Origin: Rhizobiaceae bacterium
GTDB taxonomy: Bacteria > Pseudomonadota > Alphaproteobacteria > Rhizobiales > Rhizobiaceae
DNA: 64,000 bases
Direction of reading: 5' to 3'
Assembly (NCBI GenBank): GCA_029233925.1
Contig: JARGOX010000017.1
Location: 62,001 to 126,000, forward strand
The position numbers and the translations under genes were made by a program. The first letter of the stretch is position 1. Each line of letters opens with the position of its first letter. The notes beneath the pieces are model-generated. The model did not search any database. It was given only the letters and a program-made list of their open reading frames with translations, and was not told where the DNA came from. This document shows, piece by piece, positions 1 through 64,000 of the stretch.

Positions 1-945
1 TTCCACGAACGCTGGCTGGTGGTGGATGTGATCCTCAATCACGACAAGCCGGAGCTCGGCGATTACTCGATCCAGTATTGCCGCCCAGAACGCCCCGCGA
101 CCTATGTGCGCGTGCCGGGCAGACGCCGCCGCTGGGAGATCACGGTCAAGCCTGAAGAGGATGCCAACGAGATCACCCGGCCTGAACGGGTCTGGGAACT
201 GCTTTCTGACTGGATCAGCCCGGTGGAAGCCACGCTGGAGCGCACGGCGGTCTATGCCTTCCACTCGCTGGTGGCCGAGGATTGGCGCAAGGGGCGATTG
301 CTGCTTGCCGGAGACGCCTGCCACCAGACACCACCCTTCATGGGTCAGGGCATGTGTGCGGGGATTCGCGACGTGGCGAACCTCTATTGGAAACTTGCCC
401 TGATCTGCAAAGGCCAAGTGAGCGGTGAGGCTGCAGAGCAGCTCATTGACAGCTACGAGAGCGAGCGCAAACCCAATGCCCGGGAATATATCCGCACGGC
501 GGTGCGCCTTGGCGGATTGATCAATACGGCCGGAACCAAAGAAGCCCTGCGTGCCGCGTTTCCAACCTCCGGCGGCTCGGCGCGGATGGAAAGTATCGCG
601 CCGCCCTTGGGCGCCGGAATCGGCATGGGTGCAAAGGCCGGACGGCTTTTCGGTCAACCGCGTATGACGGATGGCACATTGATGGATGCGGTCTATCGCC
701 ATCAATTTGTCGTCGTCGCCGAGGCTGGCCTGGCTGAGGGCCTGCAACTGCCCGAAGGTGTCGGGCTGGTCACGCCGGATAATTCCAACGCCGCTGAACA
801 CCTCGTCCGCCTTGGCGCCCGCGCCACGGTTCTGCGTCCCGACCGCCATACACTCGGCAGCGCCGATACCCGCGAAGAACTCGAGGCGCTGCTGGCGCTC
901 GTGCTGCCCAACCCAACTGAAACACAACAATCGGAAATGGTCTGA
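1..945 (+). CDS. FAD-dependent aromatic hydroxylase, MhpA-like (5'-truncated by window edge)
   Basis: The reading frame is open from base 1, so the N-terminal FAD-binding half lies outside the window; 314 residues are visible. The motif LLLAGDACHQTPPFMGQG near visible residue 104 is the second FAD-contact (GD) motif of class A flavoprotein monooxygenases. The tail after about residue 220 resembles the thioredoxin-like C-terminal domain seen in MhpA and resorcinol or phenol hydroxylases. Family members hydroxylate phenolic rings using NAD(P)H and O2. The stop is 3 bp before the start of an FAH-family gene, so the two probably form one operon; an extradiol-cleavage product hydrolysed by the FAH enzyme would fit. 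Substrate cannot be assigned from sequence alone. Confidence 0.88.
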   Translation, partial: FHERWLVVDVILNHDKPELGDYSIQYCRPERPATYVRVPGRRRRWEITVKPEEDANEITRPERVWELLSDWISPVEATLERTAVYAFHSLVAEDWRKGRLLLAGDACHQTPPFMGQGMCAGIRDVANLYWKLALICKGQVSGEAAEQLIDSYESERKPNAREYIRTAVRLGGLINTAGTKEALRAAFPTSGGSARMESIAPPLGAGIGMGAKAGRLFGQPRMTDGTLMDAVYRHQFVVVAEAGLAEGLQLPEGVGLVTPDNSNAAEHLVRLGARATVLRPDRHTLGSADTREELEALLALVLPNPTETQQSEMV

Positions 946-948
946 ACC

Positions 949-1806
949 ATGAAACTTTGCTCTTTTACAAAGGACGGCACGTCCTCCTACGGCCTCGTTG
1001 TTAATGCTGGCATCATTGATCTAGGCATAATCGATCTTGGCAGGCGCTTCGACGCGCCGACCCTGCGCGGTTTCCTTGCCTCTGATGATTTTGCCGCCGC
1101 CGCGAAATACAACTCTTCCGATGCCGATTATGCTTTTGATGATGTGAACCATGATCCGGTCATTCCGAATCCCGACAAGATCATCTGTGTGGGTCTCAAC
1201 TACCATGCCCACATCGCGGAAACGGGGCGCGAGGAAACGCCGAACCCGGTTTTGTTCGCCCGCTATGCCGGTTCCCAGATCGGCCACAATCAGCCATTGA
1301 TCAAGCCGCTGGAATCCGGCAAATTCGACTATGAAGGCGAGGTGGCGGTGATCATAGGCAAAGGCGGGCGGCGCATCCGCGAGCAGGAGGCGCTCGATCA
1401 TGTGGCAGGCTATGCCTGCTACAATGACGGCTCCGTGCGCGACTGGCAAAAGCACACGCACCAATTCCTGCCGGGCAAGACCTTTGCAGGTACGGGCGGC
1501 TTTGGACCCTGGATGGTGACGGCCGACGAGATTGAAGATCACACCAAAATGCGCCTGCAGACCCGCCTCAACGGACAGACCATGCAGGATACGACACTCG
1601 ACATGCTGGTCTGTTCCATCCCGCGTCTGATCGCCTATTGCTCGACAATTCTGCCGCTTGTGCCAGGAGACGTGATTGTCTCCGGCACGCCTGGCGGTGT
1701 CGGCGCACGCCGCAATCCGCCGCTGTTCATGAAAGACGGCGATGTCTGCGAGATTGAAGTGTCCGGTGTTGGGGTTCTGTCAAATCCTGTGGTGGCTGAA
1801 GTCTGA
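949..1806 (+). CDS. Fumarylacetoacetate hydrolase (FAH) family protein
   Basis: A 285-residue protein of the usual short FAH-family length. Diagnostic elements are the metal-binding EGEVAVIIG stretch in the middle, GYACYNDGSVRDWQ, the PGKTFAGTGGFGPWMV segment and the SGTPGGVG turn near the C-terminus. FAH-family enzymes cleave C-C bonds of 2-oxo/4-oxo acids or hydrate/decarboxylate ring-cleavage products, using a bound divalent metal. It begins 3 bp after the flavin hydroxylase stop and is followed 36 bp later by an IclR regulator on the same strand, which suggests a late step of the same aromatic pathway. Acylpyruvase, 2-oxopent-4-enoate hydratase-like or lactone-related activities are all possible. 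Confidence 0.9.
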   Translation: MKLCSFTKDGTSSYGLVVNAGIIDLGIIDLGRRFDAPTLRGFLASDDFAAAAKYNSSDADYAFDDVNHDPVIPNPDKIICVGLNYHAHIAETGREETPNPVLFARYAGSQIGHNQPLIKPLESGKFDYEGEVAVIIGKGGRRIREQEALDHVAGYACYNDGSVRDWQKHTHQFLPGKTFAGTGGFGPWMVTADEIEDHTKMRLQTRLNGQTMQDTTLDMLVCSIPRLIAYCSTILPLVPGDVIVSGTPGGVGARRNPPLFMKDGDVCEIEVSGVGVLSNPVVAEV

Positions 1807-1842
1807 CTTTCGCTTGATGGCGCTGTGTGACACGATGGAACG

Positions 1843-2634
1843 ATGACATCCAGTTCCTTTCCATCGGGTAAATCTTCCGGCTCCGTGCGTTCCCTGTCGC
1901 GCGGGCTGGCGATCCTGAGTTTCGTCAACAAGATGGGCGAAACCCGCGCCGGCGCGATCGCCAAGGCACTCGATCTGCCTCGTCCGACCGTCTATCGGCT
2001 GCTGGAGACTCTCGAGGAGCTTGGCTATGTGGCCTTTTCGGCCACGTCGAGCAATGTTCGTGTCACCCGATACGCGGCCGCTCTGGGGGATGGTTATGCG
2101 CTGACATCTGCATTGTCAGAAGCCACGGGCCCATTGTTTACAGAATATTCCCAGCGCCTCGTCTGGCCGCTGGATCTTACTGTCTATAACAATGCTGCAA
2201 TGGTCATTCAGGAAACCACCCACGGGCGTTCTCCACTGTCCATCGACCGGGGCATGACCGGCTATCGCCTGCCGGTTTTGCGCACCTCGGCGGGGCGGGC
2301 CTATCTGGCGTTTTGTTCAACGGAGGAACGGGCGCTGATCCTCGAACATCTGCATCGCCTGAACGAACCGGAGGATGGGCCCTTCCTGCAGGAGAGCTGG
2401 CTTGTTCGCATGCTTGATGAAACACGCGCGCGCGGCATCGCGGTGCGCGAGCGCGGCAAATTTCGCCCCCACACCTGCTCCATTGCAGTGCCGATAAGGG
2501 CCGACGGCAATGTGTTGGGTTGTGTGTCGATGATCTGGATTCGCACGGCGATGGGCTCACGCAAGGCGCTGGAAGAATTCTCCGAGCCGCTGGTGGAAAT
2601 CGCCAGCCGGATTGCGCAGGCCCTGCCTGAATAG
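1843..2634 (+). CDS. IclR-family transcriptional regulator
   Basis: 263 residues, the normal IclR size. The N-terminal third carries the winged helix (VRSLSRGLAILSFVNKMGET, then RPTVYRLLETLEELGYV), and the C-terminal part is the GAF-like effector domain (SIDRGMTGYRLPVL, TSAGRAYLAF, CSIAVPIRADG). Regulators of this type sense aromatic acids or their intermediates and usually control adjacent catabolic genes. Here it follows the hydroxylase and FAH genes by 36 bp on the same strand and ends convergently with a second FAH gene. Resembles MhpR/PcaR-type activators in architecture; the effector is unknown. Confidence 0.9.
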   Translation: MTSSSFPSGKSSGSVRSLSRGLAILSFVNKMGETRAGAIAKALDLPRPTVYRLLETLEELGYVAFSATSSNVRVTRYAAALGDGYALTSALSEATGPLFTEYSQRLVWPLDLTVYNNAAMVIQETTHGRSPLSIDRGMTGYRLPVLRTSAGRAYLAFCSTEERALILEHLHRLNEPEDGPFLQESWLVRMLDETRARGIAVRERGKFRPHTCSIAVPIRADGNVLGCVSMIWIRTAMGSRKALEEFSEPLVEIASRIAQALPE

Positions 2635-2724
2635 GCATCTGCGAAAACCACACCGGGGTATTTGCCGGATCGGTAAGCATCCCCCGGCAAACATCCCCCC
2701 GCAAACATCCATGTGTAAACGGAC

Positions 2725-3696
2725 CTAAGGTTTTTGTGATAGGACCACGCGTTGGTCAATGGCGCCAAAGAGCGGGGCGCCATCGCGGGTCTGGCACTCC
2801 ATTCGCACCCGGTCTCCAAAGGACATATAGGATGTCTGTGGCGCGCCTTGGTCGAGGATTTCGATTCCACGACGTTCAGCGATACAGGATGAACCGATCT
2901 CGCGGTAATTGTCATTGGAAACGGTGCCTGATCCGATCACCGTGCCTGCGACCAGCCGTCTGGTGCGCGCTGCATGTGCAACGAGTTCGTCAAAACCGTA
3001 GGACATGGGATAGCCTTCGGCTGCGCCGAATTTTTTGCCATTCCAGTGCACCAGCAAGGGCAGATCGACCCGCGCATCACGCCAGGCGCCGCCCAGTTCG
3101 TCCGGTGTGACAGCAACCGGCGCCATGGAACAGGCCGGTTTGGCCTGTACCCAGCCGAAGCCGGTCTTCATCTCGATGGGGGCGAGGGTACGCAATGACC
3201 AATCGTTGATCTGTACGACAAGTCGGATGTGGTTGCGGGCGGACGTGGTCCCTGTGCCCATCGGCACGGCATCGCAGATAACACCAAATTCGCCCTCAAA
3301 ATCGATGCCGTCTTCTTCCGAGGGAAGTGGCACGTCTGCGGTTGCCGGCAGGAAGTGATCGGAAATGCCCTGATACATCAGTGGCCGGCCCTTGGGGCTG
3401 GGGTCTATCCTGAAGACCTTTTGCATCAGATCGCCATGGCTTTCGAAAGCGGAGCCGTCGAGCCATTGCCAGGCGCGCGGCAAAGGGGCCAGTGCGGCTC
3501 CCTGGTCAAAGGGGATGCCTTGTGCCTCATTGAGCGCTGCGTATTGCTCTTCGAGCGCCGGTGCCAGTCCAGTCCAGTTTTCCAACAGGGATTGCAATGT
3601 TGCCACGCCGTTTGCCGGCTCGATGCGCGTCAGGTCGCAGCTGACGACATGCAGCTGCCCGTCGGGGCTGCCGTCATACATGGTTGCAAATTTCAT
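2725..3696 (-). CDS. Fumarylacetoacetate hydrolase family protein (long form)
   Basis: 323 residues with a distinct N-terminal region of about 110 residues before the FAH fold. The catalytic-domain signatures are GIDFEGEFGVICDAVPMGT (metal ligands Glu-x-Glu), VQINDWSLR, GSGTVSNDNYREIGSSC and the C-terminal DRVRMECQ. This longer architecture resembles fumarylacetoacetate hydrolase-like enzymes that follow gentisate or homogentisate type ring cleavage. The start ATG at 3696 is preceded by AGGAGAC. It is the last gene of a minus-strand series with a cupin, an alpha/beta hydrolase and a flavin monooxygenase, and meets the IclR gene tail to tail. Only moderate resemblance to the 949-1806 paralogue, so they probably act on different substrates. 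Confidence 0.88.
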   Translation of the reverse strand: MKFATMYDGSPDGQLHVVSCDLTRIEPANGVATLQSLLENWTGLAPALEEQYAALNEAQGIPFDQGAALAPLPRAWQWLDGSAFESHGDLMQKVFRIDPSPKGRPLMYQGISDHFLPATADVPLPSEEDGIDFEGEFGVICDAVPMGTGTTSARNHIRLVVQINDWSLRTLAPIEMKTGFGWVQAKPACSMAPVAVTPDELGGAWRDARVDLPLLVHWNGKKFGAAEGYPMSYGFDELVAHAARTRRLVAGTVIGSGTVSNDNYREIGSSCIAERRGIEILDQGAPQTSYMSFGDRVRMECQTRDGAPLFGAIDQRVVLSQKP

Positions 3697-3787
3697 GGTC
3701 TGTCTCCTGTAGGAATCGCATATCGAATGCGCGCCTGAATTATATCATTTGGCTAAAAACTGAAAGTACGCCAGGTTGCCTGCCGCG

Positions 3788-4396
3788 TCACGAGCCCTGA
3801 ACCTTGAGGCTTGCATCAAACGCGGCTTGCGCGCTGGCCAGATCCGCATCGAAGCGTGCATCTGTCAGGATAAAGGCCATGCGGCAAATCTCACGAGACC
3901 GGTTGGCCCAGGCGTGAATGGTGCCGCGCTGCACAACCACGTCCCCGGGGCGCAGAAACACTTCTTCATCATCCAATACGAGATAAATTTCGCCGGAAAT
4001 GACAAAGCCGTAATCGACGCTTTCAGTCCGGTGCATCAGGGGGTGGCGACCGGGAGCGGCGTGTTTTGCATTTTCACCAAGCCCGACCGAATCTAAAAGT
4101 TCCCTGGTCTGTTCCTTGTCGAAATCCAGCCCGTTCTCACCCTCGGGCGGAATATCAACGATACGAACAATGGTTCCATTGCGGGGCGGTGCAGTGTCAA
4201 GATGCCGATCCGTCGGTTCGTCTTCGGTAAACCCCAGTGGCATGGGCGTTTGCGACGTATTCCATATTTCGTGGAACGCCAGGCCCGGCTGTGTGGGTGG
4301 CCGGTTGACATTCGGCAAGGGACCATTCTCGGCGATGATTGCCTTGCCGTTTTCATCATGCGCAGTGACGATTCGGCGAATGTCTGGAAGCTTCAT
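3788..4396 (-). CDS. Cupin-domain protein (probable small-molecule or dioxygenase-like cupin)
   Basis: 202 residues with a C-terminal single cupin barrel: GRHPLMHRTESVDYGFVISG, then LRPGDVVVQRGTIHAWANRS, which carry the His/Glu metal ligands of cupin motifs 1 and 2. The start chosen is MKLPDIRR at 4396, because AGGA lies at a proper distance and the paralogue at 31155-31691 aligns from the same point (VTxHDENG near the N-terminus). A longer start at 4459 would overlap the upstream hydrolase gene. Members of this group occur in aromatic-acid clusters; whether it oxygenates, isomerises or only binds is not known. It is the gene between the alpha/beta hydrolase and the FAH enzyme. Confidence 0.82.
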   Translation of the reverse strand: MKLPDIRRIVTAHDENGKAIIAENGPLPNVNRPPTQPGLAFHEIWNTSQTPMPLGFTEDEPTDRHLDTAPPRNGTIVRIVDIPPEGENGLDFDKEQTRELLDSVGLGENAKHAAPGRHPLMHRTESVDYGFVISGEIYLVLDDEEVFLRPGDVVVQRGTIHAWANRSREICRMAFILTDARFDADLASAQAAFDASLKVQGS

Positions 4397-4439
4397 GGGA
4401 TATTCCTGTTCAAGTACCATATCCGACAGGCTCCCCTTT

Positions 4440-5600
4440 TCAGCGGGTTCTGCCCCCAAGAGTCTCTGCGAACCAATCGGCTATATAGCTGCGACCAAAG
4501 CTCATATTATCGGCTCCCACATGTTCTACACCACCTTCGCGGTCGGTAAAGATTTTTAATGCGCTTTGCGGAGAATTAACCAATTGATCATAGCTTTGGT
4601 GGGCGTAATCGAGGCTGATCTGACGATCCTTTTCACCATGGGTTACAAGGAATGGAACCTTGATTTTCTCCATCTGCCCATTGAGATTCATGCCTGCTGA
4701 TTTTTCCAGAAAATCGTCCATGTCCTTTGCGCCAAAGACCCATTGAACATGTTTCCAGTAGTGCGGCACAGGGTTCTCGCCTTCACGGTTGAGTCGCTTT
4801 TGTTGTACTTCCGCCCAATTGTGATTGGCGCCCCAAACGGCGCCCGAAGCAAAACGTGGCTCATTGGCGCAGACGCGGGGAGCATAGTAGCCACCCAGTG
4901 AAATGCCGGTGATACCGATGCGGTCCGCATCGACATTTTCACGCCCGGCGAGCCACTCATAAACAGGTGTTCCCCATTCTTCGGATTTCCAGGTGGCCGG
5001 CATGTCTTGCAGACGCAAGCTTTCGCCGGTGCCAGGCTGGTCAACACACAGGCAGGATATGCCGCGCTTGGCCAGTTCCTGTGGCAGGCGCGACCAATAG
5101 AGCAGCTCCTTGTTGCTATCCAGACCGTTGAGATAGACAACCGCGGGCGCGGGACCTTCAACGCCAATGGCGCGGGTAAAGAGAACCGGAATTGTCTTGT
5201 CGCCATAGGGTATCTCATGGCGGGTGACATCCTCACGGGAATATTCCGTGCCTTTGAGGAAACAGGCCAGACCCTTCTTGAACGTATTCAGGCGGTCTGC
5301 ACTGCCCTGGGCCTGCATGCGTTCTGCCGTCAGATAATAAAGGGCCGCCCGCTGCAGCTTTGGTCCGGCTGACAGAAGACGGCCTTTTGCCTCGTCCTCG
5401 CCGGCCAGTTCGACCAGCTTGTCGGCGACTTTCATCCATTCATGCATGAACTCGACGGTCCCGGCATCTTCCCCGGCTTCCGCCCTGGCAAGCAGCGGCT
5501 GGCACATGTCCATGATTTCACCAAGCTCGGCGCCACTGGCCATGGCGATGGAGACTGAAAGATTCCAGACGTAATTGGGGAAGTAGTCAAACATGGCCAT
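4440..5600 (-). CDS. Alpha/beta hydrolase, FrsA/2,6-dihydroxypseudooxynicotine hydrolase-like
   Basis: 386 residues with an N-terminal helical lid region (about 1-120) and a C-terminal alpha/beta hydrolase fold. The nucleophile elbow is GISLGG with Ser234; candidate acid and base are in THGEKDRQ and GGVEHVG. The oxyanion region is VYLNGLDSNKELLYW. This lid-plus-hydrolase layout is known from C-C bond hydrolases of N-heterocycle degradation (2,6-dihydroxypseudooxynicotine hydrolase) and from FrsA-like proteins. It is preceded by GAGGA before the first ATG at 5600 and sits 22 bp after the flavin monooxygenase, so it probably acts on a ring-opened or acylated product. Exact substrate unknown. 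Confidence 0.85.
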   Translation of the reverse strand: MAMFDYFPNYVWNLSVSIAMASGAELGEIMDMCQPLLARAEAGEDAGTVEFMHEWMKVADKLVELAGEDEAKGRLLSAGPKLQRAALYYLTAERMQAQGSADRLNTFKKGLACFLKGTEYSREDVTRHEIPYGDKTIPVLFTRAIGVEGPAPAVVYLNGLDSNKELLYWSRLPQELAKRGISCLCVDQPGTGESLRLQDMPATWKSEEWGTPVYEWLAGRENVDADRIGITGISLGGYYAPRVCANEPRFASGAVWGANHNWAEVQQKRLNREGENPVPHYWKHVQWVFGAKDMDDFLEKSAGMNLNGQMEKIKVPFLVTHGEKDRQISLDYAHQSYDQLVNSPQSALKIFTDREGGVEHVGADNMSFGRSYIADWFAETLGGRTR

Positions 5601-5621
5601 GGTGAAATTCCTCGTTCAATA

Positions 5622-6743
5622 TCAGATTGGTTGGCACATCATGCCGATGGTCTGTCCGGTGAGGGCGCCCACATCAAACGGTGGAATTTTACCCATTTGC
5701 ATTTCACCGATGCGGATCGAGTTTTCCGCCACATGTTTGACACGGGCAAAACGCCGGGCACGATATGCCGCAAAAGCCGCCTCTGGCGATGCAGCCTTGG
5801 ACAATTCGTCAGCCAATACAATGCTATCTTCTATGGCCATGCCTGCACCCTGTGCCAGATGGGGTGTTGACGCATGGATTGCATCACCCAACAGGACGAC
5901 GCGTCCCCTGTGCCAATCGCCTTCAACGAAGACCACTTCGAGCGGGCGCGCTACAACACCGGCATCTTCGGTTATCTGGTCAAGCAGGGCCGCGATTTGG
6001 GGTGGCGCCATCTTCGCGCAACTGCGCATGGCTTGCGCTGCGCCATTCAACGCAACGGTGTGGCCTTCTGCCTCCTGGCTGAGCAGAAACATGTACATCA
6101 AATCATTGGCGATCGGCACAAGGCCAGCGTTGCAGGGGCCTGCAAAGATCTGAATATTGTCCATGGCCGCCGGTTTTGGCAGGTTATAGCGCCAAACCCA
6201 TTGTCCCGTATAGCGCGGGCCGGGCGCATCGGGCAGCATCATGCCGCGGATTTGCGAGTAGACGCCATCTGCGCCCACCACGATGTCATAACGCCGGGTG
6301 CTGCCGTCGGAAAAACTGACATCAACACCGTCGCCATCATCGTTCAACTCCGAGACAGTCAGACCAAGGCGGACATTGGCCCCCAGTTCCTTGGCCCGTT
6401 CCGCCAGCACATGCTGCAGGTCACGGCGGCGAATGCCGGCATTTGACGGATAATCGGGGCCCGCCAGGCGGGGCGTTGCAAATTCGGCATCCTTGTGGCC
6501 TCCGGGGCCGACGAAAATCGCCGTGCTGTCAAAACCACAGGCCTTCGACATATAGGCATCAAGAAGGTCCAGTTGCCCCATGGCGCGGATGACGTTCATC
6601 TGCTGAATAATGCCAACGCCATAGGCCGTCCAGTCCGGATCGCGCTCAATCATCTCGACGGGAATGCCCTGTCGGCGCAGGGCGATGGCTGCTGTCAAAC
6701 CGCCAATGCCCGCTCCAACGATAAGAGCTGATTCAATCTTCAT
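5622..6743 (-). CDS. FAD-dependent monooxygenase (3-hydroxybenzoate 6-hydroxylase / salicylate hydroxylase type)
   Basis: 373 residues, a typical single-component class A hydroxylase. The N-terminal dinucleotide motif is SALIVGAGIGGLTAAIALRR, the DG motif is VVGADGVYSQIRGMML, and the GD motif is VVLLGDAIHASTPHLAQGAG. The ATG at 6743 is chosen; GGAGG lies 10 bp upstream, and a GTG one codon earlier is an equally possible start. Enzymes with this sequence pattern hydroxylate or oxidatively decarboxylate aromatic and pyridine carboxylates. It is transcribed towards the hydrolase, cupin and FAH genes and stands beside a LysR regulator, consistent with a first catabolic step. Confidence 0.9.
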   Translation of the reverse strand: MKIESALIVGAGIGGLTAAIALRRQGIPVEMIERDPDWTAYGVGIIQQMNVIRAMGQLDLLDAYMSKACGFDSTAIFVGPGGHKDAEFATPRLAGPDYPSNAGIRRRDLQHVLAERAKELGANVRLGLTVSELNDDGDGVDVSFSDGSTRRYDIVVGADGVYSQIRGMMLPDAPGPRYTGQWVWRYNLPKPAAMDNIQIFAGPCNAGLVPIANDLMYMFLLSQEAEGHTVALNGAAQAMRSCAKMAPPQIAALLDQITEDAGVVARPLEVVFVEGDWHRGRVVLLGDAIHASTPHLAQGAGMAIEDSIVLADELSKAASPEAAFAAYRARRFARVKHVAENSIRIGEMQMGKIPPFDVGALTGQTIGMMCQPI

Positions 6744-6824
6744 CACGCGTATACCTCCCTGTCCATTCCACGCAGAAAGTATGCACCACAAATCCATTTG
6801 AAAAATGGAAAGATATAATCGGCC

Positions 6825-7748
6825 CTATTGATTTGATGAATGTGTGGACATTCGGCTGGCCCCAACTTCAAAAATCGAACGCAACCACTGAATGCCCGGA
6901 TCGAGTTCACGATAGGCGTGCCATTGGAGCATCTGGTTGAAGGGCGGAAAGTTGATTGGCAATTTATACATGACAAGCCCGTTTTTCGGCGCAACCAACT
7001 TGGCGAGCCGCCCGTGGATGGTTGCAATCCTGTCTGTGCCTCCAACGAGGTATGGCAGGTTCGAGAAGGAGAATGTCTTGACGTCCGCTTTTCTTGTGAT
7101 CCCGGCACGCTCCAATAGAGCGGATTCGACGGAGCCGGCGCTGTTGGGCGGCATCATGACGACGTGAGAGGCTCTTTCATAGGTTTCAATGTCCATCTCC
7201 ACAGCGCCGTAACGGCCGTTTTTACAGGCAATGACGAGGTATTCATCCTGATAGAGCAAACTCGAGGGATGATCCCTTGAAACGAATTGCTCGGGAGACA
7301 CCAGCAAGTCGATTTCACCGCGCTCCAGAAGAGAGTAGGGTGGATCGGTCTGCGGGACGAGATTGAAGCGCACGGTTGCGTTTTGTTCCTGTGCCACGGC
7401 AAATACATGGGGAATCAACACGCGCATGGAATAGTCGGAAAGCAGGATGTTGAACATCCGCGTGGATTCTCTCGGGCGAAATTCCGGCTGTGAATCGATC
7501 GTAGCCTCAACCCGCACAAGGATATCGCGGATGGCCGGGCGCATGGCCTCTGCACGCGGGGTCAATTCCATTTTGCGGCCAACCTGAATCAGCAGCGGAT
7601 CATCAAAATAATCGCGGATACGGGTGAGCGCATTCGACATGGCGGACTGACTCATGAACATCTTCTCTGCGGCAGCGCTGACCGAGCGCAGCTCCAGCAT
7701 GTGATCCAGCGCCACCAGGAGATTCAGGTCGAGTTTCTTAAAACGCAT
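6825..7748 (-). CDS. LysR-family regulator, NodD/NahR-like
   Basis: 307 residues. The N-terminal winged helix (LDLNLLVALDHMLELRSVSA, then SQSAMSNALTRIRDYFDDPL) is of the NodD/NahR/LinR subclass, which responds to flavonoids, salicylate and related aromatics; the C-terminal two-lobed domain binds the effector. It is divergent from the VOC dioxygenase gene at 7903, with a good inverted repeat in the 154-bp gap (7805-7834 and a third half-site at 7852-7860). It is also upstream of the minus-strand monooxygenase operon, so it could control both directions. Autoregulation is the usual arrangement for this family. Confidence 0.93.
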   Translation of the reverse strand: MRFKKLDLNLLVALDHMLELRSVSAAAEKMFMSQSAMSNALTRIRDYFDDPLLIQVGRKMELTPRAEAMRPAIRDILVRVEATIDSQPEFRPRESTRMFNILLSDYSMRVLIPHVFAVAQEQNATVRFNLVPQTDPPYSLLERGEIDLLVSPEQFVSRDHPSSLLYQDEYLVIACKNGRYGAVEMDIETYERASHVVMMPPNSAGSVESALLERAGITRKADVKTFSFSNLPYLVGGTDRIATIHGRLAKLVAPKNGLVMYKLPINFPPFNQMLQWHAYRELDPGIQWLRSIFEVGASRMSTHSSNQ

Positions 7749-7804
7749 TCAAGCCCTCAAGTGTTCATTGTGCGCCGCTTGCGAAAATCGTTCCTTTGAG
7801 CATA

Positions 7805-7860
7805 GATGCATTGATGCGGTAAATGCAATGCATCACAAGTTCCAATTTTCGCAATGCATT
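7805..7860. promoter_or_regulatory. Probable LysR operator: inverted repeat plus third half-site
   Basis: GATGCATTG at 7805-7813 is the exact inverse of CAATGCATC at 7826-7834, separated by 12 bp. A further direct copy, CAATGCATT, is at 7852-7860, 26 bp downstream of the second arm. The array lies between the divergent LysR gene and the VOC gene, ending 42 bp before the VOC start. Two-site occupancy (recognition site plus activation site) is normal for LysR activators. Assignment to this LysR protein is inferred from position. Confidence 0.6.
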
Positions 7861-7902
7861 CACCTCCGGTAGCATCATGAAAAATGACTGGAGGTTGGTT
7901 GA

Positions 7903-8832
7903 ATGCGCATTATCGGACCCGACGAGCTTGTTTTTGGCGTGGACAATGTTGAGGCAAGCGAGGCTTTTCTGACCGATTACGGCCTGACGCCTGCCGGAAA
8001 TGGTCGGTTCAATGCTTTGGACAAAACGGCGATCAGCGTGCGTCCGAAGGATGATCCTTCACTGCCGGCTCCGATGAGAACAGCCACCATGCTTCGCCAG
8101 ACTATCTGGGGTGTTGAAAACCAGCCCAGCCTGGATGAAATCGAGGCAGAACTGTCGAAGGACAGGAAGGTTGCGAAGGCAGATGACGGCACAATCAGCT
8201 GTCAGGATGACGCTGGCTTTGAAATTGCCTTTCGGGTGTCGCAACGCATCAAGCTCAACTTGCCTGGCGAGAAAATCAATTCGCCAGGAGCGGTTCCAGG
8301 CCGGGCCGCAAATGAGATCGGCGCCAATGAGGACGCCGAGGCAAAGCCACGTACGTTAAGCCACATCGTCTATTTCATTCCCGATATGGACAAGATGGCA
8401 AACTTCTACATCGATCGGCTGGGATTTGTGGTCACCGACAAATTTACCAATACCGGACCATTCCTGAGGCCTCAGGCCAACGATGATCATCATGTGCTTT
8501 TCATGATTCAGACGCCGGAATACATGCAGGGCCTGGAACATCTGGCTTTCCATATGCAGGGGCCGACCGAGCTGATGCTGGCGGGATCACGCATGGTCAG
8601 GAAAGGCTACGAAAGCTTTTGGGGGCCGGGTCGACACAAGTTCGGATCCAACTGGTTCTGGTATTTCAATTCTCCGCTGGGCACGCATATCGAATATGAT
8701 GCCGACATGGACAAGCACGATGGCGATTGGGTCGAGCGGGAAAAGCCCATGAACAAGGAAAATTCACAGATGTTCCTGTTTGAAAATGTCGAGAAGTGGG
8801 CGCCTGGTGGCCCGCCTCCCGGAAAAGGCTGA
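7903..8832 (+). CDS. VOC-superfamily protein, extradiol dioxygenase-like (two glyoxalase modules)
   Basis: 309 residues with two tandem VOC modules, about 1-130 and 145-290. The second is the better conserved one: SHIVYFIPDMDKMANFYIDR, DDHHVLFMIQTP, GLEHLAFHMQG and GTHIEYDADMD, supplying the His, His and Glu ligands expected of type I extradiol dioxygenases. Family members open catecholic rings with Fe(II) or Mn(II) and O2. It starts the plus-strand operon, overlapping the Rieske gene by one base (TGATG). Given the flavin hydroxylase encoded divergently, ring cleavage of its product is a natural proposal, but glyoxalase-like non-oxygenase activity cannot be excluded. Confidence 0.85.
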   Translation: MRIIGPDELVFGVDNVEASEAFLTDYGLTPAGNGRFNALDKTAISVRPKDDPSLPAPMRTATMLRQTIWGVENQPSLDEIEAELSKDRKVAKADDGTISCQDDAGFEIAFRVSQRIKLNLPGEKINSPGAVPGRAANEIGANEDAEAKPRTLSHIVYFIPDMDKMANFYIDRLGFVVTDKFTNTGPFLRPQANDDHHVLFMIQTPEYMQGLEHLAFHMQGPTELMLAGSRMVRKGYESFWGPGRHKFGSNWFWYFNSPLGTHIEYDADMDKHDGDWVEREKPMNKENSQMFLFENVEKWAPGGPPPGKG

Positions 8833-9227
8833 TGACGGAACGGATGTTGCTGTGCCGACTTGCAGACATTCGTGATGGCCATTCCAAGGGTGTGGCGCCG
8901 GACCGGTGCGGTCGGGACCGCATCTTGCTGATACGCCAGGGCACGCGCCTATATGGGTATGTGAACAATTGCCCGCACTATGACCGGGCGCCGATGGCCT
9001 GGAAAAAGGATGAGTTCCTGAATGGCGACCGCTCCAGAATCGTCTGTGCCGGCCATGGCGCATTGTTTCGCATCGAAGACGGCGTTTGCGAATTGGGTCC
9101 CTGTCTGGGGCAGGCACTAACGCCCGTCAATCTGGTTGTTGAAGCGGGCGCTGTATACGGACATGATGTACCGTCCGAGAGATGCGTTCATGGCGCATCT
9201 GGTTCCGGCAGAAAGACAGGCCGTTGA
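8832..9227 (+). CDS. Rieske [2Fe-2S] protein (ferredoxin-like)
   Basis: 131 residues with a single Rieske domain: CPHYDRAPM and CAGHGALF supply the Cys-x-His and Cys-x2-His cluster ligands. The size matches a Rieske ferredoxin or regulatory subunit, not a ring-hydroxylating oxygenase alpha subunit, and no such subunit or reductase is visible nearby. The start ATG at 8832 overlaps the preceding stop by one base, so translation is coupled to the VOC gene. It could feed electrons to an oxygenase encoded elsewhere, or keep the iron of the VOC dioxygenase reduced, as ferredoxins such as XylT do; the second idea is inference. Confidence 0.88.
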   Translation: MTERMLLCRLADIRDGHSKGVAPDRCGRDRILLIRQGTRLYGYVNNCPHYDRAPMAWKKDEFLNGDRSRIVCAGHGALFRIEDGVCELGPCLGQALTPVNLVVEAGAVYGHDVPSERCVHGASGSGRKTGR

Positions 9228-9255
9228 TTCGGCCGACTTGAACAAAGGTAAGCCT

Positions 9256-10035
9256 ATGGCGCGCAAGATAATCGATCTGTCTGTGACCCTCACAGATGCC
9301 ATCAAATCCGATCCGCCGGGTCTTGGACCCGAAATTTCCTATTTGGACCATGGTGAGGGCGCCAAAGAGTTTCAGCAGATGTTCAGCATTCCTGACGGCG
9401 CTTTGCGGGATAATGCAGGCCCTGCAGCAGAGCGGTGCAACATCACCACGCACAATGGCACACACATGGATGCGCCCTGGCACTATCATCCGACGATGAA
9501 TGGCGGTGAGCGGGCGATTACCATTGATGAAGTTCCGCTTGAATGGTGTTTTGGTCCCGGCGTCAAACTGGATTTCCGCGACCGGCCGAACGGCCATACA
9601 ATCACTTCGGCCGAGGTGGCGGAGGAACTCAAGCGCATTGGCCACGAACTGCAGCCAGGCAACATCGTTCTGGTCAACACCGCTGCCGGTACGCGCTATG
9701 GTCAGGATGACTATCTTGCTTCCGGATGCGGCATGGGACGCGAGGCCACCCTATACCTGACAGAGCGCGGCGTGCGTGTTTGTGGAACAGATGCCTGGAG
9801 CTGGGATCCGCCTTTGATGGGTCAGGCCGCCAGAGCCCGTGAGACGGGCGACTGGTCGGTTTTCTGGGAAGGGCACAAGGCCGGGGCAGACAGTATTTAT
9901 TGTCACATGGAAAAACTGGCAAATCTGCACTTGCTGCCGTCCACCGGTTTTGAAGTCATAGCGTTGCCTGTAAAGGTCGCCAAAGGCTCTGCTGGATGGT
10001 GCCGACCGGTGGCACTGATCGACGCCGCTTCATGA
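9256..10035 (+). CDS. Cyclase / kynurenine formamidase-like metal hydrolase
   Basis: 259 residues starting at the ATG of MARKIIDLS (9256), which has AAAGG upstream; an extended frame starts at 9136 inside the Rieske gene and is less likely. The family signature HNGTHMDAPWHY, a metal-binding HxGTHxDxPxH motif, lies near residue 75. Such enzymes hydrolyse amides (N-formylkynurenine), isatin or lactone-type rings using Zn or Mn. It sits between the Rieske protein and the TRAP permease on one transcript, which suggests hydrolysis of a ring-opened amide or a cyclic intermediate. The wide family makes precise assignment impossible. Confidence 0.88.
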   Translation: MARKIIDLSVTLTDAIKSDPPGLGPEISYLDHGEGAKEFQQMFSIPDGALRDNAGPAAERCNITTHNGTHMDAPWHYHPTMNGGERAITIDEVPLEWCFGPGVKLDFRDRPNGHTITSAEVAEELKRIGHELQPGNIVLVNTAAGTRYGQDDYLASGCGMGREATLYLTERGVRVCGTDAWSWDPPLMGQAARARETGDWSVFWEGHKAGADSIYCHMEKLANLHLLPSTGFEVIALPVKVAKGSAGWCRPVALIDAAS

Positions 10036-10053
10036 CGTGCACCGGGAGGAACC

Positions 10054-11979
10054 ATGACACGCAATACCAACGATAAAGGACTGCTCATCTTCTGGGCTGA
10101 GAAAATATCCGGGATCATTTCCGTTGCGGCGATTGCTGGTATTCTGCTGGGCGCGATGATCATCGTGGTAGATGTTACCGGTCGATGGCTTTTTGGTATC
10201 TCGGTTGTCGCCCTGAACGAAATGATGTCCTCCATTTTTGCAATGGCAATCGCTGCGACATTTCCCGCTGGAGCGGCTGCGCGCGTCCACTTGAAGGTGG
10301 ATTTGCTGGGTCACCTTACCGGTGCTAAGCTCACGGCGTGGCTGAACTTTATCGGGTCATTCCTGCTTTTCCTGTTTTTTGCCGTGCTCGCCTGGCGGAT
10401 ATTCGGCCTGTCAGGACGCTATTTCGATCAGGGGCGTGCGACACCGCTTCTCGAATGGCCCTTGTGGCCCATATACTTTGTTGTCTCAATATCAATGGCC
10501 GCGACAGCCCTCGTTCAGATCGTGCATATGGTCAACGACTTTAAAGCCGCCCGCCAGGTATCCGACAGGGCCGGTTCTCATCCCGCTGTTGTTTTGGCGA
10601 TAGCCCTGCTGGCTGGCATTGTCGGCGGCGGGCTGGGTTGGGCATTGTGGGACCTGCAGGGCTATTCGGCCTTTGTCGGGGAAAATCCGGGTAGTGCCGT
10701 TCTAATCGCATTTGCCGTCTTGTGGCTTGGCGTTCTGGCACAATTGCCCTTGGCAACCGTCACCGCATTTATCGGTATTTGTGGAACGCTGGCCTATGTG
10801 GGGACATCGGCGTCAGCCAATACATTTTCCGGCGATGCGATGAAATTTCTGCGCGATGACCAGGTGGTCACTTTGCCGCTGTTCCTGATCATGGGTGCGT
10901 TTTCCGTCGCTGCAGGTGTTTCGGAAGACCTGTTCCGGCTTGGAAACGCTGTTCTGGGGAGGTTCCGCGGTGGGCTCGCCTATGCCACGATTGCCGGCTG
11001 TGCGGGTTTTGGCGCTGTCTGCGGTAGTTCCATAGCCACATCGGCCACCTTCGGACGTATGGCGCTGCCGTCCATGGCCAAGCTGGGTTATTCGCAATCC
11101 CTGTCGACGGCCTCCGTTGCTGCTGGAGGAACGCTTGGTGCGCTGGTGCCTCCATCTGGTGCGATCATCATGTTTGCATTGCTCACCGAAGAGTCCATCG
11201 GCGCCTTGTTCATGGCCGCAATGATACCTGCGGTACTGGCCATCCTGCTGTATTTTTGCGCGGTTTTTGCCGTCACCCGCCTTTATCCCGCTTCCGTGCC
11301 GAATGTGCTGGACAAGGTACCCGGTGAATTCCTTGGCGCCCTGCGCGGCGCATTGCCGGTCGTGATCATGTTCACCATCGTGATTGGCGGCCTCTACGGC
11401 GGTCTATTCACGGCGACGGAAAGCGCCGCGGTCGGCGCTGTTGCCGCATTTCTTCTGGCGCTGGGACGCGGCAAGCTCAGCCGTTCTTCCATCATGAGCG
11501 TGTTTTCCCAGACAACGGCGACAACCGCCATGTTGTATGCGCTGATCTTTGGCGGGTTGATGTTTTCCTTCTACGTCAATCTGGGGCAGACGCCTGACAT
11601 GGTCAGCGCATGGATTGCATCTCTGGACGCAAGACCGATCGTGATTCTGGCCGTGCTGATTGTCATTTACCTGCTGCTCGGCTCGGTAATGGACAGTTTC
11701 GGCGTCATGATCATCACCGTTCCGGTCGTCACCCCACTGATCCTTGGCCTGGGATATGACATGTTGTTCTGGGGCGTTTTGATGCTGGTCGTCGTCGAGA
11801 TTGGGATGATTACACCGCCTTTTGGGATGAATCTCTTCATCATCAAGAGCCTTGATCCGAACGTTAAACTGTCAACCGTGATGAAAGGCGTCGTTCCCTT
11901 CATCGTCGCCGATGTCATCAAAATTGTCTTGCTGGTGAGCATCCCGGCATTGTCGCTTTGGCTGCCTTCAACCATGTAG
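10054..11979 (+). CDS. TRAP transporter permease, DctQ-DctM fusion
   Basis: 641 residues of very hydrophobic sequence. The first about 170 residues have four membrane segments and the DctQ feature (DVTGRWLFGISVVALNEM); from about residue 200 the protein is a DctM large permease with LPLFLIMGAFSVAAGV, GSSIATSATFGRMALPSMAK, GGTLGALVPPSGAIIMFALL and EIGMITPPFGMNLFIIKSL. The complex imports organic acids across the inner membrane using the Na+ gradient and a periplasmic binding protein. It follows the cyclase gene by 18 bp, so uptake and catabolism share a transcript. The likely binding protein is encoded convergently at 12321-13328. Confidence 0.93.
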   Translation: MTRNTNDKGLLIFWAEKISGIISVAAIAGILLGAMIIVVDVTGRWLFGISVVALNEMMSSIFAMAIAATFPAGAAARVHLKVDLLGHLTGAKLTAWLNFIGSFLLFLFFAVLAWRIFGLSGRYFDQGRATPLLEWPLWPIYFVVSISMAATALVQIVHMVNDFKAARQVSDRAGSHPAVVLAIALLAGIVGGGLGWALWDLQGYSAFVGENPGSAVLIAFAVLWLGVLAQLPLATVTAFIGICGTLAYVGTSASANTFSGDAMKFLRDDQVVTLPLFLIMGAFSVAAGVSEDLFRLGNAVLGRFRGGLAYATIAGCAGFGAVCGSSIATSATFGRMALPSMAKLGYSQSLSTASVAAGGTLGALVPPSGAIIMFALLTEESIGALFMAAMIPAVLAILLYFCAVFAVTRLYPASVPNVLDKVPGEFLGALRGALPVVIMFTIVIGGLYGGLFTATESAAVGAVAAFLLALGRGKLSRSSIMSVFSQTTATTAMLYALIFGGLMFSFYVNLGQTPDMVSAWIASLDARPIVILAVLIVIYLLLGSVMDSFGVMIITVPVVTPLILGLGYDMLFWGVLMLVVVEIGMITPPFGMNLFIIKSLDPNVKLSTVMKGVVPFIVADVIKIVLLVSIPALSLWLPSTM

Positions 11980-12320
11980 CGACCGGTCTGTCTCGGGGCC
12001 GATGGTACTGGTGGATGAATGCAAGGCGCGCAGCGCTATGTCCAGAAACCCTTCTGGAGGAACCCGCTCAGGGCTGGCATGAGAGCTGAAAGTGTTTGCA
12101 TTGGCGTCTCCGTCATGCAGGGCTTCAACCTGTCCCGTTGATAGCCAGTTGCGCAAAGTGCATGTACTCAAAGACTGGATGTTGAAAGTCTGGGTGTTGA
12201 ACGTCGGGTGCGGTCCGTTAGGCGCATGGATTGCACTGTGACAAGCGAAACAGGAAAAAGGCCGGTTGAAACACCAACCGGCCTTGTCCATCTTTCAATT
12301 TCTTGAAACGGGTATGGGCG
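11980..12320. other. Intergenic gap between convergent TRAP genes
   Basis: No supported gene. It contains the terminator at 12258-12285 and, around 12172-12210, a weak direct repeat built on TGTTGAA. The ORF running through it on the minus strand has no recognisable start signal or domain. Confidence 0.6.
12258..12285 (-). terminator. Rho-independent terminator of the DctP gene
   Basis: Perfect 11-bp stem AAGGCCGGTTG / CAACCGGCCTT with a 6-nt loop. Read on the minus strand it ends in a run of five T. It lies 36 bp after the DctP stop codon. Confidence 0.85.
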
Positions 12321-13328
12321 CTATTCAGCGTCTGCTTTGGTCACCTGCTCGCGCCACAGTTCGATCAGCTCGGCACCGCCGGGAACCCGTGCGGCATATC
12401 CCTTGGAAAGGGTTTCACCGACGCGTTCCTTCAACTCGGCCATTCCTTCCTCCGAGATCTTGTTGAATGTATGCCCTTCCTTGGACATGACAAAGCCTTT
12501 CGAGTCCGCTTCCCACTGATCGACCTTGTCACCAACTTCGCGGGCGAGTTCACAGCCTGAATTTGCAGTCAGGACCGCCTTTGCTTCTGCTGAAAGCCCA
12601 TCAAAACGGGCGCGTGTCATGAAGGCCAGGCCAGTTGCTCCACCCAACGGGACCTCCAGATGATCGGAGGTTACCTCATTCAGGCGGAAGCCGGGAAAGG
12701 CCGTGTAGCTCATGAATGTGCCGTCTGCCGTGCCGCGTTGCAGGGCCTGGTACTGATCCTGAATGTTCACAGACAAAGGCGTGCCGCCATAGGCCTGAAT
12801 TATGCCTGCGGCAGCTGGGCTTTGGGTCGTTATCTTCTTGCCGGCAATATCTGCCATGGATGTCAGCGGAGTCCCATTGAGATGCGCGCTGACCTGCGGG
12901 AAGGGAACGATGAGCAACGGTACGAAGTCATCCCATTCATCGCCGAGATCACCATTTTCGAGCATCCGGCAAAAGGCAACGGCGGCGGCCGCAGAAGAGC
13001 CCTCTATCAGAGGAATGGTTGAAACAAGCGAGCGCGGGAAACGTCCCGGTGCAGCCACCGGCATGCCCCATACGATCTGTACAACGTCATCATCCAGACG
13101 GTCGAGAAATGTCCCCGGATTGACCAGCATCTGTCCGTGACGCATGTCGATTTGAAGCGCATCACCCCCTTCGGCATTCACCTTTTCGACCCATGGTGTG
13201 AAGATGCGCTTCACAATGGGGTGCTGTTCAACATTTCCACTGCCAAAAATCAGTGTCTCAGCTGAAGCCATTGCCGGTGCAAGCACGGTTGTCGTGGCCA
13301 GCAAACCTGCCAGAATTCGCTTTTTCAT
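12321..13328 (-). CDS. TRAP transporter substrate-binding protein, DctP family
   Basis: 335 residues from the ATG at 13328, which is preceded by GGGAGGACGAT; the frame is open further upstream but the signal peptide MKKRILAGLLATTTVLAPAM with cleavage after ASA fixes this start. DctP-family segments include LTSMADIAGKKI, QALQRGTADGTFMSY and GGATGLAFMTRARFDGL. The protein binds an organic acid in the periplasm for delivery to the DctQM permease. It is convergent with, and immediately beyond, the fused permease at 10054-11979, so the two are almost certainly partners although transcribed from different promoters. Monocistronic, with its own terminator. Confidence 0.92.
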   Translation of the reverse strand: MKKRILAGLLATTTVLAPAMASAETLIFGSGNVEQHPIVKRIFTPWVEKVNAEGGDALQIDMRHGQMLVNPGTFLDRLDDDVVQIVWGMPVAAPGRFPRSLVSTIPLIEGSSAAAAVAFCRMLENGDLGDEWDDFVPLLIVPFPQVSAHLNGTPLTSMADIAGKKITTQSPAAAGIIQAYGGTPLSVNIQDQYQALQRGTADGTFMSYTAFPGFRLNEVTSDHLEVPLGGATGLAFMTRARFDGLSAEAKAVLTANSGCELAREVGDKVDQWEADSKGFVMSKEGHTFNKISEEGMAELKERVGETLSKGYAARVPGGAELIELWREQVTKADAE

Positions 13329-13986
13329 ATCGTCCTCCCGAAACAGATGAGCCAACCCGGCCCCTTGTCGCATCGTAGAGACGAGGCAGGTGTTTGAACA
13401 TTTGATTGATTGAATTGCAGGCATTGAGTTGATGAATACCTTTTGCGGGGCTGCAATCATTATATGCCACCGGTCGGATCGACCGGCGATCGGCCTGCAG
13501 CGGGCGCTTGATCCCAATGGCGATCAGAACGGCCTCTCGTATGAAATCCCTTGTCGCATGGGGTTCGACCACACAGGGCCATTGCGGCGCATCCTTCTGG
13601 TAGAACGGATGTCCAAACGAGATCGGCGTTTTCTGCCTGCGGCGTGCCACAGGCCAGCAAGGAAACGCAATCTGATCTCATGGCCATTACCGGACCCGAG
13701 GCATTGAGGAATGAAAATAGTGGAAGGTTTTGCGCCGGATTTTCACAAACAACGAATGATCGTGCTCAGCAAGCGCTGGTCAGGCAGATAGAACCCGCTC
13801 CCGGTCAGTCTCATGCCGTCGCGACAATGCCATTGGTCTGCCGGTTTTCCTCCCGGTCGCATAGCGCCACCACGATGCGTGGGTTCGGCGGGTGCACTGT
13901 CTTTTCCCGCCGACATAATCACCCGAACCTTGCCTGCTTGCTCCCGGTATCCGGTTCGGGTTGGATTCAGTGTGTTTCATCCGGAT
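13329..13986. other. Gene-poor gap upstream of DctP
   Basis: About 650 bp without a convincing gene on either strand. It must hold the DctP promoter. A short palindrome, CCGGTCG-GAT-CGACCGG, lies at 13470-13486; it could be an operator or a hairpin. ORFs crossing this stretch lack ribosome-binding sites, domains or natural codon use. Confidence 0.55.
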
Positions 13987-14886
13987 TCAATATTGCTTCA
14001 GGTCTTCGCCGATCGATATCTCACCGGAGAAGCGACTGGCGATCCGGGCCACATAATCCGGCGCGGTTTGCGGCGTCGCCAGTCCGGGCGGAAGATGTGT
14101 GGCGACCACGTGTCTGGCGCCGGCGATTGTGGCCAGGTCGCCAAGCTGCTCTGCGCTCAGATGATGGCCAGCGATGTGTTCACGGATTTTCTGGATCTGC
14201 GCTTCCGGCACGTCTGGATTTCGTGAGCGCACCATGCGCATGGTCAGATCTGCATCCATCATCTCGCCGACCAGCAGATCGACACCCTGCGCCAGCGCTT
14301 CCACGGCCTTGCATTCGCCCGTATCTCCAGTCAAAAAGATGCTGCGGTCAGCCAGATCAAATCGGAAGGACAAGGAAAGGAAGCCTTCGGTTCCAGCCTC
14401 GTTTTCCTGACGGTAGTGGGTGTTTTCGCAGTTTCTGACCGTCAGGCCGTCCAGTTCGATCACATCACCGGGCACAATTTCCTGCACAATGACAAAATCC
14501 TCGACTTTCGGCATGCTCTGCCCCGGCACACCGAAGCCGATCGCATTGGGAACGGCGCAGGCAGCGATGAGGCCATCCACGATCTGCCGGGTTCCAGGTG
14601 GCCCGTAAACCGTTAGTGGTGTGCGACGCATGGTCATCATGTTTATGCCGAAACAGGCGAACAGGCTTCCGATATGGTCAAAGTGATGGTGGGTCAGAAA
14701 TATTTCGGCAACGTCCCTGAATTCAACGCCGGCGCGCTTCAGTTGGCCCATTGCCCCTTCTCCGCAATCGATCAGAACAGGTTTGCTGCCGTTCATCAGC
14801 AAATGGGCTGGCTGGGAGCGCAGCGGGTTTTGCATGGGGCCGCCGCCAGTTCCAAGCGTGGTGAAAGTGGAGGGGTTCGGTGCCAT
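13987..14886 (-). CDS. Metallo-beta-lactamase-fold hydrolase, RNase Z/arylsulfatase-like
   Basis: 299 residues, cytosolic (no signal peptide). The metal site is canonical: LTHHHFDHIGS (HxHxDH), FLTGDTGE for the bridging Asp, and VVATHLPP near the C-terminus for the last His. The N-terminal TLGTGGGP and LIDCGEG pattern is that of the RNase Z / AtsA branch. The start ATG at 14886 has GAGGA 7-8 bp upstream. It is downstream of the ThDP-ALDH fusion, separated by a 309-bp gap with a hairpin, so it may be the distal gene of that operon or transcribed alone. Family roles include lactone, ester and phosphodiester hydrolysis. Confidence 0.88.
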   Translation of the reverse strand: MAPNPSTFTTLGTGGGPMQNPLRSQPAHLLMNGSKPVLIDCGEGAMGQLKRAGVEFRDVAEIFLTHHHFDHIGSLFACFGINMMTMRRTPLTVYGPPGTRQIVDGLIAACAVPNAIGFGVPGQSMPKVEDFVIVQEIVPGDVIELDGLTVRNCENTHYRQENEAGTEGFLSLSFRFDLADRSIFLTGDTGECKAVEALAQGVDLLVGEMMDADLTMRMVRSRNPDVPEAQIQKIREHIAGHHLSAEQLGDLATIAGARHVVATHLPPGLATPQTAPDYVARIASRFSGEISIGEDLKQY

Positions 14887-15195
14887 GGAATTTTCCTCTT
14901 GTTGTGCACGGTCTCAAGCAGTTCGACAAGCCTTGAACGCCGCCAGTGTGACTGTCTGCAAACTGGAGGTGGCGTGAATGGATTGCCGTAATGCCGTTGT
15001 AGCCAAACACCGGACATCACCATAATAGAATTGTTCAATACCTTGCATTCATCCGGCAAATGCAGGCGGTCAGTCAGCAGGCCTGATTTCAAAGAATTTA
15101 CCTGACCGGTGTCGCATTTTTTTCTCATTCAACTGGCGGCCGCACCTGACCTGCGCCAGGTGCGGCAACCGGTATGAGTGGCGGCGATGCGCGTT
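14887..15195. other. Gap with hairpin after the ThDP-ALDH gene
   Basis: No gene seen. A perfect 10-bp inverted repeat GCCGCACCTG / CAGGTGCGGC with an 8-nt loop is at 15139-15166, starting 30 bp after the stop of the fused gene. No T-run follows it on the minus strand, so it is better seen as a processing or attenuating stem-loop than as a classical terminator. Confidence 0.55.
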
Positions 15196-18100
15196 CTATT
15201 TCTGAGCGCTTAGGACCTGAACCCTGGTGTATTCTCTCAAACCTTCCGGACCGAACTCGACGCCAAAGCCTGATTGCTTGACGCCGCCCATGGGCACGCC
15301 TGGATTGAGCACGGCGTGGCGGTTGACCCACATGGTGCCGGCGTCCATTTGCAAGGCGACCCGTTTGGCCTCTTCCAGATCATCTCCCCATGCCGAGGCG
15401 CCCAGCCCCACTTCGAGGCTGTTGGCCATGGCCAGAGCCTCTTCAACCGTCTTGTATTTGATTACCGGAATCACCGGACCAAACTGTTCTTCGGTGACGA
15501 CGCGCATATCGTGGGTCGCATCGGCAATGAGGGTCAATTCGTGAAAATAGCCGTCGCCCGGCATGGCATTGCCGCCGACAATTATGCGCGCGCCTTTGGC
15601 CTTGGCATCAGCGACCAGATCCTTGACCTTGTTGAACTGCATTACATTGGACAGGGGACCTAGAATATTGGCTTCGTTCATGCCATCGCCCATTTTCACA
15701 TCGGCCAGATAATCGGCAAAGAGCTGTATGGTGCGCTCATAGTCATCCTCATGGACATAGAGCCGTTTCAGGCAGGAGCAGGTCTGGCCGGAATTGATGA
15801 AGGTACCCCAGAACAATCCTTCGATCTTGCCTTCCATATCGGTGCCCGGCAGAACAATGCCGGCATCGTTGCCGCCAAGCTCAAGAGTGAGGCGTTTCAA
15901 TGTGGGGCCGGCGCTGGACATGATCCTTCGACCCGTCGGGACGGAACCGGTAAAGACGATCTTGGCGATGTCGGGATGGGTGGACATGGCATCGCCCACT
16001 TCCGCGTCGCCGGTGACAACGTTCAACACGCCTGCAGGCAATATCTGGTTGAAAAGTTCGACCATTTTCAGCGTTGACAAAGGTGTATAGGGCGACGGCT
16101 TCATGACCACCGTACACCCGGCCCGCAGTGCCGGCATGATGTGCCATACGGCGATCATCAACGGCCAGTTCCACGGCGTGATGGATGCGACGACACCAAC
16201 CGGCCGGCGGTGTATTTCGACAAGCTCGGCATCGTTGTTGATAAGCGTTTCCACCTCCAGCTTGAGAGCCGCAGTGCTGCGGGTCCAGCCAATGCAGCCA
16301 TCAAGTTCAAAGTTTGCCCCAAGGCCTGACTGGGTCTTGCCCTGTTCGCGGGTGATCAGCTTGCTGAGTTCCTCACGGTGGACTTCCAACAGGTCGCCGA
16401 GTTTGCGAATAACCTCAATGCGGCTCTCATCGGCCAATGCTGACCAGGCAGGCAAGGCCTCCTTCGCGGCGGCCACAGCCTTGTCCAGATCACCAACGGA
16501 TGCCTGCGGACATTTGGCCAGCAGCTTGCCTGTTGCCGGATTGATGACGTCGAAAGTTTCCTTTTTTGCAACGCCTTCACCATTGATGGTCAATACAAAT
16601 TCACCCATCATCATTTCCCCTTTTTGCATCAGTTCTCCGCCCATTGCCTGCATCCATGCTGGTCTGGTTGATCCCATGACCGGTGGCGCCGGATGGATCA
16701 GGCTCCATTGTGACCGTTCAGACCCGGTTTCGATTGGCACCTCGATGATGACGGGACCGTCTTCCTCGAAACCCTGCGTGATGGCCTGTTTCAAATCCTC
16801 CGGGTTGCTGACCCGCACACCCTTTGCGCCGAAGGCCTTCGCCAGTTCGACAAAATCGGGATTGACGAGATCCGCGCCAAGGCGACGCTCGTGATAGTTC
16901 CAGTTCTGGTCGCGCCTGACATTGCCATAGGCGTTGTTGTTGAAAATCACCGTGACAAGATTGATGCCGTATTGAACGGCGGTTGCCAGTTCCTGCACGC
17001 CGAACATGAAACCGCCATCACCACAGACAGCCACAACCGGCTTGTCCGGATTGCCGACCTTGACCCCCAGGGCCGTGTGGAAACCAAACCCCAGATTGTC
17101 CTGATAACCGCAGGTTACATATTGCCGGGGCGCATAGACCGGGAACATGATGCGGGCGCTGAAACCGATCTGGCTGATTTCCTCTACAAAAAATCCGTCA
17201 TCGGGTAATGCCTGACGAATGGCCTTCAGATAATCATGCTGGGGCTGGATGCGTTCCATCCTGGTGTGCGCAAGCGCCCGGTATTCTTCCAGTTCAGCGG
17301 CGCGCGGACCACGCGGGAAAATCCGTGTTTCAAGCTGATGCATGAGCGCGCTGACGCCCTCGGCTGCATCAGCCACAATGCCGACATCGGGTTTGAGGCG
17401 GACAAATTCCGTCGGGTCGATATCGATGCGAATGGTTTTCATGCCGGTAGGCTGCCACTGCCAGCGCATATGCGTCAGCTCCAGCCGCGAGCCGATCCCG
17501 ATCAGGCAGTCACATTTGGCAAAATAGCCATGGGCTTCGGGAGACAACAGGCTGAGCGGATGTTTGTTGCTGAGGATCCCCTTGCCGGACCGATGGGCTG
17601 TTACTGGCGCCTGCAGCATTTCAGCCAGCGCCTGAACCTCGGCGCTCGCTTCATTGGCGCCTGCGCCGACAAGGATCATCGGGTGCCGCGCCTGGGCGAT
17701 CATCTTTGCCGCTGCGATCAACTTGCCCGGATCGGGTTTCGGCGCCGGTTCAGCCGTTCTGTTGACTTCTTCCAGTTCCACCGGTGCACTTTGCCCAAAC
17801 ACATCCCAGGGCGCTTCAATCGCCGTTGGACGGATGCGCTTGTTGGTCATCTGTCGAAAACCCTCAGCGACCATTTTCGGGGCTTCGCTGGCGTGATTGA
17901 TGCGGTCTGCCCATCCGGTAAAACCGCGCATGGTGCCAAGCTGGTCGGGCAACTCGTGCAATTGCCCGCGACCCTGACCGATGAGATGGCTCATGATGTT
18001 GCCGGTGATCATCATGACCGGCGTGTTGGCGCCATAGGCCGTGCAAAGGGCAGCGCTGGCGTTGAGCATGCCGGGGCCGGGGACCACCGTAAACACGCCC

Positions 18101-18324
18101 GTCTTGCCGGTCGACTTTGCGTAGCCATAGGCCATGTATCCCGCGCCCTGCTCGTGGCGCGTGGTGATGAACCGGACGTCGTCTTCGCGGGCAATGGCAT
18201 CATTGAAGTCATACATATGGGCGCCAGGAATGCCGAAAATCGTGTCAACACCATGGTGTCGCAGTGAACGCACGATGGCTTCACCGGTTGTCATATGGCC
18301 GGACTTGGGCAGGCTTTCAGTCAT
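15196..18324 (-). CDS. Fused ThDP-dependent 2-oxoacid decarboxylase-like enzyme and aldehyde dehydrogenase
   Basis: A single uninterrupted frame of 1,042 residues. Residues 1 to about 565 are a ThDP enzyme: catalytic Glu58 in RHEQGAGYMAYGYA, and the ThDP/Mg motif Gly435-Asp436-Gly437 to Asn462-Asn463. Residues 571-1042 are a complete ALDH: PWNWP, FTGSVPTGRR, general base Glu815 in LELGGND, nucleophile Cys849 in GQTCSC. The expected chemistry is decarboxylation of a 2-oxoacid to an aldehyde, then NAD(P)-linked oxidation to the acid. The ATG at 18324 is chosen; its ribosome-binding site is weak, and the gene follows TctA by 37 bp. A strong AAAAAGGGG stands just before an internal ATG triplet (16608-16614), so free ALDH may also be made. 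See also the findings. Confidence 0.88.
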   Translation of the reverse strand: MTESLPKSGHMTTGEAIVRSLRHHGVDTIFGIPGAHMYDFNDAIAREDDVRFITTRHEQGAGYMAYGYAKSTGKTGVFTVVPGPGMLNASAALCTAYGANTPVMMITGNIMSHLIGQGRGQLHELPDQLGTMRGFTGWADRINHASEAPKMVAEGFRQMTNKRIRPTAIEAPWDVFGQSAPVELEEVNRTAEPAPKPDPGKLIAAAKMIAQARHPMILVGAGANEASAEVQALAEMLQAPVTAHRSGKGILSNKHPLSLLSPEAHGYFAKCDCLIGIGSRLELTHMRWQWQPTGMKTIRIDIDPTEFVRLKPDVGIVADAAEGVSALMHQLETRIFPRGPRAAELEEYRALAHTRMERIQPQHDYLKAIRQALPDDGFFVEEISQIGFSARIMFPVYAPRQYVTCGYQDNLGFGFHTALGVKVGNPDKPVVAVCGDGGFMFGVQELATAVQYGINLVTVIFNNNAYGNVRRDQNWNYHERRLGADLVNPDFVELAKAFGAKGVRVSNPEDLKQAITQGFEEDGPVIIEVPIETGSERSQWSLIHPAPPVMGSTRPAWMQAMGGELMQKGEMMMGEFVLTINGEGVAKKETFDVINPATGKLLAKCPQASVGDLDKAVAAAKEALPAWSALADESRIEVIRKLGDLLEVHREELSKLITREQGKTQSGLGANFELDGCIGWTRSTAALKLEVETLINNDAELVEIHRRPVGVVASITPWNWPLMIAVWHIMPALRAGCTVVMKPSPYTPLSTLKMVELFNQILPAGVLNVVTGDAEVGDAMSTHPDIAKIVFTGSVPTGRRIMSSAGPTLKRLTLELGGNDAGIVLPGTDMEGKIEGLFWGTFINSGQTCSCLKRLYVHEDDYERTIQLFADYLADVKMGDGMNEANILGPLSNVMQFNKVKDLVADAKAKGARIIVGGNAMPGDGYFHELTLIADATHDMRVVTEEQFGPVIPVIKYKTVEEALAMANSLEVGLGASAWGDDLEEAKRVALQMDAGTMWVNRHAVLNPGVPMGGVKQSGFGVEFGPEGLREYTRVQVLSAQK
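16608..16625 (-). promoter_or_regulatory. Internal ribosome-binding site and ATG triplet at the ThDP/ALDH junction
   Basis: On the minus strand AAAAAGGGG (16625-16617) precedes three consecutive ATG codons. The third, at 16608, lies 8 bp from the GGGG and begins MGEFVLTINGEG, a normal ALDH N-terminus giving 470 residues. This suggests that the ALDH was an independent cistron and can perhaps still be translated alone. Confidence 0.6.
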
Positions 18325-18361
18325 GGGATAATCCGTTCTTGTTCGCAATTTTTGTTCCGGG

Positions 18362-19873
18362 TCAGGAATTTTGTTCTTTCTCTACTGCAGCGTTGCGCTT
18401 GAGAAACCAGAAGAAGGAAACGACTGACAAAATCAGCAGGGCAACGGCAACTGGCGACTGATACGCTTGCGTCAGGTCTCCATTGGTCAAAGCCAGTGAC
18501 TGGGCGATGGATTTTTCAAATCGCGGTCCCAGAAAAAATGCGATTATGAAGATGACCAGGGAGTAGCCGAAGCTCGACAATAGATAGCCCAGCACCGCAA
18601 AAATCAGCATGATGGCCACGCCGAACAGGCCGCTGGTCGCCATGGCAACGCCGACGAAACACAGCAGAAGCGCTGAGGAGAAAATGATCGATTCTGGTGC
18701 TGAGACGACCTTTACCCACAGGCGCAGGCCAATCTGACCGACCCACAAATTGAGAAAATTGGCCATCAGCATGGCGCCGAAAAGGCCATAGACCAGGCGG
18801 CCCTGATTTTCGAACAGCAGGGGACCTGGTTGCATGCCATGGATCATGAAAGCGCTGACGATCAGTGCAGCACCGACGCTTCCAGGAATGCCCAGCGTCA
18901 GCAGCGGAATGAGATTGGCGCCCATCACAGCCGAATTGGCCGATTCTGAAGCAGCAATGCCATGAAGATTGCCCTTGCCAAAACTGGAAGGATCTTTCGA
19001 ACTGGCCTTGGCAAAGGCATAGGACATGAATGCCGCTGCGGTCGATCCGATACCGGGAAGCGCGCCAAGGATCGTGCCGATCACCGCACCGCGCAACATG
19101 GTAAAGCGACATCCCCAGTACTCTGCCCAGGTCACACGATCTTGATCAGGGTCGTCGGATTCGACAAATTCAATCGCCGGCCTGACCCGTCCAAAGGATT
19201 CCGACATGCGGTGCAGGATTTCCGAGATGGCAAGCACGCCGATGGCGACCGATGGCAGCGGCAACCCGTCAAAAAGATCCCAATAGCCGAAGATCAGCCG
19301 TGGCGTGAAATTTTCCGGGTCGCTGCCGATACAGGCAACGAGCAGGCCCAGTACCGCAGCAATAAGTCCCTTTATCAGTGAACTTCCCATCAGTCCGGCA
19401 AGCACTGAAAAGGTGAATATCATCAAGGCGGCGATCTCGATCGGCCCCATCTTAAGCGCAAGCACGGCCAGTGGAGCGGATACGGTGATCAGCACAATAT
19501 CGCTGAACGTATCGCCGGTGATGGACGAAAACAGCGCCATCTTTGTTGCCTTGAGAGGTTTGCCCTGCTTGGCAAGCGGATAGCCGTCCAGCGCGGTGGC
19601 GGCGGCGTCTGGCGTGCCGGGCGTGTTCATCAGGATGGCCGGAACGGCGCCGCCGACAAGTCCGCCCTTGTTGACACCGACCAGAAAGGAGATGGCGACA
19701 ATCGGACTGAGCGCGAAGGTGAAGGGAATGGCGATTGCCATGGCCATGATGGGCCCAATTCCCGGTACAGCCCCGACAAATTGTCCAAGAACGACCCCGA
19801 AAAGGACGAACAGGAGATTGGTCAGGGAGAACGCGTCTGAAAAACCGGCCAGAATGATCGAAAGGTCAACCAA
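18362..19873 (-). CDS. tctA: Tripartite tricarboxylate transporter, large permease TctA
   Basis: 503 residues, the usual TctA length, with about 11-12 membrane segments. Family hallmarks are GVVLGQFVGAVPGIGPIMAM near the N-terminus, LVGVNKGGLVGGAVPAILMN, NTPGTPDAAATALDGYPLAK and the repeat-like GTILGALPGIGSTAAAFMSY in the second half. It forms the solute channel with TctB and takes substrate from the TctC binding protein. It is 12 bp downstream of TctB and 37 bp upstream of the fused decarboxylase-dehydrogenase, so the import system and the enzymes are on one transcript. Confidence 0.95.
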   Translation of the reverse strand: MVDLSIILAGFSDAFSLTNLLFVLFGVVLGQFVGAVPGIGPIMAMAIAIPFTFALSPIVAISFLVGVNKGGLVGGAVPAILMNTPGTPDAAATALDGYPLAKQGKPLKATKMALFSSITGDTFSDIVLITVSAPLAVLALKMGPIEIAALMIFTFSVLAGLMGSSLIKGLIAAVLGLLVACIGSDPENFTPRLIFGYWDLFDGLPLPSVAIGVLAISEILHRMSESFGRVRPAIEFVESDDPDQDRVTWAEYWGCRFTMLRGAVIGTILGALPGIGSTAAAFMSYAFAKASSKDPSSFGKGNLHGIAASESANSAVMGANLIPLLTLGIPGSVGAALIVSAFMIHGMQPGPLLFENQGRLVYGLFGAMLMANFLNLWVGQIGLRLWVKVVSAPESIIFSSALLLCFVGVAMATSGLFGVAIMLIFAVLGYLLSSFGYSLVIFIIAFFLGPRFEKSIAQSLALTNGDLTQAYQSPVAVALLILSVVSFFWFLKRNAAVEKEQNS

Positions 19874-19885
19874 TGGAATGCTCCG

Positions 19886-20311
19886 TCATGGCAAGGCCCT
19901 GCCAAGGACTTGGACAACCAAGAACCAGATAAGCGCCGGCATGGCCACGACACCTGCGACAAGCCATATCGGGCGTCGTTCGCCGATCATCAACATGATT
20001 GCCAACGCCACGGCCGGGCCGACATAGACGAAGCCAAACAACGACATGGCGTAGATTCCGGCCGTCAGGATGAAAACATAGGCGGCCGTGATTGCGAAGC
20101 TGCGCATGGTTTGCGTGCTATGGAGCGTCGGCTTGAAAACCAGCAGGGCGCCACACAGCGCCAGAATGAGAGAGAGAGAATTGGGCATCATATCCGGCGA
20201 GATATTGCCATCCGTCACAGACTCGACGTAGTTGGGAATAATCAGGAAATACAGTGCAAGGCCGAGCGCCAAAAACAATGTACCCGACACCCTATCGGCA
20301 GTAAACCGCAT
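19886..20311 (-). CDS. tctB: Tripartite tricarboxylate transporter, small permease TctB
   Basis: 141 residues with four predicted membrane segments (for example TLFLALGLALYFLIIPNYV and LSLILALCGALLVFKP). The start at 20311 (MRFTADRVSG) is supported by AAGGGG upstream and by the usual short cytoplasmic N-terminus of TctB; a longer frame to 20407 would run into the TctC region. TctB is poorly conserved between species but its place between TctC and TctA is diagnostic. Confidence 0.9.
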   Translation of the reverse strand: MRFTADRVSGTLFLALGLALYFLIIPNYVESVTDGNISPDMMPNSLSLILALCGALLVFKPTLHSTQTMRSFAITAAYVFILTAGIYAMSLFGFVYVGPAVALAIMLMIGERRPIWLVAGVVAMPALIWFLVVQVLGRALP

Positions 20312-20366
20312 GCTGTTTCCCCTTGATAGAGAGCGCCCCGCGCAAAGACACGGGGCGATTTGATTG

Positions 20367-21314
20367 CTATTGGGCGAAAAGAATCTTCGCATTGTCCAGA
20401 CCGTCAAACATCATTTTGCGCGTTCCATCGGTTCCCATGTTCAAGGGTGATCCGTTTGTGGCATTCTTGACGATTTTCGCGACTGCGGGTGATTGCACTG
20501 CTGCATCAATGGCTGCGGCAATGGCTGCCACCGCTGCCGGGTCCGTTCCCTTCCTGGCTGCCAGGAAGAAGACAGGTTCGACATAGGCATTGACGCCGGA
20601 CTCGATGAAGGTCTTCGCATCAGGTGCGTAGCTCAAACGAGACTGGTTTGCGCTGGCAATGACTTTCATGTCGCCAGATTCAAGATAGGGCAATTGCTCA
20701 CCCGAACCAAAGCCTGCCAACACCTGTCCGCCGAGAATCAGTTTCATGACTTCCGCGCCGCCATCGGCCGTGACCAGATCAAATTTGGCGTCTGTCGTTT
20801 TCATGGTCTGCTTCATCATCAGTATCTGCGGTGGCGCCATGATGGCAACCGGCATGGTCGACTTTTCCTTGGCGTAGGCAACCATGCCCTCAAGGTCGTC
20901 AAAGGGCGCGTCCTTGCTGGCAACCAGTGCCAATTCGGCTTTTGCCACTGTGCCCAGATAATCAAAGCTGTCCAGGTCGAATGGCAGTTGGTCACCGCGT
21001 TGCACCAGCTGCACCATTACGGGAATGCTCACACCCATGCCGATGGTCTTGCCATTGGCAGGCATTTGCGAGATGCCGGTAAACATGGCAACGCCACCAG
21101 CGCCCGGCTTGTTCTCGACAACGATGGTCCAGCCGGTTTGCTTTTCCATCTCATTGGCAAGGACACGGCCCATTGTGTCAGTCGATCCGCCCGCACCGAA
21201 TCCGATCTGGATCTTCAGCGGGCCATCCGGCTTCCAGTCTGCGGCAAGAGATGGTGAGATCATGGCGATCATGGCTGTGGCAGCGAGCGCCAGTAATTTT
21301 GATTTGATAGGCAT
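20367..21314 (-). CDS. tctC: Tripartite tricarboxylate transporter substrate-binding protein (TctC/Bug family)
   Basis: 315 residues from the ATG at 21314 (GGAGGAAACAAT upstream). Signal peptide MPIKSKLLALAATAMIAMIS with cleavage near SLAA. The Bug-family substrate loop IQIGFGAGGSTDTMGRVLAN is present, followed by WTIVVENKPGAGGVAMF, both typical contact regions for carboxylates. It binds its ligand in the periplasm for the TctAB permease encoded just downstream. Given the enzymes on the transcript, a 2-hydroxy- or 2-oxo-carboxylate is a reasonable ligand, but the pocket cannot be read from sequence alone. Confidence 0.94.
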   Translation of the reverse strand: MPIKSKLLALAATAMIAMISPSLAADWKPDGPLKIQIGFGAGGSTDTMGRVLANEMEKQTGWTIVVENKPGAGGVAMFTGISQMPANGKTIGMGVSIPVMVQLVQRGDQLPFDLDSFDYLGTVAKAELALVASKDAPFDDLEGMVAYAKEKSTMPVAIMAPPQILMMKQTMKTTDAKFDLVTADGGAEVMKLILGGQVLAGFGSGEQLPYLESGDMKVIASANQSRLSYAPDAKTFIESGVNAYVEPVFFLAARKGTDPAAVAAIAAAIDAAVQSPAVAKIVKNATNGSPLNMGTDGTRKMMFDGLDNAKILFAQ

Positions 21315-21411
21315 ATTGTTTCCTCCAGAAGTTGTTATCAGATTTTCTTTGGGCAGTTGCAGTAGGCGCTCCACAGCAAGCCTTGCTGTGGAGCGCAGGT
21401 GATGCTTCTAT

Positions 21412-22377
21412 TTATTTGTTCTTTTCGACTTCCAGTTTTTTGACAGCCCTGTCCCTGAGGCTGGAAACCTGTTGAAGCAGACCATCGGGATTGACGAAGA
21501 CATTTGGCTCGCCGGGCTTGCGCTCAGCCAGTTTCAGCCGGCCTTCTTCCAAGTTGTTGGAAAAACCGTGGGTGGTCAGATGAACCTGCACATTTTCTCC
21601 CTTGTCTTCGACAAGTGCGCGCACACGATCAACACTGTCAATGTAGGCTTCCACCTGAGGCGGGCCTTCGATGGCGTTGAGACCAAGGCCGCCGATGGTT
21701 ATGGCGCGATAGGTGTCGCTGCCACCCTTGACATCAAAGAGGTAGGACGCTGTTCCCCAGGAATGGCCGGGCGTTGCAATCACTTCGATTTTCATGCCGC
21801 CCAATTCGATGACATCGCCATCTTCCAGAATCTTTTGCGGCTCGATCATGGGCCAGGGGCGACCACCCTGAGCGGCCGCTGAGGCTTCTGCCGCCTCATC
21901 CCATCCCGCCTGTGTCATGGCGAAGGTGGCATTGGGCAGCCATTTTTGAAGTTCCGCTGCCCCGCCAACGTGGTCGAAATGACCACGGGTGATCAAGACA
22001 TATTTGATGTCTGACAGATCAGTGCCGGTGCTCTTGATGTTGTCGACCAATTGCTGGGTGAATGGTCCGTAGACCGTATCGATCAAAAAGCTGCCGTCAT
22101 CCGTATGAATCAGCCAGGACGAAACCCAGCAAATCCCGACATAGTCGACATTGTCGAAAGGCTTCCAGGGCTCCACTTTCTGGGCGGATGGCGTGTTGAG
22201 CCATTTGCCAAGATCCGTCGGCATTTTCCCGCTTCTGCCAAATTCAATGAATTTGCCCATGATCGGTTTCGATGGGCAACCTTCGAACAATTCGGCAGAG
22301 GCCATTGTAGTCATCCCGGTGGTGGCAAAGCCCAAGGTGGCTGCCAAGCAGGCGATTCTTGACAGATACTGAAACAT
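21412..22377 (-). CDS. Exported metallo-beta-lactamase-fold protein with altered first metal ligand
   Basis: 321 residues with a signal peptide (MFQYLSRIACLAATLGFATT, cleavage near ASA). Start 22377 follows GGAGGAGAGTTAGG. The fold is class B3-like: LIDTVYGPFTQQLVDNI, then TRGHFDHVGGA, VIATPGHSWGTASYLF and VHLTTHGFSNN. The HxHxDH motif here reads Arg131-Gly-His133-Phe-Asp135-His136, so the first zinc ligand is Arg. Some B3 relatives (GOB) tolerate Gln there, but Arg is unusual. It lies between the flavoprotein and TctC genes of the catabolic operon, so a periplasmic esterase or lactonase that prepares the imported acid is more plausible than a resistance role. Confidence 0.87.
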   Translation of the reverse strand: MFQYLSRIACLAATLGFATTGMTTMASAELFEGCPSKPIMGKFIEFGRSGKMPTDLGKWLNTPSAQKVEPWKPFDNVDYVGICWVSSWLIHTDDGSFLIDTVYGPFTQQLVDNIKSTGTDLSDIKYVLITRGHFDHVGGAAELQKWLPNATFAMTQAGWDEAAEASAAAQGGRPWPMIEPQKILEDGDVIELGGMKIEVIATPGHSWGTASYLFDVKGGSDTYRAITIGGLGLNAIEGPPQVEAYIDSVDRVRALVEDKGENVQVHLTTHGFSNNLEEGRLKLAERKPGEPNVFVNPDGLLQQVSSLRDRAVKKLEVEKNK

Positions 22378-22423
22378 CCTAACTCTCCTCCCAAGGCGCG
22401 CCCTCGGACGCATTATAGCTTTT

Positions 22424-23887
22424 TCAGACTTCAGGAACCAGTTTTCCCGGGTTCATGATGTTGTTGGGGTCCAGGGCCGTTTTGATGGCGCGCATGACAG
22501 CCAGTTGAGATGGCTCCTTGAGCATCGTCATCACGGCCAGTTTGCTTTGCCCAATTCCGTGCTCCGCGCTGAATGATCCGTTCAGCCTGCCAAGCAGGTC
22601 AAATGCCGCCTCCTTTGCCGCCTCCAGAGGCAGACTGGCCCACACCCGGTTTGGGGCGGGTGCCAGGGCGTAATGAAGATTTCCATCGCCCAGGTGCCCC
22701 ACCGTTATGGGTTGAAACCCCATCTTCGCCGAGGCCTGATCCATTTCGCCGACAAAATCGGCGACCCTGGACAGCGGCAGGGAGATATCAAGATGATAAG
22801 CCGGTCCATTCCCGGTGATCGCTTCCAGGATGGATTCGCGCATGCGCCAAAGGTCTGCGCGTTGTTTTTCCGACTGAGCGATCATGGCGTCCAGAACCAG
22901 TCCGGTTTCCATCAGTTCGCTCAGAAGCGTCATGACCTCATCGCCCAGTTGTGTGCTGCCATCCGGCAACTCCCTTGCGTCAATGGCCCGGCTTGATGCG
23001 ACCTCGACCAGAATGCCGCATCCCGTGTGATCAGCCAGGGGGCGTTTTATGTCAGGAAACTGGGAACAAATGACGTCAATGGCGTGCTGCGGCATATACT
23101 CAAAAGCTTCAACGGCGCTGCCGGTATGGTCCTGCAAGCGGTTTAGAACTTCGGTCGCTGCCGAAAGGGAGGCGACGGATAAAAATGCGGTTACCCGATT
23201 GGCCGGTTGCCGAAACATTTTGAACACGGCCGCCGTTATGACGCCAAGTGTGCCCTCCGCACCGATGAGCATATCCTTGATGTCGTAGCCTGTATTGTCT
23301 TTGCGCAAGCCGGTCAGGGCATTGATGACAGAACCGTCGGGCATGACGGCCTCGATGCCCAGACAAAGCTCGCGTGTATTGCCGTAGCGCACCACATTCG
23401 ACCCGCCGGCATTTGTTGAAAGGTTGCCGCCGACAGTGCAGGTGCCCTTTGCGCCAAACATCAATGGAAAAATCAGACCGTGTTCCAGCGCTTCCAGTTG
23501 CAGGGTTTCCAGAACCATGCCCGCTTCCACAACAATTGTGCGCCCGGCAGGGTCGAAATTTCTCAGGGCATTCATCCGTGTCAGGGACAGCACGACTGAA
23601 CGCTTGCCGTCAATCGGCACGCCGCCGCCACACAGGCCCGTGCCACCGCCCTGCGGAACCACAGCGATACGATTGGCATTGCAATATTGCACGATTTGAG
23701 AGACCTGGCTGGTTGAATTCGGCCGCACGACCGCCAGTGCTTCCGAGGAGAATTGTCCTGTCCAGTCGGTCAGGTAACCTGCCATATCGTGGGTTTCATG
23801 CAGCAAATTGGCAGAGCCGACAATGGCACGAAAATGATCCCGTGCATCATCTGCGATCGTTTTCCTGATCAACTCCACCTGGCTCAA
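22424..23887 (-). CDS. FAD-linked D-2-hydroxyacid dehydrogenase (GlcD / D-lactate / D2HGDH type)
   Basis: 487 residues in the vanillyl-alcohol-oxidase fold. The FAD-binding half contains VVPQGGGTGLCGGGVP and GNLSTNAGGSNVVRYGNTRE; the C-terminal half has HLGDGNLHYALAP (catalytic and metal-binding His), SAEHGIGQSK and DPNNIMNPGK. Relatives oxidise D-lactate, D-2-hydroxyglutarate or glycolate to the 2-oxoacid and pass electrons to quinone, cytochrome or ETF. A TTG at 23887 preceded by GGGAGAGAATAT is the start. It is the first gene of the operon ending with the ThDP-ALDH fusion, so it would supply the decarboxylase with 2-oxoacid. Confidence 0.92.
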   Translation of the reverse strand: MSQVELIRKTIADDARDHFRAIVGSANLLHETHDMAGYLTDWTGQFSSEALAVVRPNSTSQVSQIVQYCNANRIAVVPQGGGTGLCGGGVPIDGKRSVVLSLTRMNALRNFDPAGRTIVVEAGMVLETLQLEALEHGLIFPLMFGAKGTCTVGGNLSTNAGGSNVVRYGNTRELCLGIEAVMPDGSVINALTGLRKDNTGYDIKDMLIGAEGTLGVITAAVFKMFRQPANRVTAFLSVASLSAATEVLNRLQDHTGSAVEAFEYMPQHAIDVICSQFPDIKRPLADHTGCGILVEVASSRAIDARELPDGSTQLGDEVMTLLSELMETGLVLDAMIAQSEKQRADLWRMRESILEAITGNGPAYHLDISLPLSRVADFVGEMDQASAKMGFQPITVGHLGDGNLHYALAPAPNRVWASLPLEAAKEAAFDLLGRLNGSFSAEHGIGQSKLAVMTMLKEPSQLAVMRAIKTALDPNNIMNPGKLVPEV

Positions 23888-23940
23888 ATATTCTCTCCCT
23901 TCAGATGAGGCATGTCATCGTGCTCCCCAATCCGATAAAC

Positions 23941-23957
23941 TAACATGTTACATGTAA
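23941..23957. promoter_or_regulatory. Overlapping palindromes, probable GntR operator
   Basis: TAACATGTTA (23941-23950) and TTACATGTAA (23948-23957) are two perfect 10-bp palindromes sharing three bases. They lie 54 bp before the flavoprotein start (23887) and 43 bp before the GntR start (24000), in the only gap between these divergent genes. Position and symmetry fit an operator of the adjacent FCD-type GntR protein. Confidence 0.6.
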
Positions 23958-23999
23958 GAATAAATTGTCAAGTCTCAGGTCCGATGTTATCCAGTGGGC

Positions 24000-24689
24000 A
24001 TGGACAGGACTCTCAAGAAAATCGAACCAGCCATTTCGCTGACCGAGGAAACGGCAGATCGCCTCCGCGACGCCATTATCTGGGGCGAGTTGCCTCTGGG
24101 GTGCAAGCTGTCGGAGCAACGTCTCGCCGACATGCTTGGGGTGAGTCGCTCACCCGTCAGGGATGCCCTGGCGACACTTCAATCGGAAGGTCTGGTCAAA
24201 GTATCCCCCAAACGCGGGACCTTTGTCTTCACGCCTGATCTCAAGGTGGTGGACGACCTGTGTGAACACCGGTGCATCCTTGAGACAGCGTCGCTGCGCA
24301 AGGCAATTTCATCAAGTGGAGACGTGCTTTTGCAGGGACTGGGCATGGCTGTTGCCACCATGGAAAAGGCCGTTGCACAAATAGATCGGCCAGGGTTCAC
24401 CAAGGGCGATATTGAATTTCACAACACGATCATCATATGTGGCGGCAATCGCTCCATTGCGGCAACCTACCGCCGTACGATCAGCCCACTGATGGCATTG
24501 CGGACGCATCTTTTTGTGAGCATGAACGATGCGCTGGATCGATCCATGGACGAACATCTGGAATTGATCGAAGCGTGCAGGCGTGGGCAGGCCGATGAAG
24601 CCGCAGCCCTTGTAGAGAATCATATCTATCATTTGTCCGAGGCCTATCGCGCTGCTCTGGCAAAAGAGGCGATGAAGAAGGCCCCATAG
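24000..24689 (+). CDS. GntR-family regulator, FCD/FadR subfamily
   Basis: 229 residues. N-terminal winged helix: LTEETADRLRDAIIWGELPL, GCKLSEQRLADMLGVSRSPV, RDALATLQSEGLVKVSP. The C-terminal part is the all-helical FCD ligand domain (EHRCILETASLRKAI, IEFHNTIIICGGNRSI, HLELIEACRRGQADEAAALV) with the His/Asp pattern that usually holds a metal and a carboxylate ligand. ATG 24000 is used; a GTG two codons earlier is possible. It is divergent from the TTT/ThDP-ALDH operon and is the obvious candidate to repress it until a carboxylate effector is bound. Confidence 0.93.
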   Translation: MDRTLKKIEPAISLTEETADRLRDAIIWGELPLGCKLSEQRLADMLGVSRSPVRDALATLQSEGLVKVSPKRGTFVFTPDLKVVDDLCEHRCILETASLRKAISSSGDVLLQGLGMAVATMEKAVAQIDRPGFTKGDIEFHNTIIICGGNRSIAATYRRTISPLMALRTHLFVSMNDALDRSMDEHLELIEACRRGQADEAAALVENHIYHLSEAYRAALAKEAMKKAP

Positions 24690-24877
24690 GGTTACTTTGA
24701 CAAACTGATGCAAACCGGCTGACAATCGCGCCATTCAGTCTCGAAAATAACAGCTGAGAACAAAAGTGCTGGTCCCCCAAATTTACATGCGCCGATACCT
24801 TGAATGGAGGCTAGTGCTCTGTATAGCATGGAGCTTTCCAATGAATTGGTCGGCGACTAAAATCCTGGGGCGATGGT

Positions 24878-25612
24878 ATGAATATTGGTTATCCGGCGAA
24901 AGAGATGAAGCAGGCAACAATTGGCGCCATGCGTATGGGTTTGTTGTGCTGTAGCGCGCTCACACTCTCTTTGACTGCTGTTGAAGCCCAAGAAATTGTG
25001 GAGCCAGGTTTTGGAGGCGCCTTTTGGGGCTTTCATCTCAATCATATCCTCAGTCAGGATCTTGATGGGTCGTGTGTTGCCGTTTCAGGTACGTGTCCCG
25101 ATGGTTCGGCCTCCTTCAGCTCCAACGAAAAAGGCTGGGGAGGCGGTGTTCTCGCCGGATACAATTGGGAGTACGGCCCAATGGTCCTGGGCCTGGAAAG
25201 CGACATTTCATTTGGCAATCTGAACGACGACCTGTTTTTCAATAGCAAAAACAGCGGCACGGTGAGCAGTGACAGCACTTGGTCGGCTGGTTTGCGTGCC
25301 AAGGCGGGCATCGTTCCTGTGCCCGATCTGTGGGTTTACGGGATTGGCGGCATCGCGGTATCTTACTTTGAAGATCAGCTCGAAAGCCGGCCGGATGTCG
25401 GTGCTACGACGCTGAATTCACTGAATGAAATTTACACGGGATATTCTGTCGGTGCAGGTGTTGAACTTTAGACTGAGTTGAATTTTCGGATCAGTTTTGA
25501 CTATTTGTACACGGACTTTGCATCGCAAACGGTGACGCAAAACGGGCTGACCACGCGGTTCGATCATGACCGGCAGGAGCTCCGGGTCGGGCTGAAATTT
25601 CCGCTCAATTGA
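24878..25612 (+). pseudogene. Omp25-like outer-membrane beta-barrel protein interrupted by in-frame amber stop
   Basis: A signal peptide (MRMGLLCCSALTLSLTAVEA) is followed by beta-barrel segments such as GWGGGVLAGYNWEYGPMVLG, GLRAKAGIVP and VYGIGGIAVSYF. A TAG at 25469-25471 ends the frame after GAGVEL. Reading straight through the same frame gives TELNFRISFDYLYTDFASQ and finally RQELRVGLKFPLN, the C-terminal strands typical of the family, with a true stop at 25610. A single AAG to TAG change would explain it. Without the last strands the barrel probably cannot assemble, so I call it a pseudogene, barring suppression or a sequencing error. Confidence 0.82.
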
Positions 25613-25697
25613 GAAAGAGCAGGGCGAGGGCATCTGAAAAAGCCAAATATCGCCCATGCTTGCTTGCAACAAAAATTTCCCATGAAGGAACCCCAAC

Positions 25698-26297
25698 ATG
25701 GGATTTCTAGATGGTTTTGCGGCCAAAACACGCAGCTTTGAACTTCGTCCGATGCGTAAGGCTGACATCACCGTAGCGTTTGGTCAGTGGCTCTCTGATC
25801 CTGAAGTGGCGCAAGCCCTCAACACCAGACCGCAGGTCTTCGATCAGGCGGAGTTGGCGAGATATGTCGAGAATTTCAACCACTCGGACAGAGCCATCCT
25901 TGGGCTGTTTGAGCGACATACCGCAAGCCATATGGGCCTATCTACCGCCGTTCTTTCTGACAACAAACGTCATGTTCTGATCAACATGCTGATCGCAAAG
26001 GGTGCCCGGCATGGCTCCAAGCTGATGGAAATGCCGTTGATCTGGCTAAAGGTCTTTGACACCCTGTTTTATGATCGGGACCTGCAGTCTGCCGTTGCCT
26101 CCGTCCGGTCGGACAATCGCCCTATGTTGACCTATCTGCATTGGTCCGGTTGGCAATTGGCCGGAAACAATCTTGCCACGCAACGGGCTGCAAAAGATAA
26201 ACCGACCATATTGCGTTTCAGGATTACAAAAGATCTATATTCGAAACGATGGCAGGATTCACCCTTGCGGAAGGTCGACGAAGATCACACACTGTGA
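25698..26297 (+). CDS. GNAT-family acetyltransferase-like protein
   Basis: 199 residues. The opening FELRPMRKADITVAFGQWLS and the later VLINMLIAKGARHGSKLMEM (equivalent to the acetyl-CoA loop region), followed by SAVASVRSDNRPMLTYLHWS, follow the RimJ/RimL-type GNAT order. The canonical Q/RxxGxG/A acetyl-CoA motif is poorly kept (AKGARHGSK), so activity is uncertain. AAGGAACCCCAAC precedes the ATG. It stands alone between a broken porin and a broken SDR. Confidence 0.7.
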   Translation: MGFLDGFAAKTRSFELRPMRKADITVAFGQWLSDPEVAQALNTRPQVFDQAELARYVENFNHSDRAILGLFERHTASHMGLSTAVLSDNKRHVLINMLIAKGARHGSKLMEMPLIWLKVFDTLFYDRDLQSAVASVRSDNRPMLTYLHWSGWQLAGNNLATQRAAKDKPTILRFRITKDLYSKRWQDSPLRKVDEDHTL

Positions 26298-26362
26298 CGT
26301 TTCCATCTCCTGTTCATTGCGGTAACGCCATAACAGGGTGGTTTTGACCAAAGAGGAAAATC

Positions 26363-26556
26363 ATGCATCAGGGTAAAACAATCATTGTCACGGGCGTCGC
26401 ATCTGGCATCGGTGCCGAAACCTGCAAGTTGCTGAAGTCGCAAGGCACATTGCGCCGGTGGTATCCTTTGCCCTGAGTGATCGCGCCAATTGGATGCGCG
26501 GCGCAAAGCTGACAGCCGATGGCGGCATGTCGAGCCATATCCTGAGCAATATGTAA
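26363..26556 (+). pseudogene. Short-chain dehydrogenase (SDR) remnant with internal deletion
   Basis: The first 30 codons give MHQGKTIIVTGVASGIGAET, an intact SDR start with the TGxxxGIG nucleotide-binding motif; GAGGAAAA precedes the ATG. About 90 bp in, the sequence jumps to another frame that encodes an SDR C-terminus, HIAPVVSFALSDRANWMRGA then LTADGGMSSHIL, ending at TAA 26556. About 180-200 middle residues including the catalytic Ser, Tyr and Lys are absent. The original looked like a 3-alpha-hydroxysteroid or coniferyl-alcohol dehydrogenase-type SDR (inferred from the termini only). Confidence 0.8.
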
Positions 26557-26704
26557 GGATTCTGCATACAGGTACTTTGAATTGCCTGGCCGGGGCTGGA
26601 AAAAGATCATGCTGGAAAAAGATCATGCTATGAGGCCGTGGCTGAAATGCGCGCTGAGCCATAGACAATATAGGCGCCGGCAGGACTTTTGGTGGAGTAA
26701 GTAA

Positions 26705-27886
26705 ATGGTAAAACTGGGCACTGACATCATCGGCGAAAGCGGATTGCCACCTTTCTTTCAATTGGCAAATGCTGATGAAGTGGCCATTGATGCGCCGCAA
26801 AATCGCAAGGGGGATGCGCTGCGAACCTGGGTTCGCTCGCTCTCGGGCTTCCAGAAGGAAGCCCTGGTGCGTTCAGCCAGGACAGGCTTGACATGGCGAC
26901 TCGTCTCCGATGAGGGGCCTTATCTCAACGGTCATGATGCAGCCCCATGCCCATTGGCCTTTCTGTCCACCGGCATGGCCGCAAGTTTCATGAATGAAAT
27001 TCTCGCCCTGGCCAAAATCCAGGGCATTGAGATCCGCAAGCTGAAACTGATCCAGGACAATTACTACACGATGAAGGGCTCGATGCCGAAGCGCACCATG
27101 ATCGGTGGCGCTGAAAACATCGATCTGCAGGTTGAGATCGACTGCGATCTTGATGATGCGGCGCTGAATGAATTCCTGATCAATGCGACCTATGCATCGC
27201 CGCTCAATGGCCTGATGCGGGGACAATTGGAAAGCCTTTTCAAGCTGGGCAAGAACGGCATTGAACTGCCGACGGCCAAGGTCGCGGAAATCGAAGGGAC
27301 ATTGTTTCCTGATCCGGGCAATCATTTTGCCCGGTCCGTGCCACAGGGCAACGATCTCATCTTGATGGAGCCGGTTGGTCCAACCCCCAAAAAGGATGTG
27401 GTGATGGGCACGAAGTCGGGTGGATCAAGCCTGGCGGATGAACAGGATCGCCGGCTCAATATCGGGGCCGTGGCTGTCTTGCGCGCGGATGGCATCAAGG
27501 ACATCCAGCAGATGCAATACTCGCCCTATGGGACAAGTTTTCGCTTCCTGAGTTCCGAAGACGGACGCGCGCCTGATGCCAATACACTGATCTCGGCAGG
27601 CATAGCCTTTTGTTTCATGACCCAGTTTGGACGGTTTGTATCCATGCTGAAACTTGACCTGCCGGACTACCGTATCGTGCAGGACACGCATTTCAGCCCT
27701 GGCGGTGCAAGTGGCGGAACCGGCAAGGCCGGTGAAGCCGATCCCATCGAGACCCATGTCTATCTTGAAACGTCCGAATCCGACGAGACAGCGCAGGAGA
27801 TGCTTGATATTTCCGAACAGACCTGCTTTCTGCATGCCTTCTGCCGCACCGATCTCAAGACCAGATTGAAAGTTGTCAGAGTGTGA
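26705..27886 (+). CDS. Large OsmC-like protein, apparently two OsmC domains
   Basis: 393 residues without signal peptide. Two halves share the OsmC layout: an N-terminal strand region, then a Cys-containing helix entry (DAAPCPLAFLSTGMAASFMN at about residue 80; LISAGIAFCFMTQFGRFVSM at about 300), then a strand with DxxNYY/DTHFS and a VEIDxD or VYLETSES strand. Single OsmC/Ohr proteins dimerise, so a tandem protein would be an internal dimer. The second half also has EQTCFLHAFCRTDLK. OsmC proteins handle organic hydroperoxides or thiol-reactive compounds. Assignment is by pattern only; no partner gene is adjacent. Confidence 0.65.
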   Translation: MVKLGTDIIGESGLPPFFQLANADEVAIDAPQNRKGDALRTWVRSLSGFQKEALVRSARTGLTWRLVSDEGPYLNGHDAAPCPLAFLSTGMAASFMNEILALAKIQGIEIRKLKLIQDNYYTMKGSMPKRTMIGGAENIDLQVEIDCDLDDAALNEFLINATYASPLNGLMRGQLESLFKLGKNGIELPTAKVAEIEGTLFPDPGNHFARSVPQGNDLILMEPVGPTPKKDVVMGTKSGGSSLADEQDRRLNIGAVAVLRADGIKDIQQMQYSPYGTSFRFLSSEDGRAPDANTLISAGIAFCFMTQFGRFVSMLKLDLPDYRIVQDTHFSPGGASGGTGKAGEADPIETHVYLETSESDETAQEMLDISEQTCFLHAFCRTDLKTRLKVVRV

Positions 27887-27938
27887 TCGCATCGGCGTTT
27901 GATGGCGCCGGGGAGCCGATAGAGAAGGCGGGTTGTCT

Positions 27939-29012
27939 TTAAATATTGGAACTGCGGATCGCGCCGATCACGGCCTCTGTCACCTCCTTGGTCTTTGCTG
28001 TCCCGCCAACATCCGGCGTTGTGATGCCCTTCGCGCAAACGTGCTCCACAGCACGCATCAAACGCGCTGCGGCATCCGCTTCGCCCAGATGTTCAAGCAT
28101 CTGGACAGCGGTCCAGAAGGCCGCGACCGGATTTGCGATGCCCTTGCCGGTGATGTCAAAGGCCGATCCATGGATCGGCTCGAACATCGAGGGAAAAAGT
28201 CCCTCGGGATTGATATTGGCGGTGGGCGCCACGCCAAGGGATCCGGCCAGTGCGCCTGCGAGATCGGACAGGATGTCCGCATGCAGGTTGGTGGCAACGA
28301 TCGTATCAAGGCTTTGTGGATTCAGTGTCATGCGGACGGTCATTGCATCGACCAACATCTTGTCCCATGTCACATCCGGGAAATCCTCTGCGACTTCGGC
28401 GGCAATCTCGTCCCACAGGACCATGCCGTGCCGCTGCGCGTTGGATTTCGTCACCACGGTCAGAAATTTGCGCGGGCGCGATTGCGCCATCCTGAAGGCA
28501 TATCGCATGATACGCTCAACACCGACCCGGGTGAAGATCGACACTTCCGTTGCCACCTCTTGCGGGTGGCCGCGATGGGCACGTCCGCCGATGCCGGAAT
28601 ATTCGCCTTCCGAGTTCTCGCGAATGATCACCCAGTCGAGATCCCCTGGACCGACATTGGCCAAAGGCGTCTTGATGCCGGGTATGATTTTGGTCGGGCG
28701 GACATTGGCATATTGGTCAAGGCCCTGGCAGATTGGCAGGCGAAGACCCCACAGCGTGATGTGATCGGGCACATCCGGAGCGCCGACTGCGCCGAAAAAG
28801 ATCGCATCAAAGGGTTTGAGCTGCTCGAGACCATTGGCCGGCATCATCTCCCCATGCTTCTTGTAAAACTGTGAACCCCAGTCAAACGTTTGAACATCCA
28901 GAGCAAAGCCGCCATCCCGCCGCTCGACAGCCGCAAGAACCTGCAGCCCGGCTTCGATCACCTCCGGACCAATGCCGTCCGCTGGAATGGCTGCAATCGT
29001 GTAGGTCTTCAT
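27939..29012 (-). CDS. Isocitrate/isopropylmalate dehydrogenase family, probable tartrate/D-malate dehydrogenase
   Basis: 357 residues from MKTYTIAAIPADGIGPEVIE at 29012. Landmarks are GAVGAPDVPDHITLWGLRLP (substrate loop of the TDH/DmlA branch), LDWVIIRENSEGEYSGIGGR, the metal-binding LVDAMTVRMTLNPQSLDTIV and NLHADILSDL, and EPIHGSAFDITGKGIANPVA for NAD. The LRLPICQ loop distinguishes tartrate/D-malate enzymes from LeuB. These enzymes oxidise and often decarboxylate D-malate or tartrate to pyruvate, oxaloglycolate or glycerate with NAD and Mn2+. The neighbouring genes are unrelated or broken, so this looks like a stand-alone metabolic gene. Confidence 0.92.
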   Translation of the reverse strand: MKTYTIAAIPADGIGPEVIEAGLQVLAAVERRDGGFALDVQTFDWGSQFYKKHGEMMPANGLEQLKPFDAIFFGAVGAPDVPDHITLWGLRLPICQGLDQYANVRPTKIIPGIKTPLANVGPGDLDWVIIRENSEGEYSGIGGRAHRGHPQEVATEVSIFTRVGVERIMRYAFRMAQSRPRKFLTVVTKSNAQRHGMVLWDEIAAEVAEDFPDVTWDKMLVDAMTVRMTLNPQSLDTIVATNLHADILSDLAGALAGSLGVAPTANINPEGLFPSMFEPIHGSAFDITGKGIANPVAAFWTAVQMLEHLGEADAAARLMRAVEHVCAKGITTPDVGGTAKTKEVTEAVIGAIRSSNI

Positions 29013-29303
29013 TGGTGGCGATCTCCCTGAATGATACGTGGCGGCTGCCCATGCGGGTTGGCGCTGCCGCCTGCCAATGACTTCTATCAAGTCGTCTGTT
29101 TTTATACAAAGATATCGCCCCGGCATCTTCAGGACTCGGCGATTTATGGAATTGGTCATGCCACAATGTCTTTTGAAAATGCCGTCATCTTCAAGGGTTG
29201 CGTGACACCGGTTGCTACCCGAATGCACTTGAAATGGTTGGTGTCACGCTGATAGTTTGCCAGGTGTTTGCGCCATCCCATTTGAACCAGGAAAAGCTGA
29301 TTG
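29013..29303. other. Gap between dehydrogenase and broken M15-like gene
   Basis: About 290 bp. No supported gene; presumably carries promoters of the flanking divergent genes. I saw no convincing repeat. Confidence 0.5.
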
Positions 29304-29771
29304 ATGAAAAAACCGGCCGCCGTCAAAGCGCTGGAAGACCTGGGGCGGGTCCGCCTGTCAAAATCCTTCTTCATGCGCGACATGCTCTAGCGTCAACCAG
29401 TTCGGCAATGAGAACAATCTGTCCTGCGCCAGCAATGAGAAAAACCACGCCGCTCATATCTTTGATTATCGCGATGCCGATGGCTGCTGTGGCGCAACAG
29501 CCTCCATCGTGGTCAACAGTTTCATCGATTATTACGAAAAACTCACCATTGGCAGGCGATGGCCTGGTGGATCCACGATCATCTGCCGCCAACCGATCTC
29601 TGCTTCTTCCCCAAACTCGCCGCTTTCAACATCACATGGCATGAGAAGCCCACCCGCACGATCAAGAGCTATGCAAAGCCGATGGGAACGCTGACCAAAC
29701 CGGGAATGAGCAATTTTGAAGGGTCGCATGAAGAGGGCTACGCAGATTTCCTCGCGATGGTGTCGAGCTAA
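29304..29771 (+). pseudogene. Decayed peptidase M15-like conserved protein
   Basis: Three pieces of one protein lie in three frames. The start, MKKPAAVKALEDLGRVRLSK then SFFMRDML, stops at TAG after 28 codons. From 29395 a second frame gives NQFGNENNLSCASNEKNHAA, HIFDYRDADGCCGATASIVV and NSFIDYYEK. From about 29550 a third frame gives AMAWWIHDHLPPTDLCFFPK and LAAFNITWHEKP to the stop at 29771. The order and spacing match a small conserved alphaproteobacterial protein with M15-peptidase-like features (from memory). A deletion of roughly 70 residues plus a further frameshift make it non-functional. Confidence 0.72.
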
Positions 29772-30163
29772 TTGTTTGATCCAAAAAGGGCTGTGGGGAG
29801 TATTTATGGTTGCTTGAATTCAGACCATGTTTTTAAAGTCTGAAAGACAATGACCACAATAGAAAATATGGTGCCCTGGAAAACGAAGAAGCCGTTTCTG
29901 AACGGGCTGGGTAAAACTTGGAGAGCTGATGCATTCAGAAATTTTGGGCAATAATTTTCGAATGCCATTCGTTTGGGTAAAAGAGCATCGATGCTTGCGT
30001 TCTGATCAGGCAAAAAAACAGCGAAGTGCAAAATATGCTGCGTCAATTGCCTTGACAAGTGTCTTTGCCTTTCGGCTTGTATGCCAAGAAGACAATTCAT
30101 TTTGAGAATGTCGTCTAAGATATTTTGGCCCTCAGGATGGGCAGTCTACCAAGGAAGGCATTC
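29772..30163. other. AT-richer gap, no gene recognised
   Basis: About 390 bp, visibly richer in A+T than the flanks. A 98-codon minus-strand ORF covers it, but it has no ribosome-binding site, recognisable domain or likely codon use. It presumably contains the promoter of the following membrane-protein gene. Confidence 0.45.
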
Positions 30164-30928
30164 ATGGAAGAGAAAGTTATCCGTTTTAGCCATGACGGAA
30201 CGCATTTTAAGGTCGGAAGCAAGCTTGTCGAAAAAAACAGACTTGGGCGCGTGGAGATTTCCGTTGGTCAGGGAAAGTCATATGCTGCGGGAATGATCGC
30301 GCTTGTCCTGCTCGCCGCCGCTTTTTTTGAATTCTTCGATCCATGGGTCGTCTCCCCCGCGCTAAAGACACATGAAATCTACTTATTTCTCGTACTGATG
30401 GCAGCAGGCGCTCTGGCGTGGGGTAACTGGAAAAATTACAATGTCCAAATCCAATACAAGGATGGCACAGGCTTTACCGAGAAAGGTCTGCGCAAGATCC
30501 ACGCGGCGGCCCTTAGTAACTATTTGCTACAGCAGCATGCAGTTGATAAATTCGAGATTGGTACAGCGCTTTCGTTCAAAGGAATTAGTGGCATTGCAGA
30601 GCCGTTTGCTATGGTGAAAACCCGGCCGCCCCTCGTATCGACTGAAACCATCTTTGTTGCAATCAGCCTTGTTGCCGTCTCATTAGGCTTGGCCTTTCTC
30701 GTTGCTTACGGCCTTTATATGCAGGATCAGTCTGTTGGATCGGGCGGATTCGACTTCGCAGAGCATGGGCCGTCGGGCGCAACCTTTGAATTCACTTTTC
30801 CGTTCATGTTGTTGGCCATTATCTGGGTCGCCAAGATGGTCGTAAATTCACGTTGGGACGCATATGTCGCCATCGGTGGCAATGAAGATCTTGAGTTCCG
30901 CCATGCGGTTTTGAGCCGAAAACCCTGA
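30164..30928 (+). CDS. Hypothetical membrane protein with four predicted TM segments
   Basis: 254 residues from the ATG at 30164 (AAGGAAGGCATTC upstream; an earlier in-frame start at 30125 lacks a good site). A basic, soluble N-terminus of about 40 residues precedes hydrophobic segments at about 45-65 (AGMIALVLLAAAFFEFF), 75-95 (IYLFLVLMAAGALAWG), 165-185 (IFVAISLVAVSLGLAFLVAY) and 215-235 (FTFPFMLLAIIWVAKMVV). The region between the second and third segments looks like a compact soluble domain. I do not recognise the family. No operon partner. Confidence 0.65.
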   Translation: MEEKVIRFSHDGTHFKVGSKLVEKNRLGRVEISVGQGKSYAAGMIALVLLAAAFFEFFDPWVVSPALKTHEIYLFLVLMAAGALAWGNWKNYNVQIQYKDGTGFTEKGLRKIHAAALSNYLLQQHAVDKFEIGTALSFKGISGIAEPFAMVKTRPPLVSTETIFVAISLVAVSLGLAFLVAYGLYMQDQSVGSGGFDFAEHGPSGATFEFTFPFMLLAIIWVAKMVVNSRWDAYVAIGGNEDLEFRHAVLSRKP

Positions 30929-31154
30929 ACTGAAGCTCCAGAGCCGACAGCAGGTCAAATCAACGATCCGGACCCCGCGCCTTTCCATTGGAACAGTTTG
31001 AAAATAAGATGGACGCGTTGCGTTCTGCCGCAAGTTTCATGAGCCACTGATAGTCTGAAGTGCCTTTTCGGCCAGCCCGCAGGGTTTCAATTCAGGGTGT
31101 TTTGGAGCGCAACGGTGCTATTTCACACAATATGCCCTGATTGTACCGTCCTGA

Positions 31155-31691
31155 TTATTTCGCATCATTCAATACAAACATCATAAGGCATGGTTCGGTT
31201 CCACGGTTGGACCAGGCGTGGCGTGTGCCCTGCTGGATGACAACGTCGCCGGCTTTGACCAGCACGTCTTCTTCGTCCATCATCATGTACATCTCACCGC
31301 TCAGGACGATGGAATAGTCGATGCTGTCGGTGCGATGCATATAGGGGTGACGGCCATTCTCGACCACATTGGCGCCGGCGCCCATGGCGGCGAAAGCCGC
31401 CTTTCCGTCGATATTTGCAATCACTTCAGGGTCTTCGGGATCAAACTGTACGATGCGAAACACCGAGCCGTTCTTCGGCGGATGCAGGATCAACGGTCCG
31501 GCCACGGGATCGTCATGGCGCTCCATCTGCGCAGGCGATTGATCGATCTGCCACAGATTTGTCAGCGTGACGCCCGGCCGCGTCGGCCGCTGCAATATAC
31601 AATCGGCAATGTCTTCGCGGATGACCTTTGCAACACCGTTTTCATCGTGACCGGTCACAAGCCGTCTGAACTTCTTTGCTTCGAAAGCCAT
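31155..31691 (-). CDS. Cupin-domain protein, paralogue of the 3788-4396 gene
   Basis: 178 residues with one cupin barrel: GRHPYMHRTDSIDYSIVLSG, then VKAGDVVIQQGTRHAWSNRG, carrying His ligands and the motif-2 His. It shares with the cupin at 3788-4396 the N-terminal VTGHDENG, the PPKNGSVFRIV segment and the barrel, so the two are clear paralogues with different importers beside them. It is 14 bp downstream of the TAXI-type TRAP permease on the same strand. A role in processing the imported acid is likely but the reaction is unknown. Confidence 0.85.
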   Translation of the reverse strand: MAFEAKKFRRLVTGHDENGVAKVIREDIADCILQRPTRPGVTLTNLWQIDQSPAQMERHDDPVAGPLILHPPKNGSVFRIVQFDPEDPEVIANIDGKAAFAAMGAGANVVENGRHPYMHRTDSIDYSIVLSGEMYMMMDEEDVLVKAGDVVIQQGTRHAWSNRGTEPCLMMFVLNDAK

Positions 31692-31705
31692 GTTGGGGTT
31701 CCCTC

Positions 31706-33589
31706 TTATGCTTTGGTGGATTTCAGATCGGGTGTCGGCCCGGACAGGAACCAGACAGCGGCAAAGGCCGCCAGCCCGATGGCGTCACTGACCAGCCCCT
31801 GATGAAGCAGCGCAATGCCTGCCGCGCCGGTGACAAGGCGCGGAAGGAGCGCAAGATCATTGCGTATGAAACCGATGACAAAGGAGGCGAGGCAGTAGAC
31901 GCCAATCGCGCCACTGCCGATTGCCAGGATGATGCTTGGAGCACTGCCCTGCATCAGGAGGGCAGGGCCATAGAAAAACATGAAGGGCAGAATGTAACAG
32001 GTGATGCCATAGGTGAAAGCCGTCCAGCCAACCTTGTTGATATCGGCCTTGGCAATGCCCGCCGCCACATAGGAGGCCAAGGCCACGGGCGGGGTAATCG
32101 TCGACACGCAGCCATAGAAGAACACGAACATATGCGCCGTCAGAAGTGGCACGCCCATTTTGGCAAGCGCTGGCGCGACAACCGTTGCAAGGATCAGATA
32201 GGCCGCCGTCGTTGGCAGGCCCATGCCCAGAATGATCGCTGTCAGCATGGTAAAGAGCAGCGCAAAAAAGGTGATGCCGCCGGATGCTGCAATGATCAGC
32301 CCGGAAATTTTGGATCCAAGGCCGGTCACGCCGAGTGTCCCGGCAATGATGCCTGCGGCCGCGCAGGCAATGGCAATCGGGACAACCGCCTTGGTGCCTT
32401 CGGTAATGGCCCTTGCGGCTTTCTTCGCCATTTCCAGATTGATCCGCCGGGTCCAGATGACGTGGCAGACAAGCAGCACGATGATCGAATAATAGGACGC
32501 CTTGAAGGGTGAGAAGCCGTTGAGCATCATGGCAATCAAGGTGGCGAAAGGGATGATGAACTGTCCGCCCTTGAACAGGATCATCCAGATGGATTCATCG
32601 TCGTCGTCAGGCTGGACAAGCGGCACGATCCGGCTTTTACCTGCCTGCAGATGCACAACAAAAAACAGTGACGCAAAAAACAGCAAGGCCGGTATGAGGG
32701 CAACCTGCATCACGTTTGAATAGGGAACGCCGACGATCTCGGCCATGATGAATGCGGCAGCGCCCATGACGGGCGGCATCATCTGCCCGCCGGTGGATAC
32801 CACCGCTTCAATCGCGCCTGCCTGGTGTGGTGCGTAGCCTTCCTTTTTCATCATCGGAATTGTCAGTGTGCCGGTCACGGCGACATTGCCGGCGGCAGAG
32901 CCGGAAATCATGCCGAGCAGGGTGCTGAAGATCACCGCCGTCTTTGCCCCGGCGGCACGCATGCCCCTGGTCAGACGGTTCGCCAGCTTGAAGAAGAAGT
33001 CGCCCGCGCCGAATTCGCTCAGGAAGGCGCCATAGATTGAAAACAGCACGATGTAGGTTGCCGACACGCCGAGCGGAATGCCGAAGACGCCCTGTGATGT
33101 CGTGGTCAAAAGCTCCGAGATCCGTGTCACCGAATAGCCGCGTGAACCCAGCACACCCGGCAGATATTCGGAGAAAAACGGATAGGTGAAGAAGAACAGG
33201 CAAATGAGCGCCAGGATCACACCAACCCCGCGGCGGGCACCTTCCAGCACAAGCACAATCAGCAGCAGGCCGATCCATGCATCCAGCGGACCGGTATCGC
33301 CACCGCTCATGGCTATGTCTTTCCAGCGGCTGAGAATATACAGGCAGCTGCCCAGCGATGCGGCGATCAGAACCCCGCCGATGATGCGATCCAGCAGCGT
33401 GCCGGCTATGCGCCGGAAGCTGGCTCGCGTCAGAAACAGGATGACAAGCATCGCCAGAAGATGGGTGATGCGGATGTCGCGGGTCGACAGAACCAGGATG
33501 CCACCCACATTCAGCAGATGAAAAAGGCCCAATGCGAAGGCAATGGCGTTGACCGCATAGCCGATCAGCTTGTCCGTTGTATTTTGCAT
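31706..33589 (-). CDS. TRAP transporter permease, 4TM/12TM fusion type (TAXI partner)
   Basis: 627 residues, highly hydrophobic, combining the DctQ-like and DctM-like parts in one chain as is usual for TAXI-TRAP systems. Typical stretches are YIVLFSIYGAFLSEFGAGDF, GMISGSAAGNVAVTGTLTIP, STGGQMMPPVMGAAAFIMAE, AAGIIAGTLGVTGLGSKISG and GMGLPTTAAYLILATVVAPA. It imports an organic acid with ion coupling. The gene lies between the TAXI binding-protein gene (61 bp upstream) and the cupin gene. Confidence 0.94.
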   Translation of the reverse strand: MQNTTDKLIGYAVNAIAFALGLFHLLNVGGILVLSTRDIRITHLLAMLVILFLTRASFRRIAGTLLDRIIGGVLIAASLGSCLYILSRWKDIAMSGGDTGPLDAWIGLLLIVLVLEGARRGVGVILALICLFFFTYPFFSEYLPGVLGSRGYSVTRISELLTTTSQGVFGIPLGVSATYIVLFSIYGAFLSEFGAGDFFFKLANRLTRGMRAAGAKTAVIFSTLLGMISGSAAGNVAVTGTLTIPMMKKEGYAPHQAGAIEAVVSTGGQMMPPVMGAAAFIMAEIVGVPYSNVMQVALIPALLFFASLFFVVHLQAGKSRIVPLVQPDDDDESIWMILFKGGQFIIPFATLIAMMLNGFSPFKASYYSIIVLLVCHVIWTRRINLEMAKKAARAITEGTKAVVPIAIACAAAGIIAGTLGVTGLGSKISGLIIAASGGITFFALLFTMLTAIILGMGLPTTAAYLILATVVAPALAKMGVPLLTAHMFVFFYGCVSTITPPVALASYVAAGIAKADINKVGWTAFTYGITCYILPFMFFYGPALLMQGSAPSIILAIGSGAIGVYCLASFVIGFIRNDLALLPRLVTGAAGIALLHQGLVSDAIGLAAFAAVWFLSGPTPDLKSTKA

Positions 33590-33650
33590 GGTGTCTTTCC
33601 AGGCGCAGGAAGCAGGCTTCCTGCGCCGAATATTGGAGAGAAGTTTTCAA

Positions 33651-34583
33651 CTATTCCTTGAAAAATTTCTCGGCACCGGGATGCAGAGGGATCTTCAGCG
33701 TAAGGGACGCGGCCGGATCAATCTGTTTTGCAAGTGCGTTTTCAGCGCGGAACTCATCCATATGGCCATAGATGGCCTTGGTGATCTCATAGGCCAGTTC
33801 ATCGCTCATGCCCGCATCAACGATCAGCATGTTGTTGACACCAAGAACGGTGCCATCGTTATCCGTGCCGTAGACGTCCTTTGGCACGATAACCCCGTTG
33901 TAATTGGGATATTTTTGCAGCGCAGTTTCGATCTGTTTGTCGTCGAGCGGAATGAATTTCAACTTCTTGTTGGCCTGTGCCTGCATAACCGCACCGGCGG
34001 GATAACCGCTGAGCGCAAAGGCTGCATCCACGTTGCCATCGGCAAGCTGACTAAAACCGTCGCCATAGGACAGGAAGCTCGGCGTAATATCATCCATCGA
34101 CAGCCCTGCAAGCCCCAATACCTGGCCGAGGAAGGGAATGGTTCCTCCGCCCGCCGGACCAACAGCAACACGCTTGCCTTTCAGGTCCGCAATTGAATTG
34201 ATGGACGAACCGTCAAGGGTCATCATGTGCAGAATGCTGTAATGAAGCGGCCCGATCGCCCGCAGGTTCATCGCACCGGCCTTCTTGTAGGGACCAACGC
34301 CCTTGTTGGCCAGTACGGAAAGATTGTTGTTGGTGATGGCGATGTCGACTTCGCCGGAGTTTACCAGACGCGGGTTTTCCACCGAGCCGCCTGTCACGAT
34401 TGGCACCATGGTCGTGTCTTTTGCGTGTTTGCTGACAAGCGAGGAGATCGCCTGGCCAACCGGATAGAATGCACCCCCCTGGCTGGCCGTTCCTATGCGC
34501 AACTCGGCAGCAGTGGCCAGGCCAGTACCCATGACAAGCGATGCGCCCAAGGCGGCCAATGCGGCCATCGATTTGAATTTCAT
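33651..34583 (-). CDS. TAXI-family TRAP transporter solute-binding protein
   Basis: 310 residues from the ATG at 34583 (GGGAGGATCACAAC upstream). Signal peptide MKFKSMAALAALGASLVMGT with cleavage near ATA. The mature start AELRIGTASQGGAFYPVGQA is the TAXI signature (GTAxxGGxYYPxG), followed by VTGGSVENPRLVNSGEVDIA and GKRVAVGPAGGGT. TAXI proteins bind glutamate-like or other carboxylic acids. First gene of the minus-strand series with the permease and cupin, and divergent from the ALDH remnant/ThDP pair, which points to import of that pathway's substrate. Confidence 0.94.
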   Translation of the reverse strand: MKFKSMAALAALGASLVMGTGLATAAELRIGTASQGGAFYPVGQAISSLVSKHAKDTTMVPIVTGGSVENPRLVNSGEVDIAITNNNLSVLANKGVGPYKKAGAMNLRAIGPLHYSILHMMTLDGSSINSIADLKGKRVAVGPAGGGTIPFLGQVLGLAGLSMDDITPSFLSYGDGFSQLADGNVDAAFALSGYPAGAVMQAQANKKLKFIPLDDKQIETALQKYPNYNGVIVPKDVYGTDNDGTVLGVNNMLIVDAGMSDELAYEITKAIYGHMDEFRAENALAKQIDPAASLTLKIPLHPGAEKFFKE

Positions 34584-34903
34584 GTTGTGATCCTCCCGAA
34601 TTGAATTTTTACCGATCTTCAAAGACCGCCATGTTAAGCTAGCACAAAGTAGGAAGCATGCCAATAAAATCGATATTTTAAGACCATTGACCAAAATACC
34701 GTTTATATTAGCGCCATCAAGCGTTTTGTTGATTATGCGCTGCAACTGACAGCGCAATCTATCCCTGTTTGGCCATCAGTGTGCCACTAAAGACGATCGG
34801 ATCGTTATCAAAGTCAGAATTATTTCGGGAGTTGGCTGGCCGCGCCGCGTCAATGGGCAGGATTTGCGAATAGAACAGCGTCTGATTGACATCTTCGCGC
34901 ATC

Positions 34904-34991
34904 CTGTTTTTAGACCGCAGTCAGGCTGTTTTTAGACCGCAGTCAGGCTGTTTTTAGACCGCAGTCAGGCTGTTTTTAGACCGCAGTCAGG
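34904..34991. repeat. Four perfect tandem copies of a 22-bp unit
   Basis: The unit is CTGTTTTTAGACCGCAG followed by TCAGG, starting at 34904, 34926, 34948 and 34970, with no spacers and no differences between copies. Perfect identity suggests recent expansion or a hypervariable tract. Confidence 0.95.
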
Positions 34992-35033
34992 ATTGTCTGG
35001 TGATACCCTGTGTTCATTCATTCGAACCTTTTG

Positions 35034-35065
35034 GTCGCCCCTTTGTGTCGCCCCTTTGTGTCGCC
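35034..35065. repeat. 13-bp tandem repeat, about 2.5 copies
   Basis: GTCGCCCCTTTGT occurs at 35034 and 35047, followed by a partial GTCGCC at 35060-35065. It lies 43 bp after the 22-bp repeat tract. Confidence 0.9.
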
Positions 35066-35235
35066 AGGAATCGTGTTCCGGGTCCGCATCCGACCATATC
35101 GGGCTTGACGATCATTCTCGTAATGCTGTTCATGCCCAAGGGTGATGAATCTGATATTTTGCCGAATCAGGGATCCGGCTGGCCCTATGCTGGCACATCT
35201 GGGGGCAACGAACCGATCAAACAAAAGGAAAAGCA

Positions 35236-36077
35236 ATGACCGACGCACAATTGTTTATCGGCGGGCAGCACGTCAAGCTGGATGAGGCCAGAACCTGCAC
35301 GCGCCTGGATCCCGTCACCGGAGACGTAGCGACACGGTTTGGCGCCGCCACGACCAGGGATGCCGAGGCTGCGGTCAATGCGGCGAGGGAGGCCTTTCCT
35401 GCCTGGTCAGCTTCAACGCCTGCGCACCGGCGCGAGGTTCTGTCGAAAACCGCCGACATCCTGTCAGCGCGTGCTGGTGACTTCATCAATGCCATGCAGC
35501 GTGAGATTGGCAGCACGGCGGGCTGGGCCGGTTTCAACGTGATGTTGGCCGCGCAGCAGCGCTGGTTGCAGCAGACCCGCGCGAGAACGGACCGTTGGGG
35601 TCCCTGGTCGGCATGGCATCGACACAACGGCTCAATGGCCTGGTCAAGGACGCACTCGACAAGGGCGCCACTTTATTGACCGGCGGGACAAGCGAAAGCG
35701 TCATCTATCAGCCCACCGTGCTGGTTGACGTGACCGAAGACATGCGGATTTTCAGCGAGGAATCCTTCGGTCCGGTCAAGGCGATTTATCGCTTCGACAC
35801 CGAGGAAGAGGCTTTGCGCATGGCCAATGATACCCAATACGGCCTTTCGGCTGCCGTGTTCAGCAGGGATGTGAGTCGCGCGCAGGCCTTTGCGGACAAG
35901 ATTGAAAGCGGCATCTGCCACATCAATGGTCCTACCGTGCATGATGAGGCGCATATGCCATTCGGTGGCGTCAAAAACAGCGGCCACGGTCGCTTTGGCG
36001 GCACGGCGGCGATTTATGAATTTACCGAATTGCGCTGGATCACCATTGAGGATCCGGCCCAGCATTACCCGATTTGA
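35236..36077 (+). pseudogene. Aldehyde dehydrogenase remnant, internal deletion removing the catalytic centre
   Basis: The intact start (AAAAGGAAAAGCA before ATG) encodes TDAQLFIGGQHVKLDEARTC and LDPVTGDVATRFGAAT, then AAVNAAREAFPAWSAS up to GWAGFNVMLAA, a salicylaldehyde/vanillin-dehydrogenase-like N-terminus of about 105 residues. At roughly 35550-35570 the protein continues in another frame with ADPRENGPLGSLVGMASTQR, then SEESFGPVKAIYRF, HMPFGGVKNSGHGRFGG and the natural C-terminus. Around 215 residues are missing, including the NAD-binding Lys, catalytic Glu and Cys, and the frames do not join. It precedes a ThDP enzyme gene by 20 bp, so it was once its partner. Confidence 0.9.
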
Positions 36078-36097
36078 CGGCCGATCAGGAGACTCAT

Positions 36098-37807
36098 TTG
36101 ACCGAGGAAAACAACACCATCACGGCCGGCGGGGCCATTTTCACCAAGCTCAAGGCGCTGGGTGTCGATTATGTCTTTGTCAATTCCGGAACCGATTTTC
36201 CGCCGATTGTCGAGGGCCTGGTCGAAGCGTCGCACAAGAATATCGATCTGCCGACGCCCATCATCATTCCGCACGAACACGCGGCAATGGGCATGGCTAT
36301 GGGTTACTACGAAATATCAGGGCGCTGTCAGGCGGTCATGCTGCACACCAATGTCGGCCTGTCAAACGGGGCAACGGGGGCCATCAACGCGGCTTGCGAG
36401 CACGTGCCCATGTTGATGATGTCCGGTCGCACGCCGGTCACCGAAGAAACCCGGTTTGGCGCGCGGACCGTGCCCATCGGCTGGGGGCAGGAAATGCGCG
36501 ACCAGACGGCTCTGGTTCGTGAGGCGAGCAAATGGGACTATGAGCTGCGGTTCCCCGAACAGATTTCCGGCGCGCTCGACCGGGCCTTTGCGATCGCCAA
36601 TTCGACGCCCAAGGGACCGGTCTATCTGTCATTGCCGCGCGAGACATTGTGCGAGGAAATTCCGCGTGAAGGCACCAGCGATGCGACCACCATGCAGCCG
36701 GCAAAAATCGGCATTTCCGATCGCGAAATGGACGCCGCAGCGGCCATGCTGGCCAAGGCGAAGCACCCGCTGGTGATTGCCCAGCGCGGAGCCGGTGACG
36801 CGGAAAGTTATGCGCAGTTTGGCCAATGGGCTGATGAATGGGGCATACCGGTTTGCTCCTGGTGGGCGACGCATCTGGCTATTGATACGGATCATCCCTG
36901 CCACATCGGTGAAAATCCCAGCCCATGGCTTGAAGCGGCCGATGTGGTGCTGGTGCTGGACAGTCTCGCACCCTGGTGGCCCGACAAGCACAAATTGCCC
37001 GATGACGCCCGGGTCATCAACATGGGTCCAGATCCATTGTTCAGCCGCTATCCAATCCGCAACTTCCGCTCAAACCTGTCCATCGCCGGTGAAAACGCCG
37101 ACACGATTCCGGCGCTGATCAAGGCGATGAGGCGCATTGGCGGTGATGCGGATGTGATTGCAGCGCGCCGCGCCCATGTGGCTGAGAAGGCGCAGGCAAC
37201 ACGTGACAGGCTGGCTCTGGAGGCGCAGGCATCAACGGCCAAGGGCATCACCAAACAATGGGTCAGCGCCTGTCTGGGTGCGGCGCTGCGGGGTAAAAAA
37301 TCCTCCGTCTATTCCGAACTCGGGGTGAAACTGGGTTCTGTGGAGCGCAAGGGGCATAACGCCTGGTTCCAGGAACCACATTCGGGTGGGCTGGGATGGA
37401 GCTTTCCGGCCGCAATGGGTGGGCAATTGGCTGACCGGGACCGTGTGATCGTGGCGACAATGGGGGACGGGTCCTACATATTTTCCAATCCCACCGCCTG
37501 TCACCAGATCGCGGAAGCTCTGGGTCTACCGGTTCTGATCATTGTCCTGAACAACCACGAATGGGGTGCGGTGCGTCAATCGGTTGTGGGCTCCTATCCG
37601 AATGGCTATGCGGCGCAGTCCAATGAGGTGCCGCTGACCTCGCTCGAACCATCGCCGGATTTCGTGCATGTGGCGAAGGCCAGCCGTGCGTGGACCCGCA
37701 AGGTGGACAGGCCGGAGGATGTGCCGGGTGCCATCGAAGCGGCGCTGGCAGCCATTTCAGACCGCAAACAACACGCGTTTTTGGAAATCACGATCCTGAA
37801 GGACTGA
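36098..37807 (+). CDS. ThDP-dependent enzyme, acetolactate synthase/benzoylformate decarboxylase-like
   Basis: 569 residues with PYR, central and PP domains. The catalytic Glu60 is in PHEHAAMGMAMGYYE; the ThDP/Mg motif runs from Gly456-Asp457-Gly458 (MGDGSYIFSNP) to Asn485-Asn486 (VLNNHEWGAV). A TTG at 36098 with AGGAG 6-7 bp upstream is taken as the start; an upstream TTG at 36074 overlaps the ALDH stop. It probably decarboxylates a 2-oxoacid or carries out a related carboligation. It is only distantly similar to the ThDP half of the fusion at 15196-18324. Its operon partner ALDH is dead, so any aldehyde would need an enzyme encoded elsewhere. Confidence 0.9.
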   Translation: MTEENNTITAGGAIFTKLKALGVDYVFVNSGTDFPPIVEGLVEASHKNIDLPTPIIIPHEHAAMGMAMGYYEISGRCQAVMLHTNVGLSNGATGAINAACEHVPMLMMSGRTPVTEETRFGARTVPIGWGQEMRDQTALVREASKWDYELRFPEQISGALDRAFAIANSTPKGPVYLSLPRETLCEEIPREGTSDATTMQPAKIGISDREMDAAAAMLAKAKHPLVIAQRGAGDAESYAQFGQWADEWGIPVCSWWATHLAIDTDHPCHIGENPSPWLEAADVVLVLDSLAPWWPDKHKLPDDARVINMGPDPLFSRYPIRNFRSNLSIAGENADTIPALIKAMRRIGGDADVIAARRAHVAEKAQATRDRLALEAQASTAKGITKQWVSACLGAALRGKKSSVYSELGVKLGSVERKGHNAWFQEPHSGGLGWSFPAAMGGQLADRDRVIVATMGDGSYIFSNPTACHQIAEALGLPVLIIVLNNHEWGAVRQSVVGSYPNGYAAQSNEVPLTSLEPSPDFVHVAKASRAWTRKVDRPEDVPGAIEAALAAISDRKQHAFLEITILKD

Positions 37808-37942
37808 GCATTTGGCCGCGCTGACCTCGAAATATCCGGCCGTGTCTGATGTGTTTGCTCCGAACTTGCGGCTGATCCGCTTGATAGGCTCGGTGAGGCG
37901 CTAATACCCTTTGTGCCCGGCACATGGATGCCGGGCCAATTG

Positions 37943-38725
37943 TCAAAAGAACATCCACAGGCCAGCCCCGACCAACAGGGCCCCGACGATTTTTGACAGT
38001 TTCTCGCTGCCCGGCAGGATTTTTTCGGCCAGAACATAGATGGTGATCGCGATGATCCAGGCCGGGTTCATGACGCCGACGACGAACAGCAGTCCCATCA
38101 AGGCCCAGCAACAGCCCACACAGAACAGGCCGTGACGCCAACCCATGGTCAGCGCTCCCCGGTTGCCTTCACGCCACTGGGTCATCAAAAAGGCAATGGG
38201 CGTGCGGCATTGATGCAGGCAGGCCTGTTTCAGGGTGCTGAACTGATAGAGGCCGGCCACCACGAGAATGCCGGCGGCCAGCGGCCCAGTGGCCTTCATC
38301 ATCATGGGTGACATGTAGGCAAGGTTTGTCAGTCCTGCCTGCAGCACAGTTGCGGCCAAGCTGAAGCCCGACCAGGCCAGGAGATAGCCGCCGGAGAACA
38401 TGAACACCGGCAACCAGCCTGCACCGTGCAGCCGGTCGGCTGCCTGCATGCGCGCATAGGCGTGAATCATCGGCGCGGCGGTTGGCAACATCATAGCCGC
38501 CATCATGATGGCCCACATGAGGAAGAGGCCGGTGAACTGCATGGGCGCGAACATCTGCGGTGACATCATCATTGCCGCCATGCCCGGTATGGCCGACATG
38601 TCGCCGATCATGATGACCAAATAAATCCACGATGCCAGAGCCACGGCAACCGGAGCGCCCATCAGCAGGGCAAGACGCGCGGGGGTCAAGGATGCCCCCA
38701 CGCCGCTATTTGTGTCGGCGCGCAT
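37943..38725 (-). CDS. DUF2182 integral membrane protein (predicted metal-binding)
   Basis: 260 residues, about seven membrane segments, remarkably Met-rich (AAMMMSPQMF, WAIMMAAMMLPTAAPMI, AYMSPMMMKATGPL). The conserved block STLKQACLHQCRTPIAFLM, then MGWRHGLFCVGCCWALMGLL, carries Cys and His residues typical of DUF2182. The stop is at the far end from its partner: the DUF1326 gene ends 2 bp upstream of this start, a coupling often seen for these two families. Met, Cys and His content suggests handling of copper or a similar soft metal, but no function is firmly known to me. Confidence 0.88.
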   Translation of the reverse strand: MRADTNSGVGASLTPARLALLMGAPVAVALASWIYLVIMIGDMSAIPGMAAMMMSPQMFAPMQFTGLFLMWAIMMAAMMLPTAAPMIHAYARMQAADRLHGAGWLPVFMFSGGYLLAWSGFSLAATVLQAGLTNLAYMSPMMMKATGPLAAGILVVAGLYQFSTLKQACLHQCRTPIAFLMTQWREGNRGALTMGWRHGLFCVGCCWALMGLLFVVGVMNPAWIIAITIYVLAEKILPGSEKLSKIVGALLVGAGLWMFF

Positions 38726-38727
38726 CG

Positions 38728-39330
38728 TTACTGCTCACTCTGATAGGCAAATTCAGAAAATATGCCGGTCTTGTCGGTCAGATCCCAGGCCATTCCATGA
38801 TCGCTATAGGCCAGTCTGGAGGATTTGGCCGCTGTGGCGACAAATCCGGGGGCAATGCACAGAGGATGGCCCTCGATTGTCACCGGCCCGCCACCCTGTC
38901 CGGCAATCTGGTCGATTTCGACATCGGCAATGCCGGGAATTTTCAACGCGTGTTTCCCGCCATTGACCGAAAAATCAATCGGCACGGAGCGCACGCCGAC
39001 AATCGCCCCGATATGGGTGGCCAGCCGCGCCGGATGCCCGCCGCCCTGGCCACCGAAGATTTTCATCAGGCTGGCATTCTGCGCCTCATCGGCTCGTTCG
39101 TCGACATAGACCGCCACGTTCCACTGGGTTGTGGCCATATTACCCGGAGAATGAACGGCCAGCGCGACATTGAGACCGGAGAGCGACACGTCCTCGTCCT
39201 TGCCTTCCTCAATGTGCCAGCCGACCAGAGCCGTGCATTCCTCGTTGGTCGGAGGGCTGAGGAAGAGACAGGGGCAGGCGGTATCGCAATTGCAACTTTC
39301 GAAATAGGTTCCCTTGAGTGACCAGGTCAT
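38728..39330 (-). CDS. DUF1326 domain protein
   Basis: 200 residues starting at MTWSLKGTYFESCNCDTACP (39330), the classic DUF1326 N-terminus with the CNCxxxCPC cluster followed by FLSPPTNEECTALVGWHIEE. Later conserved pieces are QWNVAVYVDERADEAQ and KIFGGQGGGHPARLATHIGA. The vicinal cysteines suggest metal or thiol chemistry. It is immediately followed by the DUF2182 membrane protein, its usual neighbour. No other metal-related gene is nearby. Confidence 0.9.
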   Translation of the reverse strand: MTWSLKGTYFESCNCDTACPCLFLSPPTNEECTALVGWHIEEGKDEDVSLSGLNVALAVHSPGNMATTQWNVAVYVDERADEAQNASLMKIFGGQGGGHPARLATHIGAIVGVRSVPIDFSVNGGKHALKIPGIADVEIDQIAGQGGGPVTIEGHPLCIAPGFVATAAKSSRLAYSDHGMAWDLTDKTGIFSEFAYQSEQ

Positions 39331-39456
39331 TGAATTTTTCCTTGGTGGTTGTTGATTGCAAAAACCTAGGCGTCCTTCGGCGCCATTGCTTGAAGGCGGC
39401 ATTGAGATTAGGTTGGGATTTCATCGTTTTTCGATCAATGGCGGGTCTATTTGTCC

Positions 39457-41052
39457 ATGATTTACAAGTTCGGCGCCTACGATCTTGATCCCCAGATGTT
39501 TGAACTTCGCCGGCACGGCAAACCCGTTCCCATTGAACCCCAGGTCTTCAATGTTCTGTTGCACCTGATCGAAAAGCGGGAGCAGATTGTGTCGAAGGAC
39601 GCGTTGATTGACGCCGTGTGGCAGGGACGGGTCGTTTCGGATACCACGCTCAGCAGCCGAATATTTGCGCTGCGCAAGGCTGTCGGTGACACCGGTGAGG
39701 CGCAAAACGTGATCCGCACCGTGCCGCGGCGCGGCTTCCGCTTTGTCGCCGAGGTGCGCTGTGATGGTGACGAGGCTCCGTCCCGGGACGCAGACGGTGA
39801 TATGGTGGATGCAACGGCAGTGAGCCAAGAGATAAGGGCCGCTGAGCCAAGGCCAGTCGCTGCAGCATCGCCAGGCCCGGCCACCTTCATGCCGACCCTC
39901 GTTGTCCTGCCCTTCAGGATCGCCAGCGAGGGGCTGGATGAGTATTTTTGCGATGGTCTGACCGAAGACGTCATCGCCAATCTGACCCATTTCAGGGAAC
40001 TGCGGGTCATTGCCAGCGCCTCGTCGTTTCACTTCAGGCAACGGGACGTGCCGCTGACCGAGATCGCTGCAAAGCTGGGCGCGGGCTATATTGTTGATGG
40101 CAGCGTGCTGAGAGCCGGCGACCGGTTGCGCGTTGCCGTCCAACTGATCGAAGCGGCTTCCGGCGTCTCCCTGTGGGCGGATCGCTATGATCGCCAACTG
40201 GAGGATATTTTCGCCGTTCAGGACGCCATCACGCACATGATCGTCGCTTCCCTCGGGGTCCGCATGCAGGATACAGCGCTGACGCGGGCCCTGCTCAAAA
40301 GCCCCTCCGAAATGGATGCCTATGATTGTCTTCTGCGGGCCCGACGCTATACGGCCACCCTGAACGAGAAAATGCATGAGGAGGCGCGCGATCTTCTTGA
40401 ACGGGCGATCCGGCTGGATCCCAATTATGCCGAAGCCCATGCGCTTTTGGCCAATGTCTATCTGGCCGAATACCGGTTCGAGGCAAATCCGCGCCCGGAC
40501 CCGATCGAGCGGGCCTTGGCCATGGCCCTCAAGGCCACCCAGTTGGACCCGCAGAGCGCCTATGCGCATTGCTGGCTGGCGATCGTGCATTTCTTTCGAA
40601 AGGATATCGGCAAGTTCGAGGCCGAAGCGCAGCGGGCAATGGACCTCAACCCGAACGACCCGGAAATTCTTGCCGAAGTCGGCCATTACCTGTCATTCCA
40701 GGGTGCCAATGAGCGGGGCATGGAGTTGTCGGGCCGGGCGCAAAAACTCAATCCGCTGCATCCGGGCTGGTATCATTTCAGCGCAGCGCTGCTGCATTAC
40801 CACCAGTGTGACTATGAAGATGTCCTGGTGGATGTTCAGCGTATCAGCATGCCTGATTTCTACTGGTCCCATATGCTCAACGCCGCCGCACTCGGGCAAC
40901 TGGGTCGTCCGGACGCGGCCAAATCGCTGGCGCTGATGAAGAGGGTGAAGCCGAGCATCCGCGCCGCAGCCGAAATCCAAAAGTGGAACACGCCGCCTCA
41001 AGATGCCGCCCATATCATGGAAGGCCTGCGCAAGGCCGGTCATGACGAATAG
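39457..41052 (+). CDS. Winged-helix regulator with adenylate-cyclase-associated and TPR domains (CadC-like N-terminus)
   Basis: 531 residues from the ATG at 39457 (a TTG two codons before is possible). Residues 1-100 are an OmpR/CadC-type winged helix: YDLDPQMFELRRHGKPVPIE, SKDALIDAVWQGRVVSDTTL, VIRTVPRRGFRFVAEV. About 145-280 matches the TolB-like/adenylate-cyclase-associated module: LVVLPFRIASEGLDEYFCDG, GAGYIVDGSVLRAGDRLRVA, WADRYDRQLEDIFAVQ. The rest (about 300-520) is TPR repeats with NPNDPEILAEVGHYLSFQG and LNPLHPGWYHFSAALLHY. There is no membrane segment, so it should be cytosolic. Target and signal are unknown. Confidence 0.88.
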   Translation: MIYKFGAYDLDPQMFELRRHGKPVPIEPQVFNVLLHLIEKREQIVSKDALIDAVWQGRVVSDTTLSSRIFALRKAVGDTGEAQNVIRTVPRRGFRFVAEVRCDGDEAPSRDADGDMVDATAVSQEIRAAEPRPVAAASPGPATFMPTLVVLPFRIASEGLDEYFCDGLTEDVIANLTHFRELRVIASASSFHFRQRDVPLTEIAAKLGAGYIVDGSVLRAGDRLRVAVQLIEAASGVSLWADRYDRQLEDIFAVQDAITHMIVASLGVRMQDTALTRALLKSPSEMDAYDCLLRARRYTATLNEKMHEEARDLLERAIRLDPNYAEAHALLANVYLAEYRFEANPRPDPIERALAMALKATQLDPQSAYAHCWLAIVHFFRKDIGKFEAEAQRAMDLNPNDPEILAEVGHYLSFQGANERGMELSGRAQKLNPLHPGWYHFSAALLHYHQCDYEDVLVDVQRISMPDFYWSHMLNAAALGQLGRPDAAKSLALMKRVKPSIRAAAEIQKWNTPPQDAAHIMEGLRKAGHDE

Positions 41053-41352
41053 TGTTTGGTCAGTTGTTGGGGCTGTGATTTACGGCGTGATCATGCATCC
41101 ATGAGATGTCTTCAGGAAATTGCTCCTGAACCGACAAAACACCGGGCTTTTGCTGCGATGGTGTGTAGGGCGTGTCGTGCCTGGTATGATTTTTCCGCGC
41201 TGGTAACTTGCATAAAGTTTGTATAATTTGCAGTATCGGGATTACGGGAGGCCTTGAGGCAACGATCTTGAGTGCGACGTTTGGTTGTCGCAACGAAGGA
41301 TTTGACCTCAGCAAATGCCATGGGCACACATGAAAATCAGGGAGCCGAAGCA
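41053..41352. other. Gap upstream of the quinone-oxidoreductase-like gene
   Basis: About 300 bp without a supported gene on either strand. It should contain the promoter of the following gene. Confidence 0.5.
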
Positions 41353-42360
41353 ATGTCTGAAGCCAATCGCGAATGGGTCATTACTGAATATTCCGGACTG
41401 TCCGGACTTCAATTGAGGGAATATACGCCCGAGCAGCCAGGACCCGGCGAGGTTCGACTGAAGGTTGAAGCCTTTGCTCTCAACTGGGGCGACATGGACC
41501 TGATGCAGGGCCGTTACTCCTTCAATTTCAGCCAGTTGCCGGCGCGTATCGGCTGCGAGGCCGTGGGCGTCGTCGACCAGATCGGTGAGGGCGTTGCCGG
41601 TATCGCATTGGGCGAGCGCTATTGCACGCTTCCGTATTTTTACGACATGAAGGGCGTCAGTGGCGATACGGTGATCATCGATGCCCGATATCTGACGAAG
41701 GCGCCGGACGGCATCAGCGCAACAGAGGCCGGATCGATCTGGATGCAATTCATGACCGCCTACTATCCGATTGCCGAACTGGCCAAGGCCGCCCCGGGTG
41801 TCAATATCCTGGTGACCGCAGCAACCAGCACCGCCGGTTATTCAGCGCTGCAAATCGGACGGATCAAGGGCGCAAACATGATCGGAACCTCGCGGTTTGA
41901 ACATAACCGCGATTATCTCATGCAGGGTGGCGCAAGCCACGTTTATATCGGTGAAGGCGAAAATCTGCCGGAAGCGTTGAAAGAATTTACCGATGGGGTG
42001 GGCGTACACGCCGTCTTCGATTCCATCGGCGCCGGGATGATCGCACAATATGCCAGGGCCCTTGCCAAGGATGCGCAATTGTTTACCTATGGGACGCTCG
42101 ATGAAAAACTGCCCGAACTGCCGATGATGGAACTTTATCAGGCGAACGCGACCTTCAAACCCTATTCATTGTTCAACTATATTGAAAACGCCGAATGGAA
42201 GAAGAAGGGGCTCGATTTTGTCTATGGCGCTCTGGCTTCAGGCCAAATTCAACCGAATGTCGACAGGGTCTTTGAAATGGAGGACTTCCAGGAGGCGTGG
42301 ACCTATCTGCGTGCTCCGCGCAAGAGCCATGGCAAGGTGATGATCAGGGTTGGAGACTAA
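41353..42360 (+). CDS. Zinc-independent MDR-family alcohol dehydrogenase / quinone oxidoreductase-like
   Basis: 335 residues from MSEANREWVI at 41353 (GGGAG upstream). The medium-chain dehydrogenase layout is clear: ALNWGDMDLMQGRYSF near the N-terminus, RIGCEAVGVVDQIGEGVAGI, the nucleotide-binding NILVTAATSTAGYSALQIGR and the C-terminal PRKSHGKVMIRVGD. The Cys/His ligands for structural and catalytic zinc are absent, which places it with quinone oxidoreductase or enoyl-reductase-like members. NADPH-dependent reduction of an alpha,beta-unsaturated or quinoid substrate is expected. No clear operon partner; converges with the GntR gene. Confidence 0.88.
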   Translation: MSEANREWVITEYSGLSGLQLREYTPEQPGPGEVRLKVEAFALNWGDMDLMQGRYSFNFSQLPARIGCEAVGVVDQIGEGVAGIALGERYCTLPYFYDMKGVSGDTVIIDARYLTKAPDGISATEAGSIWMQFMTAYYPIAELAKAAPGVNILVTAATSTAGYSALQIGRIKGANMIGTSRFEHNRDYLMQGGASHVYIGEGENLPEALKEFTDGVGVHAVFDSIGAGMIAQYARALAKDAQLFTYGTLDEKLPELPMMELYQANATFKPYSLFNYIENAEWKKKGLDFVYGALASGQIQPNVDRVFEMEDFQEAWTYLRAPRKSHGKVMIRVGD

Positions 42361-42384
42361 GTCTTTTACCTTGGTTATTACCGG

Positions 42385-43161
42385 TCAGCTGCTTTCATCG
42401 ATGAAGCGATGTTCCAGGGTGGCTTCCAGGGTGAGCATCTGTTGTTCGGCATGGATCATGTGCTCGCTTATGATGCTGCGAACGACCTCCACGTCACCGG
42501 CTTTCATGGCCTTGATCAGCTCGCGCTGATAGGCGATGCCGCGCTGGCGCAGGATCGGTTGTGGCTGCAGGTAGATGTCGCGGCAGACCGCCAGATCTTT
42601 CAATAGCCGCTGCAGGAAGCGGCACTGGAATGACAGCAGGGCATTGTCGGAATATTCGGCAACGACCGTGTGAAAATCCAGCTCGGCCATGCGCTGCTGC
42701 CAGCGCTCGCCGGCATCTCTTGCTTCGTGATCGTAGACGGCGATAATGTCTTCGAGCCGCCGGAAGCCGGATTCGTCCATATTGTCCATGGCGCTGACGG
42801 CAACCAGCGGTTCAAGCGCCTTTCGCAGTTCGTAAATGTCGGCAATCGTCACATCCTTGGCAAACAGATAATTGCCAAGCAGGCTCATGGCGCGCCCCTC
42901 GGACATGCGCTCGACGAAGGCGCCGCCGCCCGGTCCCGTGCGTATCCGCACCAGACCCTGCACTTCCAGTGATTTCAAGGCCTCGCGCACAGTGCCCTTG
43001 CTGGCGGCATATTGGGCGATCAGATCCTTTTCCTGCGGCAGGCGATCACCGGGTTCCAGCCCGTGTTCCATGATCGTGCGCTTGATCGCCTCGGCAATCT
43101 CGTCGGTGCGCTTGCGCGCCTTGCGTGCGGGTTTTTTTGTTCCTGGAGCGGAAACCCTCAT
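42385..43161 (-). CDS. GntR-family regulator, FadR/FCD subfamily
   Basis: 258 residues. A basic N-terminal tail (KKPARKARKRTDEIAEAIKR) precedes the winged helix (GDRLPQEKDLIAQYAASKGT, VREALKSLEVQGLVRIRTGP). The FCD domain has YELRKALEPLVAVSAM, MAELDFHTVVAEYSDNALLS and RSIISEHMIHAEQQMLTLE with His residues suited to metal binding. It lies 25 bp downstream of the ATPase gene on the same strand, at the end of the peptide-type ABC operon, and probably controls it through the twin palindromes at 48458-48505. Confidence 0.92.
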   Translation of the reverse strand: MRVSAPGTKKPARKARKRTDEIAEAIKRTIMEHGLEPGDRLPQEKDLIAQYAASKGTVREALKSLEVQGLVRIRTGPGGGAFVERMSEGRAMSLLGNYLFAKDVTIADIYELRKALEPLVAVSAMDNMDESGFRRLEDIIAVYDHEARDAGERWQQRMAELDFHTVVAEYSDNALLSFQCRFLQRLLKDLAVCRDIYLQPQPILRQRGIAYQRELIKAMKAGDVEVVRSIISEHMIHAEQQMLTLEATLEHRFIDESS

Positions 43162-43186
43162 GACACTGATCAGTCCTTATCCGGTT

Positions 43187-44014
43187 TCAAGGCATATTCT
43201 GTTTCGAGGCACGCCCCGTTTCGAGGAGAGGCGCGCTCGATATCAGACGCTTGGTATAGTCATGGCGGGGTGACTTGAAAAGCGCCTCGGCCGGACCTTC
43301 TTCGACGACTTCGCCAAAATACATGACCGCCACCCGGTCACAGACGCTCTCCACCACAGCAAGATCGTGGCTAATGAACAGATAGGACAGATCGAATTCG
43401 GTCTTCAGGTCCTCCAGCAGCAGAAGCACTTGCGCCTGTACTGACACGTCGAGGGCGCTCACCGGTTCATCGAGGACCATGATACGCGGCGCGGCAGCCA
43501 GCGCCCGGGCAATGGCGATGCGCTGAGCCTGCCCACCGGAAAACTCGTGCGGATAGCGCTCCAGCGTATCGGCCGGCATTTGCACGGCATCCAGCAGTTC
43601 TTTCATCCGCGTCCTGCGGCGGGCCGGGTCGAAGCCTTTCAGCAACCGCAGCGGGGCTTCCAGCGTCGCGCCTATGGTCTTGCGCGGATTGAGCGAGGAG
43701 GTCGGGTCCTGGAACACGTATTGGATCATCTGTCCGAAGGCGCGCGGACCCTCTTTTGCCAGTGTTCCTGCATCCTTTCCGGCGATCTGCATCTGCCCGC
43801 TGGTGGGTGTTTCAAGTCCGACCACCATGCGCGCCAGTGTCGATTTTCCCGACCCGCTTTCGCCAACGATGGCCAGGGTTTCTCCCTGTCTGAGCGCCAG
43901 CGTTACATTTTTGACCGCATGAACGACGTGTGATGTTCCGCCGAACAGGCGGCGTTTTCCGCCGAATGTCTTGGTCAGGCCGGTGACTGCAATGGCATTG
44001 GGTTCGTGCATCAT
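43187..44014 (-). CDS. Oligopeptide-type ABC transporter ATP-binding protein (DppF/OppF family)
   Basis: 275 residues. Walker A GESGSGKSTLARMV, Q-loop QYVFQDPTSSLNP, signature FSGGQAQRIAIARAL, Walker B IMVLDEPVSALD and the H-loop FISHDL are all present. The C-terminal GEVVEEGPAEALF is typical of the OppD/OppF C-terminal extension. ATG 44014 overlaps the TGA of the preceding fused gene (TGATG), so the two are translationally coupled. It is the second ATPase of the importer; the first is fused to a permease in the gene upstream. Confidence 0.94.
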   Translation of the reverse strand: MMHEPNAIAVTGLTKTFGGKRRLFGGTSHVVHAVKNVTLALRQGETLAIVGESGSGKSTLARMVVGLETPTSGQMQIAGKDAGTLAKEGPRAFGQMIQYVFQDPTSSLNPRKTIGATLEAPLRLLKGFDPARRRTRMKELLDAVQMPADTLERYPHEFSGGQAQRIAIARALAAAPRIMVLDEPVSALDVSVQAQVLLLLEDLKTEFDLSYLFISHDLAVVESVCDRVAVMYFGEVVEEGPAEALFKSPRHDYTKRLISSAPLLETGRASKQNMP

Positions 44015-45801
44015 CAAACCCCTTCGACCTTGGGCAATTGGCGCAAGCCCTCAAGGAAGGCCTTGCCCTGGCCAAGCCTTGGCACGCAGGCGATGAGCCG
44101 CTGTGTATAGGGATGCTGGGGATTTCCCAGAATGTCAGCTGTCTTCCCGGTTTCGACAATCTCGCCATGGCGCATCACGGCGACCCGGTCGCATATTTCC
44201 GCGACAACGCCAAAATCATGGGTGATGAACAGCAAGGCCAGACCACGCTCCTGGCGCAGGGCCTGCAGCAGGCGCAGAATTTCAGCCTGTACGGTCACAT
44301 CCAGGGCGGTCGTCGGCTCGTCGGCAATGATGATGTCCGGGTCGTTGGCCAGCGCCATGGCAATGCCGACGCGCTGCCTCTGGCCGCCTGACAATTCATG
44401 CGGATAGGCCGCGGCGCGCTTTGCCGGATCGGGAATGCGCACCGTATCCAGCAAGGCGACGGCCTTTGCATGGGCCTCATTGCGGCTGACCTGCTGATGG
44501 GCACGCACGGCCTCGGCAACCTGCTCGCCTACGGTGAAAAGCGGATGCAACGTTGTCAGCGGGTCCTGAAAAATATAGGCGACCCTGCTGCCGCGATAGG
44601 ATGCGATTTCCGTATCATGCATGGAAAAAATGTCGCGACCATCAATGGCGACGGATCCGCCTGTAATGACGCCGGGAGGGGAGGCGACAAGTCCGAGCAG
44701 GGAAAGTGCCGTGACGCTCTTTCCCGATCCGCTTTCACCGATCAGACCAAGGCATTCACCCTTCTGGACGGCAAAACTGATGCCCTTGACGGCCGGCATT
44801 GTGCCCTGGGTGCTCTCGAAGCCCGTCTGGAGATTTTCGACGGACAGGGCAGCACCTTTGCCCGCAGCGCTGGTCTCGCTTCTGTCGGCGCGGTCGATCC
44901 GGGTCACCGGCAATGGTCGGTTGAGCGCCCCGGCCCGCAGGCGCGGGTCAAGCGCATCGCGCACGCCGTCGCCGAGCAGGTTGATGCTCATGACGATGAT
45001 GAAGACCATCACACCGGGAATTATGGAGACGGAGGGGGCGGTGAACAACAATGAACGGCCTTCGCCCAGCATGGAACCGAGATCGGCCTGCGGTGGCTGC
45101 GCGCCCAGTCCCAGAAAGCTCAGACCGGCTGTCTCGAGGATCATCCAGCCAACGGTGGTCGACATGGTGATGACGATAATCGGCAGGACGTTGGGCAGGA
45201 TTTCCGTCAGCACGATGGATGTATGGCTCTTGCCCGACAGTCGCGCCGCATCAACAAATTCCCGGTGCGCCAGACCCACGGTGATGCCGCGAATATTGCG
45301 GGCAAAAAACGGGATATTGACCACCGCAATGGCATAGAGCGCATTCATCAGTCCCGGCCCGAGCACCGCGACGATGGCCAGCGCCAGCAGGATGTAGGGA
45401 AAGGCCATCAGCATATCGATGCCGCGCATCATGATGTTGTCCGCCCGCCCGCCCGCATAACCGGCCACCAGGCCGATCAGCGAGCCGAAGAAGGCGGCGA
45501 TCAGGGATGCCGACAGGCCAACGGCCAGCGACACCCGCGATCCCCAGATCAGCCGGGCGAGAATGTCGCGCCCCAGATGATCGGTCCCCAGCAGGTGACC
45601 GTCGGAAAGGATCGGCTGCAGGCGTCCGGCCAGATCAATTGTGTCGGGATTGTCAATCGGCAGGATGGGCGCGGCCACAACCAGCACCACAAGCGCGGCA
45701 ATGATGTAGAACCCTGCCGCTGCAAGTCTGTTGTTCATCAACAATTGCCAGGCGGTCGGGCGGCGTGATTTCTGACTTGCCGGTGTTGTCGTGGCGCTCA
45801 T
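44014..45801 (-). CDS. Oligopeptide-type ABC transporter, DppC permease fused to DppD ATPase
   Basis: 595 residues. About 1-290 is a DppC permease with six membrane segments and the inner-membrane loop EAA-like region (LAHREFVDAARLSGKSHTSI); it begins with MNNRLAAAGFYIIAALVVLV. From about 320 it is a DppD ATPase: GESGSGKSVTALSLLGLVA, AYIFQDPLTTLHP, LSGGQRQRVGIAMALANDPD, DEPTTALD and FITHDF. This permease-ATPase fusion is found in rhizobia and related bacteria. The start overlaps the DppB stop (ATGA) and the stop overlaps the second ATPase gene. Substrate unknown. Confidence 0.94.
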   Translation of the reverse strand: MSATTTPASQKSRRPTAWQLLMNNRLAAAGFYIIAALVVLVVAAPILPIDNPDTIDLAGRLQPILSDGHLLGTDHLGRDILARLIWGSRVSLAVGLSASLIAAFFGSLIGLVAGYAGGRADNIMMRGIDMLMAFPYILLALAIVAVLGPGLMNALYAIAVVNIPFFARNIRGITVGLAHREFVDAARLSGKSHTSIVLTEILPNVLPIIVITMSTTVGWMILETAGLSFLGLGAQPPQADLGSMLGEGRSLLFTAPSVSIIPGVMVFIIVMSINLLGDGVRDALDPRLRAGALNRPLPVTRIDRADRSETSAAGKGAALSVENLQTGFESTQGTMPAVKGISFAVQKGECLGLIGESGSGKSVTALSLLGLVASPPGVITGGSVAIDGRDIFSMHDTEIASYRGSRVAYIFQDPLTTLHPLFTVGEQVAEAVRAHQQVSRNEAHAKAVALLDTVRIPDPAKRAAAYPHELSGGQRQRVGIAMALANDPDIIIADEPTTALDVTVQAEILRLLQALRQERGLALLFITHDFGVVAEICDRVAVMRHGEIVETGKTADILGNPQHPYTQRLIACVPRLGQGKAFLEGLRQLPKVEGV

Positions 45802-46745
45802 GATTTCAATCTCGGATCAAGCAGCGACTGCACCACATCGGCCAGCAGATTGAACAGGACATAGCTGGCCGCGACCACCAATACGCCGCCCTGGACCAGC
45901 AGAATGTCGCGGGTCGAAATGGCCTTGACGAGCATTGCGCCGATACCCGGCCACTGGAAAACCGTCTCGATATAGACAGCACCGCCGAGAACGAACCCTG
46001 CCTGGATGCCGATCACCGGGACGACGCTGACTAGCGCTGCCTTGAAGGCGTGTTTGTATATGACGGTGCGTTCATTCAGTCCCTTGGCCCGCGCGGTGCG
46101 CACATAGTCCTGGCGCAGCACTTCCAGCATGGACGCACGGGTCAGCCGGGCAATGACGCCCGTGGCAACCACCGACAATGTGGTCGCAGGCAGGATCAGA
46201 TGACGCAGCAGGTCGGGCAAGTCGCCGCCGCCATAGGCGGCAAACATGCCCGAGGCCGGAAGGAGGCGCCATTGCACCGCGAAAAAAAGGATAAGCAATA
46301 GTCCGAGGAAGAAGGACGGGATGGAAATGCCGATCAGGACGACAAAGGTCACCGCCCGGTCGACCCAGCCGAACTGCCGAACGGCGGAAACGATGCCCGC
46401 CAGCAGTCCGAGGATCGAGCACAGGACCAGCGCTGTGCCGGAAAGGATGAGCGTGGCGCCGAAGCGATCAAGAATTTCGTCGAGAACCGGGCGATTGAGG
46501 ATATAGGAGCGTCCGAAATCGCCCTGCAGCAGATTGCTGATCCATATGCCGTATTGCTCAAGCAGGGTCTTGTCGAGGCCCAGTTCACGGTTGATGCGCT
46601 CGACATTTTCCGGAGTGGCATAGGAGCCCAGAATGGCGGTCGCCGGATCGCCGGGGATCAGCGCCATGATCAGGAAGACGATGACGGAAAGTCCGAAAAG
46701 AACGGGAATGGCAGAAACAAGCCGCTTTAGAATATAGCCCGTCAA
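45798..46745 (-). CDS. Oligopeptide-type ABC transporter permease (DppB family)
   Basis: 315 residues with six membrane segments. Typical DppB features are the N-terminal GYILKRLVSAIPVLFGLSVI, VIFLIMALIPGDPATAILGS, the EAA-like loop RQDYVRTARAKGLNERTVIY and the C-terminal LFNLLADVVQSLLDPR. It pairs with the DppC half of the next gene, with which it overlaps by 4 bp (ATGA). The binding-protein gene lies 62 bp upstream. Confidence 0.94.
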   Translation of the reverse strand: MTGYILKRLVSAIPVLFGLSVIVFLIMALIPGDPATAILGSYATPENVERINRELGLDKTLLEQYGIWISNLLQGDFGRSYILNRPVLDEILDRFGATLILSGTALVLCSILGLLAGIVSAVRQFGWVDRAVTFVVLIGISIPSFFLGLLLILFFAVQWRLLPASGMFAAYGGGDLPDLLRHLILPATTLSVVATGVIARLTRASMLEVLRQDYVRTARAKGLNERTVIYKHAFKAALVSVVPVIGIQAGFVLGGAVYIETVFQWPGIGAMLVKAISTRDILLVQGGVLVVAASYVLFNLLADVVQSLLDPRLKS

Positions 46746-46807
46746 TGCACTGCCTCCCCGGTGGTCCTGGACAGCGCCGGGACAGATGATTGTCCCGGCG
46801 CAGCTTT

Positions 46808-48382
46808 TTAGTTCGGCTTGGAAACCTTGCCCAGCATAAGCAGGAATGAAGGCTGCAGGGCAAAATTTTCAACCGTGGCTGAAGCGACGGCATTCTGTTT
46901 CCAGTTTGCCACGAAAAGCCAGGGCGCATCGTCCTGCACGATGGTCTGCATCTCCTTGTAGAGCCTGGCGCGTTCTGTCTGGTCGGTGGATTGGCGTGCA
47001 CCTTCCAGCAGGGCGTCGACCTCAGGGTTGGAATAGTAACCCGAATTGAAACCGCCCTTGTCCGGCCAGGCGGCTGTGCGCAGCGCAAGGAAGGGTAAAG
47101 TGTCCGGATCATTGGTCATCCAGGCCATTTCAGCCATATCCGCCTTGCCTTCGAGGCCGGGATTGACCTTTCCGAGGAAGGTGTTCCATTCGTAGGTTTC
47201 GATCTTGACGTTCAGTCCGACAGCTTTCAGATCGGCCTGGATGGCTGTGCCCATCGGCACAGGATCCAGCATGCCGGAACCGCCTTCCGTGACATAGAAG
47301 GTGACTTCGGCGCCATCCATGCCGGCTTCCGCAATCAGCTCCTTGGCCTTTTGCGGATCATAGGGATAGGGCTCCAGCGCCTCATTATAGGCCCAGCTGA
47401 AGGCGGGCGGCGTCGGTCCGGCTGCAACAGTTGCGGTTCCCTGCAGCACATTGTTGACCAGGGCCTCCTTGTTGACCGCATAATTGACGGCCTGGCGCAT
47501 CCGCTTGTCGGCAAATGGACCTTCCTTGGCATTGAGGATCAGGAACCAGAGATGGGGACCGGCCTGGTCGTATACATTGTAGTTGGGGTCCGAGGCGAAG
47601 GTGGCGATATTGTCAGGCGGGACTTCAACCATCATGTCGATGCCGCCAGACAGCATCTCTGCAACACGCGTATTGGCATCGGTGATGGGACGGAAAATCA
47701 CCGCTTCCAGTGAGGGGGCGCCGTCCCAATAGCCATCATTGCGTTCGACAACAACGCGGGCATTGGACTGCCACTCGACGAATTTGAACGGGCCGGTGCC
47801 GACAGGATTGCGGCCGAAATCCTTGCCATGTTTGACAATGCCGGCAGGCGAGGCGATGAGGCCGGTCGGATAGGCAAGGTTGGACAGGAACGGCGCGAAG
47901 GGCTCGGAAAGCCTGAATGCAACCGTTGTGGGGTTTATTGCTGTTACCTCGGCAATCGAGGAAAAGAAAAACGACAGGGGGAACGGTCCCGTATCATGCT
48001 GCGGATGGTCGTCCTTGAGCATCCGATCGAAATTGAATTTCACCGCTTCGGCGTTGAAATCCGTTCCGTCATGAAACTTGACGCCTTCGCGCAGAGTGAA
48101 TGTATAGGTCAGCCCGTCATCTGATATGGTCCAGGCTGTTGCCAGAGCGGGCTCAACCTCAAGTTTGCCGTTCTTGTAGCGCACTAGGCCGTCATAGACG
48201 TTCATCAGGATACGAAAATCATTGACGGCGGTCACGGTATGCGGATCGAGCGCCAGGGGCTCGGCTATCTGCCCGACGATCAGGACATTGGGCGGGGTTT
48301 GTGCAGAACCGGAGCCTGCGACACCCAAAACCGACACGGCGGCAAGGGCAAGGGCGACTATTCCTCTTTTGATTATATGCAT
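46808..48382 (-). CDS. ABC transporter substrate-binding protein, family 5 (peptide/nickel/glycoside type)
   Basis: 524 residues with signal peptide MHIIKRGIVALALAAVSVLG and cleavage near GSAQ. SBP family 5 landmarks: LVRYKNGKLEVEPALATAWT, TYTFTLREGVKFHDGTDFNA, AVKFNFDRML, NPVGTGPFKFVEW, MRQAVNYAVNKEALVNNVLQ. Ligands in this family include peptides, glutathione, opines and oligosaccharides. First gene of the operon; AAGGAGAACGTC precedes the ATG. Its promoter region contains two palindromes (48458-48505). Confidence 0.94.
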   Translation of the reverse strand: MHIIKRGIVALALAAVSVLGVAGSGSAQTPPNVLIVGQIAEPLALDPHTVTAVNDFRILMNVYDGLVRYKNGKLEVEPALATAWTISDDGLTYTFTLREGVKFHDGTDFNAEAVKFNFDRMLKDDHPQHDTGPFPLSFFFSSIAEVTAINPTTVAFRLSEPFAPFLSNLAYPTGLIASPAGIVKHGKDFGRNPVGTGPFKFVEWQSNARVVVERNDGYWDGAPSLEAVIFRPITDANTRVAEMLSGGIDMMVEVPPDNIATFASDPNYNVYDQAGPHLWFLILNAKEGPFADKRMRQAVNYAVNKEALVNNVLQGTATVAAGPTPPAFSWAYNEALEPYPYDPQKAKELIAEAGMDGAEVTFYVTEGGSGMLDPVPMGTAIQADLKAVGLNVKIETYEWNTFLGKVNPGLEGKADMAEMAWMTNDPDTLPFLALRTAAWPDKGGFNSGYYSNPEVDALLEGARQSTDQTERARLYKEMQTIVQDDAPWLFVANWKQNAVASATVENFALQPSFLLMLGKVSKPN

Positions 48383-48457
48383 GACGTTCTCCTTGGCGGC
48401 ATAGCAAATGGCAGTCGCCCCGGATTATGGGACCGGTATTGGCGACCGATCAAATCT

Positions 48458-48505
48458 AATTTATCAGCATAAATTGATGACGCAACTAATTTATGCGTAT
48501 AAATT
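48458..48505. promoter_or_regulatory. Twin palindromic operator between ABC operon and DUF1028 gene
   Basis: AATTTAT-CAGC-ATAAATT at 48458-48475 and AATTTAT-GCGT-ATAAATT at 48488-48505 have identical 7-bp arms and different 4-bp centres, with centres 30 bp apart, close to three helical turns. They lie between the divergent binding-protein gene and the DUF1028 gene. The natural ligand is the GntR regulator encoded at 42385-43161. Confidence 0.72.
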
Positions 48506-48538
48506 GACAACTGTGGAAATCGGAGGCATCAAGGACCC

Positions 48539-49201
48539 ATGACATTCTCGATCGTTGCAAAGGATCTGCGCACAGGGGCATTCGGTGTTGCCACCGCAAC
48601 GGGTGGTCCGGTTGTCGGTTCACTGGTGCCCCATGCGCGTGCCGATGTTGGCGCCATTGCAACGCAGGGTTATACCACCAATCCCTTTTACGGGTTTGAG
48701 GGTCTGGACCTGTTGGCGTCGGGCAAAACGGCCATGGCCGCTGTCGAACAGATGGTGGCAGCCGATGCGGGGCGTGAACGCCGCCAGTGCATCGCGGTCG
48801 GGCGTGATGGCGATGTCCATGCCTGGACCGGCGCTGAAATTGTGGCTTATTGCGGGTCAATTGCGCGGCAGGGCTTTGGTGTTTGTGGCAATCTGCTGAC
48901 CAGCGCGCAGGTCCTTGAAGCCATGGTTGACGCTTATGAAAGCGAGGCTGGCCAGGCGATCGAAGACAGGCTGATCGCAGCCCTGGCGGCCGGTCAGAAT
49001 GCCGGCGGCGACCAGCGTGGGACAACCTCTGCGGCGCTCAAGGTCTATCGGAGCGAGATATATCCTCTGGTTGACATCCGTTCAGACTGGTCAGATCGAC
49101 CGGTCGACCATCTTGGGCAAATCCTCGAAGCCACACGCGGCGAAAAATATGCCAGCTTCTTCGAACGGCTGCCAACAAAGGCAAACCCCGGCTCGGGTTG
49201 A
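48539..49201 (+). CDS. DUF1028 protein (Ntn-hydrolase-like)
   Basis: 220 residues starting at MTFSIVAKDLRTGAFGVATA (AAGGACCC upstream). The conserved pieces VGSLVPHARADVGAIATQGY, GFGVCGNLLTSAQVLEAMVD and DQRGTTSAALKVY are those of DUF1028, which has an Ntn-hydrolase-like fold. Such genes often accompany peptide or opine-type ABC importers and gamma-glutamyltransferase-like enzymes. Here it is divergent from a peptide-type importer and shares its operator region, so hydrolysis of the imported amide or peptide is the best guess. Confidence 0.9.
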   Translation: MTFSIVAKDLRTGAFGVATATGGPVVGSLVPHARADVGAIATQGYTTNPFYGFEGLDLLASGKTAMAAVEQMVAADAGRERRQCIAVGRDGDVHAWTGAEIVAYCGSIARQGFGVCGNLLTSAQVLEAMVDAYESEAGQAIEDRLIAALAAGQNAGGDQRGTTSAALKVYRSEIYPLVDIRSDWSDRPVDHLGQILEATRGEKYASFFERLPTKANPGSG

Positions 49202-49328
49202 GCGGAGGGGTAACGATTTCATTTTTTTCGCGGGCGCGGAAAGCCGGTCTGGCAAACAAGCGGGCTCGCACGAAACGGTTGTCCGCCAAGAGTTGATTGC
49301 ATTTGATCTTGATGTCGGATGCCGGGGT

Positions 49329-51227
49329 TTATAGAGAAGCCAACGCGTTTGCGGGTGTCTTCAGGGCAGCATTCTGACTGTCATCCATTGTTGTATGGCG
49401 TTCTTTTACAAGTGATTTCAAGATCACGCCTGCGCGTTGATCAAAACTGTGATGCTGTCGTACATAAGACGCTGCAGCCTGGCGCTTCTCAGCCGTATTG
49501 GATTCTTTTGCCAATCTTAGTGCATCTTTCAATGAAAAATCATTATCAAAGAACGTGCAGAAACGGGCAATTTCCCCGGGCATACCCTCAACCCGATCCG
49601 TTACCAGATTTCCACCGCATGCAAGCACGTCGAAAACGCGATTGGAAACAAAACCGCCGATTCTCATCCATTCCCAGTGATCGTTCAACACGACGTCGGC
49701 ATTGATATAATGGGCTGGCAGGTCGATATTAACGATCTTCTCCGCCCGGACCCAATTGCTCGGCGCCAAACCCTCCCACAAACCGCCATAGATCTGTATT
49801 TCCATACCCTGGCTGAGGGCATGTTTGACCACAGTTCTTTCAATGCCGCGAGAATTTGCGACAAACAGATGCTGTTCGCCGACTGCATGCATCTCATTTT
49901 CGGGATAAAACCGGCAAATGTCTGTCGCCTGTAACAGTCTTTCAAACGGCACTTCCTGTTTTTTATCCTTCAGTGTCCAGATGTTTGAGGCGACAAAAAC
50001 ATGGTTATAGGCCAAAGCCTCACGGGCCGGGGTTTTTTCGGGGTGGCTGATGATCCACAGCAGGTTGGTATCCAAAGGGTTGGGCTCATAGCGGACCTTT
50101 CCACGTATCACCAGATTGATATCGCCGGGTGTGCGGGCGGCATACCAATCCGGCAGGAGGTCGACACGCGCACGCACGCCTTTGCGCAGAAATGCTGCTG
50201 CCAGCGAGACCGCAAAATGATAATCGCCACAAATGTCCAGAAACATTCTCTCCCGGCAGGCAATTTTGATGGCTATTGTTGTGTCGCTAGCCAGTCGATT
50301 GACCGATGGCGGCTGTTCATTTTCAGCGCGGACCTGCCCCGGGCGCCATACGGCGTAACCGGCTTCCACCCAATCAGGATTGTCAGGCTTATAGGAGGTG
50401 GCTGCTATGCCGGCATCGGCATAATGTTGAGCATCATCGCCTCGAACTGTATCGGCCCACCGATCATGAAATAACCGCCGATTGTGTTCGATATTATCAC
50501 GACGTCCGGGGGTGCTGCCTTCATGATGAATGATCACCGAATCCGGCGCATAGGCAAATAGATTTTCGCCTCCTCCCAGACGCAGACATAAATCAACATC
50601 CTCCTGGCCATTGATGAACGCAGGGTCAAAGCCCTCCACACGGGCAAAATCCCTTGCCATCAGCCCCATGCATGCGGCCGTAATGGCACGGAACCTCATG
50701 GGGGATTGTGTCGGTTCATAGTCACCGGGTTTGCCCGCATAAATATGATAGCCCATCGGTGAATAGTCGGAAAACACCGTGCCGACTGCCTGGATAGTGC
50801 CGTTCGGAAAAACAAGCTTTGGTTGAACGCCGATAATTCCGGGCATTTTCAATGGGTGCAATAAAGAGCGGAGCCATTCAGGAGATAGTTCCGTATCGTT
50901 GTTGAGAAAGACAACCCGGGCACCGCGAGAGGCCGCAAATCCGATATTGCATCCGCGCGCAAAACCAAGATTTTCCTCATTGCGTATCAATGTGATGGTT
51001 GCGTATCGCGCGGCGTATTCCTGCAGCAATTGCCGGGTTTGGCCATCGCTGCAATTGTCCACGAGTATCAGTTCGAATTTTTCGCCTGCTTCGTGCCTAT
51101 ACAGTGATTTCAAGCAGGCATTGGTTACTTCGATGGCCCCATGGACGCAGATGATGATCGATACCAGATGATCATCACGTTCCGGTATATGCTTGCGCAC
51201 CCTATTCCAGCAAATCATAGACGACAT
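49329..51227 (-). CDS. Two-domain glycosyltransferase (GT2 plus C-terminal GT-B-like part)
   Basis: About 632 residues. The first about 300 are a GT2 domain: LVSIIICVHGAIEVTNACLK, FELILVDNCSDG, ENLGFARGCNIGFAASRGAR, VVFLNNDTELSPEWL (acceptor of the nucleotide-sugar metal) and NGQEDVDLCLRLGGGENLFA. From about 350 there is a second, GT4-like region: DICGDYHFAVSLAAAFLRKG, VRARVDLLPDW, LVIRGKVRYEPNPLDTNLLW, MQ/GNLVTDRVEGMPGEI. The start is uncertain; ATG 51227 is used, with earlier in-frame starts up to 51359 possible. It is likely to build surface polysaccharide, with no further cell-surface genes adjacent. Confidence 0.82.
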   Translation of the reverse strand: MSSMICWNRVRKHIPERDDHLVSIIICVHGAIEVTNACLKSLYRHEAGEKFELILVDNCSDGQTRQLLQEYAARYATITLIRNEENLGFARGCNIGFAASRGARVVFLNNDTELSPEWLRSLLHPLKMPGIIGVQPKLVFPNGTIQAVGTVFSDYSPMGYHIYAGKPGDYEPTQSPMRFRAITAACMGLMARDFARVEGFDPAFINGQEDVDLCLRLGGGENLFAYAPDSVIIHHEGSTPGRRDNIEHNRRLFHDRWADTVRGDDAQHYADAGIAATSYKPDNPDWVEAGYAVWRPGQVRAENEQPPSVNRLASDTTIAIKIACRERMFLDICGDYHFAVSLAAAFLRKGVRARVDLLPDWYAARTPGDINLVIRGKVRYEPNPLDTNLLWIISHPEKTPAREALAYNHVFVASNIWTLKDKKQEVPFERLLQATDICRFYPENEMHAVGEQHLFVANSRGIERTVVKHALSQGMEIQIYGGLWEGLAPSNWVRAEKIVNIDLPAHYINADVVLNDHWEWMRIGGFVSNRVFDVLACGGNLVTDRVEGMPGEIARFCTFFDNDFSLKDALRLAKESNTAEKRQAAASYVRQHHSFDQRAGVILKSLVKERHTTMDDSQNAALKTPANALASL

Positions 51228-51560
51228 CCCGATTCCGCGTTGCTGAGGCTGCAGCAAAGACATCCTCCCTGACCTGTGACCCACGCCTCCGTCGGGTTCA
51301 TAAGAACCCTTGGGTTTGCTATTGACCTTATGTGGCCAGTTTTTGCAATGCATTGCCATTGTCTATCCACCGGGAAGCAGAGTGGGCCTATCCACTGGGT
51401 AACAGAATGGGCCAGGATGGATGTTGACTGCTTCCATTGGACAAGGCGTGTTATTTTCGCCATAGCGGTTCCATTCATTCCCCGGGGATTTTGAAAAGCG
51501 TTCCGTAATTGGAAAGAGGGGCGGGGCGGAACCAACCTTATCCTTGATGGACCGAATTTG
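51228..51560. other. Divergent gap between two glycosyltransferase genes
   Basis: About 330 bp that should hold both promoters and possibly the true start of the minus-strand gene. A 25-bp imperfect tandem repeat is at 51363-51412. No independent gene seen. Confidence 0.5.
51363..51412. repeat. Imperfect 25-bp tandem duplication
   Basis: CTATCCACCGGGAAGCAGAG then TGGGC (51363-51387) is followed directly by CTATCCACTGGGTAACAGAA then TGGGC (51388-51412); 22 of 25 positions agree. It lies in the gap between divergent glycosyltransferase genes. Confidence 0.8.
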
Positions 51561-52823
51561 ATGAGCAAAACGATACTCCTTTTGACATACGGAACGCGCG
51601 GCGATGTTGAGCCCTATCTGGCGCTTGCCCTGGGCCTGCAAAAAGCTGGGTTTCGCCCCGTTCTAGCCACGTCAGAGCGTTTTCAATCGTGGATTGCGAC
51701 CTTTGGTATCGAGGTTTACCCGCTGACGGATGCCGTGCTGGCATTGATTGAAACCAACGCCGGAAAAGCGCTGATCGAGGGCACACAGCGTCGATGGACA
51801 CGACTGAAATCGGGGTTTGAACTGACGCGAAAGTCAGGGCCGCTGAATGGGCAATTGGTGCGTGACTGTGGGCAGGCAGCCCAGGATATCCAGCCTGATC
51901 TGATCGTCTTTCACCCGAAGGCCTTCGCGGCGCCGCATATCGCCGCCCATCTGGACATTCCTGTGGCAATGGGTGTGTTTCAGCCTGTCTTTGTGCCGAC
52001 CGCCGAATTTCCCCTGATGGGCATGGAATTCCTGCCAAAGACGCTGAACAGGTTCAGCTACAAAGCATCAACAGCCGCCTATCGAATGTTTCGAAAACCG
52101 GTGAATGAATTGCGTAAAGGTTTTGGCCTGCCGGCCATTTACCAAGGCAGACATGTCCTATTCCCGCCAGAACGGGCCACCTATCGCCTGCTGCACGCGA
52201 TCAGTCCGGCCCTGATGCCGCGCCCTGCTGATTGGCCGGCACAGGCAGAGATGACGGGTTTTTGGCAAATGCCAGAGACGAAAATACCTCTGCCGCCCCA
52301 AGTGGAAGCCTTCATCGGGGCAGGCGAGAAGCCCGTTTTCATCGGTTTTGGCAGTATGGTCAGCAGCAATCCGCAGGCGCTGGGCCAGATGATCACCGAT
52401 GCGCTGGCTCAAACCAATCTGCGTGCCGTTGTCGCCAAGGGTTGGGCGCGGCTTGAGGTGGGGGATGAAAAACGAATCCTGAGCATCGATCCCATACCCT
52501 ATGATGGGCTGTTTCCACATATGGCAGCCGTCGTGCATCACGGTGGGCTTGGCACAACGATCACGGGATTGCGCGCAGGTGTGCCCAGCATCATTGTTCC
52601 GTTTTTTGGAGATCAACCGTTTTGGGGACGGCGTATTGCAGCGCTCGGCCTTGGTCCAGAACCGCTACCACGCAATGCCCTGACGTCTGGTGCCTTGGCC
52701 AGCGCGATGATGCGCGCCACCACCGATCAGCGGATGCAGGACGCAACGCGTGCCATGGCGGCCAGCCTGCAATCAGAACATGGGGTTGAAACGGCGATCA
52801 AAAGGCTGGCAGCATTGATTTGA
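51561..52823 (+). CDS. GT1-family (UGT/sterol-glucosyltransferase-like) glycosyltransferase
   Basis: 420 residues from ATG 51561 (a TTG one codon earlier is possible). N-terminal TILLLTYGTRGDVEPYLALA is the acceptor-domain start of the UGT/MGT group; the C-terminal nucleotide-sugar domain contains KPVFIGFGSM and VVHHGGLGTTITGLRAGVPS, then IIVPFFGDQPFWGRRIAALG, the donor-binding signature. Relatives transfer glucose to lipids, macrolides or rhamnolipid/sterol acceptors. It is divergent from the GT2-type gene. A clear terminator follows at 52944-52974. Confidence 0.92.
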   Translation: MSKTILLLTYGTRGDVEPYLALALGLQKAGFRPVLATSERFQSWIATFGIEVYPLTDAVLALIETNAGKALIEGTQRRWTRLKSGFELTRKSGPLNGQLVRDCGQAAQDIQPDLIVFHPKAFAAPHIAAHLDIPVAMGVFQPVFVPTAEFPLMGMEFLPKTLNRFSYKASTAAYRMFRKPVNELRKGFGLPAIYQGRHVLFPPERATYRLLHAISPALMPRPADWPAQAEMTGFWQMPETKIPLPPQVEAFIGAGEKPVFIGFGSMVSSNPQALGQMITDALAQTNLRAVVAKGWARLEVGDEKRILSIDPIPYDGLFPHMAAVVHHGGLGTTITGLRAGVPSIIVPFFGDQPFWGRRIAALGLGPEPLPRNALTSGALASAMMRATTDQRMQDATRAMAASLQSEHGVETAIKRLAALI

Positions 52824-52943
52824 GCGAAATTCTGTGGTGGCAATCAAGTGGAGGGATAACGCAATGTAACAGCAAGCGTTCATCAATTTACTTGGTCGGG
52901 GATTTGGTAAACCGACACCGCAATTGCATTTTCATGAGAATGC

Positions 52944-52974
52944 AAAAGCCGCCCCATAGGCTGGAGCGGCTTTT
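52944..52974. terminator. Bidirectional rho-independent terminator
   Basis: AAAAGCCGC (52944-52952) pairs with GCGGCTTTT (52966-52974), and the stem extends inward with one mismatch. A-runs on one side and T-runs on the other serve both converging genes (GT1 gene on plus, membrane protein on minus). Confidence 0.85.
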
Positions 52975-52996
52975 GTTTGCAAAAAACCCTGAAGTG

Positions 52997-53629
52997 TTAT
53001 TTCCTTCTGAGCGGGGATGGCACAACAACGTGGTGTGATGTGCCATCATTGCGATGTTTACCGCCTGCCACCGAGGCAAACCATGCTGCTGCTGCGCCGA
53101 GGGCCGAACCGGCTGCTGTCGCAAAGCCCATGATGACGGTCTGGTTTGCTGCCCAGTTTTGCATCTCACCTGAGAGCTCCGGCCCGTTGCTCACAGCTGC
53201 GGTCGACAGTGCCGATGCAATGGCGGCCATCAATGCTGTTGCCATGGCTACGATCACTGTGGCCAGAGCCCAGCTCGTCACGCCATGGATGCCATCGCGG
53301 AATTCCACTTCCTCGGGCAAAGCATCGTTCATTGTCATTCGCATGCGTCCGGATATGTAACCGGCTGCGGCGGAGGCGGAGACCGACACCAGCAGGACCC
53401 AAAGGCCTGCAACGATGAAGTTGTAGGATAGGGTGCTGTCCGGTCTGATGGCATCGCCGACAGCCAGGCCAGCTGAAGCACCAAATTGCAGCAATATGGT
53501 CGAAATGGCCACTGCAACGATTGCGCCTGCCCAGACGGGGCCCCATTCGAGGTACGACGGATTGGGTGACGCGGCGCTGTGACTGGCGATATTGGGACCG
53601 GCGATGTTGGGGTTCAGATTTTCAGCCAT
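52997..53629 (-). CDS. Hypothetical membrane protein, glycine-zipper-like segments
   Basis: 210 residues from MAENLNPNIAGPNIASHSAA at 53629, just after the small membrane-peptide gene. Hydrophobic, Ala/Gly/Ser-rich segments: WGPVWAGAIVAVAISTILLQ, FIVAGLWVLLVSVSASAAAG, ALATVIVAMATALMAAIASA and GFATAAGSALGAAAAWFASV, so four membrane helices. A soluble loop GRMRMTMNDALPEEVEFRDG lies between the second and third. This resembles PhnA-like or unnamed membrane proteins of rhizobia near stress genes, but I cannot assign a function. Confidence 0.75.
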   Translation of the reverse strand: MAENLNPNIAGPNIASHSAASPNPSYLEWGPVWAGAIVAVAISTILLQFGASAGLAVGDAIRPDSTLSYNFIVAGLWVLLVSVSASAAAGYISGRMRMTMNDALPEEVEFRDGIHGVTSWALATVIVAMATALMAAIASALSTAAVSNGPELSGEMQNWAANQTVIMGFATAAGSALGAAAAWFASVAGGKHRNDGTSHHVVVPSPLRRK

Positions 53630-53631
53630 AA

Positions 53632-53706
53632 TCAACGCAGTCCAAGTGCTGACAGGATAAACAATACGACAACGACGAGGCCGACCAGATAAATAATGGA
53701 GTTCAT
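53632..53706 (-). CDS. 24-residue single-span membrane peptide
   Basis: The frame MNSIIYLVGLVVVVLFILSA then LGLR is preceded by AAAGG 7 bp before its ATG (53706). It is one hydrophobic helix with a terminal Leu-Arg. I recall near-identical short peptides, often unannotated, in many rhizobial genomes next to small stress or envelope genes. It lies directly upstream of the membrane protein at 52997-53629, separated by 2 bp, so the two are probably cotranscribed. Confidence 0.72.
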   Translation of the reverse strand: MNSIIYLVGLVVVVLFILSALGLR

Positions 53707-53946
53707 GATTTTGCCTTTCACATTTGGGACGCTGGAATTCGAAACAACAACGCGGCGAGAGAAGATTGGTTCCAATTTTGTTTTGGGCGTTGCGGCGAAT
53801 TCCGGCTTGAGCGATGACGATAAAGGGCCTGCTGGAAAAAAGGTTTGGCTTGAGAAAGCGGGAACACCGCCAGCGCAGACAATGGCCTGATTGACGACCT
53901 GTCTGTCGCTGGCGGCTTAAAGACAAACTGCTTTATGGCGTTATGC

Positions 53947-54420
53947 CTATGCTTCGTTGATGGAGGAAACGGCCAGATTTGTCAGCTTGCTATTGGCGGC
54001 TTTTTCCTGATCGAGGATGCTCGTCAGCAAATCATGGGCTTCGTCGTGACCCAGGACTTTCGCCCACTCCCGCAGCGTTCCATAGCGTGCAATCTCGTAG
54101 TGTTCCACCGCCTGACATGCCGCAATCAAAGCGGCGTTTTTGGCGACGCCGCTTGCTTCCTCGATGATCGATTCAGTTTCCTTGATCAGACCCTCAATCG
54201 CGTCACATTTTTCGCCTGAGGCGGTTTTGCCGATCGACTTGAACACTTTTTCCAAAACCTTGATTTGGTCCTTTGTCTCCTCGAGATGATCGGCAACGGC
54301 TTTTTTCAGCTTTGTTCCGTTTGCAGCTTCGTGAACCTTTGGCAAAGCCTTGGTCAAAGCATTTTCAGCATAATAAATATCCTGGAGTGTATGTTCGAAT
54401 GCGTCTGAAAGAGTTTTCAT
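53947..54420 (-). CDS. Ferritin-like DUF892 protein (YciE/YciF family)
   Basis: 157 residues. The N-terminal TLSDAFEHTLQDIYYAENAL is the family signature, followed by ADHLEETKDQIKVLEKVFKS and ACQAVEHYEIARYGTLREWA; the Glu and ExxH pairs form a di-iron-like site in a four-helix bundle. YciE/YciF proteins are induced by osmotic and other stress. AAGGAAAACACC precedes the ATG at 54420. It is close to other small stress or envelope genes. Confidence 0.93.
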   Translation of the reverse strand: MKTLSDAFEHTLQDIYYAENALTKALPKVHEAANGTKLKKAVADHLEETKDQIKVLEKVFKSIGKTASGEKCDAIEGLIKETESIIEEASGVAKNAALIAACQAVEHYEIARYGTLREWAKVLGHDEAHDLLTSILDQEKAANSKLTNLAVSSINEA

Positions 54421-54874
54421 GGTGTTTTCCTTTAGCTGTTACCGGGCCTTGGAAAACGTCCTCATCACGACTTGGTTCCACCTCAATGATCGCAAAATGC
54501 ATCTCACGCGCAAATTCCAAAATCGGCAAACCTCAAAATCAAAGGCATTTGCTCGCCGCATGCCCGGAGAATCCGAGTGGAAGCGCGTTTCACGGGCGTT
54601 GGATCTGCTGCAGGATTCAAAACCTTGCCCCCGGGGTGAAATTGCGGCTATACAGCGGAACCATATGCCAACCTGTGCGCTGGTAAACAGAACCTCGTAT
54701 ATTCTGACAATCAGGTTCTCCACATCGATTGCAATCGAGCATGTATCCGGGGCGCTGGCCGCAATTTTTGCTGCCCGACCTGCGTATGCTGATGCCGTGT
54801 GGCTTTGTGAAGACCTGAAGCTTGAAATACGACAACAGAATCGGAATACCACTGTGACGAAACTGGACAACGTT
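54421..54874. other. Gap between ferritin-like and phasin-like genes
   Basis: About 450 bp without recognisable coding. Both strands carry long frames here, but they have no conserved motifs; the plus-strand one merely extends the phasin-like frame upstream. Promoters of the two divergent flanking genes must lie here. Confidence 0.5.
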
Positions 54875-55168
54875 ATGACGATGTGGGCACTGGCATTCGC
54901 CACTGGCAAGATGGTTGCAGAGGCACAGGCGGTGATCGGGTACAGAATGTTGGGCATGGCTGGGGTCTGGTCGGTGACCCCCGGAGAAAATGCCCGCATG
55001 ATGGATGAAAAAACAGATGCCTTCACGCAAAGTGCAAACGCGGCCACGGCAGCAATCCTTCAGGGGAAATCACCCGTCGGGGTCCTGACTCAGGCACTGG
55101 CTCCCATTGGGAAGAAGACAGAATCAAACGTCAAACGATTGAGCCGGCGTGGTTTTACCAAAGGCTGA
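54875..55168 (+). CDS. Small phasin-like / 'antifreeze'-annotated protein
   Basis: 97 residues from MTMWALAFATGKMVAEAQAV at 54875. The stretch AVIGYRMLGMAGVWSVTPGE followed by NARMMDEKTDAFTQSANAAT and the tail KPIG-like APIGKKTESNVKRLSRRGF match a family common in alphaproteobacteria, sometimes called antifreeze protein but resembling phasins that coat polyhydroxyalkanoate granules. The start is uncertain because ribosome-binding sites are weak; the frame is open far upstream. It is followed by the nitrilase-type gene after 35 bp. Confidence 0.72.
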   Translation: MTMWALAFATGKMVAEAQAVIGYRMLGMAGVWSVTPGENARMMDEKTDAFTQSANAATAAILQGKSPVGVLTQALAPIGKKTESNVKRLSRRGFTKG

Positions 55169-55203
55169 CTATGGGCGTCGGCCCCTGGGCAAGGAAAAAG
55201 ATT

Positions 55204-56124
55204 ATGGAAACTGTATCCCTCGACCTATGGGCCGTTAATCTTGAGCCGGTCCTTCCTGATCTGACTTCCTGGCTGGCGCGTGTGGAAGAACGGATAGCGG
55301 CGGCGGCACACAGGGGAGCGCAGATGCTGGTCATGCCGGAATTTGCCTGCGCGCAATGGCTGTCCTTTGCGCCCGTTGATCTGCCGACAAACCAGTCGCT
55401 GCAGTGGCTGTCTGAAGTGGGCACTGTTGCACTCGACGCAATTTCGGCCATGAGCGTGCATTATGGGGTTTCCGTGCTCGCGGGCACGATCCCCTTTCCG
55501 GCGGCATTGCCCGACGGCGTTCAGGGCTTCCTCAACCGCGCCTGGCTTTTGACACCTGACGGTTTACGGTTCCACCAGGACAAGCTCAGTCTGACACCCC
55601 TGGAAGCAGGCGGTGCCGGCGGCATCACAATTGCCGGTGGTTCCATCAATGTCATCAATTGGAACGGTCTGCGGCTGGCCATCATTATTTGTCTCGACTC
55701 GGAGTTCACCTCGCTTTGGTCGCGATTGGGAAAGCTGGACCTGGACCTGATCATTATCCCGGCAAAGACCGACATGATCACAGGTTATAATCGTGTGTTC
55801 GGATGTGCGCGATCACGGGCAGTGGAGTTGCAGACCGCGGTCTGTGCCATAGGCGCTGTCGGCGTTCCTGTCGGCGTGCCGCATACGGACACGGGTGTCG
55901 GCGGTGCAGGCGCGTTCATCCCCTGCGATGTCTCTGTGTCGCTGGACGGCGTGTTTGCTGCATTGCTTCCGCAAACGGCTGCAATGATGAGCGATCATGT
56001 ATTGTGTGTGACAGACCTGCCGGTTGGCGCTTGTAGACGTTTGCGCAATGGGCATGCAGAGGCGGAAGTCTGCCCTGCCATCTGGGACGCATCGCATTTG
56101 GTGGTCACTGATGTTGCGGTTTGA
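55204..56124 (+). CDS. Carbon-nitrogen hydrolase (nitrilase superfamily)
   Basis: 306 residues from METVSLDLWAVNLEP at 55204 (AAGGA 8-9 bp upstream; an upstream ATG at 55171 is less likely). The Glu-Lys-Cys triad is Glu46 (LVMPEFACAQWL), Lys127 (FHQDKLSLTP) and Cys163 (IIICLDSEFTSLW). The pattern fits amidases, N-carbamoyl hydrolases or omega-amidase-like members, not true plant-type nitrilases. It might be co-transcribed with the phasin-like gene. Substrate not assignable. Confidence 0.92.
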   Translation: METVSLDLWAVNLEPVLPDLTSWLARVEERIAAAAHRGAQMLVMPEFACAQWLSFAPVDLPTNQSLQWLSEVGTVALDAISAMSVHYGVSVLAGTIPFPAALPDGVQGFLNRAWLLTPDGLRFHQDKLSLTPLEAGGAGGITIAGGSINVINWNGLRLAIIICLDSEFTSLWSRLGKLDLDLIIIPAKTDMITGYNRVFGCARSRAVELQTAVCAIGAVGVPVGVPHTDTGVGGAGAFIPCDVSVSLDGVFAALLPQTAAMMSDHVLCVTDLPVGACRRLRNGHAEAEVCPAIWDASHLVVTDVAV

Positions 56125-56204
56125 GGCTGCACAGCTGCAGATGTCAAAAGCTGCAATCAATGCAGCCATCTGTTAAAAAAATCGCTTGTAACGGGGCTGG
56201 GGTT

Positions 56205-57287
56205 TCATTTCTCCCAGTCTGAACCTGCCGGCTCTTCATCGCGCGTCTCTTCTTCCGCAATCACTTCGTTTGCCTCTTCAAGATCTTCCCGGGTCGCCTC
56301 GCTGTTTAACTGGTTGTCAGACTGTCGGCCCACCAATGCCATATCAAAGAGCATGGGGAAATGGTCGGAGCAAACAAATGGCATGCGCTGCATATTGATG
56401 AGTTGGAAGTGAGATGAATGAAATATGTGATCCAGAGGCCAGCGGATGAAGAAAAAACGGGCATCGAATGTGTTGAACATGCCGCGTCCCTCACGCGGAT
56501 CGAGCAGTCTGGAGATGCGCTTGAAGCGCTGCGTGGTTGGCGACCAGGCGACGTCGTTGAGGTCTCCGGTGACAATAAGGGGAGCGCGATAATCACGCAC
56601 CATTTTTCCGACAAGTGCAATTTCCGCATCCCGCCCCACGGTGTCCCTGTTTACCAACGGGGGTTCCGGATGGATCGCAACCAACCGGAAACTGCCTGAT
56701 TTCGGGTGTTTGACTGTCAGGTCGATGGACGGCACATGGTCATTCAGCAGATAATTGATGCGGCTTTTGGTGAATGGAAAGCGTGATACCAGAAGCATTC
56801 CATAACTATTGTCCTGAGGGCAGGCGACCACGTGTTCGTACCCGCGCGTCACCGGTTCCAGAGCGCTTGTCCATTGCTCATCGACTTCCATGAACACAGC
56901 AATATCGGGCGACTGGTCCACGACCAGATCGATCAGCGGCTGGTATTTTCTGTTGCTCATTTTGACATTGCTGACAAGCAAGCGAATGGTCGCGACATCT
57001 TCAGGCGCGCCATCGAAGGACGCCGTCTTGACGGGCCAAAAAGGCGTAAAGCGCACGATATATGTCAGGTGAATCAGGGTTGATGCCGCCAGCAGCCCCA
57101 CAGTCACCCATGCCAAGCCGCCGGGTTCGAAAACCAGCGGCATTGCGACAAGCAAAACCACTGCAAGCAGCGCGTATTGAATGCGCGGAAAATCGAGTGT
57201 GCGGACAAAGCCATGGGCAATATGCAATAACGGCAGTACGCTTGCGGCGAAGAGGATGACAGCCAGCGCAAAGATAATCCAGATCAA
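56205..57287 (-). CDS. Membrane-anchored endonuclease/exonuclease/phosphatase family protein
   Basis: 360 residues from a TTG at 57287 with GGGAG 8 bp upstream; no better ATG exists at the right place. Three membrane segments fill about residues 1-80 (IIFALAVILFAASVLPLLHI, ALLAVVLLVAMPLVF, WVTVGLLAASTLIHLTYIV). The EEP fold follows: LLVSNVKMSNRKYQPLIDLV, DIAVFMEVDEQW, YGMLLVSRFPF, VTGDLNDVAWSP, and WPLDHIF to CSDHFPMLFD with the catalytic Asp/His. The layout is that of YafD-like proteins. The C-terminal tail is very acidic. Confidence 0.88.
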   Translation of the reverse strand: MIWIIFALAVILFAASVLPLLHIAHGFVRTLDFPRIQYALLAVVLLVAMPLVFEPGGLAWVTVGLLAASTLIHLTYIVRFTPFWPVKTASFDGAPEDVATIRLLVSNVKMSNRKYQPLIDLVVDQSPDIAVFMEVDEQWTSALEPVTRGYEHVVACPQDNSYGMLLVSRFPFTKSRINYLLNDHVPSIDLTVKHPKSGSFRLVAIHPEPPLVNRDTVGRDAEIALVGKMVRDYRAPLIVTGDLNDVAWSPTTQRFKRISRLLDPREGRGMFNTFDARFFFIRWPLDHIFHSSHFQLINMQRMPFVCSDHFPMLFDMALVGRQSDNQLNSEATREDLEEANEVIAEEETRDEEPAGSDWEK

Positions 57288-57408
57288 TTCGCCAGCTCCC
57301 GTTCGGTTTATTCCGGCAAAACGAATTTGAGATCTGCTCCGCCGACAGAGCAAGATCCCATCAATGCACAAAGGAACCGGTCGACACAAGGTCGACCGGA
57401 ATTACGGG

Positions 57409-57645
57409 TCAGTCGGATGTTTCGCCGCTGCGATTGCCCTTGCCCAGATCTTCTTCGGCCCGATAGTCCTTGTCCAGTTTCTTGAAGGACTCGATGATAC
57501 CGTCCGTCTCCTGTTTCACATCGGGCACTGCATGGCGTTGATTGCGCGTATTGCTCTGATCATTGCCCTGCAAGGCATTATCGCCCATCTTGTCCTGTGC
57601 AAGATCAGTCTCGGTCAAATCCATATTCTTGTCTTTGGTCGCCAT
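57409..57645 (-). CDS. Small hydrophilic protein of unknown function
   Basis: 78 residues, MATKDKNMDLTETDLAQDKM at the start, with AAGGAGACCATC upstream of ATG 57645, a strong ribosome-binding site. Highly charged and rich in Asp, Glu, Lys, Asn and Gln, with no hydrophobic core, so it may be intrinsically disordered, in the style of small stress-induced proteins. I do not recognise a family. Confidence 0.65.
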   Translation of the reverse strand: MATKDKNMDLTETDLAQDKMGDNALQGNDQSNTRNQRHAVPDVKQETDGIIESFKKLDKDYRAEEDLGKGNRSGETSD

Positions 57646-57827
57646 GATGGTCTCCTTTTGGTCACTATACGAGGTCAACGCCCAGAGGGAGCCGCTGGTT
57701 CCAAAAAGACCATTTTTTGAAACCCAACGGTAAACCATGCGCTTGCAGATGTACCAACAGCCGGCAATTCGGTATTGTCAGCGATACGGGGGCAATCTGC
57801 CGGCCCTGAAAAATGCAAGGAATTCGG

Positions 57828-59429
57828 ATGAGGGAAATAAACAGGGCCTTTATCAGGATATTTAGTGGTGATCGCCACTCGTCGCGCTTGATGTTTTTCG
57901 TTGTGGCAATCATGTGCCTGCTGGTTTTTCTGACCCAGAATCAAGCCAATCTTCGGGCCTTCGGATGTGATTCCTTCGGTTATGCCCGACAGGCGGAGCT
58001 TTTTCGCCATAAAGGCTTCATTGGCGGTCTTGATACCAAATTCAGCAATGACGAAGCCCAACAGCTTATCCAGGTCGGATATTCCATTCATCCGGATTCC
58101 GGCAACTGGTCAGAAGCCATTGCGCCGCATTGCCATCATTATGAGAAGGCAACCGGACAGATCATTCTTCAGTATCCGCCCGGGACGGGAATGGTGCTTG
58201 CGCTTTTTCCTGAAAGGTTCGCCCTGGCCTATGTTTTCATCATCGGCATGACACTTGTTGCAGCCGCATATACAATGAGTTTTGCTCGCCACAGACCGGC
58301 ATGGCCAGCCACTTTGCTCGCCGTGGCAACATTTTCTCTTCTCGCCTGGACAATGGCGCAATCCATGGCCCTGGCCAGCGCATCGATACCGGTGACTGTG
58401 TCAATAATTCCCCTCGCCGCCGCCCTGTCATTTGTCGCCTTTTCCGGACCCCATGCCGGCGCCAGACCGGTTCCTGCATTGGTCTTTGGCGTTCTGTGTG
58501 GGCTGCTGTTGTCTGTCAGGCTGCCAAATGTCTTTCTCCTGATTGGTCTTGCCTCTCAGACTGTCCTGACGATGCGATTATGGCGGTTGACTGCAATCCG
58601 CAACGCCCTGCCAGCCCTTTTGCTGGCATTTGTGGGTTTCTGCGCGACAGGGCTTTTCCCGGTATTGGGGGCAAACCTCATCAATGCCGGCGGTATTTTC
58701 TCGACGACGTACAGTCCTATTGACGCCAGTCCACCCGTTCTTGACTGGTCTCTGATACTGGAGAATTTGGCTTACTATTTCGGAACAGGCTTTGCTGCAT
58801 CGGCGTTGATCGGCGCCTGCGCAATACTTGGCTTTCGGCTGGCCACAAGAAAGCGTTATCCCGCCGCGGATGGACTTTTCGGCGCGTCTATTGGTGCATT
58901 GATCGCGCTGACCATCTCAGTGGTGTTTTTCAGCACCCACTCTATCCGGATTCCCTATTATCTGCTGCCTGCAAGCGTATTGGTTCTTTGCATGGTTGCC
59001 TTTGAGTTTATGGGCAGTGGAAGACCTGATCGCATCGTATCGGGGTCGCGGTCCATGTGGCTGGTTCTGTTGCTGCCAATAATCCTGGTTGCCCTTGTGC
59101 GCCTTGGCCAAGTCAACCCCTACACTCCCAAGACTATTTTACCGCAGGAGGTGAAGTCTGAAAATGCCATCGTTTGGGCCGATCTCAACAGCGGAACAGT
59201 GATCCATTACCAGGATAAATATGCCGCAAAATTGAATTTCACCGGCGATGAAATCCAGGACAAGTTGATCGATGCGCTCTCTGAACTTGGATGGACGCAG
59301 TATTTTATCGTGGATAGTCCGAGTATGCAGTCGATTCATAGCCGTCTGTCAAGCACTAGAAAGCTTACGGAAGGGGGCGTCTTCAATGCCGAATCTGATT
59401 ACCCCATCTGGAAACTCGAGCCGGAATAG
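57828..59429 (+). CDS. Polytopic membrane protein, GT39/GT-C-like
   Basis: 533 residues from ATG 57828 (AAGGAATTCGG upstream). Roughly ten to twelve membrane segments, for example LMFFVVAIMCLLVFLTQ, AYVFIIGMTLVAAAYTMSF, LLLAFVGFCATGLFPVLG and MWLVLLLPIILVALVRLG. A luminal loop after the first segment (AFGCDSFGYARQAELFRHKG) has an Asp/Tyr arrangement like GT-C glycosyltransferases, and the C-terminal about 100 residues are soluble. The resemblance to GT39 or ArnT-type enzymes is by shape only. Nearby glycosyltransferases make a role in surface glycosylation conceivable. Confidence 0.7.
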   Translation: MREINRAFIRIFSGDRHSSRLMFFVVAIMCLLVFLTQNQANLRAFGCDSFGYARQAELFRHKGFIGGLDTKFSNDEAQQLIQVGYSIHPDSGNWSEAIAPHCHHYEKATGQIILQYPPGTGMVLALFPERFALAYVFIIGMTLVAAAYTMSFARHRPAWPATLLAVATFSLLAWTMAQSMALASASIPVTVSIIPLAAALSFVAFSGPHAGARPVPALVFGVLCGLLLSVRLPNVFLLIGLASQTVLTMRLWRLTAIRNALPALLLAFVGFCATGLFPVLGANLINAGGIFSTTYSPIDASPPVLDWSLILENLAYYFGTGFAASALIGACAILGFRLATRKRYPAADGLFGASIGALIALTISVVFFSTHSIRIPYYLLPASVLVLCMVAFEFMGSGRPDRIVSGSRSMWLVLLLPIILVALVRLGQVNPYTPKTILPQEVKSENAIVWADLNSGTVIHYQDKYAAKLNFTGDEIQDKLIDALSELGWTQYFIVDSPSMQSIHSRLSSTRKLTEGGVFNAESDYPIWKLEPE

Positions 59430-59561
59430 ACTGTCAGACAAAATGCGGGCCCTTTGCCGATAAAAGATGCTGACGAACCAGATGCGCTCTTTATTGGGCT
59501 CTTGAGATGCGATCCCCGCAAACCATGAAAAGTTCTGACGCGGCGAATTGTTATGGCCGCA

Positions 59562-61928
59562 TCACCTGCGCAGCGTATTGTCGCTCCAAACAGCACTGAT
59601 ATGGTCGAGCGCAAGTGGCTCATCCCGCCCGTCCAACAATGCGAGGACCCGGGGCGGCGTCAGGGGCAGTTGCGAGACCTGTTTGCCGGTGGCATTGGCT
59701 ATGGCGCAGCCGATGGTGGCGCCGACGTTGAGAATGGGCACTTCACCGGCACCCTTGGTGCCCAAGGGGCCGCAGGACGGTGCGCCCTCAAAGAGATCGA
59801 ATTCGATCGGCACAACATCCTGCGCCAGAGGCAGGCGATAGGCCTCGAAGCCCGTTTGATCGAAACAGCCCTGCTCGTTGATGGTGATTTCTTCGTGCAA
59901 CGCATAGCCCATGCCCTGTACGACACCACCTTGAATCTGCCCGTGGATGGCCCTGTGGTTCAGCGCCCGGCCAACATCCTGCACGACGCGATAGGCCAGA
60001 ATTTCAACCTGCCCGGTGTCCGGATCAATGGCCAGTTCGCAATCATGCACGGCGAAGACCGGAATATCGATCGCATCAATGAAATGTCCTGCCGCGCAGC
60101 CGGGCATGGCTTCGATGCCGGGGGCGGTGAAGGCGCCACTACCGGAAATCGGGCCGGTGCGGGTTTCCGCCTCAGCCACCACCTTCTGAATGGTGGTGCC
60201 CGAACCCGGTCTTCCCCGTATCTCGACGCGTCCATCGGCGAGCACCAGCTGGTCCGGGGCGGTTTGCAGCATTTCGCTGGCGACAGCCAGCAACTTGTCC
60301 CTCACCTCGTCACAGGCCGCAGCACTGGCCGCGCCTATCGATACGGTGGTGCGGCCCCCGCCGACGCCCAGGTCGCGACCGGCAGCGTCGGTGTCAGCAG
60401 TCTTGACGATCACCTGCTCAGGCGCAATACCAAGGCCTGCTGCAACGATCTGCGGCAGCGCATGCATCATGCTGCCCGAACCGATCTCGACGCCGGATGT
60501 GACCAGAGTGGCGCTGCCATCGACATTGAGATTGACTGTTGCTGCCGATGGGCCGACGAAGATGAACCATGTGCCGACGGTCATGGCCCGACCGTAAATC
60601 CGCCCATCGTCAAGCCGCTGGCCGTTCTTCCGGCTGTTGGGATGTTTGGCGCACAGGGCCTGCATGCGGTCGATCATCGGGCGCAACACATCGCCTTCAA
60701 AGACCTGCCCGGTCGCGCCGATATCCTGATCGCCCACCACGTTGCGGCGGCGAAATTCCATCCGGTCCATGCCAATGGCATCGCAGATTTCATCGGTATG
60801 GCGTTCCAGCGCAAAAGTATTGTAGACGCCGTTGCAGGCGCGAAATGCACCATTGGGCGGCGTATTGGTATAGATTGCCCGGCTTGAAAGGCGCACGGAC
60901 CCGAGCCGGTAATTGCCGCCCAGCGTATGGGCGGTCATGGTGGTCAAAAACACCTGTTCACCGCCGTAGGCGCCACAATCCATCAGAACTGTTGCCTCGC
61001 GTCCGACAATTTCTCCGTCTGCCGTGACAGCCGAGCGGATGCGGATTTCGGCATTTTCCCGGCACAGGCAGGTCATTTGCTCCTCACGGCGTGAATTGAC
61101 CAGAGAAACAACCCGTCCGGATTTTTTCGCCAGAATGGCCGCATAGGGCTCCAGTGAGCAATCGAATTTGAGGCCAAAGCCGCCACCGACAGCCGGGACA
61201 GTCACCCGCACCTGCGATTCGGGAATGTTCAGCACTCTGGCGGTGACGTGGCGGACGGTCCAGGGCACCTGGGTAGAGGTCTGGATATGGTGCCTGCCGT
61301 CTTCAAAAGCGGCAACAACGGCGCGCGGTTCAAACGGCACATGGCTTTGTCGGCCAACGCGGTAAACCCCGTCTATAATTGTCACATCCGGGCGGTCAAA
61401 AGCCGCATCCGTGTCACCGCGTGCCACAGTGGCTTCCCAGGCAACATTGCCGCCGCGGGCTGCGCCCTCAAACAGGATATCGTAGTCTTTCCAGTCAGGG
61501 TGAACCAGCGGTGCGTCTTTTTCCAGCGCCTGCGCCATGGTCAGAATGGCGGGCAGGGGCGCAAGTTCCAATGTGATGGCCCGCGCCGCAGCATGGGCCT
61601 GTTCGAGCGTATCGGCTGCAATGGCGGCAATCGGTTCGCCATGATAGCGGATGACATCCCTGGCAAAAATCGGATGGTCGGCAATGCCGATGCCGTGCGC
61701 GCCGGGGGCATCTTCCCAGGTGGCTATGGCGCGAACACCGGGCATGGAACGGGCGGCTTCAACATCCAGCCGAAGCACTTGCGCGGAGGCGACTTCTGCG
61801 CGCAACAAAACCGCATGAATGACCTCCGAGCCGCCCACGTCGATGGTGTATTTCGTGCGGCCCAGCAATTTGTCCCGCGCGTCCCGGCGCGGGAAATTCA
61901 TCACGGCAGCGTCTGCATTGTCTTGCAT
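59562..61928 (-). CDS. Molybdenum hydroxylase large subunit (xanthine dehydrogenase/CoxL family)
   Basis: 788 residues, full length for the family. The a/b-hammerhead start (GRTKYTIDVGGSEVIHAVLL) is followed by VGGGFGLKFDCSLEPYA, RACNGVYNTFALERHTDEI and the C-terminal GTKGAGEVPILNVGA with the conserved catalytic Glu729. The CO-dehydrogenase-type AYRC(SeO)SR cysteine loop is not present, so this is a hydroxylase of an aromatic, N-heterocyclic or aldehyde substrate and not a CO dehydrogenase. ATG 61928 shares a base with the stop of the [2Fe-2S] subunit gene. Confidence 0.93.
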   Translation of the reverse strand: MQDNADAAVMNFPRRDARDKLLGRTKYTIDVGGSEVIHAVLLRAEVASAQVLRLDVEAARSMPGVRAIATWEDAPGAHGIGIADHPIFARDVIRYHGEPIAAIAADTLEQAHAAARAITLELAPLPAILTMAQALEKDAPLVHPDWKDYDILFEGAARGGNVAWEATVARGDTDAAFDRPDVTIIDGVYRVGRQSHVPFEPRAVVAAFEDGRHHIQTSTQVPWTVRHVTARVLNIPESQVRVTVPAVGGGFGLKFDCSLEPYAAILAKKSGRVVSLVNSRREEQMTCLCRENAEIRIRSAVTADGEIVGREATVLMDCGAYGGEQVFLTTMTAHTLGGNYRLGSVRLSSRAIYTNTPPNGAFRACNGVYNTFALERHTDEICDAIGMDRMEFRRRNVVGDQDIGATGQVFEGDVLRPMIDRMQALCAKHPNSRKNGQRLDDGRIYGRAMTVGTWFIFVGPSAATVNLNVDGSATLVTSGVEIGSGSMMHALPQIVAAGLGIAPEQVIVKTADTDAAGRDLGVGGGRTTVSIGAASAAACDEVRDKLLAVASEMLQTAPDQLVLADGRVEIRGRPGSGTTIQKVVAEAETRTGPISGSGAFTAPGIEAMPGCAAGHFIDAIDIPVFAVHDCELAIDPDTGQVEILAYRVVQDVGRALNHRAIHGQIQGGVVQGMGYALHEEITINEQGCFDQTGFEAYRLPLAQDVVPIEFDLFEGAPSCGPLGTKGAGEVPILNVGATIGCAIANATGKQVSQLPLTPPRVLALLDGRDEPLALDHISAVWSDNTLRR

Positions 61929-62395
61929 CAGGGCGTGGCCTCGTTTGTGCGGATCGACATGAGTGCGTCAATAATGCGCTCATAGCCGGTGCAGCGGCAG
62001 ATATTACCGGTCATTGCTGCCTTGATCTCGTCCCGGTCGGGCGATGTATTCGTCTGAAAAAAGCGGCTCATGGTCATGACCATGCCCGGAAAACACATGC
62101 CGCATTGCACCACATCATGGTCTTCGAATGCCTGTTGCACAGCATTGAGATGCTCCCTTGTGGCAACGCCTTCAATGGTGTTCACCGCGGCACCGTCGAG
62201 CGATCCGACGGGCAGCAGGCAGGATGCCATCGGCGCCCCATCCACATGCACCATGCAGGCACCGCAAAAGCCTTCGCGACACACGGCCTTGGTGCCGGTC
62301 ATGCGCAGATGGTCGCGCAAGACGTCGACCAGCGGGGTTCTCGGATCACCGCTGAAGATGCGCTCTTCTCTGTTGACTGTCAGTGTGATGGTCAC
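61928..62395 (-). CDS. Molybdenum hydroxylase [2Fe-2S] subunit (CoxS family)
   Basis: 155 residues. The N-terminal plant-type cluster is bound by CREGFCGACMVHVDGAPMAS with Cys-x4-Cys-x2-Cys and a fourth Cys in SCLL; the second cluster by QCGMCFPGMVM and NICRCTGYERI. It moves electrons from the Mo centre to FAD. It overlaps both neighbouring genes by 1-4 bp (ATGA and TGATG), so the three subunits are translationally coupled. Confidence 0.95.
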   Translation of the reverse strand: MTITLTVNREERIFSGDPRTPLVDVLRDHLRMTGTKAVCREGFCGACMVHVDGAPMASCLLPVGSLDGAAVNTIEGVATREHLNAVQQAFEDHDVVQCGMCFPGMVMTMSRFFQTNTSPDRDEIKAAMTGNICRCTGYERIIDALMSIRTNEATP

Positions 62396-63267
62396 ATGGC
62401 CCTCCCCAGGGTTGTTTCCTGCAGGGTTGAAAAAGCGTCGGCAGCAAGGCCTGGCAGGACTCGCAGCCGATACCAGCCTGGCGCGTCCGCTGCGTCCCGT
62501 CCGTCAAATTCTTCCAGACAGGTTTTGGCGATCATTTGCATTTTTTCGGGAGACGGCGCATGGCCAATGATGGCCTCTTCAAAGCCTGTCCAGCGTTTTG
62601 CAACGGCTTCGACCGCACCGGCCGCGACCGTTGCCGCAGATATTTTTCCGCTGGCATCCAGAGCAATCGACACACTGAGATTGGCAACGGGATAGTCGCC
62701 CGCCTTGCGCAGGGTCAGCCGGGCATGCGTGCTCATGCGTTGCGTGCGGGGGATGATCAGGCGTGTTACCAGATCGGTGTGGGCGCGGGTGGCGCGCCCA
62801 TCAAGGAAGGCTGCCATGGTCTGGGTTCTGCTGCCATCAAGGCCTTCGAATTCCAGTCTGGCATCCAGGGCGAGAAGCGCCGGCACCAGATCAGCCGCCG
62901 CAAATTCCGCTGTGCAAATGTTGCCGCCAATGGTTGCCATGCGCCGAATGGCCGGATTGGCCGAATGGCCAGCCGCCTGTGCCAAGGCTGCCAGATCATT
63001 GTATCCGTTTAGAGCATTGGCGATTTGTTCATGGGTCGCCAGAGCGCCGATCACTGCCCGTTGCTGGTCAATGTTGATGGTGCGCAGCGCTTCGATGCGT
63101 GACAGGTCGATCAGGGTCTGATCAGCTGTTTCGCAGCGCAGCGGGGCACGCATAACCCAGGTTGCGCCGGCCAGGGGAATGGCACTGTCTGCCAATTCAC
63201 GCAGAGCACGCAGTGCCTCGTTCAGATCATTTGCCAGGAAAAGTTTGGGGTAGGGCGTAATGTCCAC
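62392..63267 (-). CDS. Molybdenum hydroxylase FAD-binding subunit (CoxM family)
   Basis: About 291 residues, taking the GTG at 63267 (VDITPYPKLFLANDLNEALR) as start because it matches the usual N-terminus; a longer frame to 63336 lacks a better site. FAD-binding pieces: IPLAGATWVM, AGHSANPAIRRMATIGGNIC, and the C-terminal CO-dehydrogenase flavoprotein domain with TLRKAGDYPVANLSVSIALD. First gene of the three-gene operon with the CoxS- and CoxL-like subunits. NAD or quinone would be the electron acceptor. Confidence 0.9.
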   Translation of the reverse strand: MDITPYPKLFLANDLNEALRALRELADSAIPLAGATWVMRAPLRCETADQTLIDLSRIEALRTINIDQQRAVIGALATHEQIANALNGYNDLAALAQAAGHSANPAIRRMATIGGNICTAEFAAADLVPALLALDARLEFEGLDGSRTQTMAAFLDGRATRAHTDLVTRLIIPRTQRMSTHARLTLRKAGDYPVANLSVSIALDASGKISAATVAAGAVEAVAKRWTGFEEAIIGHAPSPEKMQMIAKTCLEEFDGRDAADAPGWYRLRVLPGLAADAFSTLQETTLGRAM

Positions 63268-63449
63268 TGCTGCCTGCCGGTTTGATGTGCGTATCCTGCA
63301 CCGAAGCCGGCAAAAGGCGCCAGCCCGGACAGACAAGGGGTGAATGGTCGCAGCCTAACATCCGCGCCGAACCATGAAAAATTCAATTTCCGCAGGGCAG
63401 CTATCTGAATTGTTGATAATGCCCCTTTTCAGGCACGCTTCGTCCAGCG

Positions 63450-64000
63450 TTACCGGGACGGGATATTCTCGTGAAATAACACCTGCAACCGTGGCAGATA
63501 TTCCGGTTCCTTTGTTCCCCGGACCGCGGCGGCGAGCAGCTTGATGATTTCGCGCGCCTCGACCCGTGAATTCTGGTCGATCACGGCATCCACTGTTCTG
63601 TCCAACAGAAGACCTCTGGTGGCGTCGGTCAGGTCATGGGCGATGAAGACAATGTCATGCTGCGCATTGGCCTCCTTCAGGGCCTGCGCAATGCCCTGTG
63701 TGCCGGACCCGATATTGTAAATCGCCGACGGTCGATCTGTCTTGAGAATGGCGTGCATCTCTTCATAGGCGCGGTCCCGGTCCTCTTCGACTTCAATCAG
63801 CGCCGATATGCGCAGATTGTTGAAGTCGCGCCCCGTCACCGCGCGAAACCCCATTTCCCGTTCTTCATGTCCGCGATAGGAGGGCGAACCGATGAACACC
63901 ACGATGTTGTGCTGGTTGTCGGGATGCAGGAAACGCCCGGTCAAGAGGCCTGCAAGCCTTCCGGCGGCCCGGTTGTCTATCCCGATATAGCCGACCTTTG
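63450..64000 (-). CDS. LacI-family regulator, C-terminal part (truncated by window edge)
   Basis: The frame runs off the window end; about 182 C-terminal residues are visible. NIVVFIGSPSYRGHEEREMG, SAIYNIGSGTQGIAQALKEA and HDIVFIAHDLTDATRGLLLD are the second lobe of a periplasmic-binding-protein-like effector domain as in LacI-type regulators; the DNA-binding part must lie beyond 64000. No signal peptide can be judged, so a sugar-binding protein is an alternative, but the AREIIKLLAAAVRGTKEPEY ending favours a LacI regulator. It is upstream of the molybdenum hydroxylase operon on the same strand. Confidence 0.78.
   Translation of the reverse strand, partial: KVGYIGIDNRAAGRLAGLLTGRFLHPDNQHNIVVFIGSPSYRGHEEREMGFRAVTGRDFNNLRISALIEVEEDRDRAYEEMHAILKTDRPSAIYNIGSGTQGIAQALKEANAQHDIVFIAHDLTDATRGLLLDRTVDAVIDQNSRVEAREIIKLLAAAVRGTKEPEYLPRLQVLFHENIPSR

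Follow-up and report, generated by a model that had tools for sequence, protein, structure and literature searches.

The window, a stretch of 64,000 nucleotides from a Rhizobiaceae genome, contains an operon that we consider reasonably likely to be a GntR-controlled peripheral catabolic unit, in which an aryl-lactate (3-aryl-2-hydroxypropanoate), probably in the D form, would be converted to aryl-pyruvate, aryl-acetaldehyde and aryl-acetate. We infer each of the catalytic activities, the substrate class, the transport and the regulation from directly observed features: gene content, order and spacing, an open fusion frame, and the neighbours and the palindrome that recur in relatives.

Operon organization

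The operon is a single close row on the minus strand, encoding a GlcD-type FAD dehydrogenase, an exported metallo-hydrolase, TctC, TctB and TctA, and a 1050-aa ThDP-enzyme/aldehyde dehydrogenase (ALDH) fusion. An FCD-type GntR gene is divergent from this row and faces glcD. Open frames for all operon genes were found in the ORF listing at the coordinates below and their Pfam domains all exceeded gathering scores, confirming the gene kinds, order and divergent regulator proposed in an earlier, sequence-only reading of this DNA.

23994..24689, plus strand: GntR regulator, FCD subfamily (GntR winged helix PF00392 and FCD domain PF07729, over cut-offs)
23944..23954, no strand: putative operator CATGTTACATG, a palindrome in the gntR-glcD intergenic region that recurs in relatives
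22424..23887, minus strand: GlcD-type FAD-dependent 2-hydroxyacid dehydrogenase, predicted aryl-lactate dehydrogenase (PF01565 FAD_binding_4 and PF02913 FAD-oxidase_C)
21412..22413, minus strand, likelier start 22377: exported metallo-beta-lactamase-fold (MBL) hydrolase (PF00753 Lactamase_B)
20367..21374, minus strand, likelier start 21314: TctC-type periplasmic binding protein (PF03401)
19886..20407, minus strand, likelier start 20311: TctB small membrane subunit (PF07331)
18362..19873, minus strand: TctA large permease (PF01970)
15196..18348, minus strand, likelier start 18294: ThDP-dependent decarboxylase/ALDH fusion, 1050 aa (TPP_enzyme N/M/C and Aldedh; PRK08266)
16606..16677, minus strand: linker between the ThDP and ALDH parts with AAAAGGGGAA then ATGATGATG, placed by sequence and comparison with unfused relatives
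15139..15166, no strand: perfect 10-bp hairpin 3' of the fusion stop, without a T run; possible end of the unit

The TTT importer of the earlier reading is thus present as three adjacent genes, each over its Pfam cut-off. The coordinates above use the earliest possible start of each frame, which gives gaps of 10, 37, -41, 12 and 13 nt between successive minus-strand frames. The likelier starts, chosen by eye on the basis of start codons, purine-rich sites and relatives, bring the gaps to about 46, 97, 55, 12 and 67 nt. The perfect hairpin, 29 nt downstream of the fusion stop, may mark the end of the unit; beyond it, two further minus-strand genes come after gaps of 309 and 469 nt. A literature search over titles and abstract openings recognised no described operon of such composition, in agreement with the sequence-only reading.

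The ThDP-ALDH fusion

The predicted fusion of decarboxylase and ALDH is borne out by one frame without internal stop, in which TPP_enzyme N/M/C occupy residues 19-537 and Aldedh residues 595-1044. The ThDP part stops at the same point as its unfused relatives (IHPAPP) and about 25 linker residues follow. An AlphaFold2 model comprises two folded parts, with pLDDT below 50 at residues 542-580. The fusion looks like the product of a lost stop codon. The ALDH part may also be initiated internally on its own, since AAAAGGGGAA lies immediately 5' of ATGATGATG where it begins. Motifs that we take to be catalytic are present in the translations of the ThDP part (RHEQ, GDG...NN), the ALDH part (GQTC, LELGG) and GlcD (GHLGDGNLH, SAEHGIG).

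The ThDP half belongs to PRK08266 (NF006122; 811 bits against a cut-off of 571), a curated subfamily without assigned function that is labelled 'hypothetical protein'. All four relatives scanned also exceeded this cut-off (830-891 bits). The next-best decarboxylase model, 5-guanidino-2-oxopentanoate decarboxylase, was under its cut-off, and the benzoylformate decarboxylase family PRK07092 did not appear in the top 25 of the 104 families. For the ALDH half, the second-best NCBIfam match was the phenylacetaldehyde dehydrogenase StyD, under its cut-off.

The solved chains closest to the ThDP half by sequence are acetolactate synthases, as would be expected if it were an acetolactate-synthase-like ligase and the fusion not a decarboxylase-dehydrogenase at all. 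We regard this as very improbable: the acetolactate synthase model was missed by far (337 bits against 538), aromatic aminotransferase genes adjoin relatives, and an ALDH, which a ligase does not need, is tethered or adjacent to the ThDP gene in the window and in loci L031, L043, L047, L052, L092, L094 and L096.

Among 17 ThDP halves compared, that of the window is the most diverged (mean identity 62.9% versus 66-74%). Where the other 16 sequences are invariant, it carries 17 private changes, including H62T and K145G; its substrate may therefore differ.

Genomic context of relatives

An aromatic aminotransferase gene directly precedes the ThDP gene on the same strand in 30 of 60 related ThDP loci, the alignment ends being -13 to 68 nt apart. 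The one in locus L063 was assigned to PRK09257 (500 bits against a cut-off of 377). At least two homoprotocatechuate (Hpa) genes were found in 22 of the 60 loci, each including an HpaE-like and an HpaD-like gene. In L052, HpaD_Fe, HpaE, HpaH and HpaR were over their cut-offs and HpaG and HpaI under theirs; HpaD was over its cut-off in L094. One or the other kind of neighbour occurred in 49 of the 60 loci and in none of 18 control loci (ALDH-only, 11 kb or more). The 60 loci are not independent samples, 27 of them having Rhizobium in their titles. Six of the 11 ThDP loci with neither were shorter than 15 kb.

Three loci, L031, L043 and L087, combine genes for GntR, GlcD, MBL, a TRAP importer, ALDH and ThDP, although the ThDP gene of L087 is cut. 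L094 and L096 have GntR, GlcD, TRAP, ALDH and ThDP genes together with a more distant MBL (34-37%). In L033, identical to L046, a GntR-GlcD-ThDP set adjoins a whole Hpa set. Bradyrhizobium loci L089 and L095 carry an ABC importer, another GlcD-type enzyme and an MBL inside a ThDP-Hpa locus (Pfam for L089 only). In the gene neighbourhoods of relatives, GlcD, ThDP and ALDH recur together unfused, in five cases with TRAP replacing Tct. As relatives hold a similar kit with other importers, the operon looks like a branch leading into aromatic breakdown rather than a pathway for mandelate.

The sequence-only reading had taken the mandelate pathway as its model. A mandelate-type pathway with substituted parts would lead from mandelate through benzoylformate and benzaldehyde to benzoate. 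The three-step chemistry would be identical, and Pfam domains for the C and D steps are in place. Nevertheless, the assignment to PRK08266, with PRK07092 outside the best 25 of 104 families, and neighbours suited to C6-C2 acids and C6-C3 amino or oxo acids make this quite improbable; benzoylformate decarboxylase-ALDH fusions also exist elsewhere in the family. A C6-C3 aryl-lactate is a better fit than C6-C2 mandelate, given the PRK08266 subfamily and the aminotransferase or Hpa neighbours. Aryl-lactates were already among the acids that the earlier reading named for testing.

Regulator and putative operator

GntR proteins in the relatives' cassettes are 47-65% identical to the window regulator. 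All nine genomes in which a divergent gntR-glcD pair was recognised, the window's genome included, carry the palindrome CATGTNACATG or a near variant in the intergenic region of that pair. One site occurs in the window versus 0.14 expected, and two places in the 6.1-Mb genome. In L094 and L096 it is additionally found upstream of DctP of the TRAP-ALDH-ThDP operon. We take the palindrome to be a putative operator for the GntR regulator. The recurrence of the gene kinds together, and this common putative operator, support the earlier proposal of one unit leading from 2-hydroxyacid through 2-oxoacid and aldehyde to acid.

Dehydrogenase, importer and hydrolase

The flavoprotein is GlcD-type and not glycolate oxidase GlcD itself, as it missed the equivalog cut-off of TIGR00387 (277 bits against 567.9). 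Small aliphatic acids are common substrates of GlcD-type enzymes and of TTT importers. The best solved relatives by sequence are 3pm9 and the mitochondrial D-2-hydroxyglutarate dehydrogenase 6lpn, and a 49% identical relative on a Paracoccus plasmid adjoins uxuA and a sugar kinase gene. Mouse LDHD, of the GlcD family, is described in one report as oxidizing D-phenyllactate, less efficiently than D-lactate (PMC10589216).

TctC is 54% and 47% identical, and TctA 76% and 63%, to their counterparts on two Phaeobacter plasmids. The nearest TctCBA sets found have aromatic genes in their vicinity, either those for kynureninase and 3-hydroxyanthranilate dioxygenase or pcaQ and pobA (8-10 kb away). Terephthalate-binding proteins are among the 11 solved relatives of TctC, none of which is named for an aryl-lactate.

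The same oxidase-decarboxylase-ALDH logic could serve a non-aromatic D-2-hydroxyacid, such as D-2-hydroxyglutarate or a branched, sulfo- or sugar-derived acid. The habits of GlcD-type enzymes and TTT importers, the relationship to 6lpn, the Paracoccus neighbourhood, the guanidino-oxopentanoate model and the drift of the ThDP half would all suit such a route; the ThDP relatives' neighbours and the surroundings of the nearest TctCBA sets are aromatic, and we consider it a minor but real possibility.

The MBL hydrolase, with an N-terminus that reads by eye as hydrophobic, scored 381 bits against the CAR_gen_B3 (CAR-type subclass B3 metallo-beta-lactamase) cut-off of 500. Its zinc motif is TRGHFDH, versus THGHFDH in eight relatives. 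The first histidine, conserved in ten aligned relatives, is an arginine here, and HxHxDH, which we take to be the zinc motif of CAR-type subclass B3 enzymes, is thus absent.

Genome background and proposed route

The operon was not found in seven other genomes of the genus, where the best match to the ThDP half was 40% identical. The window copy has drifted, as seen in its fusion, its MBL zinc motif and the changes private to its ThDP half. Relaxed constraint on a decaying operon, no longer fully functional in this strain, would account for the fusion, the motif and the 17 changes, and would fit the failure to find the operon in the seven other genomes of the genus. Yet every frame is open, spacing is close, the presumed catalytic motifs are present and the putative operator is kept, and we give decay very little credence.

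The same genome has an HpaF-E-D-G-H-I-like cluster (L127, 11744-17290; the HpaF label is that presumed for the reference gene), six neighbouring genes 54-76% identical to references, of which HpaG and HpaI were themselves under their cut-offs; HpaE of this cluster is over its cut-off (781 bits against 638). PaaA/PaaC and HgmA domains are also present. The coexistence of Hpa, phenylacetyl-CoA and homogentisate genes is compatible with more than one ring pattern. No match to PF03241 (HpaB-type 4-hydroxyphenylacetate 3-hydroxylase) was detected in this genome, and breakdown of a 4-hydroxylated compound would thus depend on a different hydroxylase.

In the route we favour, TctCBA would import the hydroxyacid, the GlcD-type flavoenzyme would oxidize aryl-lactate to aryl-pyruvate, the ThDP half would decarboxylate this to aryl-acetaldehyde, and the tethered ALDH half would oxidize the aldehyde to aryl-acetate. 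The reactive aldehyde would thus be made and consumed within one polypeptide. Aryl-acetate would enter homoprotocatechuate meta-cleavage if its ring is or becomes 3,4-dihydroxylated, or the phenylacetyl-CoA route if the ring is bare, both encoded elsewhere in the genome. The weakest step concerns the exported MBL-fold protein, which may act outside the membrane on an ester and so free the hydroxyacid.

In a more specific and rather doubtful version, the operon is one form of a modular pathway, so far undescribed, that breaks down aryl-lactate esters from plants. A periplasmic MBL-fold esterase would split rosmarinic-acid-type depsides, a TTT, TRAP or ABC importer would take up (3,4-dihydroxyphenyl)lactate, and the GlcD-type enzyme, PRK08266 and ALDH (fused here) would yield 3,4-dihydroxyphenylacetate. 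As this would go straight to Hpa meta-cleavage, an HpaF-E-D-G-H-I set without HpaB would be explained.

If the aryl-lactate reading is true, it gives a function to the nameless subfamily PRK08266, which adjoins an aromatic aminotransferase in many Rhizobium loci, and predicts a route for aryl-lactate use by alphaproteobacteria. It also identifies a regulator and its likely operator, and provides a naturally occurring fusion of decarboxylase and dehydrogenase, in which a reactive aldehyde may be channelled.

Comparison with known systems

The mandelate pathway of Pseudomonas putida (MdlB-MdlC-MdlD) likewise runs from 2-hydroxyacid through 2-oxoacid and aldehyde to acid via a flavoenzyme, a ThDP decarboxylase and an ALDH. 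In contrast, the window has an FAD GlcD-type enzyme (PF01565 and PF02913) instead of an FMN mandelate dehydrogenase (PF01070), a ThDP half of another subfamily, fused C and D steps, a TTT importer in the row, and relatives that point to aryl-lactates. No mandelate racemase Pfam domain was detected in the operon genes scanned.

Hpa (4-hydroxyphenylacetate/homoprotocatechuate) degradation is linked to the operon through the 22 loci and the cluster in its own genome. The operon would supply this degradation from upstream, starting with aryl-lactates; here the Hpa genes are on another contig and no PF03241 hydroxylase was found.

Transamination followed by 2-oxoacid decarboxylation is known from Ehrlich-type routes and from AruH-AruI for arginine. 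These use decarboxylases of the same wider group, and the Rhizobium relative follows an aromatic aminotransferase, whereas the oxoacid in the window would stem from a hydroxyacid dehydrogenase.

The window is not alone in encoding a fused ThDP-ALDH protein, since other genomes of the same family encode benzoylformate decarboxylase-ALDH fusions beside TRAP importer genes (L121, L122 and L123; 1034, 1083 and 1055 aa). In one of these cases an FMN-dependent dehydrogenase lies about 4 kb away. Their ThDP halves, however, are over the PRK07092 cut-off, and they are only 29-30% identical to the window fusion.

Operon boundaries

Open frames, translations and Pfam matches bore out the sequence-only reading for every gene it had named in the operon, in position and in strand, within a genome of 6.1 Mb in 43 contigs. 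Six minus-strand frames are faced by the divergent FCD-GntR gene. As listed, these frames are separated by gaps of 10, 37, -41, 12 and 13 nt; with likelier starts, chosen by eye, the gaps become about 46, 97, 55, 12 and 67 nt. Profile matches identified three further genes beyond the downstream end of the operon:

13987-14886, minus (same strand as the fusion, downstream of it), RNase-Z-like MBL
12321-13517, minus (same strand as the fusion, downstream of it), lone DctP binding protein
10054-11979, convergent to the preceding two, DctQM gene

The second MBL (13987-14886) was considered as an operon member, but the 309-nt gap before it contains a hairpin, which argues against this. Weakly similar second MBLs (24-28%) come after the first MBL in the loci L082 and L130.

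A second catabolic island occupies 2725-11979, and its genes recur at 67-90% identity in Flavimaricola marinus (L047), with order and orientation kept except for the cupin gene. Besides this cupin, it encodes a fumarylacetoacetate-hydrolase type protein, an alpha/beta hydrolase, an FAD monooxygenase, a LysR regulator, a VOC protein, a cyclase and TRAP DctQM. The L047 copy adjoins the ALDH-ThDP pair of that genome.

Neighbours of the ThDP relatives

The ThDP half of the fusion matched PRK08266, a curated subfamily without an assigned function, with 811 bits (cut-off 571). It fell short of the cut-offs of acetolactate synthase models. A contig scan for relatives yielded 183 loci, of which the best 80 were taken in. 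A ThDP relative (at least 55% identity and at least 60% coverage) is present in 60 of them; two more (L087 and L097) have a cut ThDP gene, and 18 were matched only through the ALDH half.

An aromatic aminotransferase, named by profile for L063, directly precedes the ThDP gene in 30 of the 60 ThDP loci, and 22 of the 60 contain at least two different homoprotocatechuate (Hpa) genes. One or the other neighbour is present in 49/60 loci; the 60 loci are not independent, as 27 of their titles are Rhizobium. Eight of the 11 loci with neither neighbour are metagenome-assembled and mostly short (L044, L049, L050, L071, L090, L093, L099 and L100), the remaining three being L091, L092 and L096. None of the 18 ALDH-only control loci from the same best 80 has such a neighbour; this control was restricted to loci of at least 11 kb because short loci cannot reveal neighbours. 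When 4.4-kb loci were included, 1 of 42 was positive, namely L097, the carrier of a cut ThDP gene. All 22 Hpa-bearing ThDP loci encode an HpaE-like and an HpaD-like protein. The Hpa references HpaD_Fe, HpaE, HpaH, HpaR and HpaD scored above their NCBIfam cut-offs, and HpaG and HpaI below them; the reference labelled HpaF had no NCBIfam match. In a ThDP tree, from which duplicate loci of one genome were excluded by a rule that would also have removed any rows with internal stops, the neighbour labels cluster by clade (17 changes versus a shuffled mean of 31.2). The window's ThDP half lies there on a long branch, and its placement is unsure.

We infer that the aminotransferase and the Hpa genes flank one chemistry, in which aryl-pyruvate enters and aryl-acetate leaves. 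Mandelate, the substrate of the pathway on which the first reading modelled the operon, was not borne out: membership in PRK08266, together with the aminotransferase and Hpa neighbours of the relatives, speaks against it. Transfer of a substrate from the relatives to the window is weakened by the divergence of its ThDP half, which has the lowest mean identity (62.9%) among 17 sequences compared and 17 private changes at columns invariant elsewhere, including H62T and K145G (the next, L031, has 13).

In L063 (8767-11614, Rhizobium johnstonii pRL10), the aromatic aminotransferase is followed by the PRK08266 decarboxylase. Pairs of this kind could, as a guess, have a role in the breakdown of DOPA or aromatic amino acids.

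Entry of the substrate

Where relatives have an aminotransferase, the operon has a GlcD-type dehydrogenase, which points to a 2-hydroxyacid, and hence to aryl-lactate, as the substrate entering the pathway. GlcD proteins at least 60% identical occur together with a ThDP gene in L031, L032, L033 (the same as L046), L043, L052, L094 and L096, and in L087 with ALDH and the cut ThDP gene. Mouse LDHD, a mammalian GlcD-family enzyme, oxidises D-2-hydroxy-3-phenylpropionate (KM 337 uM), though its efficiency is lower than with D-lactate (PMC10589216). It counts against the aryl-lactate reading that a Paracoccus aestuarii plasmid carries a GlcD of 49% identity next to uxuA and a sugar kinase gene. A class-level search of 385 genomes, anchored on GlcD, retrieved eight at E<=1e-120. 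One of these is the window's own genome and the other seven matches are 44-47% identical, so no independent neighbour count could be drawn from them.

TctA of the window is 76% identical to a TctA on a Phaeobacter inhibens plasmid, with pcaQ and pobA 8-10 kb off. A TctA encoded on a P. gallaeciensis plasmid, next to a kynureninase gene and close to 3-hydroxyanthranilate dioxygenase, shares 63% identity with the window's protein.

As to downstream routes, HpaF-E-D-G-H-I-like genes are clustered on contig C3 of the window's genome (HpaE above cut-off), and PaaA/PaaC and HgmA domains were also found there. The HpaB domain PF03241 is absent from this genome and present in 8/27 genomes searched: in one of the six whose locus has an MBL at least 50% identical and in 7/21 of the others. 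It is therefore uninformative for discriminating a 4-hydroxy- from a 3,4-dihydroxy-substrate. A substrate already 3,4-dihydroxylated would fit the absence of HpaB, but most relatives searched also lack it, and hydroxylases of other types may be present; the 15 PF08028 matches in the genome do not discriminate.

Probable importer exchange and a putative operator

GntR, GlcD, MBL, TRAP, ALDH and ThDP genes are all present in L031, L043 and L087, the ThDP gene of the last being cut by the contig end. L094 and L096 contain GntR, GlcD, TRAP, ALDH and ThDP genes plus a more distant MBL (34-37%). L052 has ALDH, ThDP and GlcD; TRAP genes (named by eye and tblastn) lie about 3 kb beyond, and no GntR was recognised in the locus. 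The Bradyrhizobium ThDP-Hpa loci L089 and L095 (L128 being the same place as L095, judged in part by content) encode a branched-chain-type ABC importer, the MBL and a more distant GlcD-type enzyme that belongs to a different branch (30-31% identical), with Pfam matches as the basis in L089. The importer (TTT, TRAP or ABC) thus appears to have been interchanged about a constant task.

The putative operator CATGTNACATG has one copy in the window (23944-23954, between gntR and glcD; 0.14 expected), and genome-wide it occurs at just two sites. The divergent gntR-glcD pair was recognised in nine genomes (the window's and those of L031, L032, L033 = L046, L043, L087, L094, L096 and L047), six of which have exact CATGTNACATG; L043 and L087 have the variant CATGTACCATG, and L047 has CATGTTACATA, with one base different. 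In L094 and L096, another exact copy lies just ahead of DctP in the TRAP-ALDH-ThDP operon, which would link that operon to GntR. With a looser pattern, the loci showed 21 matches, compared with an expectation of 6 from mononucleotide shuffles. Of these matches, 15 fall at gntR-glcD or DctP sites, and three of the 15 repeat places already represented (one in L006, two in L033). The looser pattern had no match in L127, the Hpa locus of the window's genome.

Exported MBL-fold hydrolase

By profile score, the exported hydrolase is close to the subclass B3 metallo-beta-lactamases of the CAR group but below the cut-off, and its genomic context here is catabolic; a role in ester splitting can be guessed at. 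Its copy in the window (21412-22413) has the zinc motif TRGHFDH versus THGHFDH in eight relatives (51-71% identical), the first histidine being replaced by arginine only here among the nine compared at >=51% identity. An MBL-anchored search, with five candidates scored per genome, found it in 3 of 397 genomes of the order, the window's included. In one of the other two, L129, no catabolic neighbour was recognised by eye, which counts against the MBL always belonging to an aryl-lactate pathway.

Among 72,556 plasmids, a single one, which comes from Paracoccus marcusii, carries an MBL relative. In that locus (L130, 14938-23744), the MBL relative stands in a row with another MBL, a TRAP importer of the TAXI type, a SulP transporter and a sulfatase-like gene, which might hint at a sulfated substrate there.

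The ThDP-ALDH fusion

The fusion is one open frame, in which Pfam assigns residues 19-537 to TPP_enzyme N, M and C and residues 595-1044 to Aldedh. Its ThDP part ends at the same point as the free relatives, and about 25 residues then reach the ALDH start; in the linker DNA, AAAAGGGGAA precedes ATGATGATG. An AlphaFold2 model from a 24-row alignment (mean pLDDT 77.9, pTM 0.50) shows two folded parts, with low confidence at residues 542-580. In genome G146 (L031), ThDP precedes ALDH as in the fusion, with TGA and 25 nt between them, while the ALDH gene comes first in L043, L047, L052, L092, L094 and L096. The simplest history would be loss of the stop codon between two adjacent genes, the former spacer now being translated.

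No closely similar fusion was found in 247 genomes of the family (three best candidates scored per genome) or in the seven other genomes of the genus. The architecture as such is not unique to the window: the family sample holds three other full-length open fusions, a lower bound given the three candidates scored per genome, with G101 as a further full-length candidate. These three (L121, L122 and L123) belong with benzoylformate decarboxylase, whose cut-off of 493 bits they pass with 714, 667 and 672 bits, and are only 29-30% identical to the window's fusion; the architecture therefore probably arose more than once.

TRAP genes lie near each of these three fusions, and L121 also has an FMN_dh gene; they may be mandelate-type units in which the C and D enzymes are fused. 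The window's genome encodes a second, unfused ThDP-ALDH pair (L126, 6832-10119, contig C17), whose ThDP protein is acetolactate-synthase-like and below the cut-offs of the best 25 families listed.

Comparison with known systems

The first reading knew of no described operon of this composition, and searches of open-access papers for the pathway or the fusion likewise listed none. Among the papers listed there was no description of the gene combination, the substrate class, a fusion of the PRK08266 subfamily or the operator. The chemistry proposed for the operon is of a known kind, resembling both the mandelate and the Ehrlich pathways.
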